From contig CANOVJ010000001.1 in NCBI GenBank assembly GCA_947570615.1, forward strand, positions 1 to 64,000: a stretch of DNA of 64,000 nucleotides. The letters are read 5' to 3'. The notes below the pieces were generated by a model that saw nothing but the letters and a program-made list of their open reading frames with translations, was not told where the DNA came from and searched no databases. The DNA is from an uncultured Lachnospiraceae bacterium (lineage in GTDB: Bacteria; Bacillota; Clostridia; Lachnospirales; Lachnospiraceae). Below are positions 1 to 64,000 of this stretch, in pieces. The position numbers and the translations under genes were made by a program. Every line of letters begins with the position of its first letter. The first letter of the stretch is position 1.

Positions 1-187
1 TTATGATTGAATTTTCAAGGTGCATAGGCACTTATTCAAGTGCGAAGTTTGAGTTTTTAATTTATTCAGTTTTGGGATTATTATGTTGACTTTGGGTATA
101 CTTGGGGAATATTTATGGCGGACATTTGACGCTTCGAGGAACAGACCGCCCTATATTATTGAAGACAAAGGTCAGACAGGACAGTGA
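1..187 (+). pseudogene. C-terminal remnant of a GT2 polyprenyl-phosphate glycosyltransferase, apparently frameshifted
   Basis: The frame open from about 53 to the TGA at 185-187 encodes a tail with the GILGEYLWR and NRPPYIIED motifs. This is the usual C-terminus of DPM1/GtrB-like GT2 enzymes, just after their second membrane helix. Upstream, this frame has stops at 8-10 and 50-52. The next frame (3 to about 77) is open and reads like the preceding helix, but ends in TGA at 87-89. A one-base shift near 73-80 would join the two into a normal family C-terminus. The gene is therefore either frameshifted in the cell or carries a sequence error. Most of it lies left of the window, so overall integrity cannot be judged. 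Confidence 0.55.
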
Positions 188-214
188 AGTGCGTATAATG
201 AGGAGAATGGCAGA

Positions 215-685
215 GTGAATGTGGTGAATATAACAGATACTGAAAAAGATTCGCGATGGGACTTAAATCAGAAGGCCAGTTTTTCCAAAACAATTTCCGA
301 AAGTGATGTGTATTTGTTTGCAGGAATTACGGGAGATTTTAATCCTGTACATATAAATGACGCATTTGCCCAAAAAAGTATTTTTGGCGAAAGGATAGCG
401 CATGGTATGCTCGTTGCGGGGCTTATTTCCGCTGTGATTGGGATGAAATTGCCGGGTGAAGGCACAGTCTACCTTGAACAGAGTGTTGAATTTTTAAAGC
501 CTGTTAAAATCGGTGATACGGTGACGGCGACGGTTGGGATTACAGAGGTGTTAAATGAAGAAAAAGGTATATTAAAATTGAGAACCAGGGTAGAAAACCA
601 ACAAAATGAAAAGGTAATAGACGGATATGCGATTGTGAAGGCACCGAATAGACAGGAGGCAGAAGATGACAAAAATAAGCGATAA
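215..685 (+). CDS. MaoC-like (R)-specific enoyl-CoA hydratase
   Basis: This 156-residue single hot-dog domain protein resembles PhaJ-type (R)-specific enoyl-CoA hydratases. The MaoC signature is visible around residues 34-60: TGDFNPVHIND with the Asp and His that activate water, followed by FGERIAHGMLVAGLIS. It starts with GTG after a purine-rich stretch at 201-210. It overlaps the downstream acyltransferase by 20 bases, which suggests coupled translation. No fatty-acid or PHA genes are nearby; the neighbours are amino-sugar genes. I infer that it makes a (3R)-hydroxyacyl-CoA donor, for example 3-hydroxybutyryl-CoA, for the acyltransferase. The family call is firm and the substrate is a guess. 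Confidence 0.85.
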   Translation: MNVVNITDTEKDSRWDLNQKASFSKTISESDVYLFAGITGDFNPVHINDAFAQKSIFGERIAHGMLVAGLISAVIGMKLPGEGTVYLEQSVEFLKPVKIGDTVTATVGITEVLNEEKGILKLRTRVENQQNEKVIDGYAIVKAPNRQEAEDDKNKR

Positions 686-1364
686 GGCTATCATTGCGAA
701 AACCGCTGTAATTTATGAAGATGTCGAAATCGAAGCTGAAGTTATTATACATGAGTATGTAATAATATATCCGGGGACTGTTATAAAAGAGGGGACAGAG
801 GTGTTTGATCATTGTGTTTTGGGTAAAATACCGACTTCTCCGGGGGTGACTTCGCGCAAGCTGAAAGAAAAGTATGGAGCATTGATAATAGGCCGGAACT
901 GTGTGTTGTGCCCGGGGGTTGTGCTGTATGCGGGCACTCAGATTGGAAATAACAATTTACTGGGAGATTTCTGCTCGATCCGTGAAGAATGTCGTACAGG
1001 CGATAATTGTATCATAAGCAGAAATGTGAGCGTAAACTACAATACGAAGATCGGGCATGATACAAAAATTATGGACAATACCCATATAACCGGCAATATG
1101 ATTATTGGTAATCATGTATTTATCAGCGTCCTGGTGGCAACGACAAATGATAATACAATGGGGAGAAAAGAATATGATGAAGGACATGTCAGAGGCGCTG
1201 TAATTGGTGATGATGTAACAATAGGGGCCGCCGCCAATATTTTGCCAGGTGTTGAGATCGGCAATAATGTGATAGTAGGAGCCAGCGCTCTTGTGACAAA
1301 AAGTGTTCCACCGGATAAGGTCGTGATGGGCGTGCCAGCCCGTATTGTACGAAATGTGGAGTAG
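666..1364 (+). CDS. Left-handed beta-helix N-acyltransferase for a nucleotide amino sugar
   Basis: The 232 residues are mostly hexapeptide repeats of the [IV]-G-x-x-x-x type, for example IGNNNLLGDF, IGHDTKIMDN, IGNHVFISV and IGDDVTIGA. The protein ends in GVPARIVRNVE, the usual end of sugar acyltransferases of the WbpD/FdtC/QdtC type. These enzymes move an acyl group from acyl-CoA to the amine of an NDP-amino-deoxy sugar in the cytoplasm. The ATG follows AGGAGG with good spacing and lies inside the end of the MaoC-like gene. A matching aminotransferase follows 14 bases later. Acetyl is the default acyl group for the family; the MaoC neighbour suggests a hydroxyacyl group instead. Confidence 0.82.
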   Translation: MTKISDKAIIAKTAVIYEDVEIEAEVIIHEYVIIYPGTVIKEGTEVFDHCVLGKIPTSPGVTSRKLKEKYGALIIGRNCVLCPGVVLYAGTQIGNNNLLGDFCSIREECRTGDNCIISRNVSVNYNTKIGHDTKIMDNTHITGNMIIGNHVFISVLVATTNDNTMGRKEYDEGHVRGAVIGDDVTIGAAANILPGVEIGNNVIVGASALVTKSVPPDKVVMGVPARIVRNVE

Positions 1365-1378
1365 AAAGGGATAATAAA

Positions 1379-2473
1379 ATGAAAATAATGCCAAACAGGC
1401 TGGACAGAGGCTTTTTGAGATATCAGGAAGAATTTGAAAAAAAGGCTGTGGAGGTATTGCGGTCCGGCTGGTATATACTGGGCCGGGAAGTAAGCAGCTT
1501 TGAAAACGAATTTGCAGCTTATACAGGGGGAAAGTATTGTGTTGGTCTGGCCAGCGGTCTTGACGCATTATGGATTGCGTTCAGGGTACTTGGGATCGGG
1601 ACGGGCGATGAGGTTATTGTTCAGGGAAATACCTACATAGCGAGTGTTATGGGAATTACCATAAATGGCGCTACACCTGTTTTTGTCGAACCGGATGAGT
1701 TTTATAATATCGATACAGATAAAATCAGGGAAAAGGTTACAAAAAGAACGAAGGCGATACTGGTTGTTCACTTATATGGACAGGCTTCTGATATGAAATC
1801 CATTATGGAGATCGCCAGAGAATATCAGCTTAAGGTAGTAGAGGATTGCGCCCAGTCGCATGGCGCCTGTTTTGATGGCCAGATGACAGGAACGTTTGGG
1901 GATATAGGGTGTTTTTCCTTTTATCCGTCAAAAAATCTTGGAGCTTTTGGGGATGGAGGAGCCATTATTACGAGTGATGCGGATCTTGCGGAGAAAGTAA
2001 GGGTATTCAGAAATTATGGCAGTGAAAAAAGATATTATAACAGAGTGGTTGGAACCAACTCAAGGCTGGACGAGATCCAGGCCGGGCTTTTGAGAGTACG
2101 CTTATCGCATATGGGAGAATTGGCAGAGGAGAGAGTAATGATCTGCGCCAGATATCTGCAAAAGCTTAATAACCCCAACATTCTTTTACCTTCTGTCAGA
2201 GAAGGCGCGACCCATGTATGGCATCAATTTGTGATCAGAACCGACAGGCGAAAGGAGCTGATTGACTATCTGAACGAGCGGGATATCGGAACAATTATTC
2301 ATTACCCAATTCCCCCGCATTTGTCAGAGGCATATCAATACCTTAAAGCAGGCAGGGGATGTTTGCCGATTACGGAATTATATGCCGATACGGTTTTGTC
2401 AATTCCTCTGTATAACGGGTTTACAGAGGAGGAACAGGAATATGTGACAGAGGCCATTAACAGCTTTGAGTAG
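1379..2473 (+). CDS. DegT/DnrJ/EryC1/StrS aminotransferase, FdtB/QdtB-like
   Basis: This 364-residue PLP-dependent sugar aminotransferase places an amine on an NDP-keto-6-deoxy sugar. The PLP Schiff-base lysine is K185 in SFYPSKNLGAFGDGG, and D156 in VVEDCAQ contacts the pyridine nitrogen. The N-terminal block SGWYILGREVSSFE and the ASGLDAL block resemble 3-aminotransferases that make dTDP-Fuc3N or dTDP-Qui3N (FdtB/QdtB) more than 4-aminotransferases. The matching dTDP-4-keto-6-deoxyglucose isomerase (FdtA/QdtA) is not in the window and may lie to the left. With the acyltransferase and MaoC gene it forms an apparent amino-sugar cassette. The exact sugar is inferred. Confidence 0.85.
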   Translation: MKIMPNRLDRGFLRYQEEFEKKAVEVLRSGWYILGREVSSFENEFAAYTGGKYCVGLASGLDALWIAFRVLGIGTGDEVIVQGNTYIASVMGITINGATPVFVEPDEFYNIDTDKIREKVTKRTKAILVVHLYGQASDMKSIMEIAREYQLKVVEDCAQSHGACFDGQMTGTFGDIGCFSFYPSKNLGAFGDGGAIITSDADLAEKVRVFRNYGSEKRYYNRVVGTNSRLDEIQAGLLRVRLSHMGELAEERVMICARYLQKLNNPNILLPSVREGATHVWHQFVIRTDRRKELIDYLNERDIGTIIHYPIPPHLSEAYQYLKAGRGCLPITELYADTVLSIPLYNGFTEEEQEYVTEAINSFE

Positions 2474-2488
2474 AGGACTGAGGAAAGG

Positions 2489-3688
2489 ATGAGTAAAAAA
2501 AATATTTTCTGGTTTGTTTTTGTATTGGCGACGCTGGGGGCCTTTGTAATATGGGGCATAAGATTTATTTGTGATACAGAAGGGATACAAAGTCAGATTT
2601 TTTTTGCGGATCACAATGACTGGTTTATGGATTTATTCAATCCGGTATATTTTTCGGTAGATAAATCGCCGTATTCGTGGGGGTGGAGACCCGCGAGGAA
2701 CTATCTGCCGTTTGCATATATGATAGTGTATCCACTAAGGTGGCTGTATCCATACGACAGAGAGGATGCCGCGACTGCCTATGAGGCTCGTTACAGCCAA
2801 TACAGTAGCATAGCGGCATGCGCCTTTTTTATCATTTCCTTTGGTATGCTTTTTTACTTGTTGTATAAAATCAGCAAAGAATCTGAGGTAAAAAAGCTGG
2901 GGATTCTGGCGGCGTTGTTCTGTTCCTCCATAACATTATTTAATCTTGACCGGGGAAATGAGCAGGTAATCGCCACGGCATTTCTGGTATTGTTTCTTGT
3001 TACTTACAGATCTGAAAAAAAATGGCTGAATCACATAGGGTATATTGGGCTTGCAATGGCGGCGGCACTGAAAATTTATCCGGCGTTGTTTGGAGTTCTT
3101 CTATTGTATGAAAAGAAATATAAGGATGCAATTTTTACAATAATATATGGATTGTGCTTTGCAATACTGCCCTTTTTCTGGTTGAATGGCGGCGTATTTA
3201 ACAATATCAGACTTCTCAGGGAGCTTATGGAGGAGTATGCGGAACTTATAAGGCCGAGAGGATTTGGCCTGTCTTCGCCAACGATTCTGATGATGAAAGG
3301 GGACTTTGGAATTTTGCCTTATGCCATGGCGATATTATCGTTAATATCAGCGCCAATGCTGAAAGCCGAATGGAAAAAGCTGATGCTTCTGACAATGGTA
3401 GTAAATATGACGTCAGGTGAACAAAGCTTTTATTGTATGATTTTTTTATTTCTTCCAATTGTCCTGTTTTTCAACGAAGAACATAAGTGGTATGATATAT
3501 TTTATGTGCTGGGCTTTGTCTTAATACTGTCCCCGATTCAATATTCGTGGGTTGGAACACATATACAATTATATCACAGGGCGGTATGCAATACGATATG
3601 TATTTTGATCTATGCCGCTTTGCTCTCAGAAAGCACGGCCTGTCTTGTAAAGAAAATATTTGTCCAAAAGATCAGAGGAGCACTGTAA
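2489..3688 (+). CDS. GT87-like (DUF2029) integral-membrane glycosyltransferase
   Basis: The 399-residue protein has about nine to ten hydrophobic helices. Its block AAALKIYPALFGVLLL followed by YEKKYKDA resembles the GT87/PF09594 signature of polyprenol-phosphate-sugar-dependent GT-C transferases such as actinobacterial mannosyltransferases. The first outer loop carries a Trp-rich stretch (WGWRPARNYLPF), and LDRGNEQ lies near residue 150. It would use a lipid-linked sugar at the outer face of the membrane. It starts 15 bases after the aminotransferase behind GAGGAAAGG. Its AT-rich composition matches the first four genes and not the next one. The specific sugar is unknown. Confidence 0.7.
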   Translation: MSKKNIFWFVFVLATLGAFVIWGIRFICDTEGIQSQIFFADHNDWFMDLFNPVYFSVDKSPYSWGWRPARNYLPFAYMIVYPLRWLYPYDREDAATAYEARYSQYSSIAACAFFIISFGMLFYLLYKISKESEVKKLGILAALFCSSITLFNLDRGNEQVIATAFLVLFLVTYRSEKKWLNHIGYIGLAMAAALKIYPALFGVLLLYEKKYKDAIFTIIYGLCFAILPFFWLNGGVFNNIRLLRELMEEYAELIRPRGFGLSSPTILMMKGDFGILPYAMAILSLISAPMLKAEWKKLMLLTMVVNMTSGEQSFYCMIFLFLPIVLFFNEEHKWYDIFYVLGFVLILSPIQYSWVGTHIQLYHRAVCNTICILIYAALLSESTACLVKKIFVQKIRGAL

Positions 3689-3691
3689 AAA

Positions 3692-6277
3692 ATGGACTTT
3701 TCATATTTACTACTATTACAGCACATCAGAGAATTAAGCGGCGGTATCTTCAACTCATTTATGCTCAACCTCACATCCCTCGGGACCGCCCTCCTGACGT
3801 ACCTGCTTCTGGCGGCCGTCTACTGGTGTGTGGACAAGCGGTCGGGGCAGCTGATGGCGCTTAATGTTTCATTCGCCTGCACTCTGAACCAGTTTGCCAA
3901 AAATATGTTTAAGACAGAACGACCGTGGATTCGTGATTCGCGAATTGAGCCAGTGCAGGAGGCTCTTTCCGGTGCGGGCGGCTATTCCTTCCCCAGCGGA
4001 CATACCACACGGGCGACGGCAAACTGGGGGGCGCTTGGTTCCTCTCTTTGGAAGCTGGGACAAAAGGCGGTTCCCGTAGTCTGCTGGCTCATCGTTATCT
4101 GTGTCGCGTTTTCTCGAAATTATCTCGGAGTGCATACCGTGAAGGATGTGCTGGCGGCGTTGCTGACGGGGATCGCACTGATTGTACTTCTGGAAAAAGT
4201 GATGGACTGGGTGGAAAAGAAGAAAAATCGTGATTTGCCTGTCCTTGCAGCAGGCTTTATGATCTGCTTTTTGCCCATGCTCAGGGTGGGATGTCTGACC
4301 AATGCCGGAGCCGGAACAGGATTTCTGGCAGGATGGTGGCTGGAGAGGCATTTTGTTAATTTTGAGCCTTCGGCTTCAAAACAGGAAAAATGCATACGCT
4401 TTGCCGTTGGAAGCGCTGGAATTGTGCTTATTTTAACCGTACTTCCGGCGTTGCTGGGGCTGATAATGGAGGCAAAGTACGCTGGCTTTTTCAGTAATTT
4501 TGCGCTGGGCATTTTTATTATGGCGGTTTATCCGTTTTTTTTCTGCAAAAGGGAGCGATATAAAGCCGGCGCTCTCACGCTGGTGGTTTTGCTGACCGGT
4601 ATCGGGGTGGCCGGTATCTGGCTGACGAGTCGGCTTTCCGAAACGGAAAATATGGTCGATTTTGAGAGTGGGACACAGGTTCAGACATCAGATGAAGGAA
4701 TTGAAAGTCCGGAAGTGGCAGGTACGGGAACGGACAATCGGGAACAGGAGGAGGCCGGGTTCTGGCTTATTGCACACAGGGGTTACTCCTCAGAATTTCC
4801 TGAGAATACCATGTCGGCATTTGCCGGGGCACTTGATATTGGAGTGGATTGCATTGAACTTGATGTGCAGATGACGAAGGATGGAGAGATTGTTGTGTTC
4901 CACGATGATTCTCTGCTTCGGGTGACGGGAGAAGACGGCGCCGTTGCGGATTATACAGGTGAGGAACTCAGACAGATGGATGCCGGAGGCTGGTTTGACG
5001 CTTCTTATCAGGGAGAGAGGATACCGACTTTGAAGGAAGCTCTTGATTTTCTGGAGCCTTCCGGGTGTCAGGTCTATCTGGAGCTGAAAGATATTGGCGA
5101 GACAGACGGTTTTGAGGAGGCGGTTCTTTCCGTGGCCAGACAGTGTGGTATGACGGAGCGATGTATTTTCGCGTCGTTCCAGTACCGTTATCTGTCGCAT
5201 CTGAAAGGGATTGATTCAGGACTTAAAACATTGTATAATACTACATCTGCAAGCGCGCTGTTGCCGGAGGAATTTCCGGCGGATTATTATGGTCTTTATG
5301 TGGAAACGCTCACCTCGGAGACGGTAAAAGCGATTCACAGCGCGGGGGGAAAGGCGTTTGTGTGGACGGTTGATACGCCTGAGCAGTTAAGAAATGTTCA
5401 GGCGATGGGGGCGGATGGAGCGGTGACGAATGAGCCGGGCCTGATGAAGGTGGCCGGCTATCCCGAATATGAATATCTGGTCAGTCATTATGAAAGCTCT
5501 GTCACGCTGCCGGGGCTCTATGAAGCGGGGCTTCCCGGGAAGTGTGAGGATATGGTGGTACAGGGACTTACCCGCGCGGGGACGATGCTGGTAGTATCCG
5601 CCTATAGCAGATCGGGGGCGTATGACAGCATTCTGTATGTGATGGACGCGGGAGGAAAGCTGATACAGATCGTCGATCTCGGCTTTAAGGCGCATACCGG
5701 AGGTGTGGCTTATGACGGGAAGAATGATCTGCTCTGGATCACAGGGGCGGAAGGGCAGGTATATGCGCTCAGGTGGTCAGATATTGCGGCGGGAGCCTAT
5801 AAGGGGGAAATTCTGGTAAGCTTTGACGCGCTGCTGGTGAACCATGCGGGAAGTAAAGTGGCTTCCTTCCTCAATCTGTTTGAGGGGGAGCTGTTCGTGG
5901 GATCTTATGTTAACGGGGCGCAGGGTGTATTGAAACGGTACGATATTTCAGACGTCACGGAGCCCAGGCTTAAATCTGCTGTGGCGATACCGGAACGGAT
6001 TCAGGGAATCACGTTTAAAAGGGACGTCTCAGAAAATAAGTGCTATATGCTGTTGAGCCAGGGCTATCAGACGCAGGATTCCCATTTGCTCCAATTTGTT
6101 TATAAGGAAGAACAGATGGAGTATCTGGAGCCTGTCACTGTAAATACCCTGCCTGAGGGAGTGGAGCAGATCCAGATGACGGCGAGCGGGATGTATATCC
6201 TGTTTGAGTCGGCGGCAAGGCCGTATCGGGCAACAGCAAGAATACCCAATGATCAGATCTGGCTGGTGAGAGAGTAG
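3692..6277 (+). CDS. PAP2 phosphatase / glycerophosphodiester phosphodiesterase fusion with C-terminal propeller-like domain
   Basis: Three units lie in one 861-residue chain. Residues 1-165 are a PAP2 membrane phosphatase with all three motifs: K70-x6-R77-P78, P101-S-G-H104 and S141-R142-x5-H148. Residues 165-312 add further helices. Residues 355-590 are a GDPD domain with H362-R363-G, E389 and D391, H404 and E464-x-K466. Residues 590-861 are a soluble region with repeated beta-rich units (HTGGVAYDGKNDLLWI, FEGELFVGSYV, MLLSQGYQ) that look propeller-like; I do not recognise a named family. PAP2 enzymes dephosphorylate lipid phosphates or pyrophosphates, and GDPDs hydrolyse glycerophosphodiesters. 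Both active sites probably face outward. A role in recycling teichoic-acid-like or lipid-linked intermediates is inference. Confidence 0.85.
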   Translation: MDFSYLLLLQHIRELSGGIFNSFMLNLTSLGTALLTYLLLAAVYWCVDKRSGQLMALNVSFACTLNQFAKNMFKTERPWIRDSRIEPVQEALSGAGGYSFPSGHTTRATANWGALGSSLWKLGQKAVPVVCWLIVICVAFSRNYLGVHTVKDVLAALLTGIALIVLLEKVMDWVEKKKNRDLPVLAAGFMICFLPMLRVGCLTNAGAGTGFLAGWWLERHFVNFEPSASKQEKCIRFAVGSAGIVLILTVLPALLGLIMEAKYAGFFSNFALGIFIMAVYPFFFCKRERYKAGALTLVVLLTGIGVAGIWLTSRLSETENMVDFESGTQVQTSDEGIESPEVAGTGTDNREQEEAGFWLIAHRGYSSEFPENTMSAFAGALDIGVDCIELDVQMTKDGEIVVFHDDSLLRVTGEDGAVADYTGEELRQMDAGGWFDASYQGERIPTLKEALDFLEPSGCQVYLELKDIGETDGFEEAVLSVARQCGMTERCIFASFQYRYLSHLKGIDSGLKTLYNTTSASALLPEEFPADYYGLYVETLTSETVKAIHSAGGKAFVWTVDTPEQLRNVQAMGADGAVTNEPGLMKVAGYPEYEYLVSHYESSVTLPGLYEAGLPGKCEDMVVQGLTRAGTMLVVSAYSRSGAYDSILYVMDAGGKLIQIVDLGFKAHTGGVAYDGKNDLLWITGAEGQVYALRWSDIAAGAYKGEILVSFDALLVNHAGSKVASFLNLFEGELFVGSYVNGAQGVLKRYDISDVTEPRLKSAVAIPERIQGITFKRDVSENKCYMLLSQGYQTQDSHLLQFVYKEEQMEYLEPVTVNTLPEGVEQIQMTASGMYILFESAARPYRATARIPNDQIWLVRE

Positions 6278-6340
6278 TATTTGATTATCTGTATACAATA
6301 ACGAATACCTTCGATGGGGCGGAAAAGGAGAGGGGAAATA

Positions 6341-7117
6341 ATGAAAGTAGTAATTTTGGCAGGGGGATTCGGCACCAGAATTTCAGAGGAGAGCATATTA
6401 AAGCCAAAACCGATGGTTGAAATCGGAGGGAAGCCCATTTTATGGCATATCATGAAGGTGTATTCCTGGTATGGTTATCATGAGTTCATTATCTGTGCCG
6501 GTTATAAACAGGATATCATCAAGCAATATTTCTTTGATTATTATCTGCATAACTCGGATATTACGTTTGATCTGAAAACCAACAGCATGAAGGTGCATAA
6601 CAACTACAGCGAGGCATGGAAGGTTACGGTAGTGGATACCGGACTTGAGACCATGACGGGCGGCAGAATTAAGCGGATTAAGGAATATGTGGACGGGGAG
6701 GACTTCATGCTCACCTACGGCGACGGTGTGGCCGATATCAATCTGAACGAGCTGGAAGCGTTTCACAGACGGAAAAGAAAAATCGTAACGGTGTCGTCCT
6801 ACAATGTCGGCCAGCAGTTTGGCATTATGGAGGTAAATGAAGACGGTACCGTGACAGGCTTTCGGGAAAAGCAGAAGCTGGATGGAAATATCATTAACAT
6901 TGGCTATATGGTGTGTTCCCCTGAGGTGTTCGACTATATTGACGGCGATCAGACCCCGTTTGAGAAGGAACCGCTGGAAAATCTGGCGCGGGACGGTCAG
7001 CTGGTCAGCAAAACGCATAACGGATTCTGGAAGTGCATGGATAATGTGCGTGATAAAAAACAGCTTGAAAGAATGTGGATGGAAAACAGAGCGCCGTGGA
7101 AGGTATGGGGGAATTAA
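6341..7117 (+). CDS. rfbF: Glucose-1-phosphate cytidylyltransferase
   Basis: This 258-residue enzyme makes CDP-glucose from CTP and glucose-1-phosphate. The start chosen is the ATG at 6341, which gives MKVVILAGGFGTRISEE, the nucleotidyl-binding N-terminus of RfbF, behind GAGAGGGGA. A start 27 bases upstream would add nine unmatched residues. Further family marks are KPKPMVEIGGKPILWHI, LTYGDGVADIN and NRAPWKVWGN at the end. The length equals known RfbF proteins. In most clusters rfbG (CDP-glucose 4,6-dehydratase) follows; here a radical SAM gene follows instead and no rfbG is seen in the window, so CDP-glucose may be used in another way. Confidence 0.93.
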   Translation: MKVVILAGGFGTRISEESILKPKPMVEIGGKPILWHIMKVYSWYGYHEFIICAGYKQDIIKQYFFDYYLHNSDITFDLKTNSMKVHNNYSEAWKVTVVDTGLETMTGGRIKRIKEYVDGEDFMLTYGDGVADINLNELEAFHRRKRKIVTVSSYNVGQQFGIMEVNEDGTVTGFREKQKLDGNIINIGYMVCSPEVFDYIDGDQTPFEKEPLENLARDGQLVSKTHNGFWKCMDNVRDKKQLERMWMENRAPWKVWGN

Positions 7118-7150
7118 AACAGTAATTTGCAGTATCAGGGAGAGCCTTGT

Positions 7151-8278
7151 ATGAAAAAACTGAACGGAACCGTAATTGTAACCTACCGGTGTAATGCCCG
7201 ATGCAACATGTGTAACCGGTACAAAAAGCCGTCCCTTCCGGAGGAAGAACTTTCTCTGGATGTGATCCGAAAGCTTCCACCCATGTACTTTACCAATATT
7301 ACAGGCGGGGAACCGTTTATCAGGACGGATCTGAAAGAAATTGTGAGAGAGCTCAGGAAAAAGAGCGACAGAATCGTTATCTCCACCAACGGGTTTTTTA
7401 CGGACAGAATCGTGGATCTGTGCAGGGAATTCCCCGATATCGGAATACGGATTTCGATTGAAGGGCTGGAGGAGACGAACAATAAGATCCGGGGGCTGGA
7501 GGATGGATTCAACCGAGGATATTCCACGCTCAAAAAGCTGGTGGAAATGGGAATGAAGGATGTGGGTTTTGGCATGACGGTACAGGATGCCAACGCTAAG
7601 GATCTGGTAGCGCTGTATGATCTTTCAAATGAGATGAACATGGAGTTCGCCACGGCCTCCCTGCACAATTCCTTTTATTTTGTGGAAGCGAAAAATATCA
7701 TACATGACAGGCCCGGGGTTGCGAAGGCCTTTGAAGATCTGATAAATGAACTGCTTAAATCCCGAAGCCCCAAAAAATGGTTCCGCGCCTATTTTAACCA
7801 TGGACTGATCAATTATATATATGGACAAAAGCGGCTTCTGCCCTGCGATATGGCATTTGATACGTTTTTTATTGATCCCTATGGCGATGTCATGCCCTGC
7901 AATGGTACGAAGGATAAAGAGGTGATGGGGAATCTCAAAGAGTGTGAAAGCTGGGAGAGGCTCTGGGAAAGCCCTCAGGCGCAGGAGGTCCGCAAAAAGG
8001 TTCGGCGCTGTGACAGAAATTGCTGGATGATCGGGTCCGCTTCACCCGCCATGCACAAATATATCTGGAAGCCTGCCCTCTGGGTTATCAGGCATAAGAT
8101 GAAATTCTGGACAGATAAAAAGTACAGTATGTATGAGAATAAAGTCGTGGCGGATTATCGGGACGGGAAAGTGTCGAAGGAAGAGCTGGACGCCTGCTCG
8201 ACCTGTGATATGAATGCGGCTGCCAGGGATGGACTGTCGGAAAAGTCGAGGTCAGATATTGACAGTCAGGGGGTATAG
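7151..8278 (+). CDS. Radical SAM protein with SPASM-like C-terminus
   Basis: The N-terminus carries the 4Fe-4S radical SAM triad C14-x3-C18-x2-C21 in TYRCNARCNMCNRY. ITGGEPFIR follows as the SAM-binding GGE motif. The C-terminal third has a cysteine set (CDMAFDTFF, MPCNGTKD, CDRNCW, CSTCDM) of the SPASM/twitch type that binds auxiliary clusters. The ATG at 7151 sits behind GGGAGA; a TTG 24 bases upstream is possible but less likely. It is in the surface-glycan cluster between rfbF and a GT2. Radical SAM/SPASM proteins in such loci may modify sugars or lipid carriers, but the substrate cannot be deduced from the sequence. Confidence 0.85.
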   Translation: MKKLNGTVIVTYRCNARCNMCNRYKKPSLPEEELSLDVIRKLPPMYFTNITGGEPFIRTDLKEIVRELRKKSDRIVISTNGFFTDRIVDLCREFPDIGIRISIEGLEETNNKIRGLEDGFNRGYSTLKKLVEMGMKDVGFGMTVQDANAKDLVALYDLSNEMNMEFATASLHNSFYFVEAKNIIHDRPGVAKAFEDLINELLKSRSPKKWFRAYFNHGLINYIYGQKRLLPCDMAFDTFFIDPYGDVMPCNGTKDKEVMGNLKECESWERLWESPQAQEVRKKVRRCDRNCWMIGSASPAMHKYIWKPALWVIRHKMKFWTDKKYSMYENKVVADYRDGKVSKEELDACSTCDMNAAARDGLSEKSRSDIDSQGV

Positions 8279-8279
8279 G

Positions 8280-8333
8280 TTGAAAAACCATCGACAGTTT
8301 TTCAACTGCGAATTTACGCCCGCTAAAGCGGGC
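8280..8333 (+). repeat. Intergenic palindromic repeat, copy 1
   Basis: Two hairpins sit in tandem. TTGAAAAAC (8280-8288) pairs with GTTTTTCAA (8297-8305), and GCCCGCT (8318-8324) pairs with AGCGGGC (8327-8333). A 22-base stretch at 8281-8302 is identical to 9118-9139. Related units occur at 19436 and 37381. It is followed directly by the ribosome binding site of the next GT2 gene, so it lies in a 5' untranslated or intercistronic position and could affect mRNA stability. Confidence 0.75.
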
Positions 8334-8345
8334 AGGAAGGTTAAG

Positions 8346-9095
8346 ATGAAAACAATATCCCTGATCCTCACCACCTACAACAGCTCCTCCAACCTTGCCT
8401 GTACCTTAAAAAGCATCGAAGAGCAGGACTACCCCCACCTGGAGATCATCATCAAGGACGGCGGCTCCACAGATGATACGCTGAAAATCATAAACGAATA
8501 CGCCTCCTCGAGCCGCAACGTTGTCAGATGGACAAGCAGCCCTGATAAGGGGATCTACGATGCTATGAATCAGGGATATGCGCTCTCCTCGGGGGATGTG
8601 ATCGCATTCTTTAACGATGTCTTTGTGCGGCGGGACGCCGTCTCCAAAATGATGCGCCTGATAGAATCGGATCCCGGCTGCGCAGGGTCCCATGCGGATC
8701 TGGTCTACGCCGACGGCGAAAGAACCGTCAGATACTGGAAAATGGGGCCGCAGAAAAGTATCCGGACAGGCTGGCTTCCCGGTCATCCCACCATGTTTCT
8801 GAAAAGAGAGATCTACGAAAAATACGGCCTTTACAACCTGAAATACCGGATCTCCTCCGACTATGAGTTTATGATCCGGTTTCTTAAGGATAAGGAAAAC
8901 CGGCTGGTCTATCTGCCGGAGACCATTATACGGATGTTTTACGGCGGCACCAGCAATTCCAGCCTGGGGAGTTATCTGACCTCTTTAAGGGAAGGGCATA
9001 TGGCGCTTAAGGAAAACGGAATAAAAGGAGCCGCGATAATCGATATTCTGCGCACTCTGAGGGTGCTCCGGCAGTTTGTGTGGAAGGCTGGCTGA
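8346..9095 (+). CDS. GT2 family glycosyltransferase (WcaA-like)
   Basis: This is a 249-residue soluble GT-A fold enzyme. ILTTYNSSSNLACTLKSI is the N-terminal nucleotide-binding strand and helix; KDGGSTDDT (D38, D43, D44) and the later FFNDVFV supply the acidic metal-binding residues. GHPTMFLKREIY and ISSDYEFMIRFL are typical of this GT2 subgroup. It should transfer one sugar from an NDP-sugar to a lipid-linked oligosaccharide on the cytoplasmic side. The ATG at 8346 has AGGAAGG ten bases upstream; the frame is open further upstream but through the palindromic repeat. It is flanked on both sides by copies of that repeat. Confidence 0.88.
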   Translation: MKTISLILTTYNSSSNLACTLKSIEEQDYPHLEIIIKDGGSTDDTLKIINEYASSSRNVVRWTSSPDKGIYDAMNQGYALSSGDVIAFFNDVFVRRDAVSKMMRLIESDPGCAGSHADLVYADGERTVRYWKMGPQKSIRTGWLPGHPTMFLKREIYEKYGLYNLKYRISSDYEFMIRFLKDKENRLVYLPETIIRMFYGGTSNSSLGSYLTSLREGHMALKENGIKGAAIIDILRTLRVLRQFVWKAG

Positions 9096-9116
9096 GCAGT
9101 TTTTCAGTAGAACAGG

Positions 9117-9150
9117 CTGAAAAACCATCGACAGTTTTTTAACCGCGAAT
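9117..9150 (+). repeat. Intergenic palindromic repeat, copy 2 (degenerate)
   Basis: A second copy of the repeat at 8280. It shares 22 identical bases (9118-9139), then diverges: the second arm reads GTTTTTTAACC, and the GC-rich hairpin that follows in copy 1 is not preserved. It lies between a GT2 gene and rmlD. Confidence 0.7.
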
Positions 9151-9234
9151 CAGGTTAATGTGCCGAAACCGTTCGGGGAAGCCTGAGGGGCGGGAGAGGA
9201 AATTGAAAGAAAGCAGGGAAAGGATGGACAAAAA

Positions 9235-10176
9235 ATGAAAATATTTGTAACAGGCGTAAACGGCCAGCTTGGCCACGATGTGATGAACGAGCTTGCAAAA
9301 AGAAACCTTGAAGGCGTCGGCTCCGACATAACCCACGCATACGCCGGGGCGGACGACGGGACGGCGGTCACGCAGATGCCCTACGTACAGATGGACATCA
9401 CAGACAAAGCCGCCGTGGACAAAAGCATCTCTGAGGCAAAACCGGATGGGGTGATCCACTGCGCGGCCTGGACGGCGGTGGATCTGGCGGAGGATGAGGA
9501 TAAGAAGGAAAAGGTGTATCAGGTCAACGCGGTGGGCACGCGAAATATAGCCCTGGCCTGCAAAGAGGTGGACTGCAGGCTGGCGTACCTTTCCACGGAC
9601 TATGTGTTCGACGGTCAGGGAACCACGCCCTGGGAGCCGGACTGTAAGGATTATAAGCCATTAAGCGTTTACGGACAGACCAAGCTGGCCGGGGAACTGG
9701 CGGTGGCGGAGAATCTGGAGAAATATTTCATTGTCCGGATTGCCTGGGTTTTTGGCGTCAACGGCCAGAACTTCATCAAAACCATGCTGAAGCTCGGCAA
9801 AACCCATGATCAGATCCGAGTGGTCTGTGACCAGATTGGAACGCCTACCTACACCTTTGACCTTGCAAGGCTTCTTGTGGACATGATCGGGACGGAGAAG
9901 TACGGTTATTACCATGCAACCAACGAGGGCGGGTATATCAGCTGGTATGATTTTACCAGGGAGATCTTCCGCCAGGCGCAGCAGCTTGGCCATCCGGAAT
10001 ACAGCCAGGAGCGCCTTAAGGTGATTCCTGTGACCACCCAGGAGTACGGAGCCTCCAAAGCCGGAAGGCCCTTCAATTCCAGGCTGGATAAAAGGAAGCT
10101 TACGGAGAACGGCTTTCAGCTCCTGCCCACCTGGCAGGATGCCCTTGCGCGGTATCTGAGGGAAATCGAATTTTAG
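9235..10176 (+). CDS. rmlD: dTDP-4-dehydrorhamnose reductase
   Basis: This 313-residue SDR-family enzyme performs the last step of dTDP-L-rhamnose synthesis, the NAD(P)H reduction of dTDP-4-keto-L-rhamnose. The Rossmann motif is TGVNGQLGHDV at residues 6-16. The catalytic Y-x3-K is in VYGQTKLAGE, preceded by STDYVFDGQG. The end, SRLDKRKLTENGF, is characteristic of RmlD. The protein is slightly longer than the roughly 285-300 residues usual for the family because of an insert near residues 38-55 (YAGADDGTAVTQMP), seen in some clostridial RmlD proteins. The rmlA, rmlB and rmlC genes are not in the window. A terminator follows, closing this transcription unit. Confidence 0.94.
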   Translation: MKIFVTGVNGQLGHDVMNELAKRNLEGVGSDITHAYAGADDGTAVTQMPYVQMDITDKAAVDKSISEAKPDGVIHCAAWTAVDLAEDEDKKEKVYQVNAVGTRNIALACKEVDCRLAYLSTDYVFDGQGTTPWEPDCKDYKPLSVYGQTKLAGELAVAENLEKYFIVRIAWVFGVNGQNFIKTMLKLGKTHDQIRVVCDQIGTPTYTFDLARLLVDMIGTEKYGYYHATNEGGYISWYDFTREIFRQAQQLGHPEYSQERLKVIPVTTQEYGASKAGRPFNSRLDKRKLTENGFQLLPTWQDALARYLREIEF

Positions 10177-10260
10177 GAAAAGGGTTTTCTGCGGCGGGAA
10201 ACATTGATAAATAGGCCGGTTTACAAAACGTACAGGCGTAACGTTTGTTATTTTCAGTAT

Positions 10261-10310
10261 AAGGAGCTTTTGTGTTGAATAAATAGCACAGAAGCTCCTT
10301 ATTTTGTTTC
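10261..10310 (+). terminator. Rho-independent terminator after rmlD
   Basis: AAGGAGCTT (10261-10269) pairs with AAGCTCCTT (10292-10300), and TGTG with CACA extends the stem. ATTTTGTTT follows as the U-rich tail. Confidence 0.8.
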
Positions 10311-10374
10311 AAAACTGCACTCGTATATATTAAAATGTAGTTAAAAATCACTAAGGTGAAAGGAAGGATATACT

Positions 10375-11100
10375 ATGAAAGCAGTTTTGATCATTGAGGA
10401 CAATGCCGCCAGCATGGAAATGCTGGCCAAAATTACGAACGAGGTGGATCCGGAAATCGTGGTTCACAGGGCGGTCAACCAGAACGAGGCCTATGCCTGC
10501 GCCATGAGGATCAGCATCGATCTGTTTCTGATCGATATTATGCTGGATCCCAAAAATCCGGGGGACGTCTCCGGGATGAGGTTTGCCAACCGGATCCGCA
10601 TGGTGGAGCGGTACAAGTATGTGCCCATGATCTTTATCACGGCCCTGGAGGACGCCAGACTGTACGCCTACAGCGATCTGCACTGTTATTATTATCTGGA
10701 AAAGCCTTACGATGCCAAAAAGGCCCGGGAGGTGATCACGGAGGCTCTGGAGGTGCCGCAGAAGAAAAATCTCCCCCACGATGTCTTTTTCCGCAAGGAC
10801 GGCATTCTTTTCAAAAAAAATATCACGGAGGTGGTATACATAGAAAATGTCAGGAGCGGTCAGACAGTGTGTTTTACCGACGGGAAATTAAAGCTCCAGT
10901 ACAAGCCCACCAAGGTCATTCTGGAGGAGTTGGATTCGGAAAGATTTGTTCAGTGCAGCAGATATGCCATTGTGAACAGCGATTTCATCGACGCCATCGA
11001 TATGGTGAACCGCTATATTCTGCTGAAGGGAAATTTTGGACGGATCGAGATCGGGATTACCTTTAAGAAAAAATTTCTGGAGGCGTTAAAAGGGAGGTAA
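10375..11100 (+). CDS. LytTR-family response regulator (orphan)
   Basis: Residues 1-120 form a CheY-like receiver domain with the acidic pocket IIEDN, phospho-acceptor D54 in FLIDIML, ITALED, and lysine in YLEKPYD. Residues 130-241 are a LytTR DNA-binding domain (FFRKDGILFKKNITEVVYIE, FVQCSRYAIVNSDFI). No histidine kinase gene is adjacent, so its partner lies elsewhere. Regulators of this class often control surface polysaccharide, fimbria or toxin genes. It has its own transcription unit after a terminator, with AGGAAGG before the ATG. Possible targets are the downstream secreted-protein gene or the glycan locus; this is inference. Confidence 0.88.
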   Translation: MKAVLIIEDNAASMEMLAKITNEVDPEIVVHRAVNQNEAYACAMRISIDLFLIDIMLDPKNPGDVSGMRFANRIRMVERYKYVPMIFITALEDARLYAYSDLHCYYYLEKPYDAKKAREVITEALEVPQKKNLPHDVFFRKDGILFKKNITEVVYIENVRSGQTVCFTDGKLKLQYKPTKVILEELDSERFVQCSRYAIVNSDFIDAIDMVNRYILLKGNFGRIEIGITFKKKFLEALKGR

Positions 11101-11288
11101 TCCATAAAATGGTTTAAAACGTAATAAAGATAATTAGGCAACTATAAAAAGCCAAAAACGGCAAAAAACGTCGGTTGAAGTGCAAATTATTACATGAAAC
11201 ATGTCTTTTTATTACATAAATGGTTTTTTCCTGTCAAAATGGTGGATAATGAATTATCCGTCGGGCCCGATGGTCACATCTACTGGCT

Positions 11289-11325
11289 TTCATGTGCAGC
11301 ACAGTCAGAAGCGGCTGCACATGAA
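11289..11325. promoter_or_regulatory. Perfect 12-bp inverted repeat upstream of a secreted-protein gene
   Basis: TTCATGTGCAGC (11289-11300) and GCTGCACATGAA (11314-11325) are perfect complements separated by 13 bases. The structure ends about 25 bases before the start codon at 11350 and has no T-run, so a simple terminator is unlikely. It could be an operator or an mRNA leader hairpin near the ribosome binding site AAAAGGAG. The 249-base gap after the LytTR gene shows no other feature I can support. Confidence 0.5.
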
Positions 11326-11349
11326 TGTTCACTTTGAAAAGGAGATTTT

Positions 11350-12336
11350 ATGATGAGAGGAAGACTTGGCAAAGCAATTCTGACAGCCGCCCTGGGAATT
11401 TTTCTTGGGGGGGGTATTTTGGAACAGACATCCGTACCTGTAGCTAAGGCGGCGCAGGCTCCGTCTGTACTGGACCTGCGGGTTGAGAGCATGGGGAACG
11501 GCGTCAGCGCCCGTTGCGGGTTTGAGGGACACGACAGCGGAGAGTATACTCTGCTGCTTTATCTCAACCGAAAAAACGGGGACGGGTCGGTGGCCGAACA
11601 GGCCAGAAAATGGATCGATCCCACAGGGGACGGCACGGGAAGTGCAGGCACCGATGCGATGGAGGTGGAAAACGGGATCTACAGGGCAACGCTGGTGATG
11701 GGCAGAAAGGACGGCGGCGACCTGGCCGTGACGAGCTTCAGGGATTCTGTCTGGTACAAGGTGACCCGGGAGGGGGACAGGTATATTGTCACTCCCTGGA
11801 GGGAGCCTTCCGGGGAGAGGCCGAATCAGCCGGGAGAAGACGCCAGGGAGAATGCGCAAAACCCTTCGGCGGATCTGTGGGCAGGGGATTCGGACACAGA
11901 GACATTTTCGGAATGCGATCACAGACCGGGGCATTATACAATGAACTGCCGGATTGTGCGGGAGGCCGACGCGGACAACGATGCCCTGCTGGCCGGGGAA
12001 TGCGCCAGATGCGGAGCAGTCCTGAGCTATTCTTATATTCCCAATTCCGCCTACGCGGCATTCCTGAGAGAGACCGTACAGGCGGTGGAAGATGCCCGGG
12101 ATGGAGAGACAGTGATGATTTCCACACAGCGCTGGGTCAGCTTCGACCGGACAGTGTTCGACGCGCTGGAGCGCAGAGAGCAGGTGGCAATGAACATCCG
12201 CTACAGGTACATGGGGAAGGGATACACCGTGACGATCCCGGCAGGGGCCGGACCGGAAGAAATTACGGATGAAAACGGGTTTTGCGGTTTTCGATATCTG
12301 GATCAGATTTTTGGCGGGGAGGAGATTCTGGAGTAA
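11350..12336 (+). CDS. Secreted protein of unknown function with a CxH/C/CxxC cluster
   Basis: The 328-residue product starts with a Sec signal peptide (hydrophobic LTAALGIFLGGGIL, likely cleavage after VAKA near residue 34). Residues 40-150 look like a beta-rich domain. A possible metal site is C189-x-H191, C200 and C218-x2-C221. The C-terminal 90 residues (FLRETVQAVEDARDGETV then RYMGKGYTVTIPAG) resemble a tail repeated in secreted Lachnospiraceae proteins of unknown role. The ATG at 11350 follows AAAAGGAG; the next codon is also ATG. A G8 run at 11407-11414 lies in the signal-peptide region and is in frame. The gene stands alone, followed by a strong terminator. I do not recognise the function. 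Confidence 0.75.
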   Translation: MMRGRLGKAILTAALGIFLGGGILEQTSVPVAKAAQAPSVLDLRVESMGNGVSARCGFEGHDSGEYTLLLYLNRKNGDGSVAEQARKWIDPTGDGTGSAGTDAMEVENGIYRATLVMGRKDGGDLAVTSFRDSVWYKVTREGDRYIVTPWREPSGERPNQPGEDARENAQNPSADLWAGDSDTETFSECDHRPGHYTMNCRIVREADADNDALLAGECARCGAVLSYSYIPNSAYAAFLRETVQAVEDARDGETVMISTQRWVSFDRTVFDALERREQVAMNIRYRYMGKGYTVTIPAGAGPEEITDENGFCGFRYLDQIFGGEEILE

Positions 12337-12367
12337 GACTCACGCCTGAAATCAATATAAGGCGAGT

Positions 12368-12409
12368 GGGCCGGAGAAAGCGCAGGCAGTTGCTTTCTCC
12401 GGCCCTTTT
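12368..12409 (+). terminator. Strong rho-independent terminator
   Basis: GGGCCGGAGAAAGC (12368-12381) and GCTTTCTCCGGCCC (12392-12405) are perfectly complementary and followed by TTTT. It ends the secreted-protein transcript. Confidence 0.9.
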
Positions 12410-12522
12410 GAAGGTGACAGGAAAGAGCGGCGGGGAGATACTGTCGTGAAATAGAAACCGTTAACCGGGCGCAGGCCGCGCCTGCAGATTTCTGCGTGGA
12501 GGAGGGATTTTAGGTTGATAAT

Positions 12523-14221
12523 ATGGGAAAGGTAAACTATAATGGAAAAATGAGCGATGGGGCGCCTGGATATATGAAGAAGGATTTGTTTTGGAAAAGG
12601 AAGATGACAAAAGTGAAATGGAGTAAGAAATTTTTGAGGTCAGGACTTGCGGCGGGGATCTCCATTTTTCTGCTGCTGATCTTTGGTGTGAATCTTTTTC
12701 ATTATAATTACAGGATGAATGCGGATATTGCCTCCGAGGCTTTACTGGGACAGGTGATCTGGGAGAGCGGGCAGTGGATTCCGGATAGCTGGTATCCATC
12801 CACTGAGACAAGGGTGATCAGCACACCGAATCTTGCCGCTGTTTTTTATGGGATCACAAAGGATCTTACCCTTTCCATGGGAATCGCCTGCTGTTGTATG
12901 ACGATACTGATTCTTTCCAGTATCCTGTTCTTTTGCAGGCGGGCGGGATTCGGCTGGTCGGGCAGCCTTCTGATGGGATTTTTGAGCCTGATGCTTCCGA
13001 CAGATTTTTCTTTCCTGGAGCTGGTATATCTGTTTGCGGGTTATTACGGGTCACACGTTGCGGCGCTTTTTATTACGCTGGGTATTTATGCGGGAGGTCT
13101 GAAAGCGCGGAGGATAGGGCCCGCCGGACTTGGGGGGGGGTATTTTTCTGGCGCTTCTTCTGGGATTTCAGGGAGTAAGAGGAATTCTGGTGCTCTACGG
13201 TCCCCTGTTCGGGACAGAGCTTTTAAGAAGCTTTATCCTGTTTTTGCAAAGGCGTAAAAGAGAAAGAGAGGATATTCTGATCACTGTGTGGACATTTGCC
13301 ATGCTGTTGGCCAGCTTCTGGGGAAACAGCTTTTCTTTTTCGGTAGAGCAGAGCCTTTCAAGAAATATAAGGAATGGACTTGGGAAGCTGTGGAAGAGAG
13401 TCGTCCCGGACATGGCGGACATGCTGTGGTCAGACGGCGCTCCCTTGATCAGCCAGATTCTGATGGGGATTCTCGCAATCCTTTCGTTAGCGGAGATGAC
13501 GCGGATTTTGTGGCGTGTGCTTCAGAGCGTCAGAACAGGGAAGGAAAGGCGGAGAGAGTCTGAGAGAGGGGAAATAACCGCCGCCGAATGGGCCGGCCTG
13601 GCAATGGGTTTCTCGCCCTTTCTGACAGCGTTGATTGTGGCCTTTACCACCATGGAGAGCACGGGAAGATATTACTTTATGCTGATTTATGCAATTGCCT
13701 TTTTTACAGTGCTTTTCCTGCAAAAACAATGGATGAAGGCACCCTTTGCGAACTGGCCCTGTGTTGATGGGAAAATGCGGCGGTTGATATGCGGTACGCT
13801 TCTTCTTCTGACCCTCCTCCATATTCAGCAGATTTATGTGCCGGTCCTGCGCAGCGGGGAGCCGCCATGGACGGAAGAGTATCAGACAGTCCGGTTCCTG
13901 GAGGAGAATCACTACGCTATGGCTTATGCAACCTTTGAGAACGCCAACACCATGACGGTTCTGGCCAATGGCAGGGTGAGGGTGGCGCCGGTGGCCTCTG
14001 TTTCAGGGATGGATATCTGTAAATGGCTAAGCTCCTCCGAATGGTATGTTCCTGCTCTGCCGTATCATTCGGCCACTGCTTACGTGATCACTGAGGCGCA
14101 GATGGATGAGTTTGGCAGTTTTCTGGAGGGAAAAGCAGAAGAACTTAAAGAAATTGGCCGGATCGGCAGATATAGAATTTATGGGGCAGATTATAATTAT
14201 TCCGTTTCGGGGCAGGAATAA
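12523..14221 (+). pseudogene. Multi-spanning membrane protein frameshifted at a G9 tract
   Basis: Two overlapping frames (12523-13257 and 13130-14221) together make one membrane protein. The break is exactly at a run of nine G at 13132-13140. Removing one G joins the frames into a chain of about 565 residues, with helices continuing as AGLGGGIFLALLLGFQG. The protein has an N-terminal helix, a long outer loop (residues 65-110) and several further helices, like GT-C-type surface-glycan proteins; no catalytic motif is certain. Start choice is uncertain: ATGs at 12523, 12574 and 12604 are possible, and the last lies closest to a purine-rich site. The tract may be a phase-variable switch, a recent mutation or a sequencing error. 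Confidence 0.7.
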
Positions 14222-14248
14222 GAGCCCTGGAGCGAAGCAGAAACATAA

Positions 14249-15820
14249 ATGTCAGAGAAAGGGGGAACCGACAGGAAAATGAAAAATCGCAGATGGGTCA
14301 GAATACTGACATATTTTTATCTGGTCCCCTTTGGACTCATGGTGGCGTTTAATACCTTCAACAGTCTGCTGCGCACCACTTATTTTGACTTGTATCAGTA
14401 TGTGGAAGCTGCCAGATATAAATGGGATAATCCGGTTATTCTTATCCCTGTATCAGGCGGGGTGATATTGCTCTTTTATTTTATATCCCGGCGGGGATGG
14501 GGAGAAAAAGTCAATGTTGAGAAACTGGCGTTATGTTTTTGTGGTGCGATCTGTCTGTTCATTGTACTGCTTTTTCGATGTGTCGCAACCTGTGACAGCG
14601 AAACGTTGAGCGACATAGCGACAGAGTTCCTGAAAGGGAATTATCAGTCGTTTGAGAAGGGCGAGTATTTATATCGCTATTCTTTCCAGACAGGAATGAT
14701 CGCTTTACTGGAATTGATCTACAGAATCTTCGGGGTGGAGAATTTTATTGTCTTTCAGATAATAAACATTGCGGCGATTGTTGTCATACTCAGGATGCTG
14801 CAGAAAATTACATGGGAAATCTTCGCAGACAGGCAGATTTGCAGATGGGAGGCCGTTTTGTCAATGGGGATGTTCCCACTGTTTCTTTTCTCTACGTTTG
14901 TCTATGGTGATATCATCGGGTGGGCGTTTGGAACCGGCGGTATTTATTTTGTACTCCGATACCTGAAGACTGACAGATGCGGGTATATTTTGAGGGCTGC
15001 GCTGCTTTTCGCCGCAGGTGTGGCGGTAAAATCTAATATCAATATACTGGTCGTAGCCGCTGTGATTGCAATATTGTTGCATTCCATAGAACATAGAAGC
15101 TGTAAACCGTTGATCTGGGTGATCGGTATCGTACTCATTTCACAGTCGGGAGTCTGGATTGTAAATAATATCTATTTAATACGGGCGGGGCTGGAAGAGT
15201 TCCCGGCGGGCATCCCTAAAATAGCCTGGATCGCCATGGGGATGCAGGAGGGGGACGAAGGCGGATACGCCTGTGGATGGTATAATGGTTATAATTGGAT
15301 GGTTTACGAGGAAAATGGTTTTGACAGAATTTTGACGATACAGGCCTGTATGGAGAATCTGATGAGTTCATTGGAAAGATTTTTTCATGAACAACGTTTT
15401 GCAATTGATTTTTTTTATAAAAAATTCACCTCACAATGGAATGCTCCTGCTTTCCAGGCAATGATTACCAATGAATGGAATAGTCGTTATGTAGAAAACC
15501 TTTCCCCGCTGGCACATTTCTTTATTTATGGATTTGGGCGGGATATCCTTTACAGCATAATGAATCTGTATCACTTTTTCATATTTCTCTGTACAATGGC
15601 GTTTTCCTGTATTTTCCCCAGGAAATGGACATGTGAAAAAGCATATTTTGTGCTTAATATTTTCGGAGGTTTTTTATTTCATATGATCTGGGAAGCGCAG
15701 TCAAGATATATTTTGGGGTATTTTGTTCTGATGCTGCCACTGGCGGCTTCCGGTCTGTATGGAATGCTGAGTAAGACAGGAAAAGTAATCGAAAGAAAAA
15801 ACATAAAAGAAAATAAATAA
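14249..15820 (+). CDS. GT-C-like multi-spanning membrane protein
   Basis: The product is up to 523 residues with about eleven helices, positively charged short loops, and an outer loop near residues 110-150 containing CDSETLSDIATEFLKGNY, which recalls the acidic first-loop motif of GT39-like lipid-linked-sugar transferases. SRYILGYFVLMLP near residue 490 is a common feature of these proteins, where an Arg-rich helix end precedes the last helix. An ATG at 14279 is an alternative start. It lies in a set of three membrane proteins before ugd. A role in adding a sugar from a polyprenyl-phosphate donor is likely but not proven by motifs. Confidence 0.65.
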   Translation: MSEKGGTDRKMKNRRWVRILTYFYLVPFGLMVAFNTFNSLLRTTYFDLYQYVEAARYKWDNPVILIPVSGGVILLFYFISRRGWGEKVNVEKLALCFCGAICLFIVLLFRCVATCDSETLSDIATEFLKGNYQSFEKGEYLYRYSFQTGMIALLELIYRIFGVENFIVFQIINIAAIVVILRMLQKITWEIFADRQICRWEAVLSMGMFPLFLFSTFVYGDIIGWAFGTGGIYFVLRYLKTDRCGYILRAALLFAAGVAVKSNINILVVAAVIAILLHSIEHRSCKPLIWVIGIVLISQSGVWIVNNIYLIRAGLEEFPAGIPKIAWIAMGMQEGDEGGYACGWYNGYNWMVYEENGFDRILTIQACMENLMSSLERFFHEQRFAIDFFYKKFTSQWNAPAFQAMITNEWNSRYVENLSPLAHFFIYGFGRDILYSIMNLYHFFIFLCTMAFSCIFPRKWTCEKAYFVLNIFGGFLFHMIWEAQSRYILGYFVLMLPLAASGLYGMLSKTGKVIERKNIKENK

Positions 15821-15837
15821 GGAATGGAACTTTTGGG

Positions 15838-17172
15838 ATGCACAGCGGAAAGAAAATGATAATAATGTCATTAAAATCAATAGGAAAAGTGCTGGCAGTT
15901 TTGCTGACCGGTATCATTTCAGGATTTCTGATCCTGTGTTTTGTACATCTTCTGCCTGTGGAGAGAATGCACAAAAATGTTCTTGCATCTAAAGATATTC
16001 TGAATTCCCATGCGCAGATCATTCCGGGGTATCTGAGCACAGAGGTGGATAACTATACTGACAGTATCATGCTGAATGAGGCAATTTGCCCGATCGATGC
16101 GCCAATAACAGATAAGGTGGTCAACAATTATCAGGTTAATTATTTCAGAGGATATTCCCAGCAGGAGAATTTGCTGAGATATCTGAATGGCGAGGCGGGA
16201 TATGATTATCAGGGATACAGTCACTACTGGGGCGGGCACCAGGTTTCTCTGAAATTATTACTGCTCCTCTTTGATTACGCTGATATTTTAGTAATTAATC
16301 TGTTTTTGCAGGCGATGCTCATGGCGCTGATCATTGCAGGCTTATGCAGAGCGGGAAGGCAGTATTTTGTTGTCCCTTTTTGCATTGCCGTTCTCTCAAT
16401 GATGCCCATGACTATTTCATTATGCCTTCAATTTTGCGATGTTTTCTATATTGCATTGCTGGGAAGCGCAGTTATTATCTGGAAATCAGAATGTATTGAA
16501 AGTAAAAGAATGTATTTCCTGTTTCTTTTACTGGGAATGATGACAAGCTATTTTGACTTTCTTACCTATCCGTTTGTCAGTCTCGGGTTTCCACTGGTGA
16601 CCGGACTTGTATTTCTGGATGATAAGGGGACTCTGAGTCAGGTATATGCAGTGATAAAAAACAGTATGGCCTGGTGTATTGGCTATGCTGGCCAGTGGAT
16701 CGGGAAGTGGGTACTTGGAAGCATTCTTTCTCCACAATCAGGTTCTATGACGGAGGCAATCAGTTCAATCCGATACAGAGGGTCAAATGTAGCACAGGGA
16801 ATAACGATTAATACATTTGACGTATTACTGAAAAATATGTTTGTCTATCTCAGATGGCCTGTTATTCTGATGGTGGGAATGGCAGTCTGTGTTTTTATGA
16901 TGGTAAGTATACGAAGAAAGAAAACGAAAGCAGCAAATATACAGAGGTGTATTCCGTATATAGTTGTCAGTATGTATCCGATCGTATGGTATACGATCAC
17001 AAAAAACCATTCCTATGAGCATTCTTTCATGGCGTATAGAGAGCTTGCAATTTCAACGCTGGCAGGGCTTGGGATGCTGTCTCAACTGGCATATGGAAGA
17101 AATGGGGCAGAAAAAGGGAATATGGATGAAATGCTTCAACAAGAAAGTAAACAGGAGGTCAGAACAAAATGA
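15838..17172 (+). CDS. Multi-spanning membrane protein of unknown function
   Basis: This 444-residue protein has one N-terminal helix, a large outer loop (residues 45-135: STEVDNYTDSIMLNEAI, YRGYSQQEN-like, HYWGGHQVSLKLLL), then about eight helices. Recognisable family-type blocks are GYSHYWGGHQ, MTSYFDFLTYP and TKNHSYEHSFMAYRELA near the end. I cannot name the family. The large loop before the helical bundle and the neighbourhood suggest a surface-glycan role, perhaps a polymerase or GT-C transferase. It starts at an ATG 18 bases after the preceding gene and overlaps the ugd start by four bases (ATGA), so it is co-translated with ugd. Confidence 0.65.
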   Translation: MHSGKKMIIMSLKSIGKVLAVLLTGIISGFLILCFVHLLPVERMHKNVLASKDILNSHAQIIPGYLSTEVDNYTDSIMLNEAICPIDAPITDKVVNNYQVNYFRGYSQQENLLRYLNGEAGYDYQGYSHYWGGHQVSLKLLLLLFDYADILVINLFLQAMLMALIIAGLCRAGRQYFVVPFCIAVLSMMPMTISLCLQFCDVFYIALLGSAVIIWKSECIESKRMYFLFLLLGMMTSYFDFLTYPFVSLGFPLVTGLVFLDDKGTLSQVYAVIKNSMAWCIGYAGQWIGKWVLGSILSPQSGSMTEAISSIRYRGSNVAQGITINTFDVLLKNMFVYLRWPVILMVGMAVCVFMMVSIRRKKTKAANIQRCIPYIVVSMYPIVWYTITKNHSYEHSFMAYRELAISTLAGLGMLSQLAYGRNGAEKGNMDEMLQQESKQEVRTK

Positions 17173-18485
17173 TGAAAATCGCAGTTGCAGGAACCGGATA
17201 CGTAGGCCTGGTGGCGGGCGTATGCTTTGCGGAAAAGGGCTATCAGGTCATGTGTGTGGACATCGACGAGAAAAAGGTGGAAATGATGCGTCAGGGGATC
17301 TCTCCCATCTATGAGGAGGGGCTGGAGGAGCTGATGCAAAAAAATAATGCCCGGGGGACTCTGCATTTCACCACGGACTATGTGGAGGCGTACCGGGACG
17401 CAGACGCGATCTTTATTGGTGTTGGAACGCCTGAGATGCCCGACGGCAGCGCTAATTTAAGCTATATCGCCACGGTTTCCAGGCAGATTGCGGAGACAGT
17501 GGAAAAGGACTGTCTGGTGGTGGTGAAATCCACCGTCCCGGTTGGGACAAACGACAAGGTGGAGCAGTTCATCCGGGACTTTCTGGTGCATGACGTGAAA
17601 GTGGAAGTGGCCTCCAACCCGGAATTTCTTGCCCAGGGAACGGCGGTGCATGACACCCTCCACGCGGCGAGAATTATCATCGGAACACAGAGCAGGGAGG
17701 CGGAGGAAACCCTGAAAAGGATCTACGAGCCCTTCGGGCTGCCCATCGTCTCTGTAAAGCGCCGCTCCGCGGAGATGATCAAATACGCCTGCAATGATTT
17801 TCTGGCGCTGAAGATTTCCTATATGAACGATATCGCCAACCTGTGCGAGCTGGTGGGGGCGGATATCACCGACGTTGCCAGGGGGATGAGCTATGACGAG
17901 CGGATCGGGGCGCGTTTTCTGAATGCGGGAATCGGGTTTGGGGGAAGCTGTTTTCCCAAGGACACCAAAGCCCTGAAATTCCTTGCCAGGGAGCACGGAT
18001 ACCAGCTGAAGACGGTGGAGGCCTGTGTGGATGTGAACAGCGCCCAGAAGACCCGGCTTTTTGAGAAGGCCAGAGAGCGGATGATCACCTTCAGCGGTCT
18101 GAAGGCGGCGGTGCTGGGGCTCACCTTTAAGTCTGGTACGGACGATCTGCGGGAGGCACCCTCCATTGACAATTTAAAACTTCTGCTGGCAGCAGGAGCC
18201 AGTGTATACGCCTTTGATCCCAAAGGCCAGGAACGGGCAAAAGAGCTCTTCCCGCAGGGGAAGCATCCGGGGGGCGGAACGATGAATTACGTCTCATCTG
18301 CCACCGAAGCCCTTGAGGGAGCCCATATCTGCTTTGTATTCACGGAATGGCCGCAAATCAGAGAGGTCGCGCCCGGGACGTTTAAAGAAAAAATGCACAC
18401 TCCGCTGGTCTACGACGGACGTAATCTCTATCAGCCCGCGCAGATGAAAGCGGCAGGGGTGGAGTATTACAGCATCGGACGCTAG
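17169..18485 (+). CDS. ugd: UDP-glucose 6-dehydrogenase
   Basis: This 438-residue enzyme oxidises UDP-glucose to UDP-glucuronate with two NAD+. The N-terminal NAD site is AVAGTGYVGLVAG; the catalytic cysteine is C261 in GFGGSCFPKDTKAL; the C-terminal domain has GLTFKSGTDDLREAPS. The GDP-mannose dehydrogenase branch is less likely because the protein has the full UGDH pattern and a UDP-glucuronate 4-epimerase gene is close by. The start at 17169 has AGGAGG nine bases upstream and overlaps the previous gene by four bases. The 3' end overlaps the minus-strand GT2 gene by four bases. Confidence 0.93.
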   Translation: MMKIAVAGTGYVGLVAGVCFAEKGYQVMCVDIDEKKVEMMRQGISPIYEEGLEELMQKNNARGTLHFTTDYVEAYRDADAIFIGVGTPEMPDGSANLSYIATVSRQIAETVEKDCLVVVKSTVPVGTNDKVEQFIRDFLVHDVKVEVASNPEFLAQGTAVHDTLHAARIIIGTQSREAEETLKRIYEPFGLPIVSVKRRSAEMIKYACNDFLALKISYMNDIANLCELVGADITDVARGMSYDERIGARFLNAGIGFGGSCFPKDTKALKFLAREHGYQLKTVEACVDVNSAQKTRLFEKARERMITFSGLKAAVLGLTFKSGTDDLREAPSIDNLKLLLAAGASVYAFDPKGQERAKELFPQGKHPGGGTMNYVSSATEALEGAHICFVFTEWPQIREVAPGTFKEKMHTPLVYDGRNLYQPAQMKAAGVEYYSIGR

Positions 18486-19420
18486 TTCTTCTCCTGTCCG
18501 CACTGTTTCCGGATAATATATCTCGGCCTGGCCTTGATCTCCTCGTAGATCCGGGAAATATAGTGCCCGATGATGCCCAGGCTGATCATTAGCACGCTTC
18601 CGATGATGAGCTGAAGCAGAATCACGGTGGTGAATCCTTCCAGAGCCGTGCCGGAGAAATAACGGTAAAGGGACTGGATGCCCAGAGCGAGGCTGACCAG
18701 GAGCATGATCCATCCAAGAAGCGTCACCATCTGCATGGGCGCGCCGGAAAAGGATGTGATGTTGCGGATGGCATATTTCGTCAGGCTCCACAGGGACCAT
18801 TTGGAGGCACCGGCCGTGCGCTCCTGCACTTCAAAAGAAAGAGAGGCGGTCTTAAAACCTACCCAGGAGGACAGCGCCCGGAAAAAGGGAGCCCTCTCCG
18901 GCAGAATGAGCAGCGCGTCCACAGCCTTGCGGTCCAGCAACTTAAAGTCCGAGGCGCGGGACATATCGATCCCGGTAGCGCCGCTGATGATATGATAGAA
19001 GCCTTTTGCGCACAGGCGGTGGAAAGGACTTTCCTTTCCCCGGGAGGCCTTGATCCCCTCCACCACCTCGAAGCCGTCCCTCCAGAGACGATACATGTCC
19101 GGAATCAGGGCGGGAGGATGCTGCAGGTCGCAGTCCATGATCAGACAGCAATCGCCCTGCGCCCCCTCCAGCCCGGCGAAGATGGCTGCTTCCTTTCCGA
19201 AGTTTCTGGAGAAGGAGATTCCCCTGACCTCTTTGTGCCCTTCGGATAATTTCTGAACGCAGGCGAAGGTCTGATCGCAGGAGCCGTCGTCCACAAAAAG
19301 GATTTCAAAGGGGATGTTGTTTTCGGTCAGTATTTTGCTGATGGCCACAAAAGCCTGATCAATATTTTCCTGCTCATTGTAAGCGGGGATAATGATGGAA
19401 AGCAGCTGATTGTCTGGCAT
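18482..19420 (-). CDS. GT2 polyprenyl-phosphate glycosyltransferase, GtrB/DPM1-like
   Basis: The 312-residue protein has an N-terminal GT-A domain (IIPAYNEQENIDQAF, FVDDGSCDQT, FSRNFGKEAAI, LIMDCDLQHPP) and two C-terminal helices. It ends with LGIIGHYISRIYEEIKARPRYIIR. This family moves a hexose from an NDP-sugar to undecaprenyl phosphate in the cytoplasm; the product is flipped and used by GT-C enzymes such as those around it. It is the only gene on the minus strand in this part of the window and converges on ugd. The family is also called CsbB, YkcC or GtrB; which sugar is used is not visible. Confidence 0.92.
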   Translation of the reverse strand: MPDNQLLSIIIPAYNEQENIDQAFVAISKILTENNIPFEILFVDDGSCDQTFACVQKLSEGHKEVRGISFSRNFGKEAAIFAGLEGAQGDCCLIMDCDLQHPPALIPDMYRLWRDGFEVVEGIKASRGKESPFHRLCAKGFYHIISGATGIDMSRASDFKLLDRKAVDALLILPERAPFFRALSSWVGFKTASLSFEVQERTAGASKWSLWSLTKYAIRNITSFSGAPMQMVTLLGWIMLLVSLALGIQSLYRYFSGTALEGFTTVILLQLIIGSVLMISLGIIGHYISRIYEEIKARPRYIIRKQCGQEKN

Positions 19421-19435
19421 ATTAACCTCTGTTCT

Positions 19436-19460
19436 GCCGCCCGAAGGCGGCGCTTAAATC
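19436..19460 (-). repeat. Intergenic palindromic repeat, partial reverse copy
   Basis: GCCGCC (19436-19441) pairs with GGCGGC (19446-19451) around CGAA. On the minus strand it reads ATTTAAGCGCCGCC, which resembles the AATTTACGCCCGC half of the repeat at 8280. It lies in the divergent gap between the minus-strand GT2 and the epimerase gene. Confidence 0.45.
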
Positions 19461-19518
19461 AAAGTGGTACAGGCTTTAGTATATAAGAGAAACGTGAGAT
19501 TTGCAAGGAGGCACAAAA

Positions 19519-20517
19519 ATGAATCCATTGGATCCGTCCAAAAAATATTTTATCACAGGAAGCGCCGGCTTTATCGGATTTTATCTGGCCAGGGCGTTGC
19601 TTAAGCGGGGCGCTCAGGTGATCGGGATCGACAACCTGAACGATTACTACGAGGTTTCCCTGAAGGAAGCGCGTCTTGACATACTCAGGCAGTATGAGCG
19701 GTTTACCTTTATAAAGGGGGATCTGGCGGATAAAGAGACGCTGACCCGGATTTTCGAAAGGGAGCGGCCCCAGGTGGCGGTGAATCTGGCCGCGCAGGCC
19801 GGGGTGAGGTACAGCATCGACAATCCTGACGCCTATATCCAGTCCAATATTGTGGGTTTTTTCCACATTCTGGAGTGTTGCCGGCATTTCCCGGTGGAGC
19901 ATCTGGTGTACGCCTCCTCCAGTTCCGTCTACGGCGGGAATGAGAAGGTGCCCTTTTCCGTGGAGGATCAGGTGGATCATCCTGAGAGTCTCTATGCGGC
20001 CACCAAGAAGTCCAATGAGCTGATGGCATACGCCTACAGTAAGCTGTACCGGATCCCTCTGACCGGGCTTCGGTTCTTTACCGTGTACGGCCCCATGGGA
20101 AGGCCCGATATGGCATATTTTAAGTTCGCCCGGAAAATTATGGCGGACGAGCCTATTCAGATTTATAATAACGGGGATATGCTCCGGGACTATACCTACA
20201 TCGACGATATCATCGCTGGGGTCCTGGCCATTCTCTGCAATCCGCCGGCGGTGGATGAGAAGGGGGCGGCGTATAAGCTCTATAATATCGGAAACCATCA
20301 TCCCGTGAAGCTGATGGACTTTATCAGCGTGCTGGAGAAGGTTTTCGGAAAAGAGGCCAGGAAGGAGTTTCTTCCCATGCAGAAGGGGGACGTCTACCAG
20401 ACGTACGCGGATGTCACCGGCCTGATGGAGGATTTCGGGTTTAAGCCGGATACCTCCGTGGAGGAGGGGCTTGCCAGGTTTGGGGAGTGGTTTGGGGAGT
20501 ATTATAATTGCAGATAA
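19519..20517 (+). CDS. UDP-glucuronate 4-epimerase
   Basis: This 332-residue extended SDR enzyme has ITGSAGFIGFYLARALL for NAD, the DNLNDYYEVSLKEARL block diagnostic for UDP-GlcA 4-epimerases (LpsL/CapI type), SSSSVYGG and the catalytic Y-x3-K in SLYAATKKS. GLRFFTVYGPMGRPDMA is also typical. It converts UDP-glucuronate from Ugd to UDP-galacturonate. The ATG at 19519 is seven bases after AAGGAGG, so the frame's upstream extension to 19501 is not used. With ugd it supplies uronic acids for the surface glycan. Confidence 0.92.
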   Translation: MNPLDPSKKYFITGSAGFIGFYLARALLKRGAQVIGIDNLNDYYEVSLKEARLDILRQYERFTFIKGDLADKETLTRIFERERPQVAVNLAAQAGVRYSIDNPDAYIQSNIVGFFHILECCRHFPVEHLVYASSSSVYGGNEKVPFSVEDQVDHPESLYAATKKSNELMAYAYSKLYRIPLTGLRFFTVYGPMGRPDMAYFKFARKIMADEPIQIYNNGDMLRDYTYIDDIIAGVLAILCNPPAVDEKGAAYKLYNIGNHHPVKLMDFISVLEKVFGKEARKEFLPMQKGDVYQTYADVTGLMEDFGFKPDTSVEEGLARFGEWFGEYYNCR

Positions 20518-20537
20518 GAGACAGACGGAGAGTTGGA

Positions 20538-22919
20538 ATGAAATTCTGGTATAAGAGCTCTTTACTGATACTGACGGGTATTCTGATTATTCTGATCTAC
20601 AAAATGTATTCACTGGATTCCCGCCATATTGTGATCAATGAGATTTGCAGCAATAATTTTTCATTGTTCACAGACGAGGAAGGTATTTATTCGGATTATG
20701 TTGAATTGTATAATGCAGGTTCCGCAGAAATCCGGCTGGACGGTTATTATTTATCGGATGATGAAAATTATCTGCTGAAATATCCGCTGGATTCCGTCAC
20801 AATACCGCCCCAGGGGTATTATGTTGTCTGGCTTGACGGGATGGATGATCCATCAATGGGACGGACCGGCTTTAAGATTTCGCGCCGGGGAGATAACGTT
20901 TTCCTGAGCAATAAAAGATGGGATATCATTGATTCGGTGGCGGTTCCGGAGCTTTCCTATAATACCGTTTATGCAAGAATATCGGATGGGGGAAACGACT
21001 GGGGGATTATGACCGCAACCGCAGGAGGTTCAAATGCGCAGGCCGGGGTGATGGCTTCCGTAGAGCTGGAAGATCTTGTTTTCAGTGCAGAGAGTGGATT
21101 TTATGACGAGCCGTTTCGACTGGAAATCACGGCCGGCGGAGATGAGGATATTTATTATACCCTGGATGGAAGCGATCCTGTTGTGGGAACCAATTTGTAT
21201 CAGGGGCCGATTGAGGTAAAAGACGCCAGCGATCAGGAGAATGTATATGCGGCAAGGACAGATTTATCTCCCACGAGAAATTATACGCCGCCCTTTAAGG
21301 TGGATAAAGCGACCATTGTACGGGCTGTCAGCCATGACAGGGAAAAGGGCGTTGTCAGCAGGATTGTGTCGAAGGTTTATTTTGTGGGATATGGTCAGAG
21401 GGAAGAATACCTGGAACTGCCTGTACTCTCCCTTGTAACGGATCCTTCCAATCTCTTTGACAGGGAGAGCGGGATTTATGGAAATGGGGTGGCGTTGGAG
21501 CAGTATAAAGCTGATGGCGGCGTAGAGGACGGGAAGCTGCTGGAATCCTTTGTCGATGCAGATGGAGACACACGTCAGCTTTATATGGCGTCAAATGCCT
21601 TTAATGACGGTAAGGAATGGGAGAGAGAGGCTGCGCTCACGTGCTTTGACAAAAATCATGAATATAGTTTCACACAGAATGTAGGGATTCGAATAGCAGG
21701 ACAGTCTACCCGGTCAAGAATCCAGAAGTCACTGCGGATTTACGGAAGAAGCATTTATGATCAGACAGAGGTTTTTCCATACGAGTTTTTCCCGGGATGC
21801 TCATACTCTACAATAAAGCTGCGGAATGGAGGAAACAATAATGAGACTGTTATGATTACGGACGCCTTTCTGGAGAAAATGGCGGAAGGCAGGAATGTTT
21901 CGATACAGGACTCAACGCCATGCGTTCTTTTTCTGAATGGCGAATACTGGGGAATCTACAATATCAGGGAACGCTATGGAGAAGAATATCTGTCAAACCA
22001 TTTTGGGGTAAACGAGGATAACGTGTGGATTATCGACAGTGAAGCGGCGAAGGCCGGCGGCGGCGAAGCCTGGGAGGCTTACGATAGCATGCTGAATCTG
22101 GTGATGGAGTGCGATCTGGCTTATGATGATGTCTATGAGATGCTGGACGGCTTCATAGATATGCAGAGCCTGATCGATTATTGCTGCATAAATTTATACG
22201 TGAATAACAGAGATATTGCTTTGGGAACGAATACGGCGTTATGGAGGACTGCAGAGCCGGAGGAATCGGTATATGGGGACTGCAGGTGGAGATGGATGCT
22301 GTATGACATGGATATCAGCCTGTTTCATGATGAAAATGTCCCGATAACATGGATGGAGGATTACCCCCTTCTGAATGAACCTGTAATCGAAAAGCTTATG
22401 ATAAACGGGCGTTTCAGGCGGGAGTTCTGTCTTACCTTTATGGATATTGCCAATACGGTCTATGCGTACGATACGGTTCATGAGAGACTGCTGGAATGGG
22501 AGAAAATCTATGAGGCCCAGGTGGTCAAAACCCAGAGACGCTTCTGGGACGAAGGCTTTACGACAGAGGAATTCGGCGGCTATATAGCAGAAATGGACGA
22601 GTTTTTCAACAATCGCTTTTCTTTTGCGATGGCCAGTCTGGCCGATTACTTTGAATTGAGCGGTGGGCTCGAGACGATCTGTATCAGAAACAGTCTGCCT
22701 GAAGGAGGAAGCGTCAGGATCAATACGGCCTTGCTCAGAGATAACGAGTGGAGTGGACGGTATTTTACGGATTATCCGGTGACAGTGACGGCGATCCCGC
22801 AGGAAGGATATCGATTTGCCGGATGGAAGGGGGATATCACGGGGCAAAACGAACAGACGGAGGTAAATATCCCGGCAGGGGGGATTACGATTGAAGCGAT
22901 ATTTGAAAGGGTGGAGTGA
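20538..22919 (+). CDS. Membrane-anchored CotH kinase with lamin-tail and InlB-type repeat domains
   Basis: The 793-residue protein has an N-terminal signal anchor (LLILTGILIILIY). Next comes a lamin-tail domain (about 30-150: INEICSNNFS, DYVELYNAGS, GDNVFLSN), a chitobiase C-terminal-like domain (about 175-285: YYTLDGSDPVVGTNLYQGP), a CotH domain (about 290-670: IRIAGQSTRSRIQKSLRI, YWGIYNIRERY, YDMDISLFHD with the DxD pair at 590/592) and a C-terminal bacterial repeat (PVTVTAIPQEGYRFAGWKGD). CotH proteins in Bacillus are atypical protein kinases acting on spore-coat proteins; here the enzyme would work outside the cell on an unknown substrate. The ATG at 20538 follows GGAGAG. It heads a module with the next three genes. 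Confidence 0.9.
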   Translation: MKFWYKSSLLILTGILIILIYKMYSLDSRHIVINEICSNNFSLFTDEEGIYSDYVELYNAGSAEIRLDGYYLSDDENYLLKYPLDSVTIPPQGYYVVWLDGMDDPSMGRTGFKISRRGDNVFLSNKRWDIIDSVAVPELSYNTVYARISDGGNDWGIMTATAGGSNAQAGVMASVELEDLVFSAESGFYDEPFRLEITAGGDEDIYYTLDGSDPVVGTNLYQGPIEVKDASDQENVYAARTDLSPTRNYTPPFKVDKATIVRAVSHDREKGVVSRIVSKVYFVGYGQREEYLELPVLSLVTDPSNLFDRESGIYGNGVALEQYKADGGVEDGKLLESFVDADGDTRQLYMASNAFNDGKEWEREAALTCFDKNHEYSFTQNVGIRIAGQSTRSRIQKSLRIYGRSIYDQTEVFPYEFFPGCSYSTIKLRNGGNNNETVMITDAFLEKMAEGRNVSIQDSTPCVLFLNGEYWGIYNIRERYGEEYLSNHFGVNEDNVWIIDSEAAKAGGGEAWEAYDSMLNLVMECDLAYDDVYEMLDGFIDMQSLIDYCCINLYVNNRDIALGTNTALWRTAEPEESVYGDCRWRWMLYDMDISLFHDENVPITWMEDYPLLNEPVIEKLMINGRFRREFCLTFMDIANTVYAYDTVHERLLEWEKIYEAQVVKTQRRFWDEGFTTEEFGGYIAEMDEFFNNRFSFAMASLADYFELSGGLETICIRNSLPEGGSVRINTALLRDNEWSGRYFTDYPVTVTAIPQEGYRFAGWKGDITGQNEQTEVNIPAGGITIEAIFERVE

Positions 22920-22938
22920 GAAAGGGGAAAGGATACGG

Positions 22939-23835
22939 ATGAAAGCAGGCGCAGGAAGGAAAGTGGTTTTGCTCACGGGGGTTGTCTGTGGTACAATACT
23001 GCTGGCAGGATGCGGCGCGTTTCTGGAGATGCCGGTGGGGGACACGCAGGCGCAGAGTCCGGAGCGTACAACCGTAAAGGAGGCCGGCTGGTATGAAATA
23101 ACGGACAGGGATCTGGATACGTTGGAATATAATGTGACGGAAATCGATCTGGAATCTCCCGGGGAGGATGAGAATGGAAGGTACTCTTACAGGGACGGGG
23201 TGCTTTCAGTATCTGCCGGGGGCGATTACGCGCTGAAAGGGAAATTGAGCGGTGGGAGACTTGTAGTTAATGTCTTTGAGGACGAGATCGTGCATTTCAT
23301 TTTGGACAACGTGGAAATCAGGTCTGACAGCGGAGCCGCTATCTGCGTGGAAAAGGCTCAAAAAGTTATAATAACCGCGAAGGAAGGTACGGAGAATGTA
23401 CTGACCGACGGTCCAAAACATGACACGGGAGATAAGGCATGTGTTTTCAGTGATTCGGATCTCACAGTCAATGGAGCCGGCAGCCTGGCAATATACGGCT
23501 ATCATGGGGATGGGATACGCTCCAGAGATCAGGTAAAGATTATGGGAGCGCATCTCTATGTCAAGGCAAAGGGGGACGGCATCAGGGGGAATGATGGAGT
23601 TATCCTCACGGACAGTGCGGTAGAGATAGAATGTGAAGGCAATGGTCTTATGGCTGACAGTGAAAAGGATATGGTGGTAATTGAGAGAGGAAGCTGTAAG
23701 GTGATTGCAGGAAAAAATGCAATTACAGCCAGAAAATATGTCGCTGTCCGTGACAGTCAGACGGATTTATATTCTGTCTGGGAGTCGATAAAATGTGACG
23801 GTATCATAGAACCTGAAGCAGAAGCCGCAGAATAG
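22939..23835 (+). CDS. Lipoprotein with PF14262 (Cthe_2159-type) carbohydrate-binding beta-helix
   Basis: The 298-residue precursor has a lipobox LLAGC with C25 as the lipidated residue. From about residue 80 it has short repeating units (YALKGKLSGG, IHFILDNVEIRS-like, GDKACVFSDSDLTVNGAG, GYHGDGIRSRDQVKI, AKGDGIRGNDGVIL) that match the DUF4353/PF14262 pattern. A Clostridium thermocellum member of that family binds acidic polysaccharides such as polygalacturonate. The ATG at 22939 is behind GGGGAAAGG; it starts 19 bases after the CotH gene. In many genomes this domain occurs beside CotH, VTC and DUF4956 genes, as here. Its glycan ligand is unknown; galacturonate-containing glycans are an option since UDP-GalA is made nearby. 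Confidence 0.82.
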   Translation: MKAGAGRKVVLLTGVVCGTILLAGCGAFLEMPVGDTQAQSPERTTVKEAGWYEITDRDLDTLEYNVTEIDLESPGEDENGRYSYRDGVLSVSAGGDYALKGKLSGGRLVVNVFEDEIVHFILDNVEIRSDSGAAICVEKAQKVIITAKEGTENVLTDGPKHDTGDKACVFSDSDLTVNGAGSLAIYGYHGDGIRSRDQVKIMGAHLYVKAKGDGIRGNDGVILTDSAVEIECEGNGLMADSEKDMVVIERGSCKVIAGKNAITARKYVAVRDSQTDLYSVWESIKCDGIIEPEAEAAE

Positions 23836-23865
23836 GCAGAGGGAAATTATACCTGGGGGGATGGG

Positions 23866-24585
23866 ATGCTAAAAGAAGCTGGTTTGGAGAAGTACAGACA
23901 CGAATATAAATATATCATCGACAGAATGCAGGAGGCTGTTCTTAAAACGCGGATCAGGCCGTTGCTGAAGGCGGACAGCCATGCCGGTAAGGAGGGATGC
24001 TATCAGGTCAGGAGTCTGTACTTTGACTCGCTGTATGACAGCTGTTATTATGAGAACGAAAGCGGGACAGGAGTCAGGGACAAGTATCGGATCAGAATAT
24101 ATAATGGCAATACAGAGCGTATCTCTCTGGAAAAAAAAAGTAAAAACCGGCAGATGACTCTGAAAAAAGGATGTACGATTGATGAGAGCATTTGCAGACA
24201 GCTGATGCAGGGAAAGCCGGTACGGCTTACGCCGGATCTTGATTCTGATCAGAGAATGCTTCTGGAAGAAATGCAGCGGATGGCTTTGCGTCCGGCAGTG
24301 ATTGTAGAATACCTGCGTTATCCTTTTACAGAGAAAAGTGGAAATGTCAGAGTCACATTTGACGAAAATATAAGCTCTTCCAATGCAATTTCCGATTTTC
24401 TGCAGGAGAGGATAGCGGTTCGGCCTGTAATGGAAAAGGGAATGTCGGTTCTGGAGGTAAAGTGGGATGAGTTTCTGCCGGACTATATAAAAAAACATAT
24501 TCAGCTCGATACCCTGCAGTGGTGCAGCTACTCAAAATATTATCTGTGCAGAAAATATAATACTTATGGAGGAATAAGAATATGA
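23866..24585 (+). CDS. VTC-domain protein (polyphosphate polymerase-like)
   Basis: This 239-residue stand-alone VTC domain (PF09359) has the tunnel residues of the triphosphate-tunnel fold: HEYKY at 12-16, R75-x-R77 in DKYRIRIY, E89-K-K in SLEKKSKN, R151 in EYLRYPF and E197-x-K199 in VLEVKWDE. In yeast Vtc4 this domain polymerises ATP gamma-phosphate into polyphosphate; bacterial stand-alone members are often called polyphosphate polymerase domain proteins without proof. It has no membrane helix, but the next gene, overlapping by four bases, encodes a membrane protein that could hold it at the membrane. ATG at 23866 follows GGGGGGAT. Confidence 0.88.
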   Translation: MLKEAGLEKYRHEYKYIIDRMQEAVLKTRIRPLLKADSHAGKEGCYQVRSLYFDSLYDSCYYENESGTGVRDKYRIRIYNGNTERISLEKKSKNRQMTLKKGCTIDESICRQLMQGKPVRLTPDLDSDQRMLLEEMQRMALRPAVIVEYLRYPFTEKSGNVRVTFDENISSSNAISDFLQERIAVRPVMEKGMSVLEVKWDEFLPDYIKKHIQLDTLQWCSYSKYYLCRKYNTYGGIRI

Positions 24586-25256
24586 ATTTCAGCGATATTT
24601 TAAAAAAGTCCTTTGTGGAGGGGTATGCGTCGTCTGCTCTCTCCGTAAAATCAATTTTATTGTGTATGGTAATTACGATATTGATCTCCGCCTATATTTT
24701 TATCCTTTACCGGGTGATAAACAGGCAGTCTTTTTATAATAAAAATTTTAATATATCCCTTCCTGCCATGGCGGTGATAACGGCGGCTATTATTCTTACG
24801 ATTCAGTCAAGCATCATTATTTCCCTCGGTATGGTCGGCGCCCTTTCAATTGTGCGTTTCAGAACGGCGATCAAGGATCCTATGGATCTGGTGTTTCTGT
24901 TCTGGTCGATCAGCGTGGGTATTGTATGCGGCGCGGGGTTTGCGGTTATCGCAGTGATTGCCTCCCTGGTGCTGACATGCGGTATCCTTCTGGCGAACTG
25001 GCTTCCCATCGCAAAAGCGCCGCAGATCCTTCTGGTCAATTCCGACAGCTTTGAAAACGAAAAAGAGATAATGGAAATCGTAGGGAAATACTGTTCTCTT
25101 CACAGGGTAAAAGCGAGAAATCTCACAAAGGATCATCTGGATATGGCCATTGAGGTCCGGGTGAAGGAGGAAGCGCAGCTGGTGAAAGAGCTCATGAAGC
25201 TGAAAGCGATTGTTTCAGCTTCGCTGATCGCTCATGATGGAGAGGTGACCTTCTGA
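24582..25256 (+). CDS. DUF4956 membrane protein
   Basis: The 224-residue protein has four helices in residues 20-145, with the family hallmark LGMVGALSIVRFRTAIKDP between helices, then a soluble alpha/beta tail of about 80 residues (DSFENEKEIMEIVGKYC, DLMAIEVRVKEE-like). DUF4956 genes regularly accompany VTC-domain genes in Firmicutes and Bacteroidetes; the function is not known. It is translationally coupled to the VTC gene by an ATGA-type overlap. Its last 25 bases overlap the convergent GT39-like gene. A role as membrane partner or channel for the VTC product is inference. Confidence 0.88.
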   Translation: MNFSDILKKSFVEGYASSALSVKSILLCMVITILISAYIFILYRVINRQSFYNKNFNISLPAMAVITAAIILTIQSSIIISLGMVGALSIVRFRTAIKDPMDLVFLFWSISVGIVCGAGFAVIAVIASLVLTCGILLANWLPIAKAPQILLVNSDSFENEKEIMEIVGKYCSLHRVKARNLTKDHLDMAIEVRVKEEAQLVKELMKLKAIVSASLIAHDGEVTF

Positions 25257-26647
25257 GAAAGGGGCCGTATTTTATAAATATTGATGTGGATATACCCAAA
25301 CTGATACGGTCCGAAGCTTTCGGAACGCAGTCCGGCTTTTTGCACATCCTCCGGGTTAAGATAATTGCCGTTGTCAAAGAACCAGAATTCGGTAAGGTTT
25401 TCTTCCCTGGTAAGGCGCTGCGGGTCAAAGGAGCCGGTATAGTAGAGTTCGGCCTGAGGTATATAATAAAAGGTGCAGTTATAGAGGTAATCATCCCCGC
25501 TGACCAGAACAATTTTATCCCCTTCCAGGATATGTTCCTGTGCAAAGGTAATCGTATCGACTGTATGATCTGTGCGAAGCGTCTCGACACAGGATTTATA
25601 CTGGATGGCACTGATCAGAAAAAATGACAGACAAAGCGGCAGGAGCAGGTATTTTCCGGTATGCCTTATGACCGGACCAATACCGAGAAATAAAAGGAAG
25701 ACGGGCATGATCAGATACCTGCTCAGCATGATGGGCTTGACGACCGCCGCGAAAATGACGCCAAAGGCCGTAATGCCCCAGAGCGCGCTGCAGCAGATAA
25801 ATGACCAGTAGTATGCAACGCCTTTTTTTCGGACGAAAAGGAGAAGAGACGCGGCCGTCGAAACGGCCATGACTGTAAGATAGAGAATTTCTGTCCCGGC
25901 GACGCTGCTGTAAAACAGCTCCTTTAAAGGGGCCAGTCGGGAATCAGGCTCATGGATCCAGCCACCATTGGACTCCCGAATCTGGAAGACCGCGATCAAA
26001 AGAAAGGGAAGGTATATGATTACTGTCGTCAGAGAACAGATCAGCCAGCTCTTCAGTGCCGCTTTATTATGGGTGAAGGCGTACCAGATGAAAAGCCCCA
26101 GATAGAGAAAAACCATGGTAAGCACAGCGTAATAGTGTGTACAGGCCGCCAGAAGGCTGAACAGTGTAAAGCCAACCCACTGTCTGCGCGCAGGCGAGAC
26201 AAGCAGTTTATAGCAGAATATTCCGGCCAGGACGGTAAATGCGCTGGCCCAGACATACATACGGATCTCGGTGGATTTTTGCAGCATAAAGGGGTTTAAA
26301 TACATGATTGCAAGATAAAAGAACATGGCTTTGCGGCCATGATTTTTTTTGATAAAAACGCCGCCGGACCAGAGAAGAATCAGCAGCGCCGCAAGAGAAA
26401 ACAGACGGGCCATGAAAATATTCTGTCCGGTAAGGATTGAAAAAGGGCGGATCATATAATAATAGAGGAAGGGCGAGGTGTCGTGGAGCACTTCATAAAA
26501 AAACTCTGCCCAACTGCAGCGGTTCCAGTGCATGGTATAAAATTCGTCAAAATTGATCGTATAACGGGAACAGGCGGTGACAGACATAACGGTAAAAACC
26601 GTAATCATAAGTATTTCCCAGGGAAATTCGATTATTTTCTTTTTCAT
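25232..26647 (-). CDS. GT39/ArnT-like GT-C glycosyltransferase
   Basis: The 471-residue protein has about ten helices and the first-loop acidic motif NFDEFYTMHWNR near residue 32, followed by HDTSPFLYYYMIRPF, as in lipid-linked-sugar transferases of the PMT/ArnT type. A second positive loop QKSTEIRMYVWAS fits this class. A small soluble C-terminal domain (SGDDYLYNCTFYYIPQAEL) follows the helices. It should transfer a sugar from polyprenyl phosphate at the outer membrane face. The ATG follows GGAGGATTCCCC, and an extended -10 promoter with TATAAT lies just upstream. It converges on the CotH/VTC module. Confidence 0.82.
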   Translation of the reverse strand: MKKKIIEFPWEILMITVFTVMSVTACSRYTINFDEFYTMHWNRCSWAEFFYEVLHDTSPFLYYYMIRPFSILTGQNIFMARLFSLAALLILLWSGGVFIKKNHGRKAMFFYLAIMYLNPFMLQKSTEIRMYVWASAFTVLAGIFCYKLLVSPARRQWVGFTLFSLLAACTHYYAVLTMVFLYLGLFIWYAFTHNKAALKSWLICSLTTVIIYLPFLLIAVFQIRESNGGWIHEPDSRLAPLKELFYSSVAGTEILYLTVMAVSTAASLLLFVRKKGVAYYWSFICCSALWGITAFGVIFAAVVKPIMLSRYLIMPVFLLFLGIGPVIRHTGKYLLLPLCLSFFLISAIQYKSCVETLRTDHTVDTITFAQEHILEGDKIVLVSGDDYLYNCTFYYIPQAELYYTGSFDPQRLTREENLTEFWFFDNGNYLNPEDVQKAGLRSESFGPYQFGYIHINIYKIRPLSQKVTSPS

Positions 26648-26670
26648 GGGGAATCCTCCTTTTCAGGCCT

Positions 26671-26700
26671 ATTATAGCAGTACCAAAGAGAGATTTACAA
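26671..26700 (-). promoter_or_regulatory. Sigma-A-like promoter for the GT39-like gene
   Basis: On the minus strand: TTGTAA (26700-26695), an 18-base spacer ending in TGC, and a perfect TATAAT (26676-26671). It lies about 25 bases upstream of the start codon at 26647. Confidence 0.7.
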
Positions 26701-26873
26701 TATACGGGGACATATATTTTCCGCAAAAGGAATAAACTATAAGTAAGATATTAAGAATTGTTTAAGAATCATGAAAAAAGTCTTAGAAAGAACCGGGGAG
26801 ACTGGAATTTCGTCTGAAATATGATATTCTTAGAGCAGGAACGGAACCGTTTCTGCGGAAGGAGCGTGATATT

Positions 26874-27938
26874 ATGAAAAGAAAATTCGGAAAATGGAAG
26901 AAAATACAGTTGGTTACAGTGGTGATAGCCGGTCTGCTTCTGACCGGGTGCAGCAGTCGGTATGCGCAGGAAGAAGAACCGGACAATGTGGTATCCGAAA
27001 ATGTGGTGATTACGGAGACAGGAGAGGTGATTGAAAAACCGGTTTTGCAGGAGGCACCGGTCAGGAAGACCCCTTCCCCCACGCCTGCTGAGAACAGGAC
27101 GAAAACGCCGGCTGCAGAGCATGCGCAGCCGACCCCTGTGATAGATGTGGATATCCCGGTTCAGGAACAGGTGATTACGCAGGAGGATCAGGCGGAACCT
27201 CATGGATATAATTTACAGCTTGTTTTTTTAGGCGACAGTATTTTTGATAACAACAGAGACGGATCAGGCGTTCCTTATCTGACGGCAAAACAATGTGAGG
27301 CGGATGTGTATAATCTGGCGATTGGAGGTACATGCGCGAGTATCGAGGAATTTGAAGAATCTGATCTGGGAAAGTGGACTTCAACCAGCCTGTGCGGCGT
27401 TGTGAACGCCATGCTGAAGAGAATCCCGGCAGATATTTTTTCGGGAACCAGGGCGGGAGAATTGTTGAGCAACCCCCATATAGATTATTCACAGACAGAC
27501 TATTTTATCGTTGAATATGGAACCAATGATTTCTTCCGCGGGGTAAGGCAGAGCGATGAGGACGGCTTTAATCTGAGGACTTATTCAGGGGCCCTTCGCT
27601 ATTCCGTAATTAATCTGAGAGAACTGGCCCCGGATGCCACAATCATTCTCTGTTCGCCCATGTATGCTCAGTTCTACAAAGACGGATATCTGATCGGTGA
27701 CGGGAATGTTACCAATAACGGAAACGGCACTCTGGCCGATTATGTGGGAACCTGCAATTATATTGCCAATGAACAGAATGTTATCTTTTTCAATGCATAT
27801 CAGGATCTGGGAATTGACAGCTATTCAGCGGAGCAATACCTGGAGGACGGGGTACATCTGACCGCGGAGGGCAGGCAGATGTACGCAGACGAGCTCGCAA
27901 AAATCATATTGGATTACGAGGAGACAAAGAACGACTGA
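26874..27938 (+). CDS. SGNH/GDSL hydrolase lipoprotein
   Basis: The 354-residue precursor has lipobox LLTGC (C26), a Pro/Thr-rich linker (residues 60-110) and an SGNH hydrolase domain with all four blocks: GDS with S122, G151/G152 in LAIGGTCA, N218 in EYGTNDF and D325-x2-H328 in EDGVHLT. Enzymes of this type are esterases or acetylesterases, often acting on O-acetylated glycans. It sits outside the membrane, tethered by lipid and linker. The ATG follows AAGGAG. A terminator follows. It has a paralogue at 59354 that has lost the catalytic serine. Confidence 0.9.
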   Translation: MKRKFGKWKKIQLVTVVIAGLLLTGCSSRYAQEEEPDNVVSENVVITETGEVIEKPVLQEAPVRKTPSPTPAENRTKTPAAEHAQPTPVIDVDIPVQEQVITQEDQAEPHGYNLQLVFLGDSIFDNNRDGSGVPYLTAKQCEADVYNLAIGGTCASIEEFEESDLGKWTSTSLCGVVNAMLKRIPADIFSGTRAGELLSNPHIDYSQTDYFIVEYGTNDFFRGVRQSDEDGFNLRTYSGALRYSVINLRELAPDATIILCSPMYAQFYKDGYLIGDGNVTNNGNGTLADYVGTCNYIANEQNVIFFNAYQDLGIDSYSAEQYLEDGVHLTAEGRQMYADELAKIILDYEETKND

Positions 27939-27972
27939 ATCAGAGTCGGAGCGCTCCTGTGAAAACAGACAG

Positions 27973-28021
27973 AAGACGTGTTTTAAGTATTTATCAGGTG
28001 AATGCTTAAAATGCGTCTTTT
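27973..28021 (+). terminator. Rho-independent terminator after the SGNH lipoprotein gene
   Basis: AAGACGTGTTTTAAGTATTT (27973-27992) pairs, with a few G-U pairs, with the sequence ending in AAAATGCGTCTT, followed by TT. Confidence 0.75.
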
Positions 28022-28054
28022 CTGTTGCAGTCTTTTCTGCTGTACTCGTAATAC

Positions 28055-28083
28055 TTGACCTGCGCAATATATCATGCTACCAT
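28055..28083 (+). promoter_or_regulatory. Sigma-A-like promoter for the GT-C gene at 28114
   Basis: TTGACC (28055-28060), a 17-base spacer ending in TGC, and TACCAT (28078-28083). The start codon is 30 bases downstream, so the leader is short. Confidence 0.6.
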
Positions 28084-28113
28084 TGACTAAAATGTAAATC
28101 AGCAGGTTAAATT

Positions 28114-29628
28114 ATGGATATCCGGGCAGAACGGAAAAATATATACAATATAATTCTGGCAGGTGTTTTCGCTGCATATCTGGTGTTTAATGGAATGCTT
28201 CTGATCAGACACGAGCTTTGGCGGGACGAGGCCAACGTCTGGCTTATTGCGAGAGAACTCTCTCCTGTCCAGTTGTTTGCGGAAATCAGATACCAGGGAC
28301 ATCCCTGTCTGTGGTATCTGCTGGTGATGCCTCTGGCAAAGCTGGGGCTGCCATTTCAGCTTATTGGCGTTCTGAGCCTTGCCATTATGGGGACGGCAAC
28401 AGGGCTTTTTTTGTGGAAGGCTCCGTTTCATATAGCTGTGAAGTCCATATGTGTGTTCAGTCCGATGTTTACCTATTTTTATGCCTGCATCGCAAGAAAT
28501 TATTGTCTGGTTGCGCTTTTCTTACTCCTGCTTGCGCAGAACTATCATGAAAGAAATGAAAGATGTATCAGCTATGGTCTGCTTCTGGGACTTTTGGTGC
28601 AGGCAGATACGATAGCGCTTGCGCCGGCGGGAATGATTTCTCTGATATGGCTGTGGGAGAACTGCAGGGAAGCTCTGAGAACGAAATGTATTGAGCCGCT
28701 GCGCAGAATAATAAAAGGAATATGGATTCCGCTGGTCAGTCTGCTTTTGTGGATGGCACAGTTCTGGCAGGTTTCGGACAGCCCGGCGTTTCAGATCAGT
28801 GAGCTGGGGAAGGGGGAGCTTTTCAGGGAAGTCAGAAATTACAGTCTCTGGATTCTGGAAAGAATGTCGGGCAGAGGGCGGATTTTTTGCGTGATTTATC
28901 TTATTGTGATGTTTGTGTTGCTGGCGATACTGGCACTGAAGGTAAAAAGGCTGGGAGCAGTATGGGTAATGGCGGCATCCTGGCTTTTTGAAGCCGTATT
29001 CAGCGTTGTGGTATATCAGTTACATCTCTGGCATTTTATCTCGTTATGCTTTGTGCTCATATGGACGATCTGGATTCTGGAGACGGAAAGAAAGCGGGAG
29101 AAAACAGCGGATAATATAAGTATCATGACAACAGCCGGGCTTGAGGGATTGTTGCTGGTATTATCGATATGCATGTTTCTGCAATGGAGTTCCCGGGAAG
29201 AAACCTCCAGCCTGGATAATGCCCTGCATGGCCGTTATTCAGATGGAGTGTATACGGCAGAGTTTATAGAAAAGAATATCTCTGCGGATGAGGTTATCAT
29301 CTCGGCAAATGTGTCAATGGCCTCTACTGTGCTGGCTTATCTTCCGGGCTACCGGTTTTATTTTGCTGGCACCGGCCAGATCACCACCTATGCGGATTAT
29401 GGAAAAGCGCAGGACAGCCAGATTGGATTTGAGGAACTGAGGGCCTGGGGGCAGGAAAATTTCCCGGAGAAAAAGGAAATTTATTTGCTGGATACAGAAG
29501 ACTCCTGTATAATTGAAAAAGGAGGTCTGAAGGAATGTGAAGTTTTATATCAGACCAGACAGGAAACGGCGAGAGGAGAGGAATACACAGTGTACCGTAT
29601 TCCTCTGCAGGCAGACTCTGTGCCGTAG
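28114..29628 (+). CDS. GT-C glycosyltransferase-like membrane protein
   Basis: This is a 504-residue protein with about ten helices. The first loop carries HELWRDEANVWLIAREL near residue 32, an acidic motif of the GT39/GT83 type, followed by EIRYQGHPCLWYLLVMP. A further marker is ACIARNYCLVALFLLL. Residues 360-500 form a soluble outer domain (VYTAEFIEKNISADEVIIS, GYRFYFAGTGQITTYADYG). It likely transfers a sugar from a polyprenyl-phosphate donor to the surface glycan. It has its own promoter and no coding neighbour in overlap. Specificity is unknown. Confidence 0.8.
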   Translation: MDIRAERKNIYNIILAGVFAAYLVFNGMLLIRHELWRDEANVWLIARELSPVQLFAEIRYQGHPCLWYLLVMPLAKLGLPFQLIGVLSLAIMGTATGLFLWKAPFHIAVKSICVFSPMFTYFYACIARNYCLVALFLLLLAQNYHERNERCISYGLLLGLLVQADTIALAPAGMISLIWLWENCREALRTKCIEPLRRIIKGIWIPLVSLLLWMAQFWQVSDSPAFQISELGKGELFREVRNYSLWILERMSGRGRIFCVIYLIVMFVLLAILALKVKRLGAVWVMAASWLFEAVFSVVVYQLHLWHFISLCFVLIWTIWILETERKREKTADNISIMTTAGLEGLLLVLSICMFLQWSSREETSSLDNALHGRYSDGVYTAEFIEKNISADEVIISANVSMASTVLAYLPGYRFYFAGTGQITTYADYGKAQDSQIGFEELRAWGQENFPEKKEIYLLDTEDSCIIEKGGLKECEVLYQTRQETARGEEYTVYRIPLQADSVP

Positions 29629-29716
29629 TCCGCAGAATGCTTCACGCGGGTCCTGCCGTGAACTCAGGGGAAGCTACAAATACCAGAACAATGTATATTC
29701 GTAATGGAGAGAAAAC

Positions 29717-30937
29717 TTGTCAGAGAAATTGAAATCCAGGCAATTCGATAAAATCATAATAGGAGCCGGTCTCTATGGCCTCTACGCTGCCCGCTTCTGT
29801 GGGGAGAGAGGGCAGCGCGTGCTGGTGTTAGAGTATGATAGGGCGCCCTTCCAGCGGGCCACCTACATCAATCAGGCCAGAGTCCACATGGGCTATCATT
29901 ATCCCAGAAGCCTCACCACGGCGGTAAAGTCGGCGGGATATTTCAGACGTTTCGTGGAGGATTTTGGATTCTGCATCCACGACAGATTTCAGCAGATCTA
30001 TGCCACATCCGAGCGCTTTTCCTGGACCAGCGCGCAGCAGTTTCAGGAGTTCTGCCGGGCGGCGGGGATTAAGTGCGAGGAGGTGGCGGTTTCCAAATAT
30101 TTTAGGAAGGGAATGTGCGACGGCGCATTCCTCACCGAGGAATACACCTACGACGCTAAAATTCTGCAGAGGTTTTATGAGGACAGGCTGAGGGATAACA
30201 GAAATGTGAAGATGCTTTTTGGCGCGCGCATCGAAAAAATCCTGAAGATGGGAGGAGCTTTTCAGGTGCAGCTCTCTGATGGCAGCTCTTTTGAGGCACC
30301 TTTTGTGCTGAACGCGTCCTATGCCTCTGTGAATCAGATTATCGACAGGGTGGATTTCCAGGACGGGCCGTCCCAGGCTCGGGAGAGAGGGACGGAAAAG
30401 GAGCTGTTCGATATCAAATACGAGCTGTGCGAGATCATTCTCTGCAGGCCTTCGCAGGCCCTTGGGAATATCGGGATCACGGTGATGGACGGGCCCTTTT
30501 TTTCCATCATGCCTTTTGGACGGACAGGCCTGCATTCCCTCACGGCAGTGACCTTTACGCCCCATGTGACAAGCTATGACAAAAAGCCGGTATTTTCCTG
30601 CCAGGCGGGCCTTCCGGAGGCGGGCTCTCCAGAGGGCAGGGAAAAGGGATCATGTACGCCGGAGCAGCTTGGAAACTGCAACGAGTGTATCCACAGGCCG
30701 CAGACAGCATGGCCTTATATGTCCCATCTCGCGGATAAATATATGAAGCCGGAATATGCGTATTCCTACGTGGAATCGCTCTACTCCATGAAGCCCATCT
30801 TAAAGAGCTCCGAGGTGGACGATTCCCGTCCTACGGCGATCCGGGTGATGAGCACAGACCCGGTATTTATCAGCGTGTTGTCCGGCAAGATCAACACGGT
30901 TTATGATCTGGACGGCTATTTGCTGGAAACGATGTGA
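29717..30937 (+). CDS. FAD-dependent oxidoreductase (DAO-like)
   Basis: This 406-residue flavoprotein has a GxGxxG site G16-x-G18-x2-G21 in IIIGAGLYGLYAAR, followed by VLVLEYD for the FAD ribose. It starts with TTG, seven bases after GGAGAG. The middle has ATYINQARVHMGYHYPRS, a substrate-side block seen in FAD oxidoreductases within glycan loci. An insert around residues 300-340 is Cys-rich (SCQAGLP, GSCTPEQLGNCNECIHRP). It opens an operon with three GT2 genes, an aminotransferase and another flavoprotein. It may oxidise a lipid-linked or nucleotide sugar; DprE1-like chemistry is only an analogy. The substrate is unknown. Confidence 0.8.
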   Translation: MSEKLKSRQFDKIIIGAGLYGLYAARFCGERGQRVLVLEYDRAPFQRATYINQARVHMGYHYPRSLTTAVKSAGYFRRFVEDFGFCIHDRFQQIYATSERFSWTSAQQFQEFCRAAGIKCEEVAVSKYFRKGMCDGAFLTEEYTYDAKILQRFYEDRLRDNRNVKMLFGARIEKILKMGGAFQVQLSDGSSFEAPFVLNASYASVNQIIDRVDFQDGPSQARERGTEKELFDIKYELCEIILCRPSQALGNIGITVMDGPFFSIMPFGRTGLHSLTAVTFTPHVTSYDKKPVFSCQAGLPEAGSPEGREKGSCTPEQLGNCNECIHRPQTAWPYMSHLADKYMKPEYAYSYVESLYSMKPILKSSEVDDSRPTAIRVMSTDPVFISVLSGKINTVYDLDGYLLETM

Positions 30938-30988
30938 GAAAAATCCGGAAGAAAACTTTCCGACTTTCTTTGATGCAGGGGTTTAAGT

Positions 30989-31951
30989 ATGGATAATGGT
31001 AAAATCATTAAAAAAGAAAAGAAATTTATCTCTCTTGTGGTCTATCTGCGCGACGCCGCGCCTTACCTGAAGTTTTTTCTGGACACGGTGCTGCCGGTGT
31101 GCGAGGCGAATTTTGAGCAGTTCGAGATCGTGTGTGTGGACGACGGCAGCAGGGACGGGACCACAGAGCTTTTGAGGGAGTATGTGGAAAAAAGGCAGCT
31201 CCGGGCCATGGTGAACGTGGTACACATGAGCTTTTTCCAGGGGCTGGAGAGCGCCATGAACGCGGGGAGGGATATCGCCATCGGCGATTTTGTGTATGAG
31301 TTTGACGATATTTTCGTGGACTATGAGCCGGAGGTGATCATGGAGGTATACCGAAGGCTTCTTGAAGGAAGCGATATCGTCGCCGCCAGCAGTAAGGGGA
31401 AGATGCGCCTCACCTCCCGTGTGTTTTATGCGCTTTACAATAAGACCAGCAGAGGAAAGGGAAAGATCGGGCCGGAGACCTTCCGGCTGGTGTCGAGAAG
31501 GGCGATCAACCGGATTAAATCCATGGGGCAGTATATTCCCTACCGGAAGGCGGTCTATATGAACTGCGGGCTGAAAACAGCCACGATCCATTATGAGAGC
31601 CGGGATGTGGATGTGCGAATCAAAAACAAGACCGTGGCCGGGGAGCGGACGGCGCTGGCGCTGGACTCCTTTATCTACTTTACCAGCGTGCTGGAGCGCC
31701 TCTCGGCCATCATATGCGGTATCTTTCTGGTGGTGACGGTGGGGATGGGGCTTTATATCATATCCAATATTTTTAATCGGACCAGGCCGGTGGAGGGGTG
31801 GCTTTCCACCATGGGGTTTCTGGCGCTGGGTTTTTTCGGTGTGTTCGCCCTGCTCACTATTATCTTAAAATATCTGTCGGTGCTGCTGAATCTGATCTTT
31901 AAGCAGCAGAGATATCTGGTTTCAGACATAGAAAAGGTGGTAAAGCGGTGA
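30989..31951 (+). CDS. GT2 glycosyltransferase with C-terminal membrane helices
   Basis: The 320-residue protein has a GT-A domain (VYLRDAAPYLKFFLDTV, CVDDGSRDGT, FFQGLESAMNAG, YEFDDIFVDY replacing the usual DxDLQ block) and two C-terminal helices (ICGIFLVVTVGMGLYII and FFGVFALLTIILKYL). This layout is that of polyprenyl-phosphate glycosyltransferases. The unusual EFDD acidic motif and the GKGKIGPETFRLVSR loop suggest a divergent donor. The stop overlaps the next GT2 by four bases (GTGA), so the two are co-translated and may work together. Confidence 0.85.
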   Translation: MDNGKIIKKEKKFISLVVYLRDAAPYLKFFLDTVLPVCEANFEQFEIVCVDDGSRDGTTELLREYVEKRQLRAMVNVVHMSFFQGLESAMNAGRDIAIGDFVYEFDDIFVDYEPEVIMEVYRRLLEGSDIVAASSKGKMRLTSRVFYALYNKTSRGKGKIGPETFRLVSRRAINRIKSMGQYIPYRKAVYMNCGLKTATIHYESRDVDVRIKNKTVAGERTALALDSFIYFTSVLERLSAIICGIFLVVTVGMGLYIISNIFNRTRPVEGWLSTMGFLALGFFGVFALLTIILKYLSVLLNLIFKQQRYLVSDIEKVVKR

Positions 31952-32694
31952 GAGAAGAGTTATCCATCAACCTTCTGTTCCCTGTGCTGAACGAGCGCCT
32001 GCGCCTGCGCAGCGGAATTGAGAAGACCATGGCCTATCTGAGGGAGAATGTCACGATTCCTTATAAGCTCACGATCCTGGACAACGGGTCGGAGGATGAG
32101 ACGCCGCAGATCGGGCGGGAGCTGGAAGAAAAATATCCCGAGGTAACTTATGTGCGCCTTGAGGAGCGCGGCGTGGGAATTGCGTTCCGCAGGGGCATAG
32201 AATTAAACGAGTGTGCGCTGGTGGGCTACATGGATATCGATCTGTCCACGGATATCCGGTATCTGGGACGCACCATCCATCTGTTCAGGGAGATACCGGA
32301 GCTGGAATATGTAAACGGAAGCCGTTTCGCCAGAGAGTCCGACACCAGGGGGCGGAAATGGTACCGGAAGATTACCTCCATGGGGCTGGTGTTTCTCTTA
32401 AAGGTATTTTTTCATATGAGGGCCACGGACGCGGTGTGTGGGTTTTCCTTTCTGCGCAGGGAGACGGCAAAGCGTCTGGTGGCGGTCTGCAGCAATGATA
32501 ACGGATGGTTTTATACCATAGAATTTCTGTTGCGGGCAGAGCGTATGGGGGTAGTGATTTACGACATGCCCGTGGAGTGGCAGGAGGATTATAACACCAC
32601 GGTGAAGGTGTGGAAAACCATCCGAAACTACCTGGTGAGAATCCACAGGCTGCGCCGGGCGTTTAAAGAGGAAGAGAGGCGGCGTAAAGGATGA
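31948..32694 (+). CDS. GT2 glycosyltransferase, dolichyl-phosphate glucosyltransferase-like
   Basis: The 248-residue enzyme starts with GTG inside the stop of the previous gene. Its GT-A motifs are FPVLNERLRLRSGI, ILDNGSEDETP, ERGVGIAFRRGIEL, YMDIDLSTDI and NGSRF. The pattern is like ALG5-type enzymes that put glucose on dolichyl phosphate, although it lacks an N-terminal membrane helix. It ends in a very basic tail (EEERRRKG) that may help it bind the membrane. Its position beside another GT2 and flavoproteins suggests production of a lipid-linked sugar. Confidence 0.85.
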   Translation: MREELSINLLFPVLNERLRLRSGIEKTMAYLRENVTIPYKLTILDNGSEDETPQIGRELEEKYPEVTYVRLEERGVGIAFRRGIELNECALVGYMDIDLSTDIRYLGRTIHLFREIPELEYVNGSRFARESDTRGRKWYRKITSMGLVFLLKVFFHMRATDAVCGFSFLRRETAKRLVAVCSNDNGWFYTIEFLLRAERMGVVIYDMPVEWQEDYNTTVKVWKTIRNYLVRIHRLRRAFKEEERRRKG

Positions 32695-32717
32695 GGAAGC
32701 GCCAGGGAGGAAACGGG

Positions 32718-33830
32718 ATGTTAAAGAGAATCGATCTCACAAGGGATTTTCAGAAGCACAAAAAGGAATATCTGGAGGCGATCCAGGCGGTCTGTGAGGA
32801 GACGGCCTTTTCCGGAGGCAGATTTGCGGATCAGTTTGATCAGGAGTTTGCGGCCTTCTGCGGCGTGCCCTATGCGGCGGGAGTCAATAACGGAACATCT
32901 GCCCTTCACTGCGCCATGCTGGCCCTGGGGATCGGGGAGGGGGACGAGGTGATCGTTCCGGCCAACACATACATTGCCACCGCCTGGGGGGTGACCTACA
33001 CCGGTGCGACGCCGGTCTTTGTGGACTGCACGGCGGACACATGGGAGATCGACCCGGACAGAATCGAGGAAAAAATTACGGACAGAACCAGGGCCATCCT
33101 GGGAGTCCATCTCTACGGGCAGCCCTTTGCGTTTGGCAGGGTAAAGGAGATCGCGGACAGGCACGGCCTTTTCGTGGTGGAGGACTGCGCACAGGCCCAC
33201 GGGGCCCGCTATGAGGGGAAACAGGTGGGAACCCTGGGAGAGCTGGGATGTTTCAGCTTCTATCCGGGCAAGAATCTCTATGCTTTCGGAGAGGGGGGCA
33301 GCGTCACCTGCTATAAGAAGGAGTATTTTGACACCATCACCACCCTGAAAAATCAGGGCTGTCAGGTGCGGTATTATCATGATATGATTGGCTACAATTA
33401 CCGTCTGGAAGGGCTGCAGGGAGCGGTCCTGAGCGTCAGCCTCAAATATCTGCCACAGTGGACCAGGCGGCGTAGAGAGATCGGCAGACGCTATCACAGG
33501 GAGATCACCAATCCCCTCCTTACTCTGCAGGTCCATCCGGAAAATACGGATCCGGTGTTTCATCTGTTCGTGATTATGGTGGAGGATCCGGAGGACTTTG
33601 TGGCTTATATGGAACGCCGGGGGATAGAGTGCAACCGGCACTATCCGGTTCCCTGTCATTTGCAGAAGGCTTATGCGTATCTGGGCTGTAAAGCGGGAGA
33701 CTGCCCCAACGCGGAATACCTGGCCAGCCATTGTGTGACGTTGCCGCTCTTTCCGGAGATGACGGATGAGGAAGTGGGGATGGTGATTGAGGGTTGCAAC
33801 GGGTACACAGGGGCGGAGGTTTGTGGATGA
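32718..33830 (+). CDS. DegT/DnrJ/EryC1/StrS aminotransferase
   Basis: This 370-residue PLP enzyme has K185 in SFYPGKNLYAFGEGG as the Schiff-base lysine, D156 in VVEDCAQ, and NNGTSALHCAMLALG near the N-terminus. The ATG at 32718 is seven bases after GGGAGG; an ATG at 32691 overlapping the previous gene would add nine residues and has no site. It differs from the one at 1379: ETAFSGGRFADQFDQEF is more like C3/C4 aminotransferases of the general DegT family. It sits between GT2 and flavoprotein genes, so it may aminate a keto sugar made by one of the flavoproteins; this is inference. Confidence 0.88.
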   Translation: MLKRIDLTRDFQKHKKEYLEAIQAVCEETAFSGGRFADQFDQEFAAFCGVPYAAGVNNGTSALHCAMLALGIGEGDEVIVPANTYIATAWGVTYTGATPVFVDCTADTWEIDPDRIEEKITDRTRAILGVHLYGQPFAFGRVKEIADRHGLFVVEDCAQAHGARYEGKQVGTLGELGCFSFYPGKNLYAFGEGGSVTCYKKEYFDTITTLKNQGCQVRYYHDMIGYNYRLEGLQGAVLSVSLKYLPQWTRRRREIGRRYHREITNPLLTLQVHPENTDPVFHLFVIMVEDPEDFVAYMERRGIECNRHYPVPCHLQKAYAYLGCKAGDCPNAEYLASHCVTLPLFPEMTDEEVGMVIEGCNGYTGAEVCG

Positions 33831-35380
33831 GCCGGCTGGAACGGATCGCAGATAAGGGAAAGGGATGGAGCGGGAGGCTGCCGGAGCTGATGACGCCGAA
33901 AACAACCGCGGTCCTTCTGAGTGTCTTATATGTGCTCAGCCTTGTGCCTCTTCTCTGGATTTCCCGGTATAATTATCCCAGTGCGGATGACTATTCCATT
34001 GGAAGCGACTGCCGTCAGGTGTGGGTGGCGACCCGCAATGTGTTTGCGGTGCTCTGGCAGGGAATTGAGAGATCGGTGGAAGACTGGCTTCACTGGATGG
34101 GGTATTTCACTTCCAACTTTCTGATGGCGGTTCCGCCAAGCACCTTCGGGGAGCGCTGGTATGCCCTCACCGCCTGGATCATGCTGGGGATGCTCAGCTT
34201 TTCTACCATGTATCTTTTTCATGTCATTTTTGTAAAGGTGCTGAAAGCCGACCGGTTTTTGAGCCACAGTATATCCATGCTGGTGTTGTTTCTCTCTGTG
34301 CAGTGTATGTGTCCGGCGGGGCGGGTGGAGGCCTTTTACTGGTACAGCGGGGCGGCAAACTATATTTTTGTTCACAGTATGTCGCTGTTTTTTTATGGGC
34401 TTCTGATCTCGAGTGTGTGTGACAGTGGGAAAAAGCGTATATGGGATCTGGCGGCGGCTTCCTTTCTGGGATTTCTTACGGGAGGGGGCAATCAGATGAC
34501 GGCGCTCAACGGGGCCGTTGTGGTTCTGGCCGCCGGAGTGATGATCCTGCTTTCGAAGAGCGGGAAAGGACGCCGGGCGTTGTGGATTCCCATGGGTCTG
34601 TTTCTCATGGGGTTTCTTCTGAATGTGGCGGCGCCGGGAAACTGGGTGCGGGCGGAGGATGCCAGCGGAATGAACCCGGTCAAAGCGGTTCTGGTCTCCT
34701 TTTACGAGTGTCTGGACAGGGCTATGAACCAGTGGACCACCTGGCCGGTGATCGTGATTGTGATTGCCATGATTCCCCTGTTCTGGCATATGGCGGGAGA
34801 GATTTCCTTCCGGTTTCCCTGCCCGCTTCTGGCGGTGGCCGCCGGGTACTGCCTCACAGCGGCAATGGCCACGCCGCCTCTGTTTGCGCTGGGAAATATG
34901 GAGGCGGGCCGGTTGCAGGCGCTGATGTTTCTGATGTATATCCTGACGCTTTCTCTGGGCGTGGGGTACGTGACGGGCTGGGCTCGGAAACGCCTGGAAG
35001 CGAGATTCCCATCTCCCCGGAAGAGTGGTGAGGGAGGAAGGCTTTCGCCGGAGGCCTGCTGGTGTCTTCTGGGGTGCCTTGTGTTTCTGGTCTTCGGATC
35101 CGGCCTTACCCTTGTGCCGGAGCCTCATTTTTACACGTTCTCATCGGCTCTGACAGATCTGCAGGAGGGAAATGCCAGAGCATACGGAGAGGCCCTGAAA
35201 GAGCGGGCTCAGCTGTATGGGAGCGGCCAGGAGGGGCTCATCCAGGTGGAGCCTTTACCGGCCCGGCCGAAACTTTTATATTTTTCGGATATCGGGCAGG
35301 ACCCGCAGGACTGGGAGAACAGAGGGCTGTGCCGGTTTTACGGACTGGATCAGGTGGCTGTGAAAAAGGCGCGGGAGTAA
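33827..35380 (+). CDS. DUF6056-like multi-spanning membrane protein
   Basis: The 517-residue protein begins at an ATG overlapping the previous stop (ATGA). After a cytoplasmic N-terminus it has about eleven helices. The first loop holds NYPSADDYSIGSDC, an acidic DDY motif like the GT-C first-loop site. YWYSGAANYIFVHSMSLFF, TGGGNQMTALNGAVVV and NVAAPGNWVRAED are blocks I associate with DUF6056 proteins, which are commonly found in glycan loci and thought to be glycosyltransferases. The name is from memory and should be checked. It lies inside the flavoprotein/GT2 operon. Confidence 0.7.
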   Translation: MSRLERIADKGKGWSGRLPELMTPKTTAVLLSVLYVLSLVPLLWISRYNYPSADDYSIGSDCRQVWVATRNVFAVLWQGIERSVEDWLHWMGYFTSNFLMAVPPSTFGERWYALTAWIMLGMLSFSTMYLFHVIFVKVLKADRFLSHSISMLVLFLSVQCMCPAGRVEAFYWYSGAANYIFVHSMSLFFYGLLISSVCDSGKKRIWDLAAASFLGFLTGGGNQMTALNGAVVVLAAGVMILLSKSGKGRRALWIPMGLFLMGFLLNVAAPGNWVRAEDASGMNPVKAVLVSFYECLDRAMNQWTTWPVIVIVIAMIPLFWHMAGEISFRFPCPLLAVAAGYCLTAAMATPPLFALGNMEAGRLQALMFLMYILTLSLGVGYVTGWARKRLEARFPSPRKSGEGGRLSPEACWCLLGCLVFLVFGSGLTLVPEPHFYTFSSALTDLQEGNARAYGEALKERAQLYGSGQEGLIQVEPLPARPKLLYFSDIGQDPQDWENRGLCRFYGLDQVAVKKARE

Positions 35381-35402
35381 TGACGAACAAAAGAGGGCTG
35401 AG

Positions 35403-36116
35403 ATGAAAAAAACAATTATCGTAATGCCGGTAGCCAACGAGGAGACCACCATGGGGCAGATTCTGGAAGAGATTCTGAGTCTGCCTTATGATAATTTATA
35501 CATATATCCGGTGATCGACAGCTATTCCAGGGACCGGACAGAGGAGATCATCCGGGAAAAGGAAAGGCAGAGCGAACGGGTGAAATGCATCTTCCACAGG
35601 CAGTCCCGGGGCGTGGTGAGCTGTTACCTGGAGGGGTTTAAGCGGGCGCTTGAGGACGGCGCGGAGCAGATCCTGGAGATGGACGGAGGGGGAAGCCATC
35701 TGCCCTCGGAGATTCCCCGGTTTCTGGAAAAGCTGGAGGAGGGGTACGAGTGCGTGTGGGGATCACGGTTTATGGAGGGCGGTTCCATGAGGGAGCAACC
35801 CCTCTACCGAAGAATTTTAAGCCAGGGAGGGACGTTTCTGGCAAACTTTGTGCTGGGAACCAGGCTCAGGGATATGACCAGCGGGTTTGAGGGATTTCAG
35901 AGGGAGATTCTTGAGAGCCTTGATCTGGACAGCTTTCTCTCGCAGGGGCACATGTATCAGACGGAGATGCGCTACTATTGCAGGGATTACCGCACTGTGG
36001 AGACGCCGATCCACTATGTGGGGACGGCTTCCAGCCTGAAAACCAGCTCGGTGACGGAGGCACTCAGGATCCTGTTCCAGTTGAAAAAGCATGAGAAGGT
36101 GGTCAGAAGGAGATAG
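35403..36116 (+). CDS. GT2 glycosyltransferase, DPM1-like without helices
   Basis: The 237-residue enzyme has VMPVANEETTMGQIL, VIDSYSRDRTEEII (in place of the usual DDGS), HRQSRGVVSCYLEGF, LEMDGGGSHLPSEIP (in place of DADLQHPP) and WGSRFMEGGS. The order matches DPM1-like polyprenol-phosphate mannosyltransferases, but both acidic motifs are altered: IDSYS and MDGGGSH. It lacks C-terminal membrane helices. It starts 23 bases after the DUF6056-like gene and ten bases before the flavoprotein at 36126. Confidence 0.85.
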   Translation: MKKTIIVMPVANEETTMGQILEEILSLPYDNLYIYPVIDSYSRDRTEEIIREKERQSERVKCIFHRQSRGVVSCYLEGFKRALEDGAEQILEMDGGGSHLPSEIPRFLEKLEEGYECVWGSRFMEGGSMREQPLYRRILSQGGTFLANFVLGTRLRDMTSGFEGFQREILESLDLDSFLSQGHMYQTEMRYYCRDYRTVETPIHYVGTASSLKTSSVTEALRILFQLKKHEKVVRRR

Positions 36117-36125
36117 GGACGATTC

Positions 36126-37379
36126 ATGAAAAAAGTAAAATACCTGATACTGGGGGCCGGTCCTGCCGGCCTCACCTTTGCCCATATGCTGAAAAAAGGG
36201 GGAGAGACTTCCTTCCTGGTTCTGGAGAAGGAGGCGCAGGCGGGAGGGCTCTGCCGCTCCGCGCTGGTGGACGGGAGCCCTTTTGATATGGGCGGAGGCC
36301 ACTTTCTGGATGTGAAAAGGCCGAAGGTTAATGAATTTCTGTTCTCCTTCCTGCCCCGAAAGGAGTGGAAGCTTTTTCAGAGGGACAGCAGGATTTTCAT
36401 AAAGGGGAAGAGCGTGGGCCATCCCCTGGAGACCAATATCTGGCAGTTTGACCTGGAGGAGCAGGTGGCTTATCTGGGCTCCATTGCCAGGGCGGGCTGC
36501 AACAGAGAAGACCCTGTGCCGGAGAAATTTGTGGACTGGATCCGCTGGAAGCTGGGAGAAAAGATTGCGGAGGACTACATGCTTCCCTACAACCGCAAAA
36601 TGTTCGGCGAGGATCTGAACGCGCTGGGCGTATACTGGCTGGAAAAGCTTCCGGATGTAAGCTTTGAGCAGACTCTGCGTTCCTGCCTGACCCACAGAGC
36701 CTGCGGGACACAGCCCGGCCACGCCTCCTTTTATTATCCGCGGGAGTACGGCTACGGCGAGGTGTGGCTGAGGATGGCCGGGCAGCTTGGGGAGAGGATC
36801 CGATACAACACGGCCGCGCAGTCTCTGGACTGTGAGGAAAGAATGGTGCGGACAGACACCGGAGAGGCCATCGCCGCCGGGACGATTGTCACCACCATTC
36901 CCTGGAGGGAATTTCGGAGGATTTCGGGGATGCCGGCGGAGCTTATCGCTTCCATTCAGAAGCTGAGGGCCAGCGCGGTTGAGACCCGTTACCGGAGGCA
37001 GAGGCTGGACACCCCGGCCCAGTGGATCTATGTGCCGGATGAGGAGATCCCGTATCACCGGATTCTGGTGCGCCATAATTTCTGTGAGGGAAGCCGGGGA
37101 TACTGGACGGAGACCAGGCAGGAGAGGACATGTCTGTTTGAACGGCAGCATGAGACCGGGGATGAAAAAAACGGCTTCGATTCCGGAGACAATATTTTTC
37201 TGAATCCCTATGCCTATCCCCTGAATACCCTGGGCAAGCCGGAGATCATGAAAGAGCTTCTGGATTATTGCGCCGGGAAGGGAATCTACGGTCTGGGGCG
37301 CTGGGGGGAGCACTGTCACTACAACTCCGACGTGGTGGTGGAGCTTGCCATGAATCTGGCAGAGAGGCTGGCGGAATAG
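36126..37379 (+). CDS. FAD-dependent amine oxidase/UDP-galactopyranose mutase-like flavoprotein
   Basis: The 417-residue protein has the FAD motif [14 protein letters not shown] (G10, G12, G15) and then GGLCRSALVDGSPFDMGGGHF, a block shared by protoporphyrinogen-oxidase-like and UDP-galactopyranose-mutase-like proteins. YMLPYNRKMFGEDLNALG and the C-terminal GLGRWGEHCHYNSDVVVELAM complete the pattern; the latter resembles GRxxxxxY.NMD FAD-binding ends of mutases. It could make a furanose or a keto sugar. It is the second flavoprotein of the operon and is related to the one at 46444. The exact reaction is not visible. Confidence 0.8.
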   Translation: MKKVKYLILGAGPAGLTFAHMLKKGGETSFLVLEKEAQAGGLCRSALVDGSPFDMGGGHFLDVKRPKVNEFLFSFLPRKEWKLFQRDSRIFIKGKSVGHPLETNIWQFDLEEQVAYLGSIARAGCNREDPVPEKFVDWIRWKLGEKIAEDYMLPYNRKMFGEDLNALGVYWLEKLPDVSFEQTLRSCLTHRACGTQPGHASFYYPREYGYGEVWLRMAGQLGERIRYNTAAQSLDCEERMVRTDTGEAIAAGTIVTTIPWREFRRISGMPAELIASIQKLRASAVETRYRRQRLDTPAQWIYVPDEEIPYHRILVRHNFCEGSRGYWTETRQERTCLFERQHETGDEKNGFDSGDNIFLNPYAYPLNTLGKPEIMKELLDYCAGKGIYGLGRWGEHCHYNSDVVVELAMNLAERLAE

Positions 37380-37380
37380 G

Positions 37381-37502
37381 TTGAAAATAAGCCTGATGGC
37401 TTATTTTCAACCGGCAATTTGTGCCGCAGGCGGCTCAAATTGGATCGCAGATGTGAAACCGCCTGCGCGGATTTCACATCGCGTTGCCGCAAAAAACGCG
37501 GC
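37381..37502 (+). repeat. Array of four consecutive hairpins
   Basis: Hairpin 1 is perfect: TTGAAAATAAGCC (37381-37393), TGAT loop, GGCTTATTTTCAA (37398-37410). Hairpin 2: ATTTGTGCCG (37417-37426) with CGGCTCAAAT (37431-37440), one mismatch. Hairpin 3: GATGTGAAACCGC (37450-37462) with GCGG-A-TTTCACATC (37467-37480). Hairpin 4: GCCGC (37486-37490) with GCGGC (37498-37502). Hairpins 1 and 2 align with the repeat at 8280. The array ends right before the ribosome binding site GGAGG of the next gene. No long T-run follows any hairpin, so it is not a typical terminator. Confidence 0.8.
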
Positions 37503-37514
37503 ATGGAGGTTAAA

Positions 37515-39698
37515 ATGACGACGAAAGACAGAATTCTTAAAATAACATATGTAATGATTGTTCTGCTGTGCCTTTCTGCGGCTCTTTTTGTGCTTGGCCG
37601 CAGCGCGCAGAACGGGCGCAGAACAACGGAGCTTCTCCCGGAGATTGTGGAGGAGCCGATTTATGTGGAGTGCGAGCAGGGGGAGCCTCTGGAGGTGCGC
37701 CTGAGAGCCAGGGAGAGCGTCAATATCAGTGCTTTCCGTTTTCTGCTGGTAAACATTTCGCAGGAAAGCCGGGGAACAGTGCGGATTGCGATGACAGACG
37801 ACGCTTCCTCCCTGCTGCTCAATCAGGTGATACCGGTGGAGACCATCACGCCGGGAAAGTGGTTCTCGGTTCCCGCCTGGATCAGCCTGACAGAGGGCGA
37901 GAGCTATACGCTTTCCATTCTGGCCGACGGAAGCGAGCCGTATTTCATGCAGCGAAAGGAGGATGCGGCGGATCCCCTTCCCTTTGAGATGCAGGTGAGT
38001 AAAGGGGGGGAGGTTCTGGACTGCGGCCTCTCCCTGGGAGTGGAGACGGCGGAAGAGGTGGCTGTCACCTACGGTGAGATTCTGTATTATTCCGTTCCTC
38101 TGTGCATCCTTGGGGCGGCGGCGTTAATTCTCTGCATCCTGTTCGGCAGAAAGAGAATGTGGGGGTTCCTGAAAGGCATTCCCTTCTCCCGTTTTTTCGA
38201 AAGGTATGGGAGCGATCTGTTTCTGGCGCTGCTGTTTGGGGCCCTGTGCGTGAGCGTTTATTCCAGGGCGTATGTAAAAGGGGTGTACATCTCCTCAGAT
38301 TCTGCGGGGTATCTGCGGGAGGCGGTGAATCTCACGAAGGGACAGGGATTCAATTATGACGGGCTGGCCGGGTACGACGCCTGGTTTGCCAACTGGCCTA
38401 TTTTTTATCCGGCCATGATTGCGCTGGTGATGATGGTTACCGGTGCGAACGCTTATCTGGCGTCCAAAATTCTGACCATGGCGCTGATGGCGGCGCTGCT
38501 TGTGATTATCAGGCAGGCTTTTCGCAGGGACGCCTGGTTCTATGCGCTGTGCCTGACCAACATCGGATTTCTGAATCTGGCTTATTATACCTGGAGTGAG
38601 ATCCCCTTTATGGTGTTTCTGCTGGGCTTTGCCCTTGTGCTGGCAAAAATACTGGGGCGTCCCGACCCGGAGGTGAAATGGTATTTTCTGCTGGGAATCC
38701 TGGGACTGTGCTGTTTTCTTACCCGGTATTTCGGGATTTTTGTGTGGATTGTGACCGGAGCCTATATCCTTTGCCTTTTTGCTCGTTATTTACACAAAAG
38801 GGACAAAGTCCTTCTCAGAAAGGCGCTGTCCCTGACGGCCACGGCGTTTTCCGGCGGCGTGCTGAGCATGGCTTATCTGCTTCTGAACAGGATCATGAAC
38901 GGCATGGCCTCCGGCGTCAGCAGGACGCTCTGGTGGGACGACTACGAAAAACTTACCAACGATCTGATCGAGAGCCTGCTCACGGAGGTGTGCAACGTCT
39001 TTTCCATACAGATCCCGGAGCTGGTGGAGGGCTTCCCGTATCATCTGAAGGTGTGGGTGCTGGCGGTGATCCTGACGGGGCTGGGGTGGTTTGTGATAAG
39101 GAATGTAAAGCGCTTTACCCGGGAATCCGTTCTGATCTTCACGGCGGTGTCCTATTACCTGATCTTCACGGTGATCCGTTATTTTTCCTCCATGGATACC
39201 TTTTATTTCCGGTTCTTCGAGCCGGCCAGCTTTCTGCTTTGTCTGGGGCTGATGGGGCTTTTGCTCCCGTACCTGCGGGGGAAAAAGGGCTTTCATTTTT
39301 TCGCGGGGGCAGTGAGCGCGCTGGTGATCCTTGCGGTAGCTTCCGTGTTCGAGAATGGAGGACTGGACGCTTCGCAGGGATATTACCGGCAGCTTTCGGC
39401 CCAGTGGGAACAGGCCTGTGAGGAGATTCCGGAGCGGTCGGTGGTGATTTTTAACGATATCGATTTTCGCGCCTCCTGGTACCGCCCGGATGTGGTGGAG
39501 GGAACCATCACCCCGGAGGATACCATGGAAGGGCTTAAGGAGACATATTATGGCTCTGACTATCTCTGCATCCGCGGGGAGTTCGCTCAGGTCATGCTGG
39601 AGTCCGGGGAGTATCAGGAGAGCGTGAGAGGAGCGCTGGAAAAGGGGATGGATGAGATGGCGCAGGGGGAGGAGTTTGTGGTGATTGCGATGGATTAA
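37515..39698 (+). CDS. Large GT-C membrane protein with N-terminal extracellular beta domain
   Basis: The product has 727 residues. One helix at residues 10-25 is followed by an outer beta-rich domain (about 40-185: VECEQGEPLEVRLRARES, WFSVPAWISLTEGESYTLSI), then about ten helices from residue 195. The first loop of the helical part has VYISSDSAGYLREAVNLTKG, an acidic GT-C-type motif, and GLAGYDAWFANWPIFYPAMI. A C-terminal soluble part (SVVIFNDIDFRASWYRPDVV) follows. ATG at 37515 follows GGAGG. It probably uses a lipid-linked sugar; the N-terminal domain may bind the glycan. A strong terminator follows. Confidence 0.75.
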   Translation: MTTKDRILKITYVMIVLLCLSAALFVLGRSAQNGRRTTELLPEIVEEPIYVECEQGEPLEVRLRARESVNISAFRFLLVNISQESRGTVRIAMTDDASSLLLNQVIPVETITPGKWFSVPAWISLTEGESYTLSILADGSEPYFMQRKEDAADPLPFEMQVSKGGEVLDCGLSLGVETAEEVAVTYGEILYYSVPLCILGAAALILCILFGRKRMWGFLKGIPFSRFFERYGSDLFLALLFGALCVSVYSRAYVKGVYISSDSAGYLREAVNLTKGQGFNYDGLAGYDAWFANWPIFYPAMIALVMMVTGANAYLASKILTMALMAALLVIIRQAFRRDAWFYALCLTNIGFLNLAYYTWSEIPFMVFLLGFALVLAKILGRPDPEVKWYFLLGILGLCCFLTRYFGIFVWIVTGAYILCLFARYLHKRDKVLLRKALSLTATAFSGGVLSMAYLLLNRIMNGMASGVSRTLWWDDYEKLTNDLIESLLTEVCNVFSIQIPELVEGFPYHLKVWVLAVILTGLGWFVIRNVKRFTRESVLIFTAVSYYLIFTVIRYFSSMDTFYFRFFEPASFLLCLGLMGLLLPYLRGKKGFHFFAGAVSALVILAVASVFENGGLDASQGYYRQLSAQWEQACEEIPERSVVIFNDIDFRASWYRPDVVEGTITPEDTMEGLKETYYGSDYLCIRGEFAQVMLESGEYQESVRGALEKGMDEMAQGEEFVVIAMD

Positions 39699-40000
39699 AT
39701 TCCGCATTATTCTTTAAGGAAAATTTAAAATTTCCTTAATTTAGCAGGGGAAGCCTTTTAAAAGGCTTCCTTTTTGTCTATACTGATATCAGCGATTACG
39801 TTTGCTGGTTTTATGAAATCAGTATAAAAGGCGGCAGAGGGACAGCGCCATTTGCTGCACAGGCCATGCTTTTAAGGAGACGGTTTTTGTATCTCTGAGG
39901 GATATCCCTTTTGAGATGGAAATTCCGCTTCCGTGAAAAGACAGGCGGCATAAAAAGTACGTGACGACAACTGAAAAATGAATAAGCAGGAGTGGATTTT
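39699..40000. other. 302-base intergenic gap with terminator and palindromes
   Basis: Besides the terminator at 39749-39775, the gap holds TTAAGGAAA/TTTCCTTAA (39714-39739) just before it. TATACTGAT (39779-39787) and ATCAGTATA (39818-39826) form an inverted repeat that could be a regulator site. GGGATATCCC lies near 39900. I found no small gene and no promoter I trust. Confidence 0.5.
39749..39775 (+). terminator. Rho-independent terminator
   Basis: GGAAGCCTTTT and AAAAGGCTTCC form a perfect stem at 39749-39770, followed by five T. It closes the long operon that starts at 29717. Confidence 0.9.
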
Positions 40001-41512
40001 ATGTTTGTGTCAATGATGTTCCCGGTTTTTCTGGGGATTACGGTCACAGTGTTTTTTGTGTTACCTGTAAAATGGCGTCCGGCGGTTTTGCTTTCTGCCA
40101 GCGGCTTTTTCTGCGCCTGGGCGGATGTGAGGGCCCTGGCGGTGCTCGCGCTGGTCTGTGTGTGTACCTGGAGAGCCGGCCTGATCATCGAAGGACGGCA
40201 GAAAAAAGCGTGCGGGGAGCGGAAAAGGGAAAACGGAGAAGAGAAAAGGAAGAAAACGGACAGGCCGGGCAGGGTCTGCCTGGTTGTGACGGTGTGTCTC
40301 GAGCTCCTTGCGCTGTGCGGGTATAAGTATGTGCCTTACCTGTGCGGGCGGTTCGGATGGACACAGCGCCTTCCCCAGGGGATTGTGGAGAGCCTGGCGA
40401 TGCCGGTGGGATTGTCTTTCTATGTCTTTCAGTCTATCGGCTATCTTGTGGACGCCTACAGAGGAAAAAACGCCGCAGAAAAAAGCGGCGTTGAAAAAAG
40501 CAACGTTGAAAAAAGCTTTATCCATGTGGCCTGTTATCTGGCGTATTTTCCCAGGCTGGTGAGCGGGCCCATTGAGCGGGCGCAGGATTTTCTGCCGCAG
40601 CTTAAGGGTCTGAAGGATGTCAGATTTTTTGACAGAGGAAGACTTTCCACGGCGTTCACCTATATGCTGTGGGGCTATTTTATGAAGATGGTGGTAGCGG
40701 ACCGGCTGGCGGTGACGGTGAACCAGATTTTCCAGTCGGCCAGTGTATTCGACAGCTTCTGGCTTTTTATGGGCATGATTTTTTATACCATACAGATCTA
40801 CTGTGATTTTGCAGGATATTCCTATATCGCCATCGGATGCAGCTGGATTTTCGGGATCAGGCTGCCCCAAAATTTCAGGGCTCCTTACTGTGCGGACAGT
40901 ATCACGGATTTCTGGCGGCGCTGGCATGTCTCCCTGAGCTTTTGGCTGCGGGACTATCTCTATATTCCCCTGGGAGGAAACAGGAGAGGATTTGCCCGAA
41001 AGTGTGTCAATACCATGATCGTGTTTCTGGTGTGCGGAATGTGGCACGGCGCGGGGATTCATTTCCTGGCCTGGGGGCTTTTGCATGGGCTGTATTCGGT
41101 CGTGGAGGCGGCATGGAGAAGGAAAGGCCGGCAGATAAAGGGGGGAAGACCGCTCACCTTTCTGGCGGTTGCCTTCGCGTGGATTTTTTTCCGTGCGGAC
41201 AGCCTGGGTGAGGCGCTCCGCTATGTGGCGGGGATGCTTACGGCGGGCGTTCATCCGCAAATGTGGGGACAGTATATGGAGCTGCTGGGACTGAGCGCGG
41301 TGGAATTTGCGGTGATCCTGACGGGAATTCTGGTGATCCTGCTGGCGGATGAGCTTTGTAATAAAAGAAAGCTTCATCTGCCAACTCTGGTGCAGCGCCG
41401 GGAAAATGCGGGGAGATATCTGGTTTTTTACATGCTGATTGTGGCAATTTTTATTTTTGGCATGTACGGGCCGGGTTATCACGCGGAGCAGTTCATTTAT
41501 ATGCAGTTTTAA
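40001..41512 (+). CDS. MBOAT family O-acyltransferase (AlgI/DltB-like)
   Basis: This 503-residue membrane protein has about eleven helices. The MBOAT hallmarks are SITDFWRRWHVSLSFWLRDY (H309) and CGMWHGAGIHFLAWGLLHG with the catalytic H349. It would pass an acyl group across the membrane to an extracellular partner. The ATG at 40001 has AGGAG upstream; a GTG nine bases earlier is less likely. It is followed 29 bases later by an SGNH-like gene, as in DltB/DltD and AlgI/AlgJ pairs. A cytoplasmic loop (about 155-173) holds three five-residue EKS repeats encoded by hairpin-forming DNA at 40471-40516, which may be a small insertion. Confidence 0.9.
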   Translation: MFVSMMFPVFLGITVTVFFVLPVKWRPAVLLSASGFFCAWADVRALAVLALVCVCTWRAGLIIEGRQKKACGERKRENGEEKRKKTDRPGRVCLVVTVCLELLALCGYKYVPYLCGRFGWTQRLPQGIVESLAMPVGLSFYVFQSIGYLVDAYRGKNAAEKSGVEKSNVEKSFIHVACYLAYFPRLVSGPIERAQDFLPQLKGLKDVRFFDRGRLSTAFTYMLWGYFMKMVVADRLAVTVNQIFQSASVFDSFWLFMGMIFYTIQIYCDFAGYSYIAIGCSWIFGIRLPQNFRAPYCADSITDFWRRWHVSLSFWLRDYLYIPLGGNRRGFARKCVNTMIVFLVCGMWHGAGIHFLAWGLLHGLYSVVEAAWRRKGRQIKGGRPLTFLAVAFAWIFFRADSLGEALRYVAGMLTAGVHPQMWGQYMELLGLSAVEFAVILTGILVILLADELCNKRKLHLPTLVQRRENAGRYLVFYMLIVAIFIFGMYGPGYHAEQFIYMQF

Positions 41513-41541
41513 AGGGATCGGCGCGGCACAGGGAGAGCGTT

Positions 41542-42699
41542 ATGAGGGAAAGAAAGAAAAAATCATGGATAAAACAGCTTACAAGGGTGGGCTTTCTCCT
41601 TCTTCTTGGAGTGACCATCTATTTTGTGACAAATGTACTGCGGATCAAATCGGAGCATGGGATTAATCAGCAGGCGGGGCTGTACTGGCAGAGAGGGGAT
41701 TCTATCGATGTGGCGGCGATGGGAACGAGCCATGTTCACTGCGGCGTCAATACGGGACTTTTGTGGGAAAAATATGGGATCGCGGCCTACGATTACAGCG
41801 GCGCGGAGCAGCCTTTGTGGATGACCTGGTATTATATGCGGGAGCTGTATAAGTATCAGACGCCCAAAATGATCCTGCTGGATCTGTATGCGCCGGCCAG
41901 GTTTAAGGAGGATTACCAGTACGACTGGATATCGGAAAATATCTATGGGATGCGTTTTTCCCTGAACAAGCTGCGGATGCTCTCCGTCAGCGTAGAACCC
42001 TCCCGGCTGCATCAGTATTTTCCCTCCTTTGCGGTATATCACAGCAGATACGATGAACTGGAGGAGGAGGATTTCAATCATTTTTTCTGGGACAGTCAGG
42101 AGAAGGAGGCGTTTAAGGGCTTTACGCCTTACTGGAAAAGGACGCCCCAGCATCGGCCGGAGATTTCCGAGGAGGAAAGGGACGGACTGAGCGCCAAGTC
42201 GGAGAAATATTTAAGAAAAATCATCGCCCTTGCCAGGGAAAAGGGGACAGAGCTGGTTTTGATCGTGGTTCCCTATGTGGAGACCAACCAGGACAGGCGA
42301 ACCTACAACCAAATCATGGATATCGCCGCCCGGGAGGGCGTTACTTTTATCGATTACAACGAGTATTACGATGAGATGGGGATAGACTTTCAGGAGGATT
42401 TTAACGACGAGTCCCATCTGAACTACTGGGGAAGCTGTAAGTTTACGGATTTTCTGGGAGAATTTCTGGCCTCCCATGACGAGATACCCGACAGAAGAGG
42501 GCAGGAAGGGTATGAATCCTGGGAGGAAAACGCCAGAATAATCCGCCGGGAGGCGGTTGATCATGGAGAGGGGCTCCTTAACAGTTCCCCACAAACACAT
42601 ACTTCAGATATTTCCCGGCAGCTTCCGCCAGGCGGTATACCTGTGCCGTCTCCGTTGCCGCCCGGTCTCTCATCCGATACTGCGGAAAAAAGCGGGTAA
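41542..42699 (+). CDS. SGNH/AlgJ-like partner of the MBOAT, with run-on C-terminus
   Basis: The 385-residue protein has one N-terminal helix (VGFLLLLGVTIYFVTNVL) and an outer SGNH-like domain with S63 in AAMGTSHVHCGV and D289-x2-H292 in NDESHLNYWG, the likely triad. It would receive acyl groups from the MBOAT and put them on the glycan. The last 40 residues (about 346-385) are encoded by DNA opposite the 3' end of the minus-strand amrS gene and do not look like a family C-terminus; the normal end is probably near residue 340-350. The original stop may have been lost. Expression is presumably with the MBOAT gene. Confidence 0.8.
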   Translation: MRERKKKSWIKQLTRVGFLLLLGVTIYFVTNVLRIKSEHGINQQAGLYWQRGDSIDVAAMGTSHVHCGVNTGLLWEKYGIAAYDYSGAEQPLWMTWYYMRELYKYQTPKMILLDLYAPARFKEDYQYDWISENIYGMRFSLNKLRMLSVSVEPSRLHQYFPSFAVYHSRYDELEEEDFNHFFWDSQEKEAFKGFTPYWKRTPQHRPEISEEERDGLSAKSEKYLRKIIALAREKGTELVLIVVPYVETNQDRRTYNQIMDIAAREGVTFIDYNEYYDEMGIDFQEDFNDESHLNYWGSCKFTDFLGEFLASHDEIPDRRGQEGYESWEENARIIRREAVDHGEGLLNSSPQTHTSDISRQLPPGGIPVPSPLPPGLSSDTAEKSG

Positions 42700-43432
42700 C
42701 GTGGAGCGGGATTTCCGGGCCGGATTCCTCTGCGGACCGACCGGAGCGGATGGACGCGATCCATGCGGCTTCTTCCTCCATCTCTTCCATGCTGTCGTTG
42801 ATTCCCGGCACGATCAGAGTGGTCAGCTCCACATGACATGTCCCGGCAGCCTGGAGGATGAATTCCTGCACCGCTGACAGGCTCCCGCCCAGCGTCCGGT
42901 AAGTCTCCTCCCGGAAGCATTTCAGGTCAATATTCATGGCATCTATAAAAGGCAGAATCTCCTTAAGTACGCCGGGAGAGGCGCTCCCGTTGGTGACCAG
43001 CACATTTTTCATACCGGCCCTTCTGACCAGCCTGGCGGTATCCCGGACATACTCCCAGCCCACCAGGGGCTCGTTGTAGGTAAAGGCCACGCCGATATTT
43101 CCAATCTCCGCGTATTCCAGGGCCTTATCTGCCAACGCCTCCGGGGAGAGAAAAACGGCTCCGGCATGGGCCTGATCCGTCATGGAAATCTCATGATTCT
43201 GACAAAAGGGGCATCTCAGATTACAGCCAAAGCTCCCCACGGACAGGATAAGACTTCCCGGATAAAAGCGCCGGAGAGGTTTTTTCTCGATGGGATCCAG
43301 GGCCAGGGAGGTGATCTGGCCATAATTTTCACAACGGATCACACCGTCCGTATTTTTTCGGGCCCGGCAGAACCCGGTCTGTCCCGGGTCCAGGCTGCAT
43401 TGGCGGAAGCATGCCTGACAGGTTGTTTTCAT
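42578..43432 (-). CDS. amrS: AmmeMemoRadiSam system radical SAM enzyme
   Basis: This 284-residue protein has a Cys-rich N-terminus (C5, C8, C12, C22), then the radical SAM triad C70-x3-C74-x2-C77 in SFGCNLRCPFCQNHEIS, as in AmrS and PflA-like activases. FTYNEPLVGWEY, NGSASPGVLKEI, MNIDLKCF and HVTRFFPQYRM are diagnostic for AmrS. It follows the Memo/AMMECR1 fusion gene by 96 bases in the same direction, with GGAGGATGAGTC before the ATG. AmrS, Memo and AMMECR1 occur together in many anaerobes and archaea, but their joint reaction is unknown. The 3' end overlaps the convergent SGNH gene by 122 bases. Confidence 0.93.
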   Translation of the reverse strand: MKTTCQACFRQCSLDPGQTGFCRARKNTDGVIRCENYGQITSLALDPIEKKPLRRFYPGSLILSVGSFGCNLRCPFCQNHEISMTDQAHAGAVFLSPEALADKALEYAEIGNIGVAFTYNEPLVGWEYVRDTARLVRRAGMKNVLVTNGSASPGVLKEILPFIDAMNIDLKCFREETYRTLGGSLSAVQEFILQAAGTCHVELTTLIVPGINDSMEEMEEEAAWIASIRSGRSAEESGPEIPLHVTRFFPQYRMRDRAATETAQVYRLAEAAGKYLKYVFVGNC

Positions 43433-43528
43433 GACTCATCCTCCTGGATGGAATGAAGAGTGCGCGCAATCGCAGAACAGAACGCCGGAATCAGAATGGA
43501 TGACCCGGCGGAGCTGCCGGATGGCGGC

Positions 43529-44914
43529 TCAGTAATGCCGCACCACCTCAAAGCGCTCTAACTGGACAGGGTCTTTCTCATCAATTCCCGCCTTGCGTTT
43601 CGCGATGGCGATCTGCTCCTCCACCGTCTCCACACCTTCCAGATTGGGAAGCAGAAGGCCGCGCTTCGGGCCTTTGGTGACGACCACGCCGTAGCGCTTT
43701 ACATCCAGCGCGTCTGCGGAAGAGATTTTTTCCATTTCACCCAGAATATCCACGCTGATGGTCAGTCTGTCCAGCTCCTCCTGCTCGACAGGGGAGAATC
43801 TGGGATCGTTTACGGAGGCGCTGATGGCGTTGTGGATAATCTCCTCCGCAACGGAGGGCTGGGTGGCCTGAAGGGTTCCGATACAGCCCCGGAGCCGCCC
43901 TTCCTTTTTGATGGATACAAAGACGCCTGCCCTGTGACGGAGCATTTCCCTGGGAAGCTTTTCCGGAAGGCTTATGATATTGCCTGTGCGCACATAGCTC
44001 TCGATGGTCCTGCGGGCGAGACGCACATAAGCGTCCTCCTGTTCCCGGCATCTGCGGGTGTACATGCGCGCTTTTTCCTCATAAATTTCCTTAAAATGCC
44101 GCCCGGGATCGTCGCCGCAGACCTTATAGGAGCAGATCCCGTACCCCACCCCAAGAGGCCCCTCGTAGGAAAGGCGCTCTGCCTCCACCTGTGAGCCGTC
44201 CAGCGCTCCCGCCATGATGGTAAAGGCGCGGTGTCCGCATTCGCCTGCCTTTTCACAGAAATCCTCCGAAAATTCCAGCAACCGATCGAAATCGGCGTTC
44301 CCCATGACCTCCATGATACGCTCATCGTACTCCGGCCCTTCCTTCTGATAACCGTAAGGCCCGTCTTCCTTAAGTCGGTGAGAGAGGTCGCCGCTGGCGA
44401 TCACCACGGTTTTCCGGTTCAGGGAGGAGGCGGTCTGCCTGATCACCTGTCCAAGCTCGTAGTGGGTGGTAAAGGGCAGGGCGGAGAGACCAATCCGCAC
44501 CAGCCGGTAATCCCTCCAGTGCCGGTTGACAAAATAAAGAGGAACCATTGTACCATGATCCAGCGCAGGAGTGCGTTCCCCCAGTGTCCCGGCGGGAAGA
44601 TTGCGCCTTTCCGAAAGGGCGCAGAGCTTTTTGACAAATTCAGTATCGTAGACGGCCTCTGTTTTCAGGTGTCCCGCCCGAAATTGTCCGAAGTCGCCCT
44701 CCGCGCGCTCTCCCGGGGAAATATGAAAATAGTCCGTGTACATGATCTGATGGGGGGTGAGCAGGACGATGGTGTCCGGCTGGAGCTGTCCGATCCTGCG
44801 GGCGATTTCCTGATAGCTTTCGGTGGTGTTAGGGATGATCTGCTCCTGTCCCCGGCCGATATCCGGCACGATCAGGGGCGGATGAGGTACCATGAATGCT
44901 GCTGTTATTCCCAT
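43529..44914 (-). CDS. amrB/amrA: Memo/AMMECR1 fusion protein of the AmmeMemoRadiSam system
   Basis: The 461-residue protein joins two domains. Residues 1-265 are a Memo domain (LigB dioxygenase fold) with candidate metal ligands H11 in MVPHPPLIVP, H55 in LLTPHQ, H120 in ALDHGTMVP and H179 in SGDLSHRL. Residues 285-461 are an AMMECR1 domain with the invariant LRGCIGT at 341-347 and VTKGPKRGLLLPNLEGVET. The start at 44914 has GGAGG upstream; an ATG 12 bases before it overlaps that site. In many genomes the two are separate genes. It is the first gene of a two-gene operon with amrS. Biochemical function is not established. Confidence 0.93.
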   Translation of the reverse strand: MGITAAFMVPHPPLIVPDIGRGQEQIIPNTTESYQEIARRIGQLQPDTIVLLTPHQIMYTDYFHISPGERAEGDFGQFRAGHLKTEAVYDTEFVKKLCALSERRNLPAGTLGERTPALDHGTMVPLYFVNRHWRDYRLVRIGLSALPFTTHYELGQVIRQTASSLNRKTVVIASGDLSHRLKEDGPYGYQKEGPEYDERIMEVMGNADFDRLLEFSEDFCEKAGECGHRAFTIMAGALDGSQVEAERLSYEGPLGVGYGICSYKVCGDDPGRHFKEIYEEKARMYTRRCREQEDAYVRLARRTIESYVRTGNIISLPEKLPREMLRHRAGVFVSIKKEGRLRGCIGTLQATQPSVAEEIIHNAISASVNDPRFSPVEQEELDRLTISVDILGEMEKISSADALDVKRYGVVVTKGPKRGLLLPNLEGVETVEEQIAIAKRKAGIDEKDPVQLERFEVVRHY

Positions 44915-45356
44915 TTTTACCTCCATGGGGGAGCACAGGCTCCGGTGATGGGTGATCCGATAATAATAACAAGTGTTCTTGTGTGAATTACGCGAGTTAT
45001 TTCTGAATCCGGATGCAAAAAAACGTGAAATTATATAAGAAATTTCTTTAATTGTAAAATGTTTTGGATGATGTGTCAAGGGAAAGTGATCGGTTTGTCT
45101 GCGGTTGAAATTCGGCGGATGAAATTCGTGTGAATGGCAGGAGACCTGTGAAAAGCAGCTGCGACAGGGAAAGAAAGACAAAAAAACCACTGCGGCAATT
45201 GACGCAGTTTTCAGAAAATGCTAAGATAGACAACAGGGCATGAAATCTGCCGGAAGACAACAGGAAGTCTCTCTGAGCTGCAAAAGGGATTTCTCTGCGG
45301 AATATGATAAAACAGTCAGTATCTGGTAATAATAAACAACAGATAAGGAGAATAAA
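44915..45356. other. 442-base divergent intergenic region
   Basis: It separates the minus-strand Memo/AMMECR1 gene from the radical SAM gene at 45357. It holds the promoter at 45199-45227 for the plus-strand gene and an AT-rich stretch (44985-45060) that may hold the minus-strand promoter. No small gene with a convincing ribosome binding site was found. Confidence 0.5.
45199..45227 (+). promoter_or_regulatory. Strong sigma-A-like promoter
   Basis: TTGACG (45199-45204), a 17-base spacer ending in TGC, and TAAGAT (45222-45227). It gives a leader of about 120 bases before the start codon at 45357. Confidence 0.75.
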
Positions 45357-46337
45357 ATGTCGGTAAAGTTTCACAATTTTGGCGGGGCGCTGGGCTGGAA
45401 TCTCCAGAAGCGGTTCCCCAGGCTTTCTTCGGAGAGCTATTTAAAGTTGCAGTTTCTCACCAGAAACAAATTACAGGAAAAATATATAGATTTTTTTTAT
45501 AAGGGGGAGGAGCCTCCAAAGCCCCTTGTGGTGAATCTGGAGACCATCAACCGCTGTAACGGTACCTGCTCCTTCTGTACGGCCAATAAGAATGCGGAGA
45601 AGCGTCCTTACAGGCGCATGGAGGAGAGCCTGTTCTACAGTATCATTGATCAGCTCAGAGACTGGGATTACAGGGGACATCTGACGCTTTACGGAAACAA
45701 CGAACCCTTTCTTGATACCAGAGTGGTGGAGTTTCATAAATATTGCAGGCAGCAGCTTCCGGACTGCTTTATTTTCCTCTCCACCAACGGTCTTCTGCTT
45801 ACGGTGGAAAAGGTGAAGGAGATCATCCCCTGGGTGGATCAGCTGATCATCAACAACTATTGCAGGGATATGAAGCTGCACGATAATGTGAAGGAGATTT
45901 ATGACTATGCCAGGGCGCACGAGGAGGAATTTCGTGACGTGGAGCTGCTGATCCAGATGCGCTATATGGACGCCGTGCTCACCAACCGGGCCGGCAGTGC
46001 GCCCAACAAGCAGAACAGTCAGAAAATCATAAAGGAGACCTGCCTGATGCCTTATACGGATATGTTTATCTTCCCGGACGGCAGGATGGGAATCTGCTGC
46101 TGCGACAATTTTGAGACCTCCAGTCTGGCGGATCTGACGGTGACGCCTCTGAAGGAGGCCTGGAACAGCGTGGCCTACCAGAAGCTTCGGGAGTCCATCA
46201 GGAAGGGCAGAGCCGGATATGATTTCTGCAAATACTGTGATTTTATCGACGCGGGGCTTCGTATGGATATGGTGGACGACACCCTGAAGAACAGGGCGGC
46301 CAACCACGGGGCCAGGCAGTCGCTGTTTCGAAAATAA
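45357..46337 (+). CDS. Radical SAM/SPASM protein
   Basis: The 326-residue protein has C67-x3-C71-x2-C74 in INRCNGTCSFCTANKN for the radical SAM cluster, and a SPASM-type C-terminus with CLMPYTDMFIFPDGRMGICCCDN and CKYCDF for auxiliary clusters. About 55 residues precede the radical domain. It has its own promoter and a terminator, and no peptide gene for a RiPP is adjacent. Proteins of this type occur in polysaccharide loci, where they may modify sugars or a lipid carrier, but I cannot assign a substrate. It is distinct from the protein at 7151. Confidence 0.85.
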   Translation: MSVKFHNFGGALGWNLQKRFPRLSSESYLKLQFLTRNKLQEKYIDFFYKGEEPPKPLVVNLETINRCNGTCSFCTANKNAEKRPYRRMEESLFYSIIDQLRDWDYRGHLTLYGNNEPFLDTRVVEFHKYCRQQLPDCFIFLSTNGLLLTVEKVKEIIPWVDQLIINNYCRDMKLHDNVKEIYDYARAHEEEFRDVELLIQMRYMDAVLTNRAGSAPNKQNSQKIIKETCLMPYTDMFIFPDGRMGICCCDNFETSSLADLTVTPLKEAWNSVAYQKLRESIRKGRAGYDFCKYCDFIDAGLRMDMVDDTLKNRAANHGARQSLFRK

Positions 46338-46382
46338 TCGGACAAAATTTCTCTGTCCGCAGTATGCTTCTGTCAATAAAGT

Positions 46383-46421
46383 AACCCGGCCGGCATATAG
46401 TATGCCTGGCCGGGTTTTTAA
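46383..46421. terminator. Bidirectional terminator between convergent genes
   Basis: AACCCGGCCGGCATA (46383-46397) pairs with TATGCCTGGCCGGGTT with one bulge. TTTTTAAA follows on the plus strand, and a T-rich stretch follows on the minus strand too. Confidence 0.88.
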
Positions 46422-46443
46422 ACGCCGTTTCCTGTGGAATCCT

Positions 46444-48018
46444 TTAATCGATCTCCGCCTCGTTGGCGGCGGCTTCCTCATGGTATTCCTGCTCCGTGTT
46501 TACATTCCAGATATTGGACTTGTCCTTCCTGCCGCTTAAGATATTGCCCACAGCCTCAAAGGAGGTCACCATGGAATGATCGATATTGTTGTAGCGGTGC
46601 TGGCCGTTGCGGCCCACGCAGTAAAGGTTGTCGATCGTCGAGAGCCAGGCAACCAGCGAATCGATTTCGTCGTAGGTGTCAAAATACGCGGGATAGGCCT
46701 TTTTCACCTTTTCCATGTGAGTGTCCAGCACCACGTCGGGGCTGTCGATGAGGCCGAGCTTAATCATTTCCTCCACGCCGACTCTGGAAAACTCCTCCTC
46801 GGTCATATTCCAGAAGGAATCCCCCTCGTTTACAAAGTATTCCAGACCGATCCACACGGTATGCTCCAGATCCTTAATCATGTAGGGGGACCAGTTGTTA
46901 TAGATCTGAAAGCGTCCCAGCTTTACGTTCCGGTCCTGCACATAGACCCAGCAGTCGGGAACGATATTGCCCACCGTCTTCATATCGGTTTTATTTTCCA
47001 GATTGATCTTCGGAACAAGTACGCCCAGCGTCATATAATCCCGGTAAGGCAGTCCGGCGGCGATTCGGGCAGGACCGGCGGGAACGTCGTTCATTCCTCC
47101 CACCAGATCCTTTACGGGCATGGAAGAAATAAAGTAATCGCCCTCCATGGTATACTCCTGCCCGTCCTTTTCGTAGGTGAGAAAGGTGAGGGTATTCTGT
47201 TCATTTTTGTGGAGCCGCTTTACACGCGCGTTTTTGATGATGGTTCCGCCCAGCTTTTCGATTTCGGAGGCGGTCACGTCCCAGAGCTGGCCGGGGCCGA
47301 GCTTGGGGTATTTGAATTCCTCAATCAACGAGGTCTCCACCTTACGGTTTTTCTTTTTCAGCTTTTTCCCCACGATATCCTTAAGGATGGCCATAATGGA
47401 CATGCCCTTGGTGCGCTGGGCTCCCCAGGAAGGGTCGATCTCCCGGGGATGACGGCCCCAGAGATTCTCCGTGTAATACTCAAAGAACATGGAGTAGAGC
47501 TTACGGCCATAGCGGTTGATATAAAAATTCTCCAGGCTGTCCTCGGGCAGTTTGTGGATCAGGGCGGCCAGATAACTGAAGCCTACCTGCATGGTGGTGA
47601 GAAAGCCAAAGTTTTTGAAGGTTTCCATTTTCAGGGAAATGGGGTAGTCGTAAAAGCTGGAATCAAAATAGATCCGGGAGACGCGGCGCCTGGTGAGCAT
47701 CACACGATCTTCCTTTTCCGGGTCGGGGCCTCCTTTGACAAGAGGCATGGTCCGGTTTAATATAATATCGTCATAAGTGGGAGAACCCTGCATGGGCAGC
47801 ATTTTGTCCCACCACTCGTTGACCTCCGGGATCTTGGAAAAAAAGCGGTGGCCTCCCATATCCATACGGTTGCCTTTGTAGTCAACGGTTTTGGAGATGC
47901 CGCCGAAGCAGTCGCTCTCCTCAAAAACGGTAACCTGAATGTCCTTTGATCTGGTCAGAAGTTCATAAGCGGCAGTGAGACCTGCCGGACCTGCGCCTAT
48001 GACAAGTGCTTTCTTCAT
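46444..48018 (-). CDS. FAD-dependent amine-oxidase/UDP-galactopyranose-mutase-like protein
   Basis: This 524-residue flavoprotein has [15 protein letters not shown] (G8, G10, G13) and [22 protein letters not shown], the GG-doublet block of this superfamily. [21 protein letters not shown] and the C-terminal [16 protein letters not shown] resemble the FAD-binding end of UDP-galactopyranose mutases and related glycan-locus oxidoreductases. It is about 100 residues longer than the relative at 36126. It may interconvert pyranose and furanose forms or oxidise a sugar. It has its own promoter and shares a bidirectional terminator with the radical SAM gene. Confidence 0.85.
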
Positions 48019-48071
48019 GCTGTTGTCTACCTTTCCTTACAGTAAAATTTTCAAACCGTATGCGTTGTAAT

Positions 48072-48100
48072 ATTTTAGCATACATTGAAAGGCGTGTCTA
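48072..48100 (-). promoter_or_regulatory. Sigma-A-like promoter for the flavoprotein gene
   Basis: On the minus strand: TAGACA (48100-48095), a 17-base spacer ending in TGC, and TAAAAT (48077-48072), about 55 bases upstream of the start codon at 48018. Confidence 0.65.
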
Positions 48101-48140
48101 CTTGTGAATTCAGGAATTACAGGAAAGTGACGGCCCGAAA

Positions 48141-49265
48141 TCATCCCTGCCCGGACTGATTCCACAGACCTCCGACGTATTTATTTTCCATTCGGACAAG
48201 GAATTCCTTCAGCTTCAACTCCCTGAAAATTCCTGCACGAACCAGGTCTGCCAGAGAACAGGACACATAAACGGTAATGGCGGTGAGCACTGTCAGGATG
48301 ATTTCCGCCGCCGCCGGCAGCCGGGCGTATGAGGCAAAGCTCCCGGTGAGAAGGAAATCCCATACAAAGGGGTGGGCGTGTATGATATAGACGCTGAAAG
48401 CCGCCGGAGCAAAGAGCTTGATGAGCCTGCATATAAAAACGGGAGGACGAACCTTTTCAAAAAACAGCAGCAGAAAAACAGCGGCAGCCAGAATCGTAGG
48501 AGATGTGTGGCTGAAGAGACAGTTCTCGCTGATTCTCTCTGAGAAAGGAATCAATTCCGCTCTGATGGCCAGTTTAAATAACCATGTCAGGGTGACCATG
48601 GCAAGGTATCCCAAAAGCATCCTGCCCGGACGCCTGGTCTTAAAAAGACCATATTTTCTGAGATACCCCCCGATAATGTACAGGATCATAAGCCACCAGG
48701 CGTTCGAGGAGGTCCCGAAAATTTCCTGGCCGGAGAGAGTCTGCATAAAGGAAAAAACAAGGATCAGCCCGATGACGACGAAACGAAGCTGTTTTTCCGC
48801 TGTTTTGTTCATAGCGGTGTTGAGCAGCGGAATGAAGAAAAACAGAGCGAAATAAGCGGAAAGGTACCAGTAGTATCCCCCTGTCACCGGTAAAAGGGCT
48901 TTGATCCAGTTCTTTGGGGTGACCATACCGGGAACAAAAACGGAAAAAAGCAGGGTGATTCCCAACGTGTAAAATACCACCCGCAGCCATAATAAAACAA
49001 GGTTATGATATTTGTACTTTGCGTTGACTCCCACATATCCGGATATAAGCGCGTAGCAGTTTACAGAGCAATAAGAAGCGATTTCCAGAAACCAGGCGGC
49101 CCTGTACTGAGCTGACGCCGTCTCTGCCGCCTCCAGGATGCCGCCGGGGCCTAATATATGCGCGGTGACGACCAGAAGCATGGCCAGCATCCTCAGGGCA
49201 TCTATTCCGTAGTTATATTCATTTTGCAGGCTGACTGATACAATGTTGTTACTGCGCTCGGACAT
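48141..49265 (-). CDS. Acyltransferase-3 family membrane protein
   Basis: This 374-residue protein has about ten helices and the PF01757 opening IDALRMLAMLLVVTAHI, with the catalytic-type histidine in VVTAHILG near residue 35. SVYIIHAHPFVWDFLL lies near the end. Members O-acetylate or otherwise acylate sugars in surface glycans. The start at 49265 is eight bases after GGAG; an ATG seven codons upstream lacks a good site. It is transcribed alone, with an extended -10 TGCTATAAT upstream at 49354-49346. The substrate is unknown. Confidence 0.87.
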   Translation of the reverse strand: MSERSNNIVSVSLQNEYNYGIDALRMLAMLLVVTAHILGPGGILEAAETASAQYRAAWFLEIASYCSVNCYALISGYVGVNAKYKYHNLVLLWLRVVFYTLGITLLFSVFVPGMVTPKNWIKALLPVTGGYYWYLSAYFALFFFIPLLNTAMNKTAEKQLRFVVIGLILVFSFMQTLSGQEIFGTSSNAWWLMILYIIGGYLRKYGLFKTRRPGRMLLGYLAMVTLTWLFKLAIRAELIPFSERISENCLFSHTSPTILAAAVFLLLFFEKVRPPVFICRLIKLFAPAAFSVYIIHAHPFVWDFLLTGSFASYARLPAAAEIILTVLTAITVYVSCSLADLVRAGIFRELKLKEFLVRMENKYVGGLWNQSGQG

Positions 49266-49345
49266 AGTATTTCTCCATTTTCGCATTTATTTCTGTTCGT
49301 TTCGGACTCCCAGCGGCGGGAGCGCTGATCCCGGACAGTGATATT

Positions 49346-49354
49346 ATTATAGCA
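49346..49354 (-). promoter_or_regulatory. Extended -10 element for the acyltransferase-3 gene
   Basis: Minus strand TGCTATAAT, with a perfect TATAAT at 49351-49346. No good -35 hexamer is visible at the normal distance, which is common with extended -10 promoters. Confidence 0.5.
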
Positions 49355-49466
49355 GGCGAAAGTCATGAATGGTAGACCTGTAAGGATATTTTGCGGTTAA
49401 TAAGCATCCGGATCAGGATTTACATAAAAATATCATACAGTGTCGCAGAACATTTCCAGAAGAACC

Positions 49467-49495
49467 TTGAGATTCCCTCCGGATCTTGTTATGAT
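49467..49495 (+). promoter_or_regulatory. Sigma-A-like promoter for the alpha-L-rhamnosidase gene
   Basis: TTGAGA (49467-49472), a 17-base spacer, and TATGAT (49490-49495). The start codon is 54 bases downstream. Confidence 0.65.
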
Positions 49496-49548
49496 TAAGA
49501 AAATATCAAAATATCAGCAGGGCCAGACTGCCATATGGATGGGAAAAT

Positions 49549-52500
49549 ATGAAAAAGCGAAAAAAAACAGGAATTATCTGTGTTATATGTCTCGTATTTC
49601 TGACGGGAATCATTCTTTTATACGGAGACTTTCCTGGAAAACGGAAGAAGGAAACGGAAGCGGTTATAATCAACGGGCTGAAAGTGTGCCATCTTCACAA
49701 CCCTCTCGGAATAGACGAGGCGCACCCTGTATTCAGCTGGAAAATGGAAAGTGGCAGAACCGGGGCCGGGCAGAGCGCATACCGGATCTGTGTGGCGGAA
49801 AGCCAGGAGGCGCTGAAAAAGGAAGTGTCAGTCTGGGACAGCGGAAAAGTCCCGGAGGACGAGTCGGCAGGTATTGTCTATGAGGGAGAGGCTCTCAGAC
49901 CCAAAACCCGGTATTACTGGCAGGTTCAGGTCTGGGATGAAAATGAAAAATGCCATTTTTCTTCGGAGGAAGCATGGTTTGAGACCGGCCTGATGGGGGA
50001 AGGCATGGCGGGAGCGAAGTGGATCTCCGCCCCGGAGGAGGCTGAGGCTGATGAATATGGCGAGGAGGATTACAGTTTTTCCATCCGATACCGGATGGAA
50101 GTAGAGAATACGGCGGCCGCTTTTATTTTCGGGGCGGAAGGAGGGCGGTATGGGGAAATGTATCTGTGTGAGATCAGAAATGAAGGGGAGGAGTCCTTTT
50201 TTACCCTGAGGCATATGGATCAGTGTATGGCGCTCTCGGAGGAGGAGGTGCAGATAGTCGGCGGCGATTCGCCGGGGGGTACTGGCTTTGAGGTGGAGCT
50301 TGCGGTGCAGAAGGAAAGGCTCATGGTGAGAATTAACGGTCAGGAGACGGGAGAGTTCTCCCTGGAGCCTACAGCGGTGAAAAGTATCGGCTACTACAAA
50401 AGCAGAGAGGCATCTTATGCATGGCTGGATGATATTCTGGTTCAGGACGGCGATGGAGAGGTTCTCTGCCAGGAGGATTTCGAAGGGGAGGAGAATATTT
50501 TCGCGCCTTATCATGTGGAGGTGCGTAAGGGGAGACTGCGGGTCGGCAGCGGCCTGATGCTCACTGCGGGATGGGAGGAACCTGCCCCTTTGTTCCGGAA
50601 GGAATTTTCCGTGCGGGATAAGGAAATAGAGAGAGCAAGGGTATATATGGCGGCTCTGGGCAGCTTTGCGCTCTCTGTGAACGGCGCGCGGGTATCGGAT
50701 GAGCGCTTTGCACCGGGAAAGCTGGCCTATAATCAGGAGCTCTCCTATGTAACGTATGATATCACAGAGCTTCTGGAAAAAGGCAGATCAAATGCCCTGG
50801 GGCTTATCCTTCTTCATGGCTGGTATGACCGGGCGGTGGGCTATCCCGAGATATGGAGTCCCTGGGGTGAAAAGAATGCGCTTCTGGGGATGCTGGAGAT
50901 TATCTACGAGGACGGCGGCAGGGATGTGATCGCGACGGATGGCAGCTTTGCCTGCTGTGCGGACGGGCCGGTACGTGAGGATGACATTTATCAGGGAGAA
51001 TTTTATGATGCGAACCGGGAACAGCCGGGCTTTGACCGGGCGGGATTTTCCGAAGCAGGATGGTATCCTGCGCAGGAAAATGCGGTGGAGGAGGCGTACC
51101 TGTCCCTTCCGCTTGTGGGAAAAAAGAATGAGCCCATAAGGTGTGTGGAGATTTTAACTCCCGTGGAGGTATCGCAGCCCGTGGAAAATGTTTTTGTTTA
51201 CGATTTCGGACAGAATTTTGCGGGGATCTGCCGGATCAGGGTGAAGGGAATAAAGGGGCAGATTCTGACTTTGCGCTACGGGGAGGCGCTGAATACGGAA
51301 GATCTGCTGAACAGAGATGACGAAGCGGGAACCATCTGGACGGAGAATCTTGGTACGGCGGAGGCCACGGATTATTATGTTCTCAGAGGAGACCCGGAGG
51401 GAGAGACCTTTGAGCCGGAATTTGTATTTCACGGTTTTCGGTATGTGCAGATCACCGGTCTGGAGGAAGCGCTCCCGGCAGAGCAGGTGGAGGGGCTTGT
51501 CCTGTCCTCAGACCTGGAGCGGACAGGGGAGTTTCGCTGTTCTGACGAAACTCTCAACAGGTACTATGAGAATACCCTGTGGAGTCAGAGGAGTAACTTC
51601 CTGGACAATCCCATGGACTGTCCCCAGAGAGACGAGCGCCATGGCTGGGCGGGGGATGCACAGATTTTTTCCCTGACGGCTTCTTATCACAGGGATACGT
51701 ACTGCTTCTATGAAAAATATTTGAGGGAGCTGCGCAGTATCCAGTCGAAGGCAGGGTCCTTCTCCGATATGGCGCCCAGAAATTTCGGGGCTGAGTGGGA
51801 TGGAACCGGCGGCGCGGCTTCCCACAACTGCTGGGGGGACGCGCCCATGGTGATTGCCTGGAATCTGTACCTGCAGTATGGCGATCAGGCGATTCTGAAA
51901 GAAAACTATGAGGCATTGTGCCGCTGGGTGGATATGCTGGTGGAAACCAGTGAGAATTATATCCGTTCCTGGGGCGGATACGGAGATCATCTCTCAACGG
52001 AGGATACGCCGGCCGATCTGTCGGATACGGCGTGGTGCGCTCATTCTGCGGACTTGCTCTCCCATATGGCGGACATTCTGGACAAACCGGAGGATGCGGA
52101 ATACTACCGTCAGATATATGAAAACTACCGTCAGGCATGGCAGAGAGAGTATGTATTGCCGGACGGAGCTACTGTCTGTAATACACAGACATCCTATGCC
52201 CTTGGGCTTGCCTTTTCATTGTTTCCACGGGAACTGGAGACGGCTGCGGCAGAGCATCTGGCTTTGCTCGGAGAGTACAGTAATTATCACATGAACGCCG
52301 GGTATTCCGGGATCAGCTTTCTCCTTCCGGCTTACAGCCGCAACGGTATGGTGGAGGAGGCCTACAGGATGCTTTTGCAGGAGGAATATCCGTCGCTTCT
52401 GTTTGCGGTCAATCATGGCGCTACCACGACCTGGGAATCTCTCGGAGCGGCCCTGCGGGAGGAGGAAGGAGGATACCGACTGGACGGTTCTCTGAATCAC

Positions 52501-52875
52501 TATGCGTACGGAGCGCCCGCCGGATGGCTGTATACGGATGTGCTGGGAATCCGGAGCGATGAAGACCGGCCCGGATTTAAACATATTTTTCTGGAACCTC
52601 ATCCCGGCGGCGGGCTTGCCTTTGCGGCGGGAAGTTATACTGGTACTTACGGAAAAATTAGTGTAGAATGGAAAAAAACGGAAAACGGGTATGAGTACCG
52701 TTTTGAAATTCCCGCCAATACCGGCGCGACATTGTTGCTGCCCTCCGGGGAGAGTCCTTTTCTGATCAACGGGGAGGCGGCGCAGTCGGCTAAAGGAGCG
52801 GAGGTTTCTGGCGCGGAAGGAGAAAAAACAAGATATGAGCTCTCATCAGGATCCTATACTTTCACCACGCAGTAG
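49549..52875 (+). CDS. Membrane-anchored GH78 alpha-L-rhamnosidase
   Basis: The 1108-residue protein has an N-terminal signal anchor (IICVICLVFLTGIILLY). Residues 40-150 are the usual N-terminal beta domain (GIDEAHPVFSWKME, YYWQVQVWDENEK). A concanavalin-like stretch at about 160-320 (YRMEVENTAAAFIFGAEGG) appears inserted. Then come the beta-sandwich (LGLILLHGWYDRAVGY) and the (alpha/alpha)6 catalytic domain with NPMDCPQRDERHGWAGD near 687-702, SWGGYGDHLSTEDTPADL and GATTTWESLGA. It removes terminal alpha-L-rhamnose from glycans outside the cell. It has its own promoter and overlaps the next GT-C gene by 41 bases. Target could be dietary glycans or the cell's own rhamnose-containing polymer; the context favours the latter weakly. 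Confidence 0.92.
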   Translation: MKKRKKTGIICVICLVFLTGIILLYGDFPGKRKKETEAVIINGLKVCHLHNPLGIDEAHPVFSWKMESGRTGAGQSAYRICVAESQEALKKEVSVWDSGKVPEDESAGIVYEGEALRPKTRYYWQVQVWDENEKCHFSSEEAWFETGLMGEGMAGAKWISAPEEAEADEYGEEDYSFSIRYRMEVENTAAAFIFGAEGGRYGEMYLCEIRNEGEESFFTLRHMDQCMALSEEEVQIVGGDSPGGTGFEVELAVQKERLMVRINGQETGEFSLEPTAVKSIGYYKSREASYAWLDDILVQDGDGEVLCQEDFEGEENIFAPYHVEVRKGRLRVGSGLMLTAGWEEPAPLFRKEFSVRDKEIERARVYMAALGSFALSVNGARVSDERFAPGKLAYNQELSYVTYDITELLEKGRSNALGLILLHGWYDRAVGYPEIWSPWGEKNALLGMLEIIYEDGGRDVIATDGSFACCADGPVREDDIYQGEFYDANREQPGFDRAGFSEAGWYPAQENAVEEAYLSLPLVGKKNEPIRCVEILTPVEVSQPVENVFVYDFGQNFAGICRIRVKGIKGQILTLRYGEALNTEDLLNRDDEAGTIWTENLGTAEATDYYVLRGDPEGETFEPEFVFHGFRYVQITGLEEALPAEQVEGLVLSSDLERTGEFRCSDETLNRYYENTLWSQRSNFLDNPMDCPQRDERHGWAGDAQIFSLTASYHRDTYCFYEKYLRELRSIQSKAGSFSDMAPRNFGAEWDGTGGAASHNCWGDAPMVIAWNLYLQYGDQAILKENYEALCRWVDMLVETSENYIRSWGGYGDHLSTEDTPADLSDTAWCAHSADLLSHMADILDKPEDAEYYRQIYENYRQAWQREYVLPDGATVCNTQTSYALGLAFSLFPRELETAAAEHLALLGEYSNYHMNAGYSGISFLLPAYSRNGMVEEAYRMLLQEEYPSLLFAVNHGATTTWESLGAALREEEGGYRLDGSLNHYAYGAPAGWLYTDVLGIRSDEDRPGFKHIFLEPHPGGGLAFAAGSYTGTYGKISVEWKKTENGYEYRFEIPANTGATLLLPSGESPFLINGEAAQSAKGAEVSGAEGEKTRYELSSGSYTFTTQ

Positions 52876-54457
52876 AAAGCTGTTTTCCATATGCTACCTG
52901 ACGGCGGCGGGCTTTCTTCTGCTGTTTTTCGCCTCCCGCTCCTCCCCGCTGTATCCCTGCAACGACTGGAATGACGCCAACAGCTATTTTTCTGTGGGAA
53001 AGGCGCTGTTTAACGGGAAGATGCCTTATCGGGACGTGTTTGACCAGAAGGGGATGTATCTCTATTTTCTGTATGGGCTGGCATATCTCCTCTCTCACAC
53101 CACCTTTGCGGGGGTGTATGTGCTGGAGGGGATTCTGGCGGCATTCGATCTGTTTGGCATCTGCCGGATCCTGACGCTCTGCGTCAGAAGAAGTACGGCG
53201 CTGGCGCTGAGCCCTCTGGCTCTGGCGGTGATCGTCACCTCCCGGAGCTTTTACTGGGGCGGCAGCGCGGAGGAAATCTGTCTGCCCTTTCTGATCTGGG
53301 GGCTGTATCTGATCCTGGAATATTTTCAGAACAGATATCCCCAGGCGGCCATGAGCCGCAGAAGGCTTCTTCTGGGAGGAATCCTGGCGGGAATGGTGGC
53401 CAATATCAAGTTTACCCTGCTGGGCTTTTTTTTCGCCTGGATGATGTGCGTATTTTTTGCCTTTCTGGCAAGGAGAGATTTCGGGGGAGCGATCCGCGCC
53501 TGCGTTCTTTTTCTGGCGGGGATGGCGCTTCCCTTCCTGCCCTGGGCGGTATGGTTCGGGGTACAGGGCGGGCTTTATGAGTGGTACTGGGGATATGTGT
53601 ACATCAATGTATTTGTCTACAGCAACTTAAACGGGCAGGGACCTTCCCTGGCGGAACGGGTCTATACGCTCAGTAAGATCCTGTACTGGGTCATGCGGGA
53701 CAACAGTATTTATTTTATCTTTATAATATTGGGCGGATTTTGGTTTATAATAGGAAAAGGAAGAAAATGGCTGGAGCGGTTTACCCTTCCCCTTCTGGGA
53801 TTTTTTCTGTTTCTGGGAATTTACGTGGGGGGCTCGGAGCTTCCCTATTACGCCCTTCCGCTGGCGGTGTTTGCGGTTCCGGGCTTTTGCCTGGCGGGGC
53901 GCGGGCTGGAACGGGCCCTGGCCGGAGGAAAAAAGCGGGAGCGGACAGGCCCTGCGGCGCAGAGGGGCAGGAGCGAGTCCCTGCCCGGCATGTCCGGTGC
54001 TGTGCGCATGCCCATTGCAATGAGGATGTCCACAACTATAGGCATGTGTATTGCCCTGGCGGTATCGCTGGCTCTGGGGGTGGGGATCATCTGGACAGGT
54101 TCCATGAATATCCCCCACAGGCTGGAGAAGAAGGAAGACATTTTCCTCTATCAGTTTCAGAAAATCGTGGCCGGAACGCCGGAGCCCACGCTGCTCAACA
54201 TCAACTGTCTGGACGCGGGGCTCTACACCGTGTGCGATATCGTTCCCACCTGCAGGTGGTTCCAGACCCAGACGCTGGCCATCGACGACGTGCTCAGGGA
54301 GCAGGAGCGGTATATCCGGGAAGGGCAGACGGACTATGTGATCGCCAGAGACTACTACCCGGAAGTGATCTGGGACAGATACGAGCTGGCCGCGCAGGCA
54401 CCCTGGCAGCAGGAGGGGACAGAGTTTACCTACTATCTGTTCCGGCGTATAAAATAA
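52835..54457 (+). CDS. GT39-like GT-C glycosyltransferase
   Basis: The 540-residue protein has about eleven helices. NDWNDANSYFSVGKALFNGK followed by PYRDVFDQKGMYLYFLYGL is the first-loop pattern of many Firmicute GT39-like proteins. ANIKFTLLGFFFAWMM and SELPYYALPL fit too. A cytoplasmic basic loop (about 360-390, rich in R, G and P) precedes the last helix, and a soluble outer domain follows. It starts inside the end of the GH78 gene, so the two are co-transcribed. It likely adds a sugar from polyprenyl phosphate. Confidence 0.82.
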   Translation: MSSHQDPILSPRSRKLFSICYLTAAGFLLLFFASRSSPLYPCNDWNDANSYFSVGKALFNGKMPYRDVFDQKGMYLYFLYGLAYLLSHTTFAGVYVLEGILAAFDLFGICRILTLCVRRSTALALSPLALAVIVTSRSFYWGGSAEEICLPFLIWGLYLILEYFQNRYPQAAMSRRRLLLGGILAGMVANIKFTLLGFFFAWMMCVFFAFLARRDFGGAIRACVLFLAGMALPFLPWAVWFGVQGGLYEWYWGYVYINVFVYSNLNGQGPSLAERVYTLSKILYWVMRDNSIYFIFIILGGFWFIIGKGRKWLERFTLPLLGFFLFLGIYVGGSELPYYALPLAVFAVPGFCLAGRGLERALAGGKKRERTGPAAQRGRSESLPGMSGAVRMPIAMRMSTTIGMCIALAVSLALGVGIIWTGSMNIPHRLEKKEDIFLYQFQKIVAGTPEPTLLNINCLDAGLYTVCDIVPTCRWFQTQTLAIDDVLREQERYIREGQTDYVIARDYYPEVIWDRYELAAQAPWQQEGTEFTYYLFRRIK

Positions 54458-54488
54458 TAACTGTTATCATAAAAAGGGAGGAAAACGG

Positions 54489-55700
54489 ATGCTGGCGTAC
54501 AAAATCCTGAGTCTGATATTCTGGCTGGTGGCGATCCCCTTCTGTATGGGGCTCCTTCTTTTGCCTTTTTTGTATCGAAAATACCGGACGATGCCGGTGG
54601 CGCTGCTGGGAGGGTATATCCTGATGTTTGCTCTTCTGGAGCTGGTGGGGATCCCGGTGGTGTTTTTTGCAGTGTACAACGGTTTTACCACCTTTATCAA
54701 ATGCTATACGCCGGTATTGGCGGTGTGCGCCCTTCTGGGGATCTGGGTCACGTATCTGAAAATGCGAAAGGGTTACGAACTGAACTTTCGCATTTTCCCC
54801 GCCTTCGGCCGCACGTCGGGGGAGAGCGTGTTGTTCATGCTCCTGTTCCTGGCGCTGCTGGGGTTTCAGCTTTACATGGCCTTTACGAGGGCATCCTTCG
54901 ACGGGGACGACGCCTATTACGGCGTACAGGCCCTCACCGCCCAGCAGATCGATTCTCTCTACCGGGTCAATCCCTACACGGGCCGGAGCTCGCCGCTGGA
55001 TGTGCGCCACGCGCTGGCGCTGTTTCCCATCTGGGAGGCCTTTGTGGCCAGCATGAGCGACATTCACGCCACCATTGTCTGTCACAGCGTGATTCCTCTG
55101 GCTCTGATCCCTCTCTCCTATCTGCTCTGGTATCAGACCGGAAAAAGCCTGTTCGCTCTTCAGGGACCGGATCAGAAGGATTATCAGCAGGGGAGGGCGC
55201 TTCTGCCCATGTTTCTGGCGCTGATGGCTCTCTGGCAGATGTTTGGGGCGGTTTCCATCTACACTCCGGAAACCTTTTTCCTGACCAGGACCTGGCAGGG
55301 AAAATCCTTTACAGGAAACTTTGTGATTCCGGCCGTGATGTGGATTTTTCTGTGTCTGTTTGAGCAGGGGCCGTCCCCCCGGGCCGGCGCAGCGCCGCTG
55401 AAGCTGAAGGAGGGCTGGAAGGTGAGAGAGAGCGGAAAGAGTATCATGAAACAGCGCAGAGAGAGCTGTCAGGGACAGGCGGGCTTCTGGATCCTGCTGG
55501 CCTGTCTGAATCTGGCCGGAGGAGCAAGCAGCTCCCTTGCGGTTCTGCTGAGCTGTATGCTGACCATGGGATTCGGATTTCTCTTTGCGCTTCGGCACAG
55601 GAGCCCGGCAATCCTTTGCAGGGCGGCGGCAAGCTGTGTGCCGGGAGGAGTCTATGTGCTTGTCTATGTGGCGCTCACCCATGGAATCCTGGTGTTCTGA
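54489..55700 (+). CDS. N-terminal half of a DUF6077-like GT-C membrane protein
   Basis: This 403-residue product has about ten helices and an outer loop with RASFDGDDAYYGVQALTAQQ and SPLDVRHALALFPIWEAF, an acidic motif of a GT-C kind that I associate with DUF6077 proteins (name from memory). It ends at THGILVF in the middle of a helix, without the soluble C-terminal domain expected. The next gene, 20 bases later in another frame, reads like the missing part. The two may be one gene split by mutation or two subunits. ATG follows GGGAGG. Confidence 0.65.
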   Translation: MLAYKILSLIFWLVAIPFCMGLLLLPFLYRKYRTMPVALLGGYILMFALLELVGIPVVFFAVYNGFTTFIKCYTPVLAVCALLGIWVTYLKMRKGYELNFRIFPAFGRTSGESVLFMLLFLALLGFQLYMAFTRASFDGDDAYYGVQALTAQQIDSLYRVNPYTGRSSPLDVRHALALFPIWEAFVASMSDIHATIVCHSVIPLALIPLSYLLWYQTGKSLFALQGPDQKDYQQGRALLPMFLALMALWQMFGAVSIYTPETFFLTRTWQGKSFTGNFVIPAVMWIFLCLFEQGPSPRAGAAPLKLKEGWKVRESGKSIMKQRRESCQGQAGFWILLACLNLAGGASSSLAVLLSCMLTMGFGFLFALRHRSPAILCRAAASCVPGGVYVLVYVALTHGILVF

Positions 55701-55720
55701 TCGGAAAGGAATGATTTTCT

Positions 55721-56494
55721 ATGTACGGTATCTTTATGGAAAGCCTGGTGATTTTCAAGCTTTATACGGGACTGAGGCTGCTGTTTGGTCTTACTCTTGT
55801 GATGTGGCTTTTTCTGCTCATCACGGAAAAGCGAAAGGCGGTGCGACTTGTGCTGGTCTGGGCGCCGATTCTGACTGCATTTTTGTTTCTCGTCCCCATA
55901 TGCAGAAAGGCCTTTGTGGCGGCCGGGCTGGACGGGGAGACCTATTACCGGATTCTGTGGACCATCCCCATGGGGGTGATTTTCTGTTACGGGGCATGCC
56001 GGCTCTGCGCCAGATTCAGAAAGACCGGCTTTGTGGTCAGCGCCGTGCTGGTGATCTGCTGCGGAAGTCTGGTCTATCGCAGTCCCTATATCACCAGGGC
56101 GGAGAATCTTTACCATATACCGGATACGGTGGTGGAGATCTGCGAGCTGATCGGGTCGGGGAATCCCGGGATAAGGGTGTCGGCGGTAATGCCCCCGGAG
56201 CTGATCCACTTTGTCAGGCAGTACGACGCCTCCATCAATATGCCCTATGGGAGGGAAATGCTGGTGGAGCGCTGGGGATATTACAATGCGGTGTACGAGG
56301 CCATGGAAAAGCCGCAGGTGGTGAATATGGAGGAGCTTCTTGCCGCCACCAGGCAGGAGGGATGCCGGTATATCGTCATGGGAGAGGAAAAGCAGACGGA
56401 CAACGACCCGCAGGAGAGCGGCCTTGTGCTGATTGCGGAAATTGACGGCTACCGGATCTATCAGGATCCGGAGGTGACAGATCATGCTGTTTAA
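55721..56494 (+). CDS. C-terminal half of a GT-C-like protein
   Basis: The 257-residue product has three or four helices (FGLTLVMWLFLLIT, LVWAPILTAFLFLVP, GVIFCYGACRL, VVSAVLVICCGSLVY) and then a soluble outer domain (YHIPDTVVEICELIG, ASINMPYGREMLVERWGYYN, CRYIVMGEEKQ). Such soluble tails normally end GT-C proteins like those at 28114 and 52835. It lies in a different frame from the upstream gene, with GGAAAGGA before the ATG. It overlaps the MBOAT start by 11 bases. Either a split gene or a separate subunit. Confidence 0.6.
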   Translation: MYGIFMESLVIFKLYTGLRLLFGLTLVMWLFLLITEKRKAVRLVLVWAPILTAFLFLVPICRKAFVAAGLDGETYYRILWTIPMGVIFCYGACRLCARFRKTGFVVSAVLVICCGSLVYRSPYITRAENLYHIPDTVVEICELIGSGNPGIRVSAVMPPELIHFVRQYDASINMPYGREMLVERWGYYNAVYEAMEKPQVVNMEELLAATRQEGCRYIVMGEEKQTDNDPQESGLVLIAEIDGYRIYQDPEVTDHAV

Positions 56495-58007
56495 TTCATA
56501 TGAGTTTGTGTTCGCGTTTTTTCCGCTGGCGCTGGCAGGAGTCTGTTTCTGTCGCCGGATGGAGCGCAGAACCGGAAAAAGAAATCTGACGGAGGCGTTT
56601 GCGCTGGTTGTGAGCCTTCTATTTTACGCCTTTCGCAGTCTGGAGTATCTGCCGGTGCTTCTGGTAAGCATGGCGGTGAATTACGGACTCTTTTGCCTGA
56701 TGGAGAGGGAGGCTGCAAAGACCGGGGCCCGGAAAGAGCGCTTTGCGGATCGCCGCAGGAACCGAAAGCGTTTGCTGGCCGCAGGGATTGTTTTTGACCT
56801 GGGGCTTTTGTTTCTTTTTAAATATACGGATATAGGGGGTTTTGTTCCGCCGGGGATCAGCTTTTTCACCTTCACCCAGATCGCTTTTCTGGTGGAGGGC
56901 TACCGGGGAAATACGGGGCGGACAGGGGCGCTGGACTATGGACTGTATGTGAGCTTTTTCCCGAAAATCATGCAGGGGCCGATTGCCCTGCCGGGGGAGA
57001 CGCTGCCGCAGTTTGAAGGCGGGAGGGCGCTTGAAGGCGTCTGCTGGGAGCATCTCTACCGGGGGCTGTACCTGTTCGTGCTGGGACTGGCCAAAAAGGT
57101 TCTGATCGCGGATACCCTGGGGAAGGCGGCGGATTTTGGCTACGCCAACATGGCCGCGCTGAATTCCGGGGACGCGCTGATTGTCATGCTCTCCTACACA
57201 CTGCAGCTCTATTTTGATTTCAGCGGCTACTGCGATATGGCCATGGGGATCGGGTGGATGCTGGGGGTTGATCTTCCGCTTAACTTTGACTCTCCTTATA
57301 AGGCTTCCAACATCATGGAGTTCTGGGAGAGATGGCATATGACCCTGACCGGGTTCTTTACCAGATATCTGTACATTCCCCTGGGAGGAAGCCGCAGAGG
57401 GCGAGGGAGAACGTATGCGAACTGTCTGATCGTCTTTCTGGTCAGCGGGATCTGGCACGGCGCGGGCGCAACCTTTGTGGTCTGGGGCCTGATGCACGGT
57501 CTGTTGTATGTGATCACCAGGGCCTTCAGGGATGTGCGAAGGCCCCTGGCGGGAGAGGGCCGCGGGGAGGAAGGCACGGGCCGGATTTTGCGGTTAAAAA
57601 CAAATATAACACATGTTTTTCATGTGCTTCTGACCTTTATCTGTGTGAACCTTGCCTGGATCTTTTTCAGGGCTCCCTCTCTGGGAGAGGCGGCGGAGCT
57701 GATCAGAACCATATTCCGGTTTTCCTTCGGGAGGATCAACTGGGAGCTGGCGGGGTGCTTTAACCTGGATGAGTTCTGGTATGTGATCAAGGTGCTGGGG
57801 GTGGACGGCTGGCAGTACGCCCACTACATCCTGCCGGCGGCGGGGCTGATCCTGACGCTTTTCATGGTGTTTTTCGGAAAAACCGCGGAGAGCCTGGCGC
57901 GGAGGGTAAAGCCCGGGGCGGTCAGCGCGTTTCAGGCGGCAGTGCTGTTTGTGTGGAGCGTGCTTTCTTTTTCGGAGGTGAGCTCCTTTCTGTATGTGAA
58001 TTTCTAG
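56484..58007 (+). CDS. MBOAT family O-acyltransferase (second copy)
   Basis: The 507-residue membrane protein has the MBOAT signatures NIMEFWERWHMTLTGFFTRY (H285) and SGIWHGAGATFVVWGLMHG with catalytic H325, and starts with the usual LFNSYEFVFAFFPLAL. It would export an acyl group to the downstream SGNH protein. GGAGG lies nine bases before the ATG, inside the previous gene. It differs much from the MBOAT at 40001 (shorter first region, no EKS repeats), so the two pairs likely use different acceptors or groups. Confidence 0.92.
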   Translation: MLFNSYEFVFAFFPLALAGVCFCRRMERRTGKRNLTEAFALVVSLLFYAFRSLEYLPVLLVSMAVNYGLFCLMEREAAKTGARKERFADRRRNRKRLLAAGIVFDLGLLFLFKYTDIGGFVPPGISFFTFTQIAFLVEGYRGNTGRTGALDYGLYVSFFPKIMQGPIALPGETLPQFEGGRALEGVCWEHLYRGLYLFVLGLAKKVLIADTLGKAADFGYANMAALNSGDALIVMLSYTLQLYFDFSGYCDMAMGIGWMLGVDLPLNFDSPYKASNIMEFWERWHMTLTGFFTRYLYIPLGGSRRGRGRTYANCLIVFLVSGIWHGAGATFVVWGLMHGLLYVITRAFRDVRRPLAGEGRGEEGTGRILRLKTNITHVFHVLLTFICVNLAWIFFRAPSLGEAAELIRTIFRFSFGRINWELAGCFNLDEFWYVIKVLGVDGWQYAHYILPAAGLILTLFMVFFGKTAESLARRVKPGAVSAFQAAVLFVWSVLSFSEVSSFLYVNF

Positions 58008-58023
58008 AAAGGGGAAGGAAATC

Positions 58024-59190
58024 TTGGACAACCTGGACAAAAGCAAAATGAAAGCGGAAGACAGGATTCAGCCGGGCGGGGAGGAAATCTCCCGGGAGAA
58101 CGGGGAGCTGGCCGGCTCCTTTAAGAGGGCGGTCCTCATTTTTCTGGGGGCTGCCATCGGGGCGCAGCTTCTTCTGGCAGCGCTGGTGGTGCTGGTGGAT
58201 CCTTTTTTTCACTATCACGGGCCCATTCCTGGCTTTCCCTACCTGGTGGACAATCAGCTCTCCCAGAATCCGGGAATGGCGGCCCATATGGAATACGACA
58301 GCGCGATCCTGGGCTCCTCCATGACCGTGAACTTTCAGACCGACTGGTTTCGGGAGCTGATGGATCTGGATACCATCAAGCTCAGCTACAGCGCCGCCTA
58401 TCCCAGGGATCAGGCCAATATTATGGAGATCCTTTTCAAAAGCCCGAACAATCAGGGGGATAAACGGATTAAAAAGATATTTCTGGGGGTGGATGTGATC
58501 ACCTATATGGGAGGGGTGGAGGAGACCAAATACCCCATACCTGAATATTTATATAACGACAGTTATCTGGATGATATAAAGTACGTCCTCAACAAGGATG
58601 TTCTGCTGAATTATGTTCTGCGTCCTCTGGCGGATCCGGATCCCACGGATCTCTCAGACGTGTACGCCAGCTGGTGGACAGAGGAATACTACAGCGAGAC
58701 CTGGGTGCTACATAACTATGTGTCCCCCCGGCAGGAGGAGCAGGAGCTGGCGGCGGACGCTTATCTGAGAGCCGTGGAGGAAAATCTGGCGGTGAATATC
58801 TGTCCCTTTATAGAAGAAAATCCACAGACGGAGTTTGTGATTTTTTTCCCGCCCTACAGTATTCTGTTCTGGAACGATGTGCTTAAGGAAAATCATCTGG
58901 AGGCCACTCTTGAGGAATACCGCTATATTGCCAGCCGGCTGAACGCTTATGAGAATGTGGAGGTTTACTTTTTCCCGGACAGGGAGGAGATTATATGCGA
59001 TCTGAATCATTATGCGGACTACAGCCATTATCATCCCCGCTATAACCGGTATATGGCGGAATGCTTTGCGGACGGCACGAACCGGGTGGCGAAGGAGGGA
59101 CAGCCGGGACGGGGGATCGACGAGTATCTGGCGCATATGAGAAAAATCGTGGAGGAATTTGATTTCGAGGAGCTTCTTCTGAGAAAGTAG
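58024..59190 (+). CDS. SGNH/AlgX-like acyl-transfer partner (second copy)
   Basis: The 388-residue protein starts with TTG after AAGGGGAAGG; an ATG eight codons later is possible. One helix (AAIGAQLLLAALVVLV) anchors the outer SGNH-like domain, with S99 in AILGSSMTVNF and D332-x2-H335 in YADYSHYHPRYN as the likely catalytic residues. It follows the MBOAT gene by 16 bases, as in PatA/PatB or AlgI/AlgJ-type pairs, and would finish O-acylation of the glycan. It ends the operon that starts with GH78. Confidence 0.85.
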   Translation: MDNLDKSKMKAEDRIQPGGEEISRENGELAGSFKRAVLIFLGAAIGAQLLLAALVVLVDPFFHYHGPIPGFPYLVDNQLSQNPGMAAHMEYDSAILGSSMTVNFQTDWFRELMDLDTIKLSYSAAYPRDQANIMEILFKSPNNQGDKRIKKIFLGVDVITYMGGVEETKYPIPEYLYNDSYLDDIKYVLNKDVLLNYVLRPLADPDPTDLSDVYASWWTEEYYSETWVLHNYVSPRQEEQELAADAYLRAVEENLAVNICPFIEENPQTEFVIFFPPYSILFWNDVLKENHLEATLEEYRYIASRLNAYENVEVYFFPDREEIICDLNHYADYSHYHPRYNRYMAECFADGTNRVAKEGQPGRGIDEYLAHMRKIVEEFDFEELLLRK

Positions 59191-59260
59191 CGTTGTGTGC
59201 AGGAAGGAAAGAACGCTGCCGTGTCTGTACGCGGTGCGGACGCCTCCGGAACCGGCATGA

Positions 59261-59308
59261 AAAATCCCCGGGAATGCGGCCGGAAGCGGCGCGGCATCCC
59301 GGGGTTTT
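59261..59308 (+). terminator. Rho-independent terminator at the end of the GH78-MBOAT operon
   Basis: AAATCCCCGGG on the left pairs with CCCGGGGTTTT on the right around a GC-rich loop. A second hairpin, AGAATGTCC/GGACATTCT (59331-59352), lies just downstream of the minus-strand gene's stop. Confidence 0.75.
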
Positions 59309-59353
59309 CTCTGGAAAGAGTGCTCCGGGGAGAATGTCCCGGAGGACATTCTG

Positions 59354-60409
59354 TTACGGAGCGGAAGTCACCACATCCATCCTGTTATTGATCACGTCCG
59401 CGATCCGCTCTGCAATCCGTTCACGGCCCGCATCATTATAATGCATGTGATCGGCCATATATTTCTCGTAATTGCTCTCGTTGATGGTGCCGAAATAATT
59501 GTCGATAAAGGAAGCGCCGCAGTCCAGCACGGCCTCGGACTCTTTGACCAGGTAATGGTTGAGAGTACCGTTCCCCAGATCGGTGAGGGTGCCGTTGTGG
59601 AGCTTTCCATCCTCGTCCTGATACTGGGCGTAGGTGGGGGAGAGGACGATGACGCGGATATACGGCCAGGTCTCCTGGATGTTGTTTATGGCGGTGCGCA
59701 GCCCCCCCGTAAAGGCGGTGACGTCGTAGGGGTTGTCCGGGTTGTCGGAGGGCGTCCCCTCATTGTAGTCGGTGCTGTCGTACATGATCAGGATCACATC
59801 CACCCTGTCCATATCCACTGTTTTCATGACCTCCACGGCCTGCGTATACCGCGGGTCGGGCTCGTCCCCTGCGATGGAGGAGATAGCGGTAAAGTTGCCG
59901 GTGCGCAGGAATTCTACCACATAAAAGAGATTAAAATGGTCCCTGGTATATTCCGGATTATAGGTGGGATATTTGCAGGCGGCGGAGGAATTCGGAAACG
60001 CGCAGTCATAGACCGCCGCGTCCGTTTTGGAGGCGATCTGCGCGGCCAGCCCGGTATCGTCCCGGTCGTCCGTAAAGGGGTTGTTGCCCAGGCACAGGAT
60101 GGTGGTTACGCCGTCGTCCTCCCGGCCCTCCAGGGCGGAAGCGTCCATGGGAATGATCATGTCCAGGGTTTCAATATCAAATTCGGAGGGGTCGATGTCC
60201 TCTAACCCTGCGTTCAGATCGTTTATATCCACGCCCTGATTCCAGCGGTAGAGCCGGTAGACGGCCACCACGGCGATCAGTGCGATCAGTGCGATCAGCA
60301 CGATGTGGAGATTGACGGGAAGACTCCTTTTCGATTTAACATAAGGGCGTCCGGCAGAGCCGGATATCTGTTGTTTATTTTCAGTGTGTTTTTTCTGTTT
60401 TTCGTCCAT
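59354..60409 (-). CDS. Membrane-anchored SGNH-fold protein lacking the catalytic serine
   Basis: This 351-residue protein has a cytoplasmic basic N-terminus, one helix (residues 34-52) and an outer SGNH-like domain. Alignment by eye with the lipoprotein at 26874 shows shared blocks (VIVLSPTYAQY, LGNGTLNHYL, DHMHYNDAG), but GDS is replaced by GNN (residue N110) and GTND by DSTD (T213). D320 and H323 remain. It is thus likely a non-catalytic binding or regulatory form, unless another residue serves. It is alone on the minus strand, with a C7 run at 59704-59711 within the coding region. Confidence 0.75.
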   Translation of the reverse strand: MDEKQKKHTENKQQISGSAGRPYVKSKRSLPVNLHIVLIALIALIAVVAVYRLYRWNQGVDINDLNAGLEDIDPSEFDIETLDMIIPMDASALEGREDDGVTTILCLGNNPFTDDRDDTGLAAQIASKTDAAVYDCAFPNSSAACKYPTYNPEYTRDHFNLFYVVEFLRTGNFTAISSIAGDEPDPRYTQAVEVMKTVDMDRVDVILIMYDSTDYNEGTPSDNPDNPYDVTAFTGGLRTAINNIQETWPYIRVIVLSPTYAQYQDEDGKLHNGTLTDLGNGTLNHYLVKESEAVLDCGASFIDNYFGTINESNYEKYMADHMHYNDAGRERIAERIADVINNRMDVVTSAP

Positions 60410-60576
60410 AGCGAGCTCCTTTCGCTGTTATTCTACTATTATCCGGTAAAAAAATCCACTTATTCATAAAAATTTAATATATCTCCCTGTCTTTCTGTGA
60501 TAAAATAGTAAAAGTCTGCAACGCCGGGGGATCCGGGCAGTTATGGAGGGTTTCGGGAAAGGAAAGGACAGTACGG

Positions 60577-60939
60577 ATGAAAAAGCATATCAGATGGCAG
60601 GATCTGCTGATGCTGCAGGCGGTGTTCCTGATCTACAGCATCTCCAGCGTGGTTTCGAAGTTTGCCTCCGGCAGAGAGCTGTTCAGTATGGGCTTTCTGG
60701 TGCTCTACGGGCTGGATGTCCTGGTGCTGGGGATTTACGCGCTGCTCTGGCAGCAGGTGATCAAAAGGTTCGAACTCTCCGTAGCCTACGCCAACAAGGC
60801 GGTGACGCTGCTCTGGGCGCTGGTATGGGGAATCTTTATTTTCCATGAACGGATCACGCTCTGGAAGGCGGCGGGGATTCTTCTGGTGATGGCGGGGATT
60901 TTTATTCTGAACAGCGAGGAGGGAAAAGGTCTTGAATAG
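60577..60939 (+). CDS. Four-helix EamA/SMR-like transporter subunit
   Basis: The 120-residue protein has four helices and the EamA half-repeat pattern (ELSVAYANKAVTLLWALVWG, FHERITLWKAAGILLVMAGI). It overlaps the next gene by eight bases, which encodes a similar four-helix protein. Such pairs resemble ArnE/ArnF, which flip undecaprenyl-phosphate-aminoarabinose. In this locus, flipping of a polyprenyl-phosphate-sugar is the natural guess. ATG follows GGAAAGGA. Confidence 0.75.
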   Translation: MKKHIRWQDLLMLQAVFLIYSISSVVSKFASGRELFSMGFLVLYGLDVLVLGIYALLWQQVIKRFELSVAYANKAVTLLWALVWGIFIFHERITLWKAAGILLVMAGIFILNSEEGKGLE

Positions 60940-61267
60940 TTCGGTCATAATACTGATCTGCTCGGTGGTGATCGCCTCCATTGCGCAGATTCTGCTGAAA
61001 AAGAGCGCTGCCAGGACGTATTCCTCCCCCATACGGGAGTATCTGAATTTCTATGTAATCTGCGGATACGGGATGATGTTTCTGTCCATGTTTATAACCG
61101 TGCTCTCTTATCGGGGGCTGGATTTCTCCAATGTTCCGGTGATAGAGTCGCTGGGGTATGTGGTGGTGATGCTGCTCAGCTACCTGTTTTTTAAGGAAAG
61201 GATCACCCGGCGCAAGGTTCTGGGGATGGCGGTGATCCTTCTGGGGATTTTTGTATATTACAGATGA
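60932..61267 (+). CDS. Four-helix EamA/SMR-like transporter subunit, partner
   Basis: This 111-residue protein starts with TTG inside the previous gene after GAGGAGGG. It has four helices, with QILLKKSAART in the first loop and PVIESLGYVVVMLLSYLFFKE then RITRRKVLGMAVILLGIF at the end, as in the small multidrug/EamA fold. The two proteins would form a heterodimer. Function as an ArnE/F-like lipid-sugar flippase is inferred from size, pairing and neighbourhood. Confidence 0.72.
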   Translation: MNSSVIILICSVVIASIAQILLKKSAARTYSSPIREYLNFYVICGYGMMFLSMFITVLSYRGLDFSNVPVIESLGYVVVMLLSYLFFKERITRRKVLGMAVILLGIFVYYR

Positions 61268-61327
61268 GAGGAGCCGGACGGCGGGCTGCGCCGTGTACGG
61301 GCCGGAGAGAAGCCGTCGGGACAGAGA

Positions 61328-61373
61328 GAGGCTGCAACCTCCGGACCCATAGGGTCGTTCCGATTGCAGCCTC
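61328..61373. terminator. Terminator-like hairpin between convergent genes
   Basis: GAGGCTGCAA (61328-61337) and TTGCAGCCTC (61364-61373) are perfect complements; TTATTAAT follows. It probably serves the transporter pair and the convergent zinc-ribbon gene. Confidence 0.65.
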
Positions 61374-61417
61374 TTATTAATCTGAATGTCCGAAAAAGCC
61401 TGACACGCGCTGTCTGG

Positions 61418-61753
61418 CTAATGCGTCTGTTGCATGCCGTAGTCCTCAACGCCCTGATGGGACAGGGAGGCCAGCAGCGTGGTGACCGGCAGATTGTTTT
61501 CGTTTTGTGCCTGAAGCTCCCTGTACCATTTGCTGTACTTGTACATCCGATATGTAGTCTTCAGCTTACAGAGCTTCGCCTCGTCGGCACAGGCACTTTT
61601 GAAGGCTTCCCTCTGCGCCATGTCAAGCTCCACATAATCCAGATAGGAAATCTGCAGCTCGGCCAGCGGTTCGGTGCATTTCGGGCATATCATTTTATGC
61701 CCGTTCAGCATAAAGATGCGGTGACATTGTTTGCAGTAGTGCATGTACATCAT
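61418..61753 (-). CDS. Small zinc-ribbon protein of unknown function
   Basis: The 111-residue protein has C7-x2-C10 in YCKQCHRIF and C23-x2-C26 in MICPKCTEPL, which can form a zinc ribbon. A helical part follows (LDYVELDMAQREAFKSACAD, YRMYKYSKWYRELQA). The ATG at 61753 is behind AAGGGGA. No catalytic features are present. Such small ribbons are widespread in Lachnospiraceae with no known role. It is transcribed away from the gap before the acidic protein gene. Confidence 0.65.
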   Translation of the reverse strand: MMYMHYCKQCHRIFMLNGHKMICPKCTEPLAELQISYLDYVELDMAQREAFKSACADEAKLCKLKTTYRMYKYSKWYRELQAQNENNLPVTTLLASLSHQGVEDYGMQQTH

Positions 61754-62092
61754 AAAAATTCCCCTTTTCTAAAACAAGCATAATTGAAAACCTGATACTA
61801 GTTTACCGTTTATGCGAAAAAAGTCAATAACTTATATGGTAATATTTACCGTACTATAGTGACAGAATGCGACAATATGCGAATAATTAAGGAGGATTTT
61901 GCATTGAAAATGAAAAAAAGTGTGCAGATTGTGGGATAGCGTGAGATTTTATGCGAAATAACCTGGCAGAGTGAACGATTATATGGTGCGTCCGCACAGG
62001 CAATATCCCTTGTGGAGCTGTGGCTTTTGTGATAAGATGCAGAAAAAAGACAGAAAAATTTTCGGAAATTATGACCGGGAGGATTTACATAG
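61754..62092. other. 339-base divergent region with ATGCGA repeats
   Basis: ATGCGA occurs at 61812, 61867, 61877 and 61951; the middle two are ten bases apart, one helical turn. GGTAATATTTACC (61838-61850) is a perfect palindrome. These may be operator sites for the divergent genes. A very short frame with a strong AAGGAGG lies at 61904-61939. I see no RNA gene. Confidence 0.45.
61904..61939 (+). other. Possible leader peptide frame (11 codons)
   Basis: AAGGAGG (61889-61895) precedes TTG-AAA-ATG and a frame of 11 sense codons ending in TAG. It could be a leader peptide, or just a chance remnant. Nothing else supports translation. Confidence 0.25.
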
Positions 62093-64000
62093 ATGAGTAA
62101 GCTGATGCAGAAAATAAGAGGCGGAAATAAAAGGAAAAGAAGCAGAAAGGCCCAGGAACTGGAGTGGATCGATTTTGACGGGGACGAATACGACGGGGAA
62201 GCGTATGAGGATGGGGACGATCCGGAGGAATACGACGAGGATGCGTATTACGGCGAAGCCGACGGGGAGTATGAGGAGTATGATTCTGACGACGGCGAAG
62301 CGTATGAGGACGAAGAATACGATCCGGAGGATTATGAAGACGGGGAGGCATATGAAGCGGATTCTTATGAGGAATACCCGGAGTATGTCACGCAGGAATA
62401 TGAGTCCGGCGAATATGGGGCCGAAGACGATGGGGAAGAATACGGGGAGTATGAGGAGGAATACGACGCCGGGGAAGAATACGGTGAGGAAGAGGACGAA
62501 GATTACGACGGAGAATATGAGGAGGAATACGGGGAAGAGGACGAAGAATATGACGGAGAGTATGAAGATGATGAATATGATGAGGAATACGACGATTATG
62601 ACGCGGATTATGAGGATGAGGACGATGACGGGGAGGATGCTCCCGAAAGCGGCCTGAGAGCGGTTGTCTTCAAGCTTACCCATCTCGCCCCGGTGGATTA
62701 TATCGTTGCCCTGACAGGGGCGGCGGTGCTTGTTCTTGCGGTGGTGACAGGAACCCTGTACCTGAACGCCAGAAATACGAAAGCGCAGATCGAGACCTTC
62801 GCACAGATCGGACAGGGGCTTGAGGATATCCATATGATCGGTGAGGACGGCCTTGTGGCCATCGCCGACGCCCAGTCCGCCCGGCAGATGGCGGCCGCCA
62901 TGGTGGAGGAGCAGGAGCAGCAACAGCAGGAGAATGAAGATGAAGAGGATGAAACCACAGGGGATAAGGAAGCGGTCCTGAATCTCTCCTCTATCCAGAA
63001 GGATCTCAAGATCAAGTTTGTGAATAAGAAGTCCGGGAAGCTCATTCCCAGCGTCCCCTTCGAGGTGGAGGTCCAGGAGCCCTCCGGCGGCAGCTATACG
63101 AAGAAGGACGAGGACATGGACGGGATCATTTATCAGACGGATCTTGCTCCTGGTAAATATAAAGTGAAGATCATCGCCCCTGTGTCCGGGGAGTACAGCT
63201 ATTCCGGTGAGGCCATGGCAATCACGGTGAGAGATACCATTGAATATAAGAAGGTGGATGTGTCCGACGAGGTCAAGACGGAGTCCCAGGTAAATGTGGC
63301 GGCGGAGGACACCCGGGTGAATCAGACCGTGGTGGAATCCACCAACAAGGATACGGTGGAATGGGTGGAATCCACCAAAACGCTGATCGAAGGGACGGAG
63401 ACGACGGAAAACAGCTATGAGGCGGTGGAGCGGAGCAAGATTGCGGATCCCGCCCAGAAGGCTTTTCTGGATTTCCGGCTTCTGGCCGCGCCGGGAGGGA
63501 TCAACAGGTCCGTTATACACAGGGATCCCGACGACCTGGCGGCCATAGCGGAGCCTGACGCAAACGCTACGCCCATGCCGGATCCATCGGAGACGCCGGC
63601 GCCTGTGCCGGATCCCACGGAAGAACCTACGGCGGAGCCCACGCAGGAGCCTACGCAGGAACCCACGACGGAGCCAACACAGACGCCGGCAGCTCCCACT
63701 CCCACAAAACAGCCGACGCCGACGCCGGCTGTTACGCCCACGCCGACAGTCACGCCATCGCCGACGACCAGCCCGACGGCTACGGCCACCGCAACACCCA
63801 CCGCCACTGCCGCGGCAACAGCCACGCCGACGGTCAGTCCCGGCGTAACGCCCAGCGCCAGCCCAACGGCCACGCCGAACAGTGCGAAGACGGATACAAA
63901 GAGTACGCTCAAAAGCACCGGCGGCGAGACGCTGTATGTGAAGGATGGGAACGGCGGCTTCAGGGAGGCCAAATACGCGGATTACTACAACACGGAGATC
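62093..64000 (+). CDS. Large membrane protein with acidic Tyr-rich head and Pro/Thr stalk (cut by window end)
   Basis: At least 636 residues are visible with no stop before the window edge. Residues 1-20 are basic (KRKRSRK). Residues 24-185 are almost only Asp, Glu, Tyr and Gly, with repeated units such as EYDGEYEEEYGEEDEEYD. One helix (about 202-225, VALTGAAVLVLAVVTGTLYL) follows, so the acidic head should be cytoplasmic. Outside come a Gln/Glu coil (QEQQQQENEDEEDE), a beta domain at about 300-385 (KIKFVNKKSGKLIPSVPFEV) like a Cna-B/SpaA fold, and a Pro/Thr repeat stalk at about 483-597 (EPTQEPTQEPTTEPTQ, TPTPTVTPSPTTS). ATG at 62093 follows GGGAGG. I do not know the family; a cell-surface or divisome role is possible. 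Confidence 0.8.
   Translation, partial: MSKLMQKIRGGNKRKRSRKAQELEWIDFDGDEYDGEAYEDGDDPEEYDEDAYYGEADGEYEEYDSDDGEAYEDEEYDPEDYEDGEAYEADSYEEYPEYVTQEYESGEYGAEDDGEEYGEYEEEYDAGEEYGEEEDEDYDGEYEEEYGEEDEEYDGEYEDDEYDEEYDDYDADYEDEDDDGEDAPESGLRAVVFKLTHLAPVDYIVALTGAAVLVLAVVTGTLYLNARNTKAQIETFAQIGQGLEDIHMIGEDGLVAIADAQSARQMAAAMVEEQEQQQQENEDEEDETTGDKEAVLNLSSIQKDLKIKFVNKKSGKLIPSVPFEVEVQEPSGGSYTKKDEDMDGIIYQTDLAPGKYKVKIIAPVSGEYSYSGEAMAITVRDTIEYKKVDVSDEVKTESQVNVAAEDTRVNQTVVESTNKDTVEWVESTKTLIEGTETTENSYEAVERSKIADPAQKAFLDFRLLAAPGGINRSVIHRDPDDLAAIAEPDANATPMPDPSETPAPVPDPTEEPTAEPTQEPTQEPTTEPTQTPAAPTPTKQPTPTPAVTPTPTVTPSPTTSPTATATATPTATAAATATPTVSPGVTPSASPTATPNSAKTDTKSTLKSTGGETLYVKDGNGGFREAKYADYYNTEI

Follow-up and report, generated by a model that had tools for sequence, protein, structure and literature searches.

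A conserved VTC-DUF4956 gene pair, a candidate polyphosphate polymerase and translocase, beside a CotH kinase-domain gene in a Lachnospiraceae genome

We analysed a stretch of 64,000 nt (the window) of contig CANOVJ010000001.1 from an uncultured Lachnospiraceae bacterium, in which four genes on the plus strand encode, in order, a CotH-domain protein, a PF14262 lipoprotein, a VTC-domain protein and a DUF4956 membrane protein (Table 1). The spacing described in a sequence-only reading of this DNA was confirmed, with 19 bases between the CotH stop and the PF14262 gene, 30 bases between the PF14262 and VTC genes, and an ATGA overlap between the VTC and DUF4956 genes. The run may comprise five genes, because an epimerase gene on the same strand ends 20 bases before the CotH start. 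The epimerase best matches PDB chain 5u4q (E 5.5e-117), followed by the 6zl6/6zla group (E 4e-56), and reached no NCBIfam model at its cut-off among the 25 matches listed. A terminator-like site lies on the plus strand at 25320-25335, just 3' of the DUF4956 gene. Terminator-like sites (12 observed, versus 6.2, sd 2.3, in shuffles) and promoter-like sites (16, versus 11.4, sd 3.4) do not settle the extent of the transcript, and no known RNA element was found in the window at the gathering threshold.

Table 1. Coordinates of the gene run and its flanks within the window.
Feature	Position	Strand	Evidence or remark
UDP-glucose/GDP-mannose dehydrogenase, upstream context	17169..18485	+	Pfam UDPG_MGDP_dh domains
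Epimerase/dehydratase (NAD-dependent, sugar-nucleotide)	19519..20517	+	Pfam Epimerase and GDP_Man_Dehyd; possible first gene of the transcript
CotH-domain protein	20538..22919	+	Pfam CotH 98.4 bits, cut-off 23.8
CotH kinase domain	21687..22619	+	D559 codon 22212-22214; D590 codon 22305-22307; K397 codon 21726-21728
PF14262 (Cthe_2159) lipoprotein	22939..23835	+	Pfam 167.1 bits, cut-off 25.8
VTC-domain triphosphate-tunnel protein	23866..24585	+	Pfam 126.6 bits, cut-off 23; putative polyphosphate polymerase
DUF4956 membrane protein	24582..25256	+	Pfam 48.5 bits, cut-off 30.6; distant MgtC relative
Convergent gene	25232-26647	-	overlaps the 3' end of the run

The CotH protein is multidomain, with an N-terminal hydrophobic segment (aa 8-26) followed by LTD (aa 28-135), Fn3_assoc/CHB_HEX_C_1 (aa 185-281), CotH (PF08757, aa 384-694) and Flg_new_2 (aa 742-792) domains. 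Searched alone, it had no match in the PDB with E of 1 or lower, but a profile built from 11 CotH domains, the window's included, reached Bacillus CotH (5jd9) at E 3.1e-21. Residues D559 and D590 align with the catalytic Asp pair, which the accessible text of PMC7821199 gives for B. subtilis CotH as D228 and D251, and K397 aligns with a conserved Lys. The two predicted catalytic Asp are kept in 81/83 and 82/83 CotH ORFs and the Lys in 73/83.

The PF14262 protein matches positions 2-201 of the 262 in the Pfam model (scanned from 22936, one codon upstream of the start at 22939) and carries an LLAGC lipobox, read in the sequence, and a predicted N-terminal hydrophobic segment. The founder of the Cthe_2159 family is reported, in the part of PMC6712302 available, to bind cellulose or acidic glycans. 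We considered and set aside a uronic-acid glycan made through the operon's epimerase and bound by the PF14262 protein: an epimerase match was found at just 4 of 16 other VTC-linked PF14262 loci, at 23-25% identity, and two of the loci lacking one start inside or near CotH at a contig edge. The predicted compartments fit those proposed earlier, with export-type N-terminal segments on the CotH and PF14262 proteins, none on the VTC protein, and three or four membrane spans in DUF4956 proteins.

The VTC protein (239 aa) consists of a full-length VTC domain (PF09359 positions 2-230 of 235) as its only Pfam domain; by Pfam and segment prediction it has no SPX domain, signal segment or membrane segment. 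Searched alone, it reached yeast Vtc4 only at E 0.44, whereas a profile of 82 VTC proteins reached Vtc4 at E 9.9e-9; the profile was built from the window protein and 81 of the 87 ORFs found at the loci, the other six falling outside the length range 223-256 aa. R11, K15, R75, R77, K91, K100, R151 and R162 align with Vtc4 R196, K200, R264, R266, K281, K294, R361 and R373; E197 and K199 align with E426 and K428 in a second segment that has a negative score and is colinear only, and Vtc4 K458 is unaligned. By alignment, the ten putative tunnel residues that can be placed are invariant in 82/82 VTC proteins; six VTC proteins from the window's own genome, aligned separately, keep the same ten. Among them are the equivalents of R264, R266 and E426, which in the portion of PMC9911596 available were replaced together (R264A/R266A/E426N) to impair yeast VTC. 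None of 93 VTC ORFs scanned was a VTC-DUF4956 fusion; the only long one (439 aa, overlapping a CotH ORF) looks like an upstream extension.

The same alignment bears on whether the VTC protein is instead a CYTH-type tripolyphosphate or nucleotide hydrolase in a cluster of glycan-locus genes that merely travel together. Tunnel hydrolases carry Glu residues in ExExK and ExE motifs, according to the excerpted text of PMC4641920, and the bacterial VTC proteins have RxExK and ExK at these places. With the register between the families taken from motifs, two positions of the hydrolase second-metal Glu triad hold Arg or Lys (R11, K199) and the third, E13, is kept as in the hydrolases, in 82/82 VTC proteins. 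Among six CYTH control loci, ExExK is present in 5/6, and the same five show AEVEF, read by eye since the scripted ExE pattern matched none (the script also left control L126 unmatched). CYTH matches at E of 1 or below were also obtained for nine of the 82 VTC proteins, the best at 0.00085. Given the two replacements, and a VTC-DUF4956 pairing that recurs in different phyla, we consider a hydrolase very unlikely.

DUF4956 proteins have 3-4 predicted membrane spans, the window copy three. In an alignment of 78 (the window's and 77 of 85 locus ORFs, after a length filter), R92, R94, K98, D102 and W108 are invariant, forming an RFR-x-A-x-K-x-x-x-D motif with three invariant basic residues. The yeast VTC channel is lined by basic TM1 residues, as described in the available part of PMC9911596; because the DUF4956 motif sits between spans predicted at 62-80 and 120-138, the basic residues in it may not be pore-lining. 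Each of the 78 proteins has a match to the MgtC model at E of 1 or below (7.2e-6 at best), short of the Pfam MgtC cut-off (16.3 bits versus 31.4), and hhalign against 14 MgtC proteins (of 15 loci; L119 was left out because the wrong ORF had been picked) gave 95.7% over 135 columns spanning the membrane core and C-terminal domain, versus 0.1% for a VTC control. By these comparisons, DUF4956 is a distant MgtC relative.

MgtC acts on ATP synthase and phosphate uptake, and we know of no MgtC relatives that are exporters. The relationship speaks for a regulatory arrangement, in which VTC would sense ATP or phosphate and DUF4956 would act as an MgtC-like regulator of glycan export or of ATP/phosphate balance, with no polymer exported. 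However, the catalytic set retained in all 82 VTC proteins would not have to be conserved in a pure sensor, and we regard this arrangement as unlikely.

The sequence-only reading had also stated that these families are often neighbors, and their co-occurrence does go beyond chance. In a sample of 101 genomes from the phylum, the 11 that carry VTC are also the 11 that carry DUF4956, neither being found alone at E up to 1e-5 (hypergeometric P 6e-15, ignoring phylogeny), and DUF4956 lies within 1 kb of 16/17 VTC genes. Both families occur in the same 3/14 control genomes, and the window's own genome has six VTC-DUF4956 pairs out of six. Across 80 further loci, the top-ranked 80 of 571 matches and hence biased towards close relatives, DUF4956 lies within 2.5 kb of 84/87 VTC genes, with a gap under 0.2 kb in 82; at one of these loci (L091) no DUF4956 was found in the 1.26 kb available 3' of VTC. 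CotH lies within 3 kb of at least 72/87 VTC genes, a lower bound because our CotH profile misses some CotH proteins, and PF14262 is present beside 16/87. By our own profiles, 14/87 VTC genes are accompanied by DUF4956 but by neither CotH nor PF14262 on the same strand; of these loci, one has CotH by Pfam (L079) and another has CotH on the opposite strand (L092). Sequence distances between VTC and DUF4956 correlate at 0.71 (83 pairs); between CotH and VTC distances the correlation is weak (0.25), which may in part reflect poor alignment. The association of the four families is far from chance. None of the three outcomes that the sequence-only reading had named as refuting was seen: co-occurrence is strong, and both the alignable VTC tunnel residues and the CotH catalytic residues are conserved. 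The earlier interpretation is supported in part: the tight unit is VTC-DUF4956, CotH is exchangeable and PF14262 is optional.

The window's own genome also encodes PPK1, so VTC would not be its sole polyphosphate enzyme. Replacement of PPK1 by VTC was rejected as an explanation, PPK1 being found in 6/11 VTC genomes (the window's included) versus 11/90 others.

Exported polyphosphate could also be a surface or matrix polymer in its own right, for example one that bridges cationic glycans like Pel or stores phosphate in the wall, with CotH using an unrelated donor or serving as a scaffold. The commonest neighbor groups scanned (GT2, sugar phosphotransferase, LytR-CpsA-Psr, GtrA and Wzt) point this way, as do a polysaccharide deacetylase 3' of the cassette at one locus (L043) and the VTC pairs without CotH or PF14262 nearby. 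In addition, a trio of CotH, polyphosphate polymerase and DUF4956 has been noted beside Pel loci in streptococci, clostridia and bifidobacteria, with no function established in the part of PMC7112168 available. Yet the commonest neighbor group occurs in just 20 of 84 clustered loci, a lower bound counting close homologues only, and PelG was found in 2/101 genomes, VTC being absent from one of the two (G029), for which reason we rejected a Pel accessory role as a general explanation. The one PelG match of the window's genome is on another contig, and no Pel family was found among 30 window ORFs scanned with Pfam. On balance, a matrix polymer seems to us a doubtful account.

We favor, with a probability near 0.5, a two-protein machine in which VTC and DUF4956 act as polyphosphate polymerase and translocase for exchangeable surface clients. 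The cytosolic VTC tunnel enzyme would polymerise phosphate from ATP, and the MgtC-like DUF4956 protein would pass the growing chain across the membrane, or gate it. Coupling would be analogous to that of tunnel domain and membrane channel in yeast VTC, through a different membrane part. The product would be delivered outside to clients encoded alongside, most often a membrane-anchored CotH kinase and in some cases a glycan-binding lipoprotein of the PF14262 family, both of which may be served at this locus. If correct, this would add a bacterial membrane-coupled polyphosphate route beside PPK, and give DUF4956 a role and MgtC-like proteins a new setting.

To our knowledge, the source of the phosphoryl donor for extracellular bacterial kinases is an open question. 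A more specific idea is that VTC and an MgtC-like channel, as a widespread two-gene unit of bacteria and archaea, secrete polyphosphate as the direct phosphoryl donor of surface CotH, with PF14262 holding the acceptor glycan. We think this improbable as it stands; if true, proteins or glycans would be phosphorylated outside the cell independently of ATP. A conserved set of inside enzyme, membrane protein and outside kinase would make the donor question testable with few genes.

Several known systems resemble this locus. The Clostridium perfringens locus NELoc-2 holds VTC and CotH genes together, and its 222-226 aa membrane proteins named 'tubulin/FtsZ' adjoin VTC and are, from size and position, probably DUF4956; it differs in having two VTC copies with a resolvase between them, and no PF14262 is named in the accessible text (PMC2879425). 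The Pel accessory set of CotH, polyphosphate polymerase and DUF4956 (plus DUF4832) places the same three families side by side, as far as the available part of PMC7112168 goes, whereas the window set includes a PF14262 gene between CotH and VTC. The yeast VTC complex (Vtc4 tunnel domain and TM channel) shares the tunnel-enzyme family, the ten aligned residues and the pairing of a predicted cytosolic enzyme with a membrane component. The window protein, a putative polymerase, differs in lacking SPX and membrane domains, the membrane part being a separate MgtC-like protein. MgtC/SapB proteins align with DUF4956 over the membrane core and C-terminal domain, and DUF4956 differs in its own invariant motif and its score below the Pfam MgtC cut-off. 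Finally, the Bacillus spore-coat kinase CotH shares with the window CotH its kinase domain and the two catalytic Asp, to which the window protein adds an N-terminal export-type segment, LTD and other domains, and a genetic link to VTC-DUF4956.

The unit of this system is the VTC–DUF4956 pair, beside which CotH often stands as a client that can be exchanged. We surveyed 101 genomes of the phylum, including the window's own (GCA_947570615.1), at E up to 1e-5, and found the VTC domain (a triphosphate-tunnel domain) in 11 genomes and DUF4956 in the identical 11. CotH occurred in 10 genomes, nine of them among the VTC genomes, and PF14262, the Cthe_2159 family, in nine (seven among the VTC genomes). 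The hypergeometric P for overlap with VTC genomes, ignoring phylogeny, was 6e-15 for DUF4956, 2.6e-10 for CotH and 6e-7 for PF14262. The four families keep company above chance; the sequence-only reading had named them as frequent neighbours. DUF4956 lies within 1 kb of 16 of the 17 VTC genes in the survey, and for the 17th (genome G062) VTC and DUF4956 are near the starts of two different contigs. CotH lies within 3 kb of 9/17. Beside three CotH-less pairs (the first pair of G022, and those of G066 and G069) there is a PF14262 match 0.4–0.6 kb away, with coordinates compared by eye, as if both surface proteins could substitute for each other. Both genome G072 and the control genome of Bacillus subtilis have CotH but no VTC, which counts against a dependence of CotH on VTC. 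VTC and DUF4956 coincided in the 14 control genomes too, both being confined to those of Bacteroides ihuae, Corynebacterium glutamicum and Methanosarcina acetivorans.

We also scanned the GTDB collection for wider loci. Because only the best 80 of 571 relatives were kept, this sample leans to close relatives: most records come from Lachnospiraceae or from elsewhere in the Clostridia, three are from Treponema and one is from the Bacteroidales. These best 80 of 571 loci contain 87 VTC genes, of which 84 have a same-strand DUF4956 gene within 2.5 kb (82 of these at less than 0.2 kb), at least 72 have CotH within 3 kb, and 16 have PF14262 nearby. The three without DUF4956 are all close to contig ends, one of them (locus L091) with 1.26 kb still remaining. 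CotH-VTC-DUF4956 was the order at 45 sites and CotH-PF14262-VTC-DUF4956 at 14; the arrangements at L100 and L076 are given in the table. Sequence distances of VTC correlate at 0.71 with those of DUF4956 (83 pairs) and at 0.25 with those of CotH (64 pairs). When genes of 84 loci were clustered, the most frequent neighbour groups were glycosyltransferases, sugar phosphotransferase, LytR-CpsA-Psr (LCP) and GtrA. Wzt and MBOAT turned up at a smaller number of loci, and the top group was present in 20/84.

Coordinates of the gene set, its surroundings and related loci
Feature	Sequence	Coordinates	Strand	Remark
PAP2 phosphatase and glycerophosphodiester phosphodiesterase domains	window	3692-6277		one 861-aa protein; adjoins GT87 glycosyltransferase
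Epimerase	window	19519-20517	same as CotH	3' end 20 bases upstream of CotH
CotH	window	20538-22919	+	
PF14262 lipoprotein	window	22939-23835	+	
VTC	window	23866-24585	+	
DUF4956	window	24582-25256	+	
Convergent gene	window	25232-26647	opposite to set	overlaps 3' end of four-gene run
MBOAT O-acyltransferase, then protein with sub-cut-off GDSL match	window	39992-42699		resembles glycan O-acetylation pair
Two CotH-VTC-DUF4956 sets	L100	253-7282		tail to tail within one locus
VTC-CotH-DUF4956	L076	16398-19613		CotH splits normally adjacent VTC and DUF4956
CotH in two ORFs	L023 (own genome, contig C2)	15920-17338		internal TAG; neighbouring VTC and DUF4956 open
Second VTC-DUF4956 pair	L024 (window's contig, ~87 kb)	11104-12568		without CotH
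VTC-DUF4956-CotH	L026 (own genome, contig C75)	6179-11451		immediately preceded by apparent response regulator and sensor kinase (by eye)
PelG	contig C25	24737-26107		

In the window, the four genes lie where the sequence-only reading had placed them, with the spacings it gave, and the epimerase gene may be part of the same transcript. The surroundings are rich in glycan genes: GT2, UDP-sugar dehydrogenase and GT87 genes are close by, and farther along are an aminotransferase, additional GT2 genes, DUF6056 and MBOAT. In the window's own genome each of the six VTC genes is paired with one of six DUF4956 genes, at six sites. CotH adjoins four of the six pairs, one of these copies being broken, and two additional CotH genes have no VTC within the 14–18 kb stretches examined. 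Upstream of the L024 pair are genes that cluster with the GT2, sugar phosphotransferase and LCP groups. The placement of the L026 regulator and kinase suggests regulated expression. The PelG gene of this genome is on contig C25, where no VTC gene of the six was located.

By itself the window VTC protein matched yeast Vtc4 no better than at E 0.44; with a profile built from 82 VTC proteins of bacteria the match reached E 9.9e-9. As reference we used the Vtc4 tunnel residues R196, K200, R264, R266, K281, K294, R361 and R373, with numbering set by the offset that puts all eight on the correct letters. They align, respectively, with window R11, K15, R75, R77, K91, K100, R151 and R162, and a second alignment segment, weak but colinear, places window E197 and K199 at Vtc4 E426 and K428. 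All ten positions are invariant in 82/82 bacterial VTC proteins. An impaired form of the yeast complex carries Vtc4 R264A/R266A/E426N (PMC9911596). In tunnel hydrolases, the Glu residues of ExExK and ExE form the second metal site (PMC4641920); by motif register the bacterial VTC proteins have RxExK and ExK instead, so two of the three Glu positions are basic, as would be expected for a polymerase, and at the third the Glu is retained. Among six CYTH control loci, ExExK was found in five by script, and ExE in the same five by eye.

DUF4956 has three predicted membrane segments in 45/81 proteins and four in 36/81. Its motif residues R92, R94, K98, D102 and W108, invariant in 78/78, fall in the window protein between predicted segments 62–80 and 120–138. 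All 78 had a match to the model of the MgtC/SapB membrane-protein family with E no higher than 1, the best at 7.2e-6; that of the window protein falls under the MgtC cut-off. Profile-profile comparison with 14 MgtC proteins gave 95.7% across the membrane core and C-terminal domain, and 0.1% for the VTC control. The polyphosphate channel of yeast VTC is lined by basic TM1 residues (PMC9911596), which the DUF4956 basic residues may parallel by analogy.

A simple hydropathy scan for export-type and membrane segments found an N-terminal hydrophobic segment in 80/83 CotH ORFs longer than 450 aa; of the three exceptions, one carries the segment slightly later and two are truncated at contig edges. 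Two to four segments occur in 27/83, making the topology of those less clear. The N-terminal segment is present in 18/18 PF14262 proteins and in 0/87 VTC proteins (221–259 aa), one of which has a segment elsewhere. The catalytic Asp pair of B. subtilis CotH is D228 and D251 (PMC7821199), and its counterparts through the Bacillus structure 5jd9 are window D559 and D590. These are kept in 81/83 and 82/83 ORFs; K397 is kept in 73/83 and E478 in 71/83. For the founder of PF14262, binding to both cellulose and polygalacturonic acid is reported (PMC6712302).

Most likely VTC inside the cell and DUF4956 in the membrane make up a polyphosphate polymerase coupled to the membrane, which would serve surface clients. 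The exciting step, the polymer as phosphoryl donor for CotH, is an unproven proposal; a precedent for polyphosphate as donor is the polyphosphate-dependent NAD kinase, which occurs notably in Gram-positive bacteria (PMC8553519). In the accessible open-licence PMC literature no joint function is established for VTC, DUF4956 and CotH, in agreement with the earlier claim, and earlier work elsewhere is possible. VTC occurs together with CotH in NELoc-2 of C. perfringens (PMC2879425, PMC11677781). The trio of CotH, polyphosphate polymerase and DUF4956 has already been noted as accessory genes of the Pel system, for which regulation by CotH phosphorylation was proposed as a possibility (PMC7112168).
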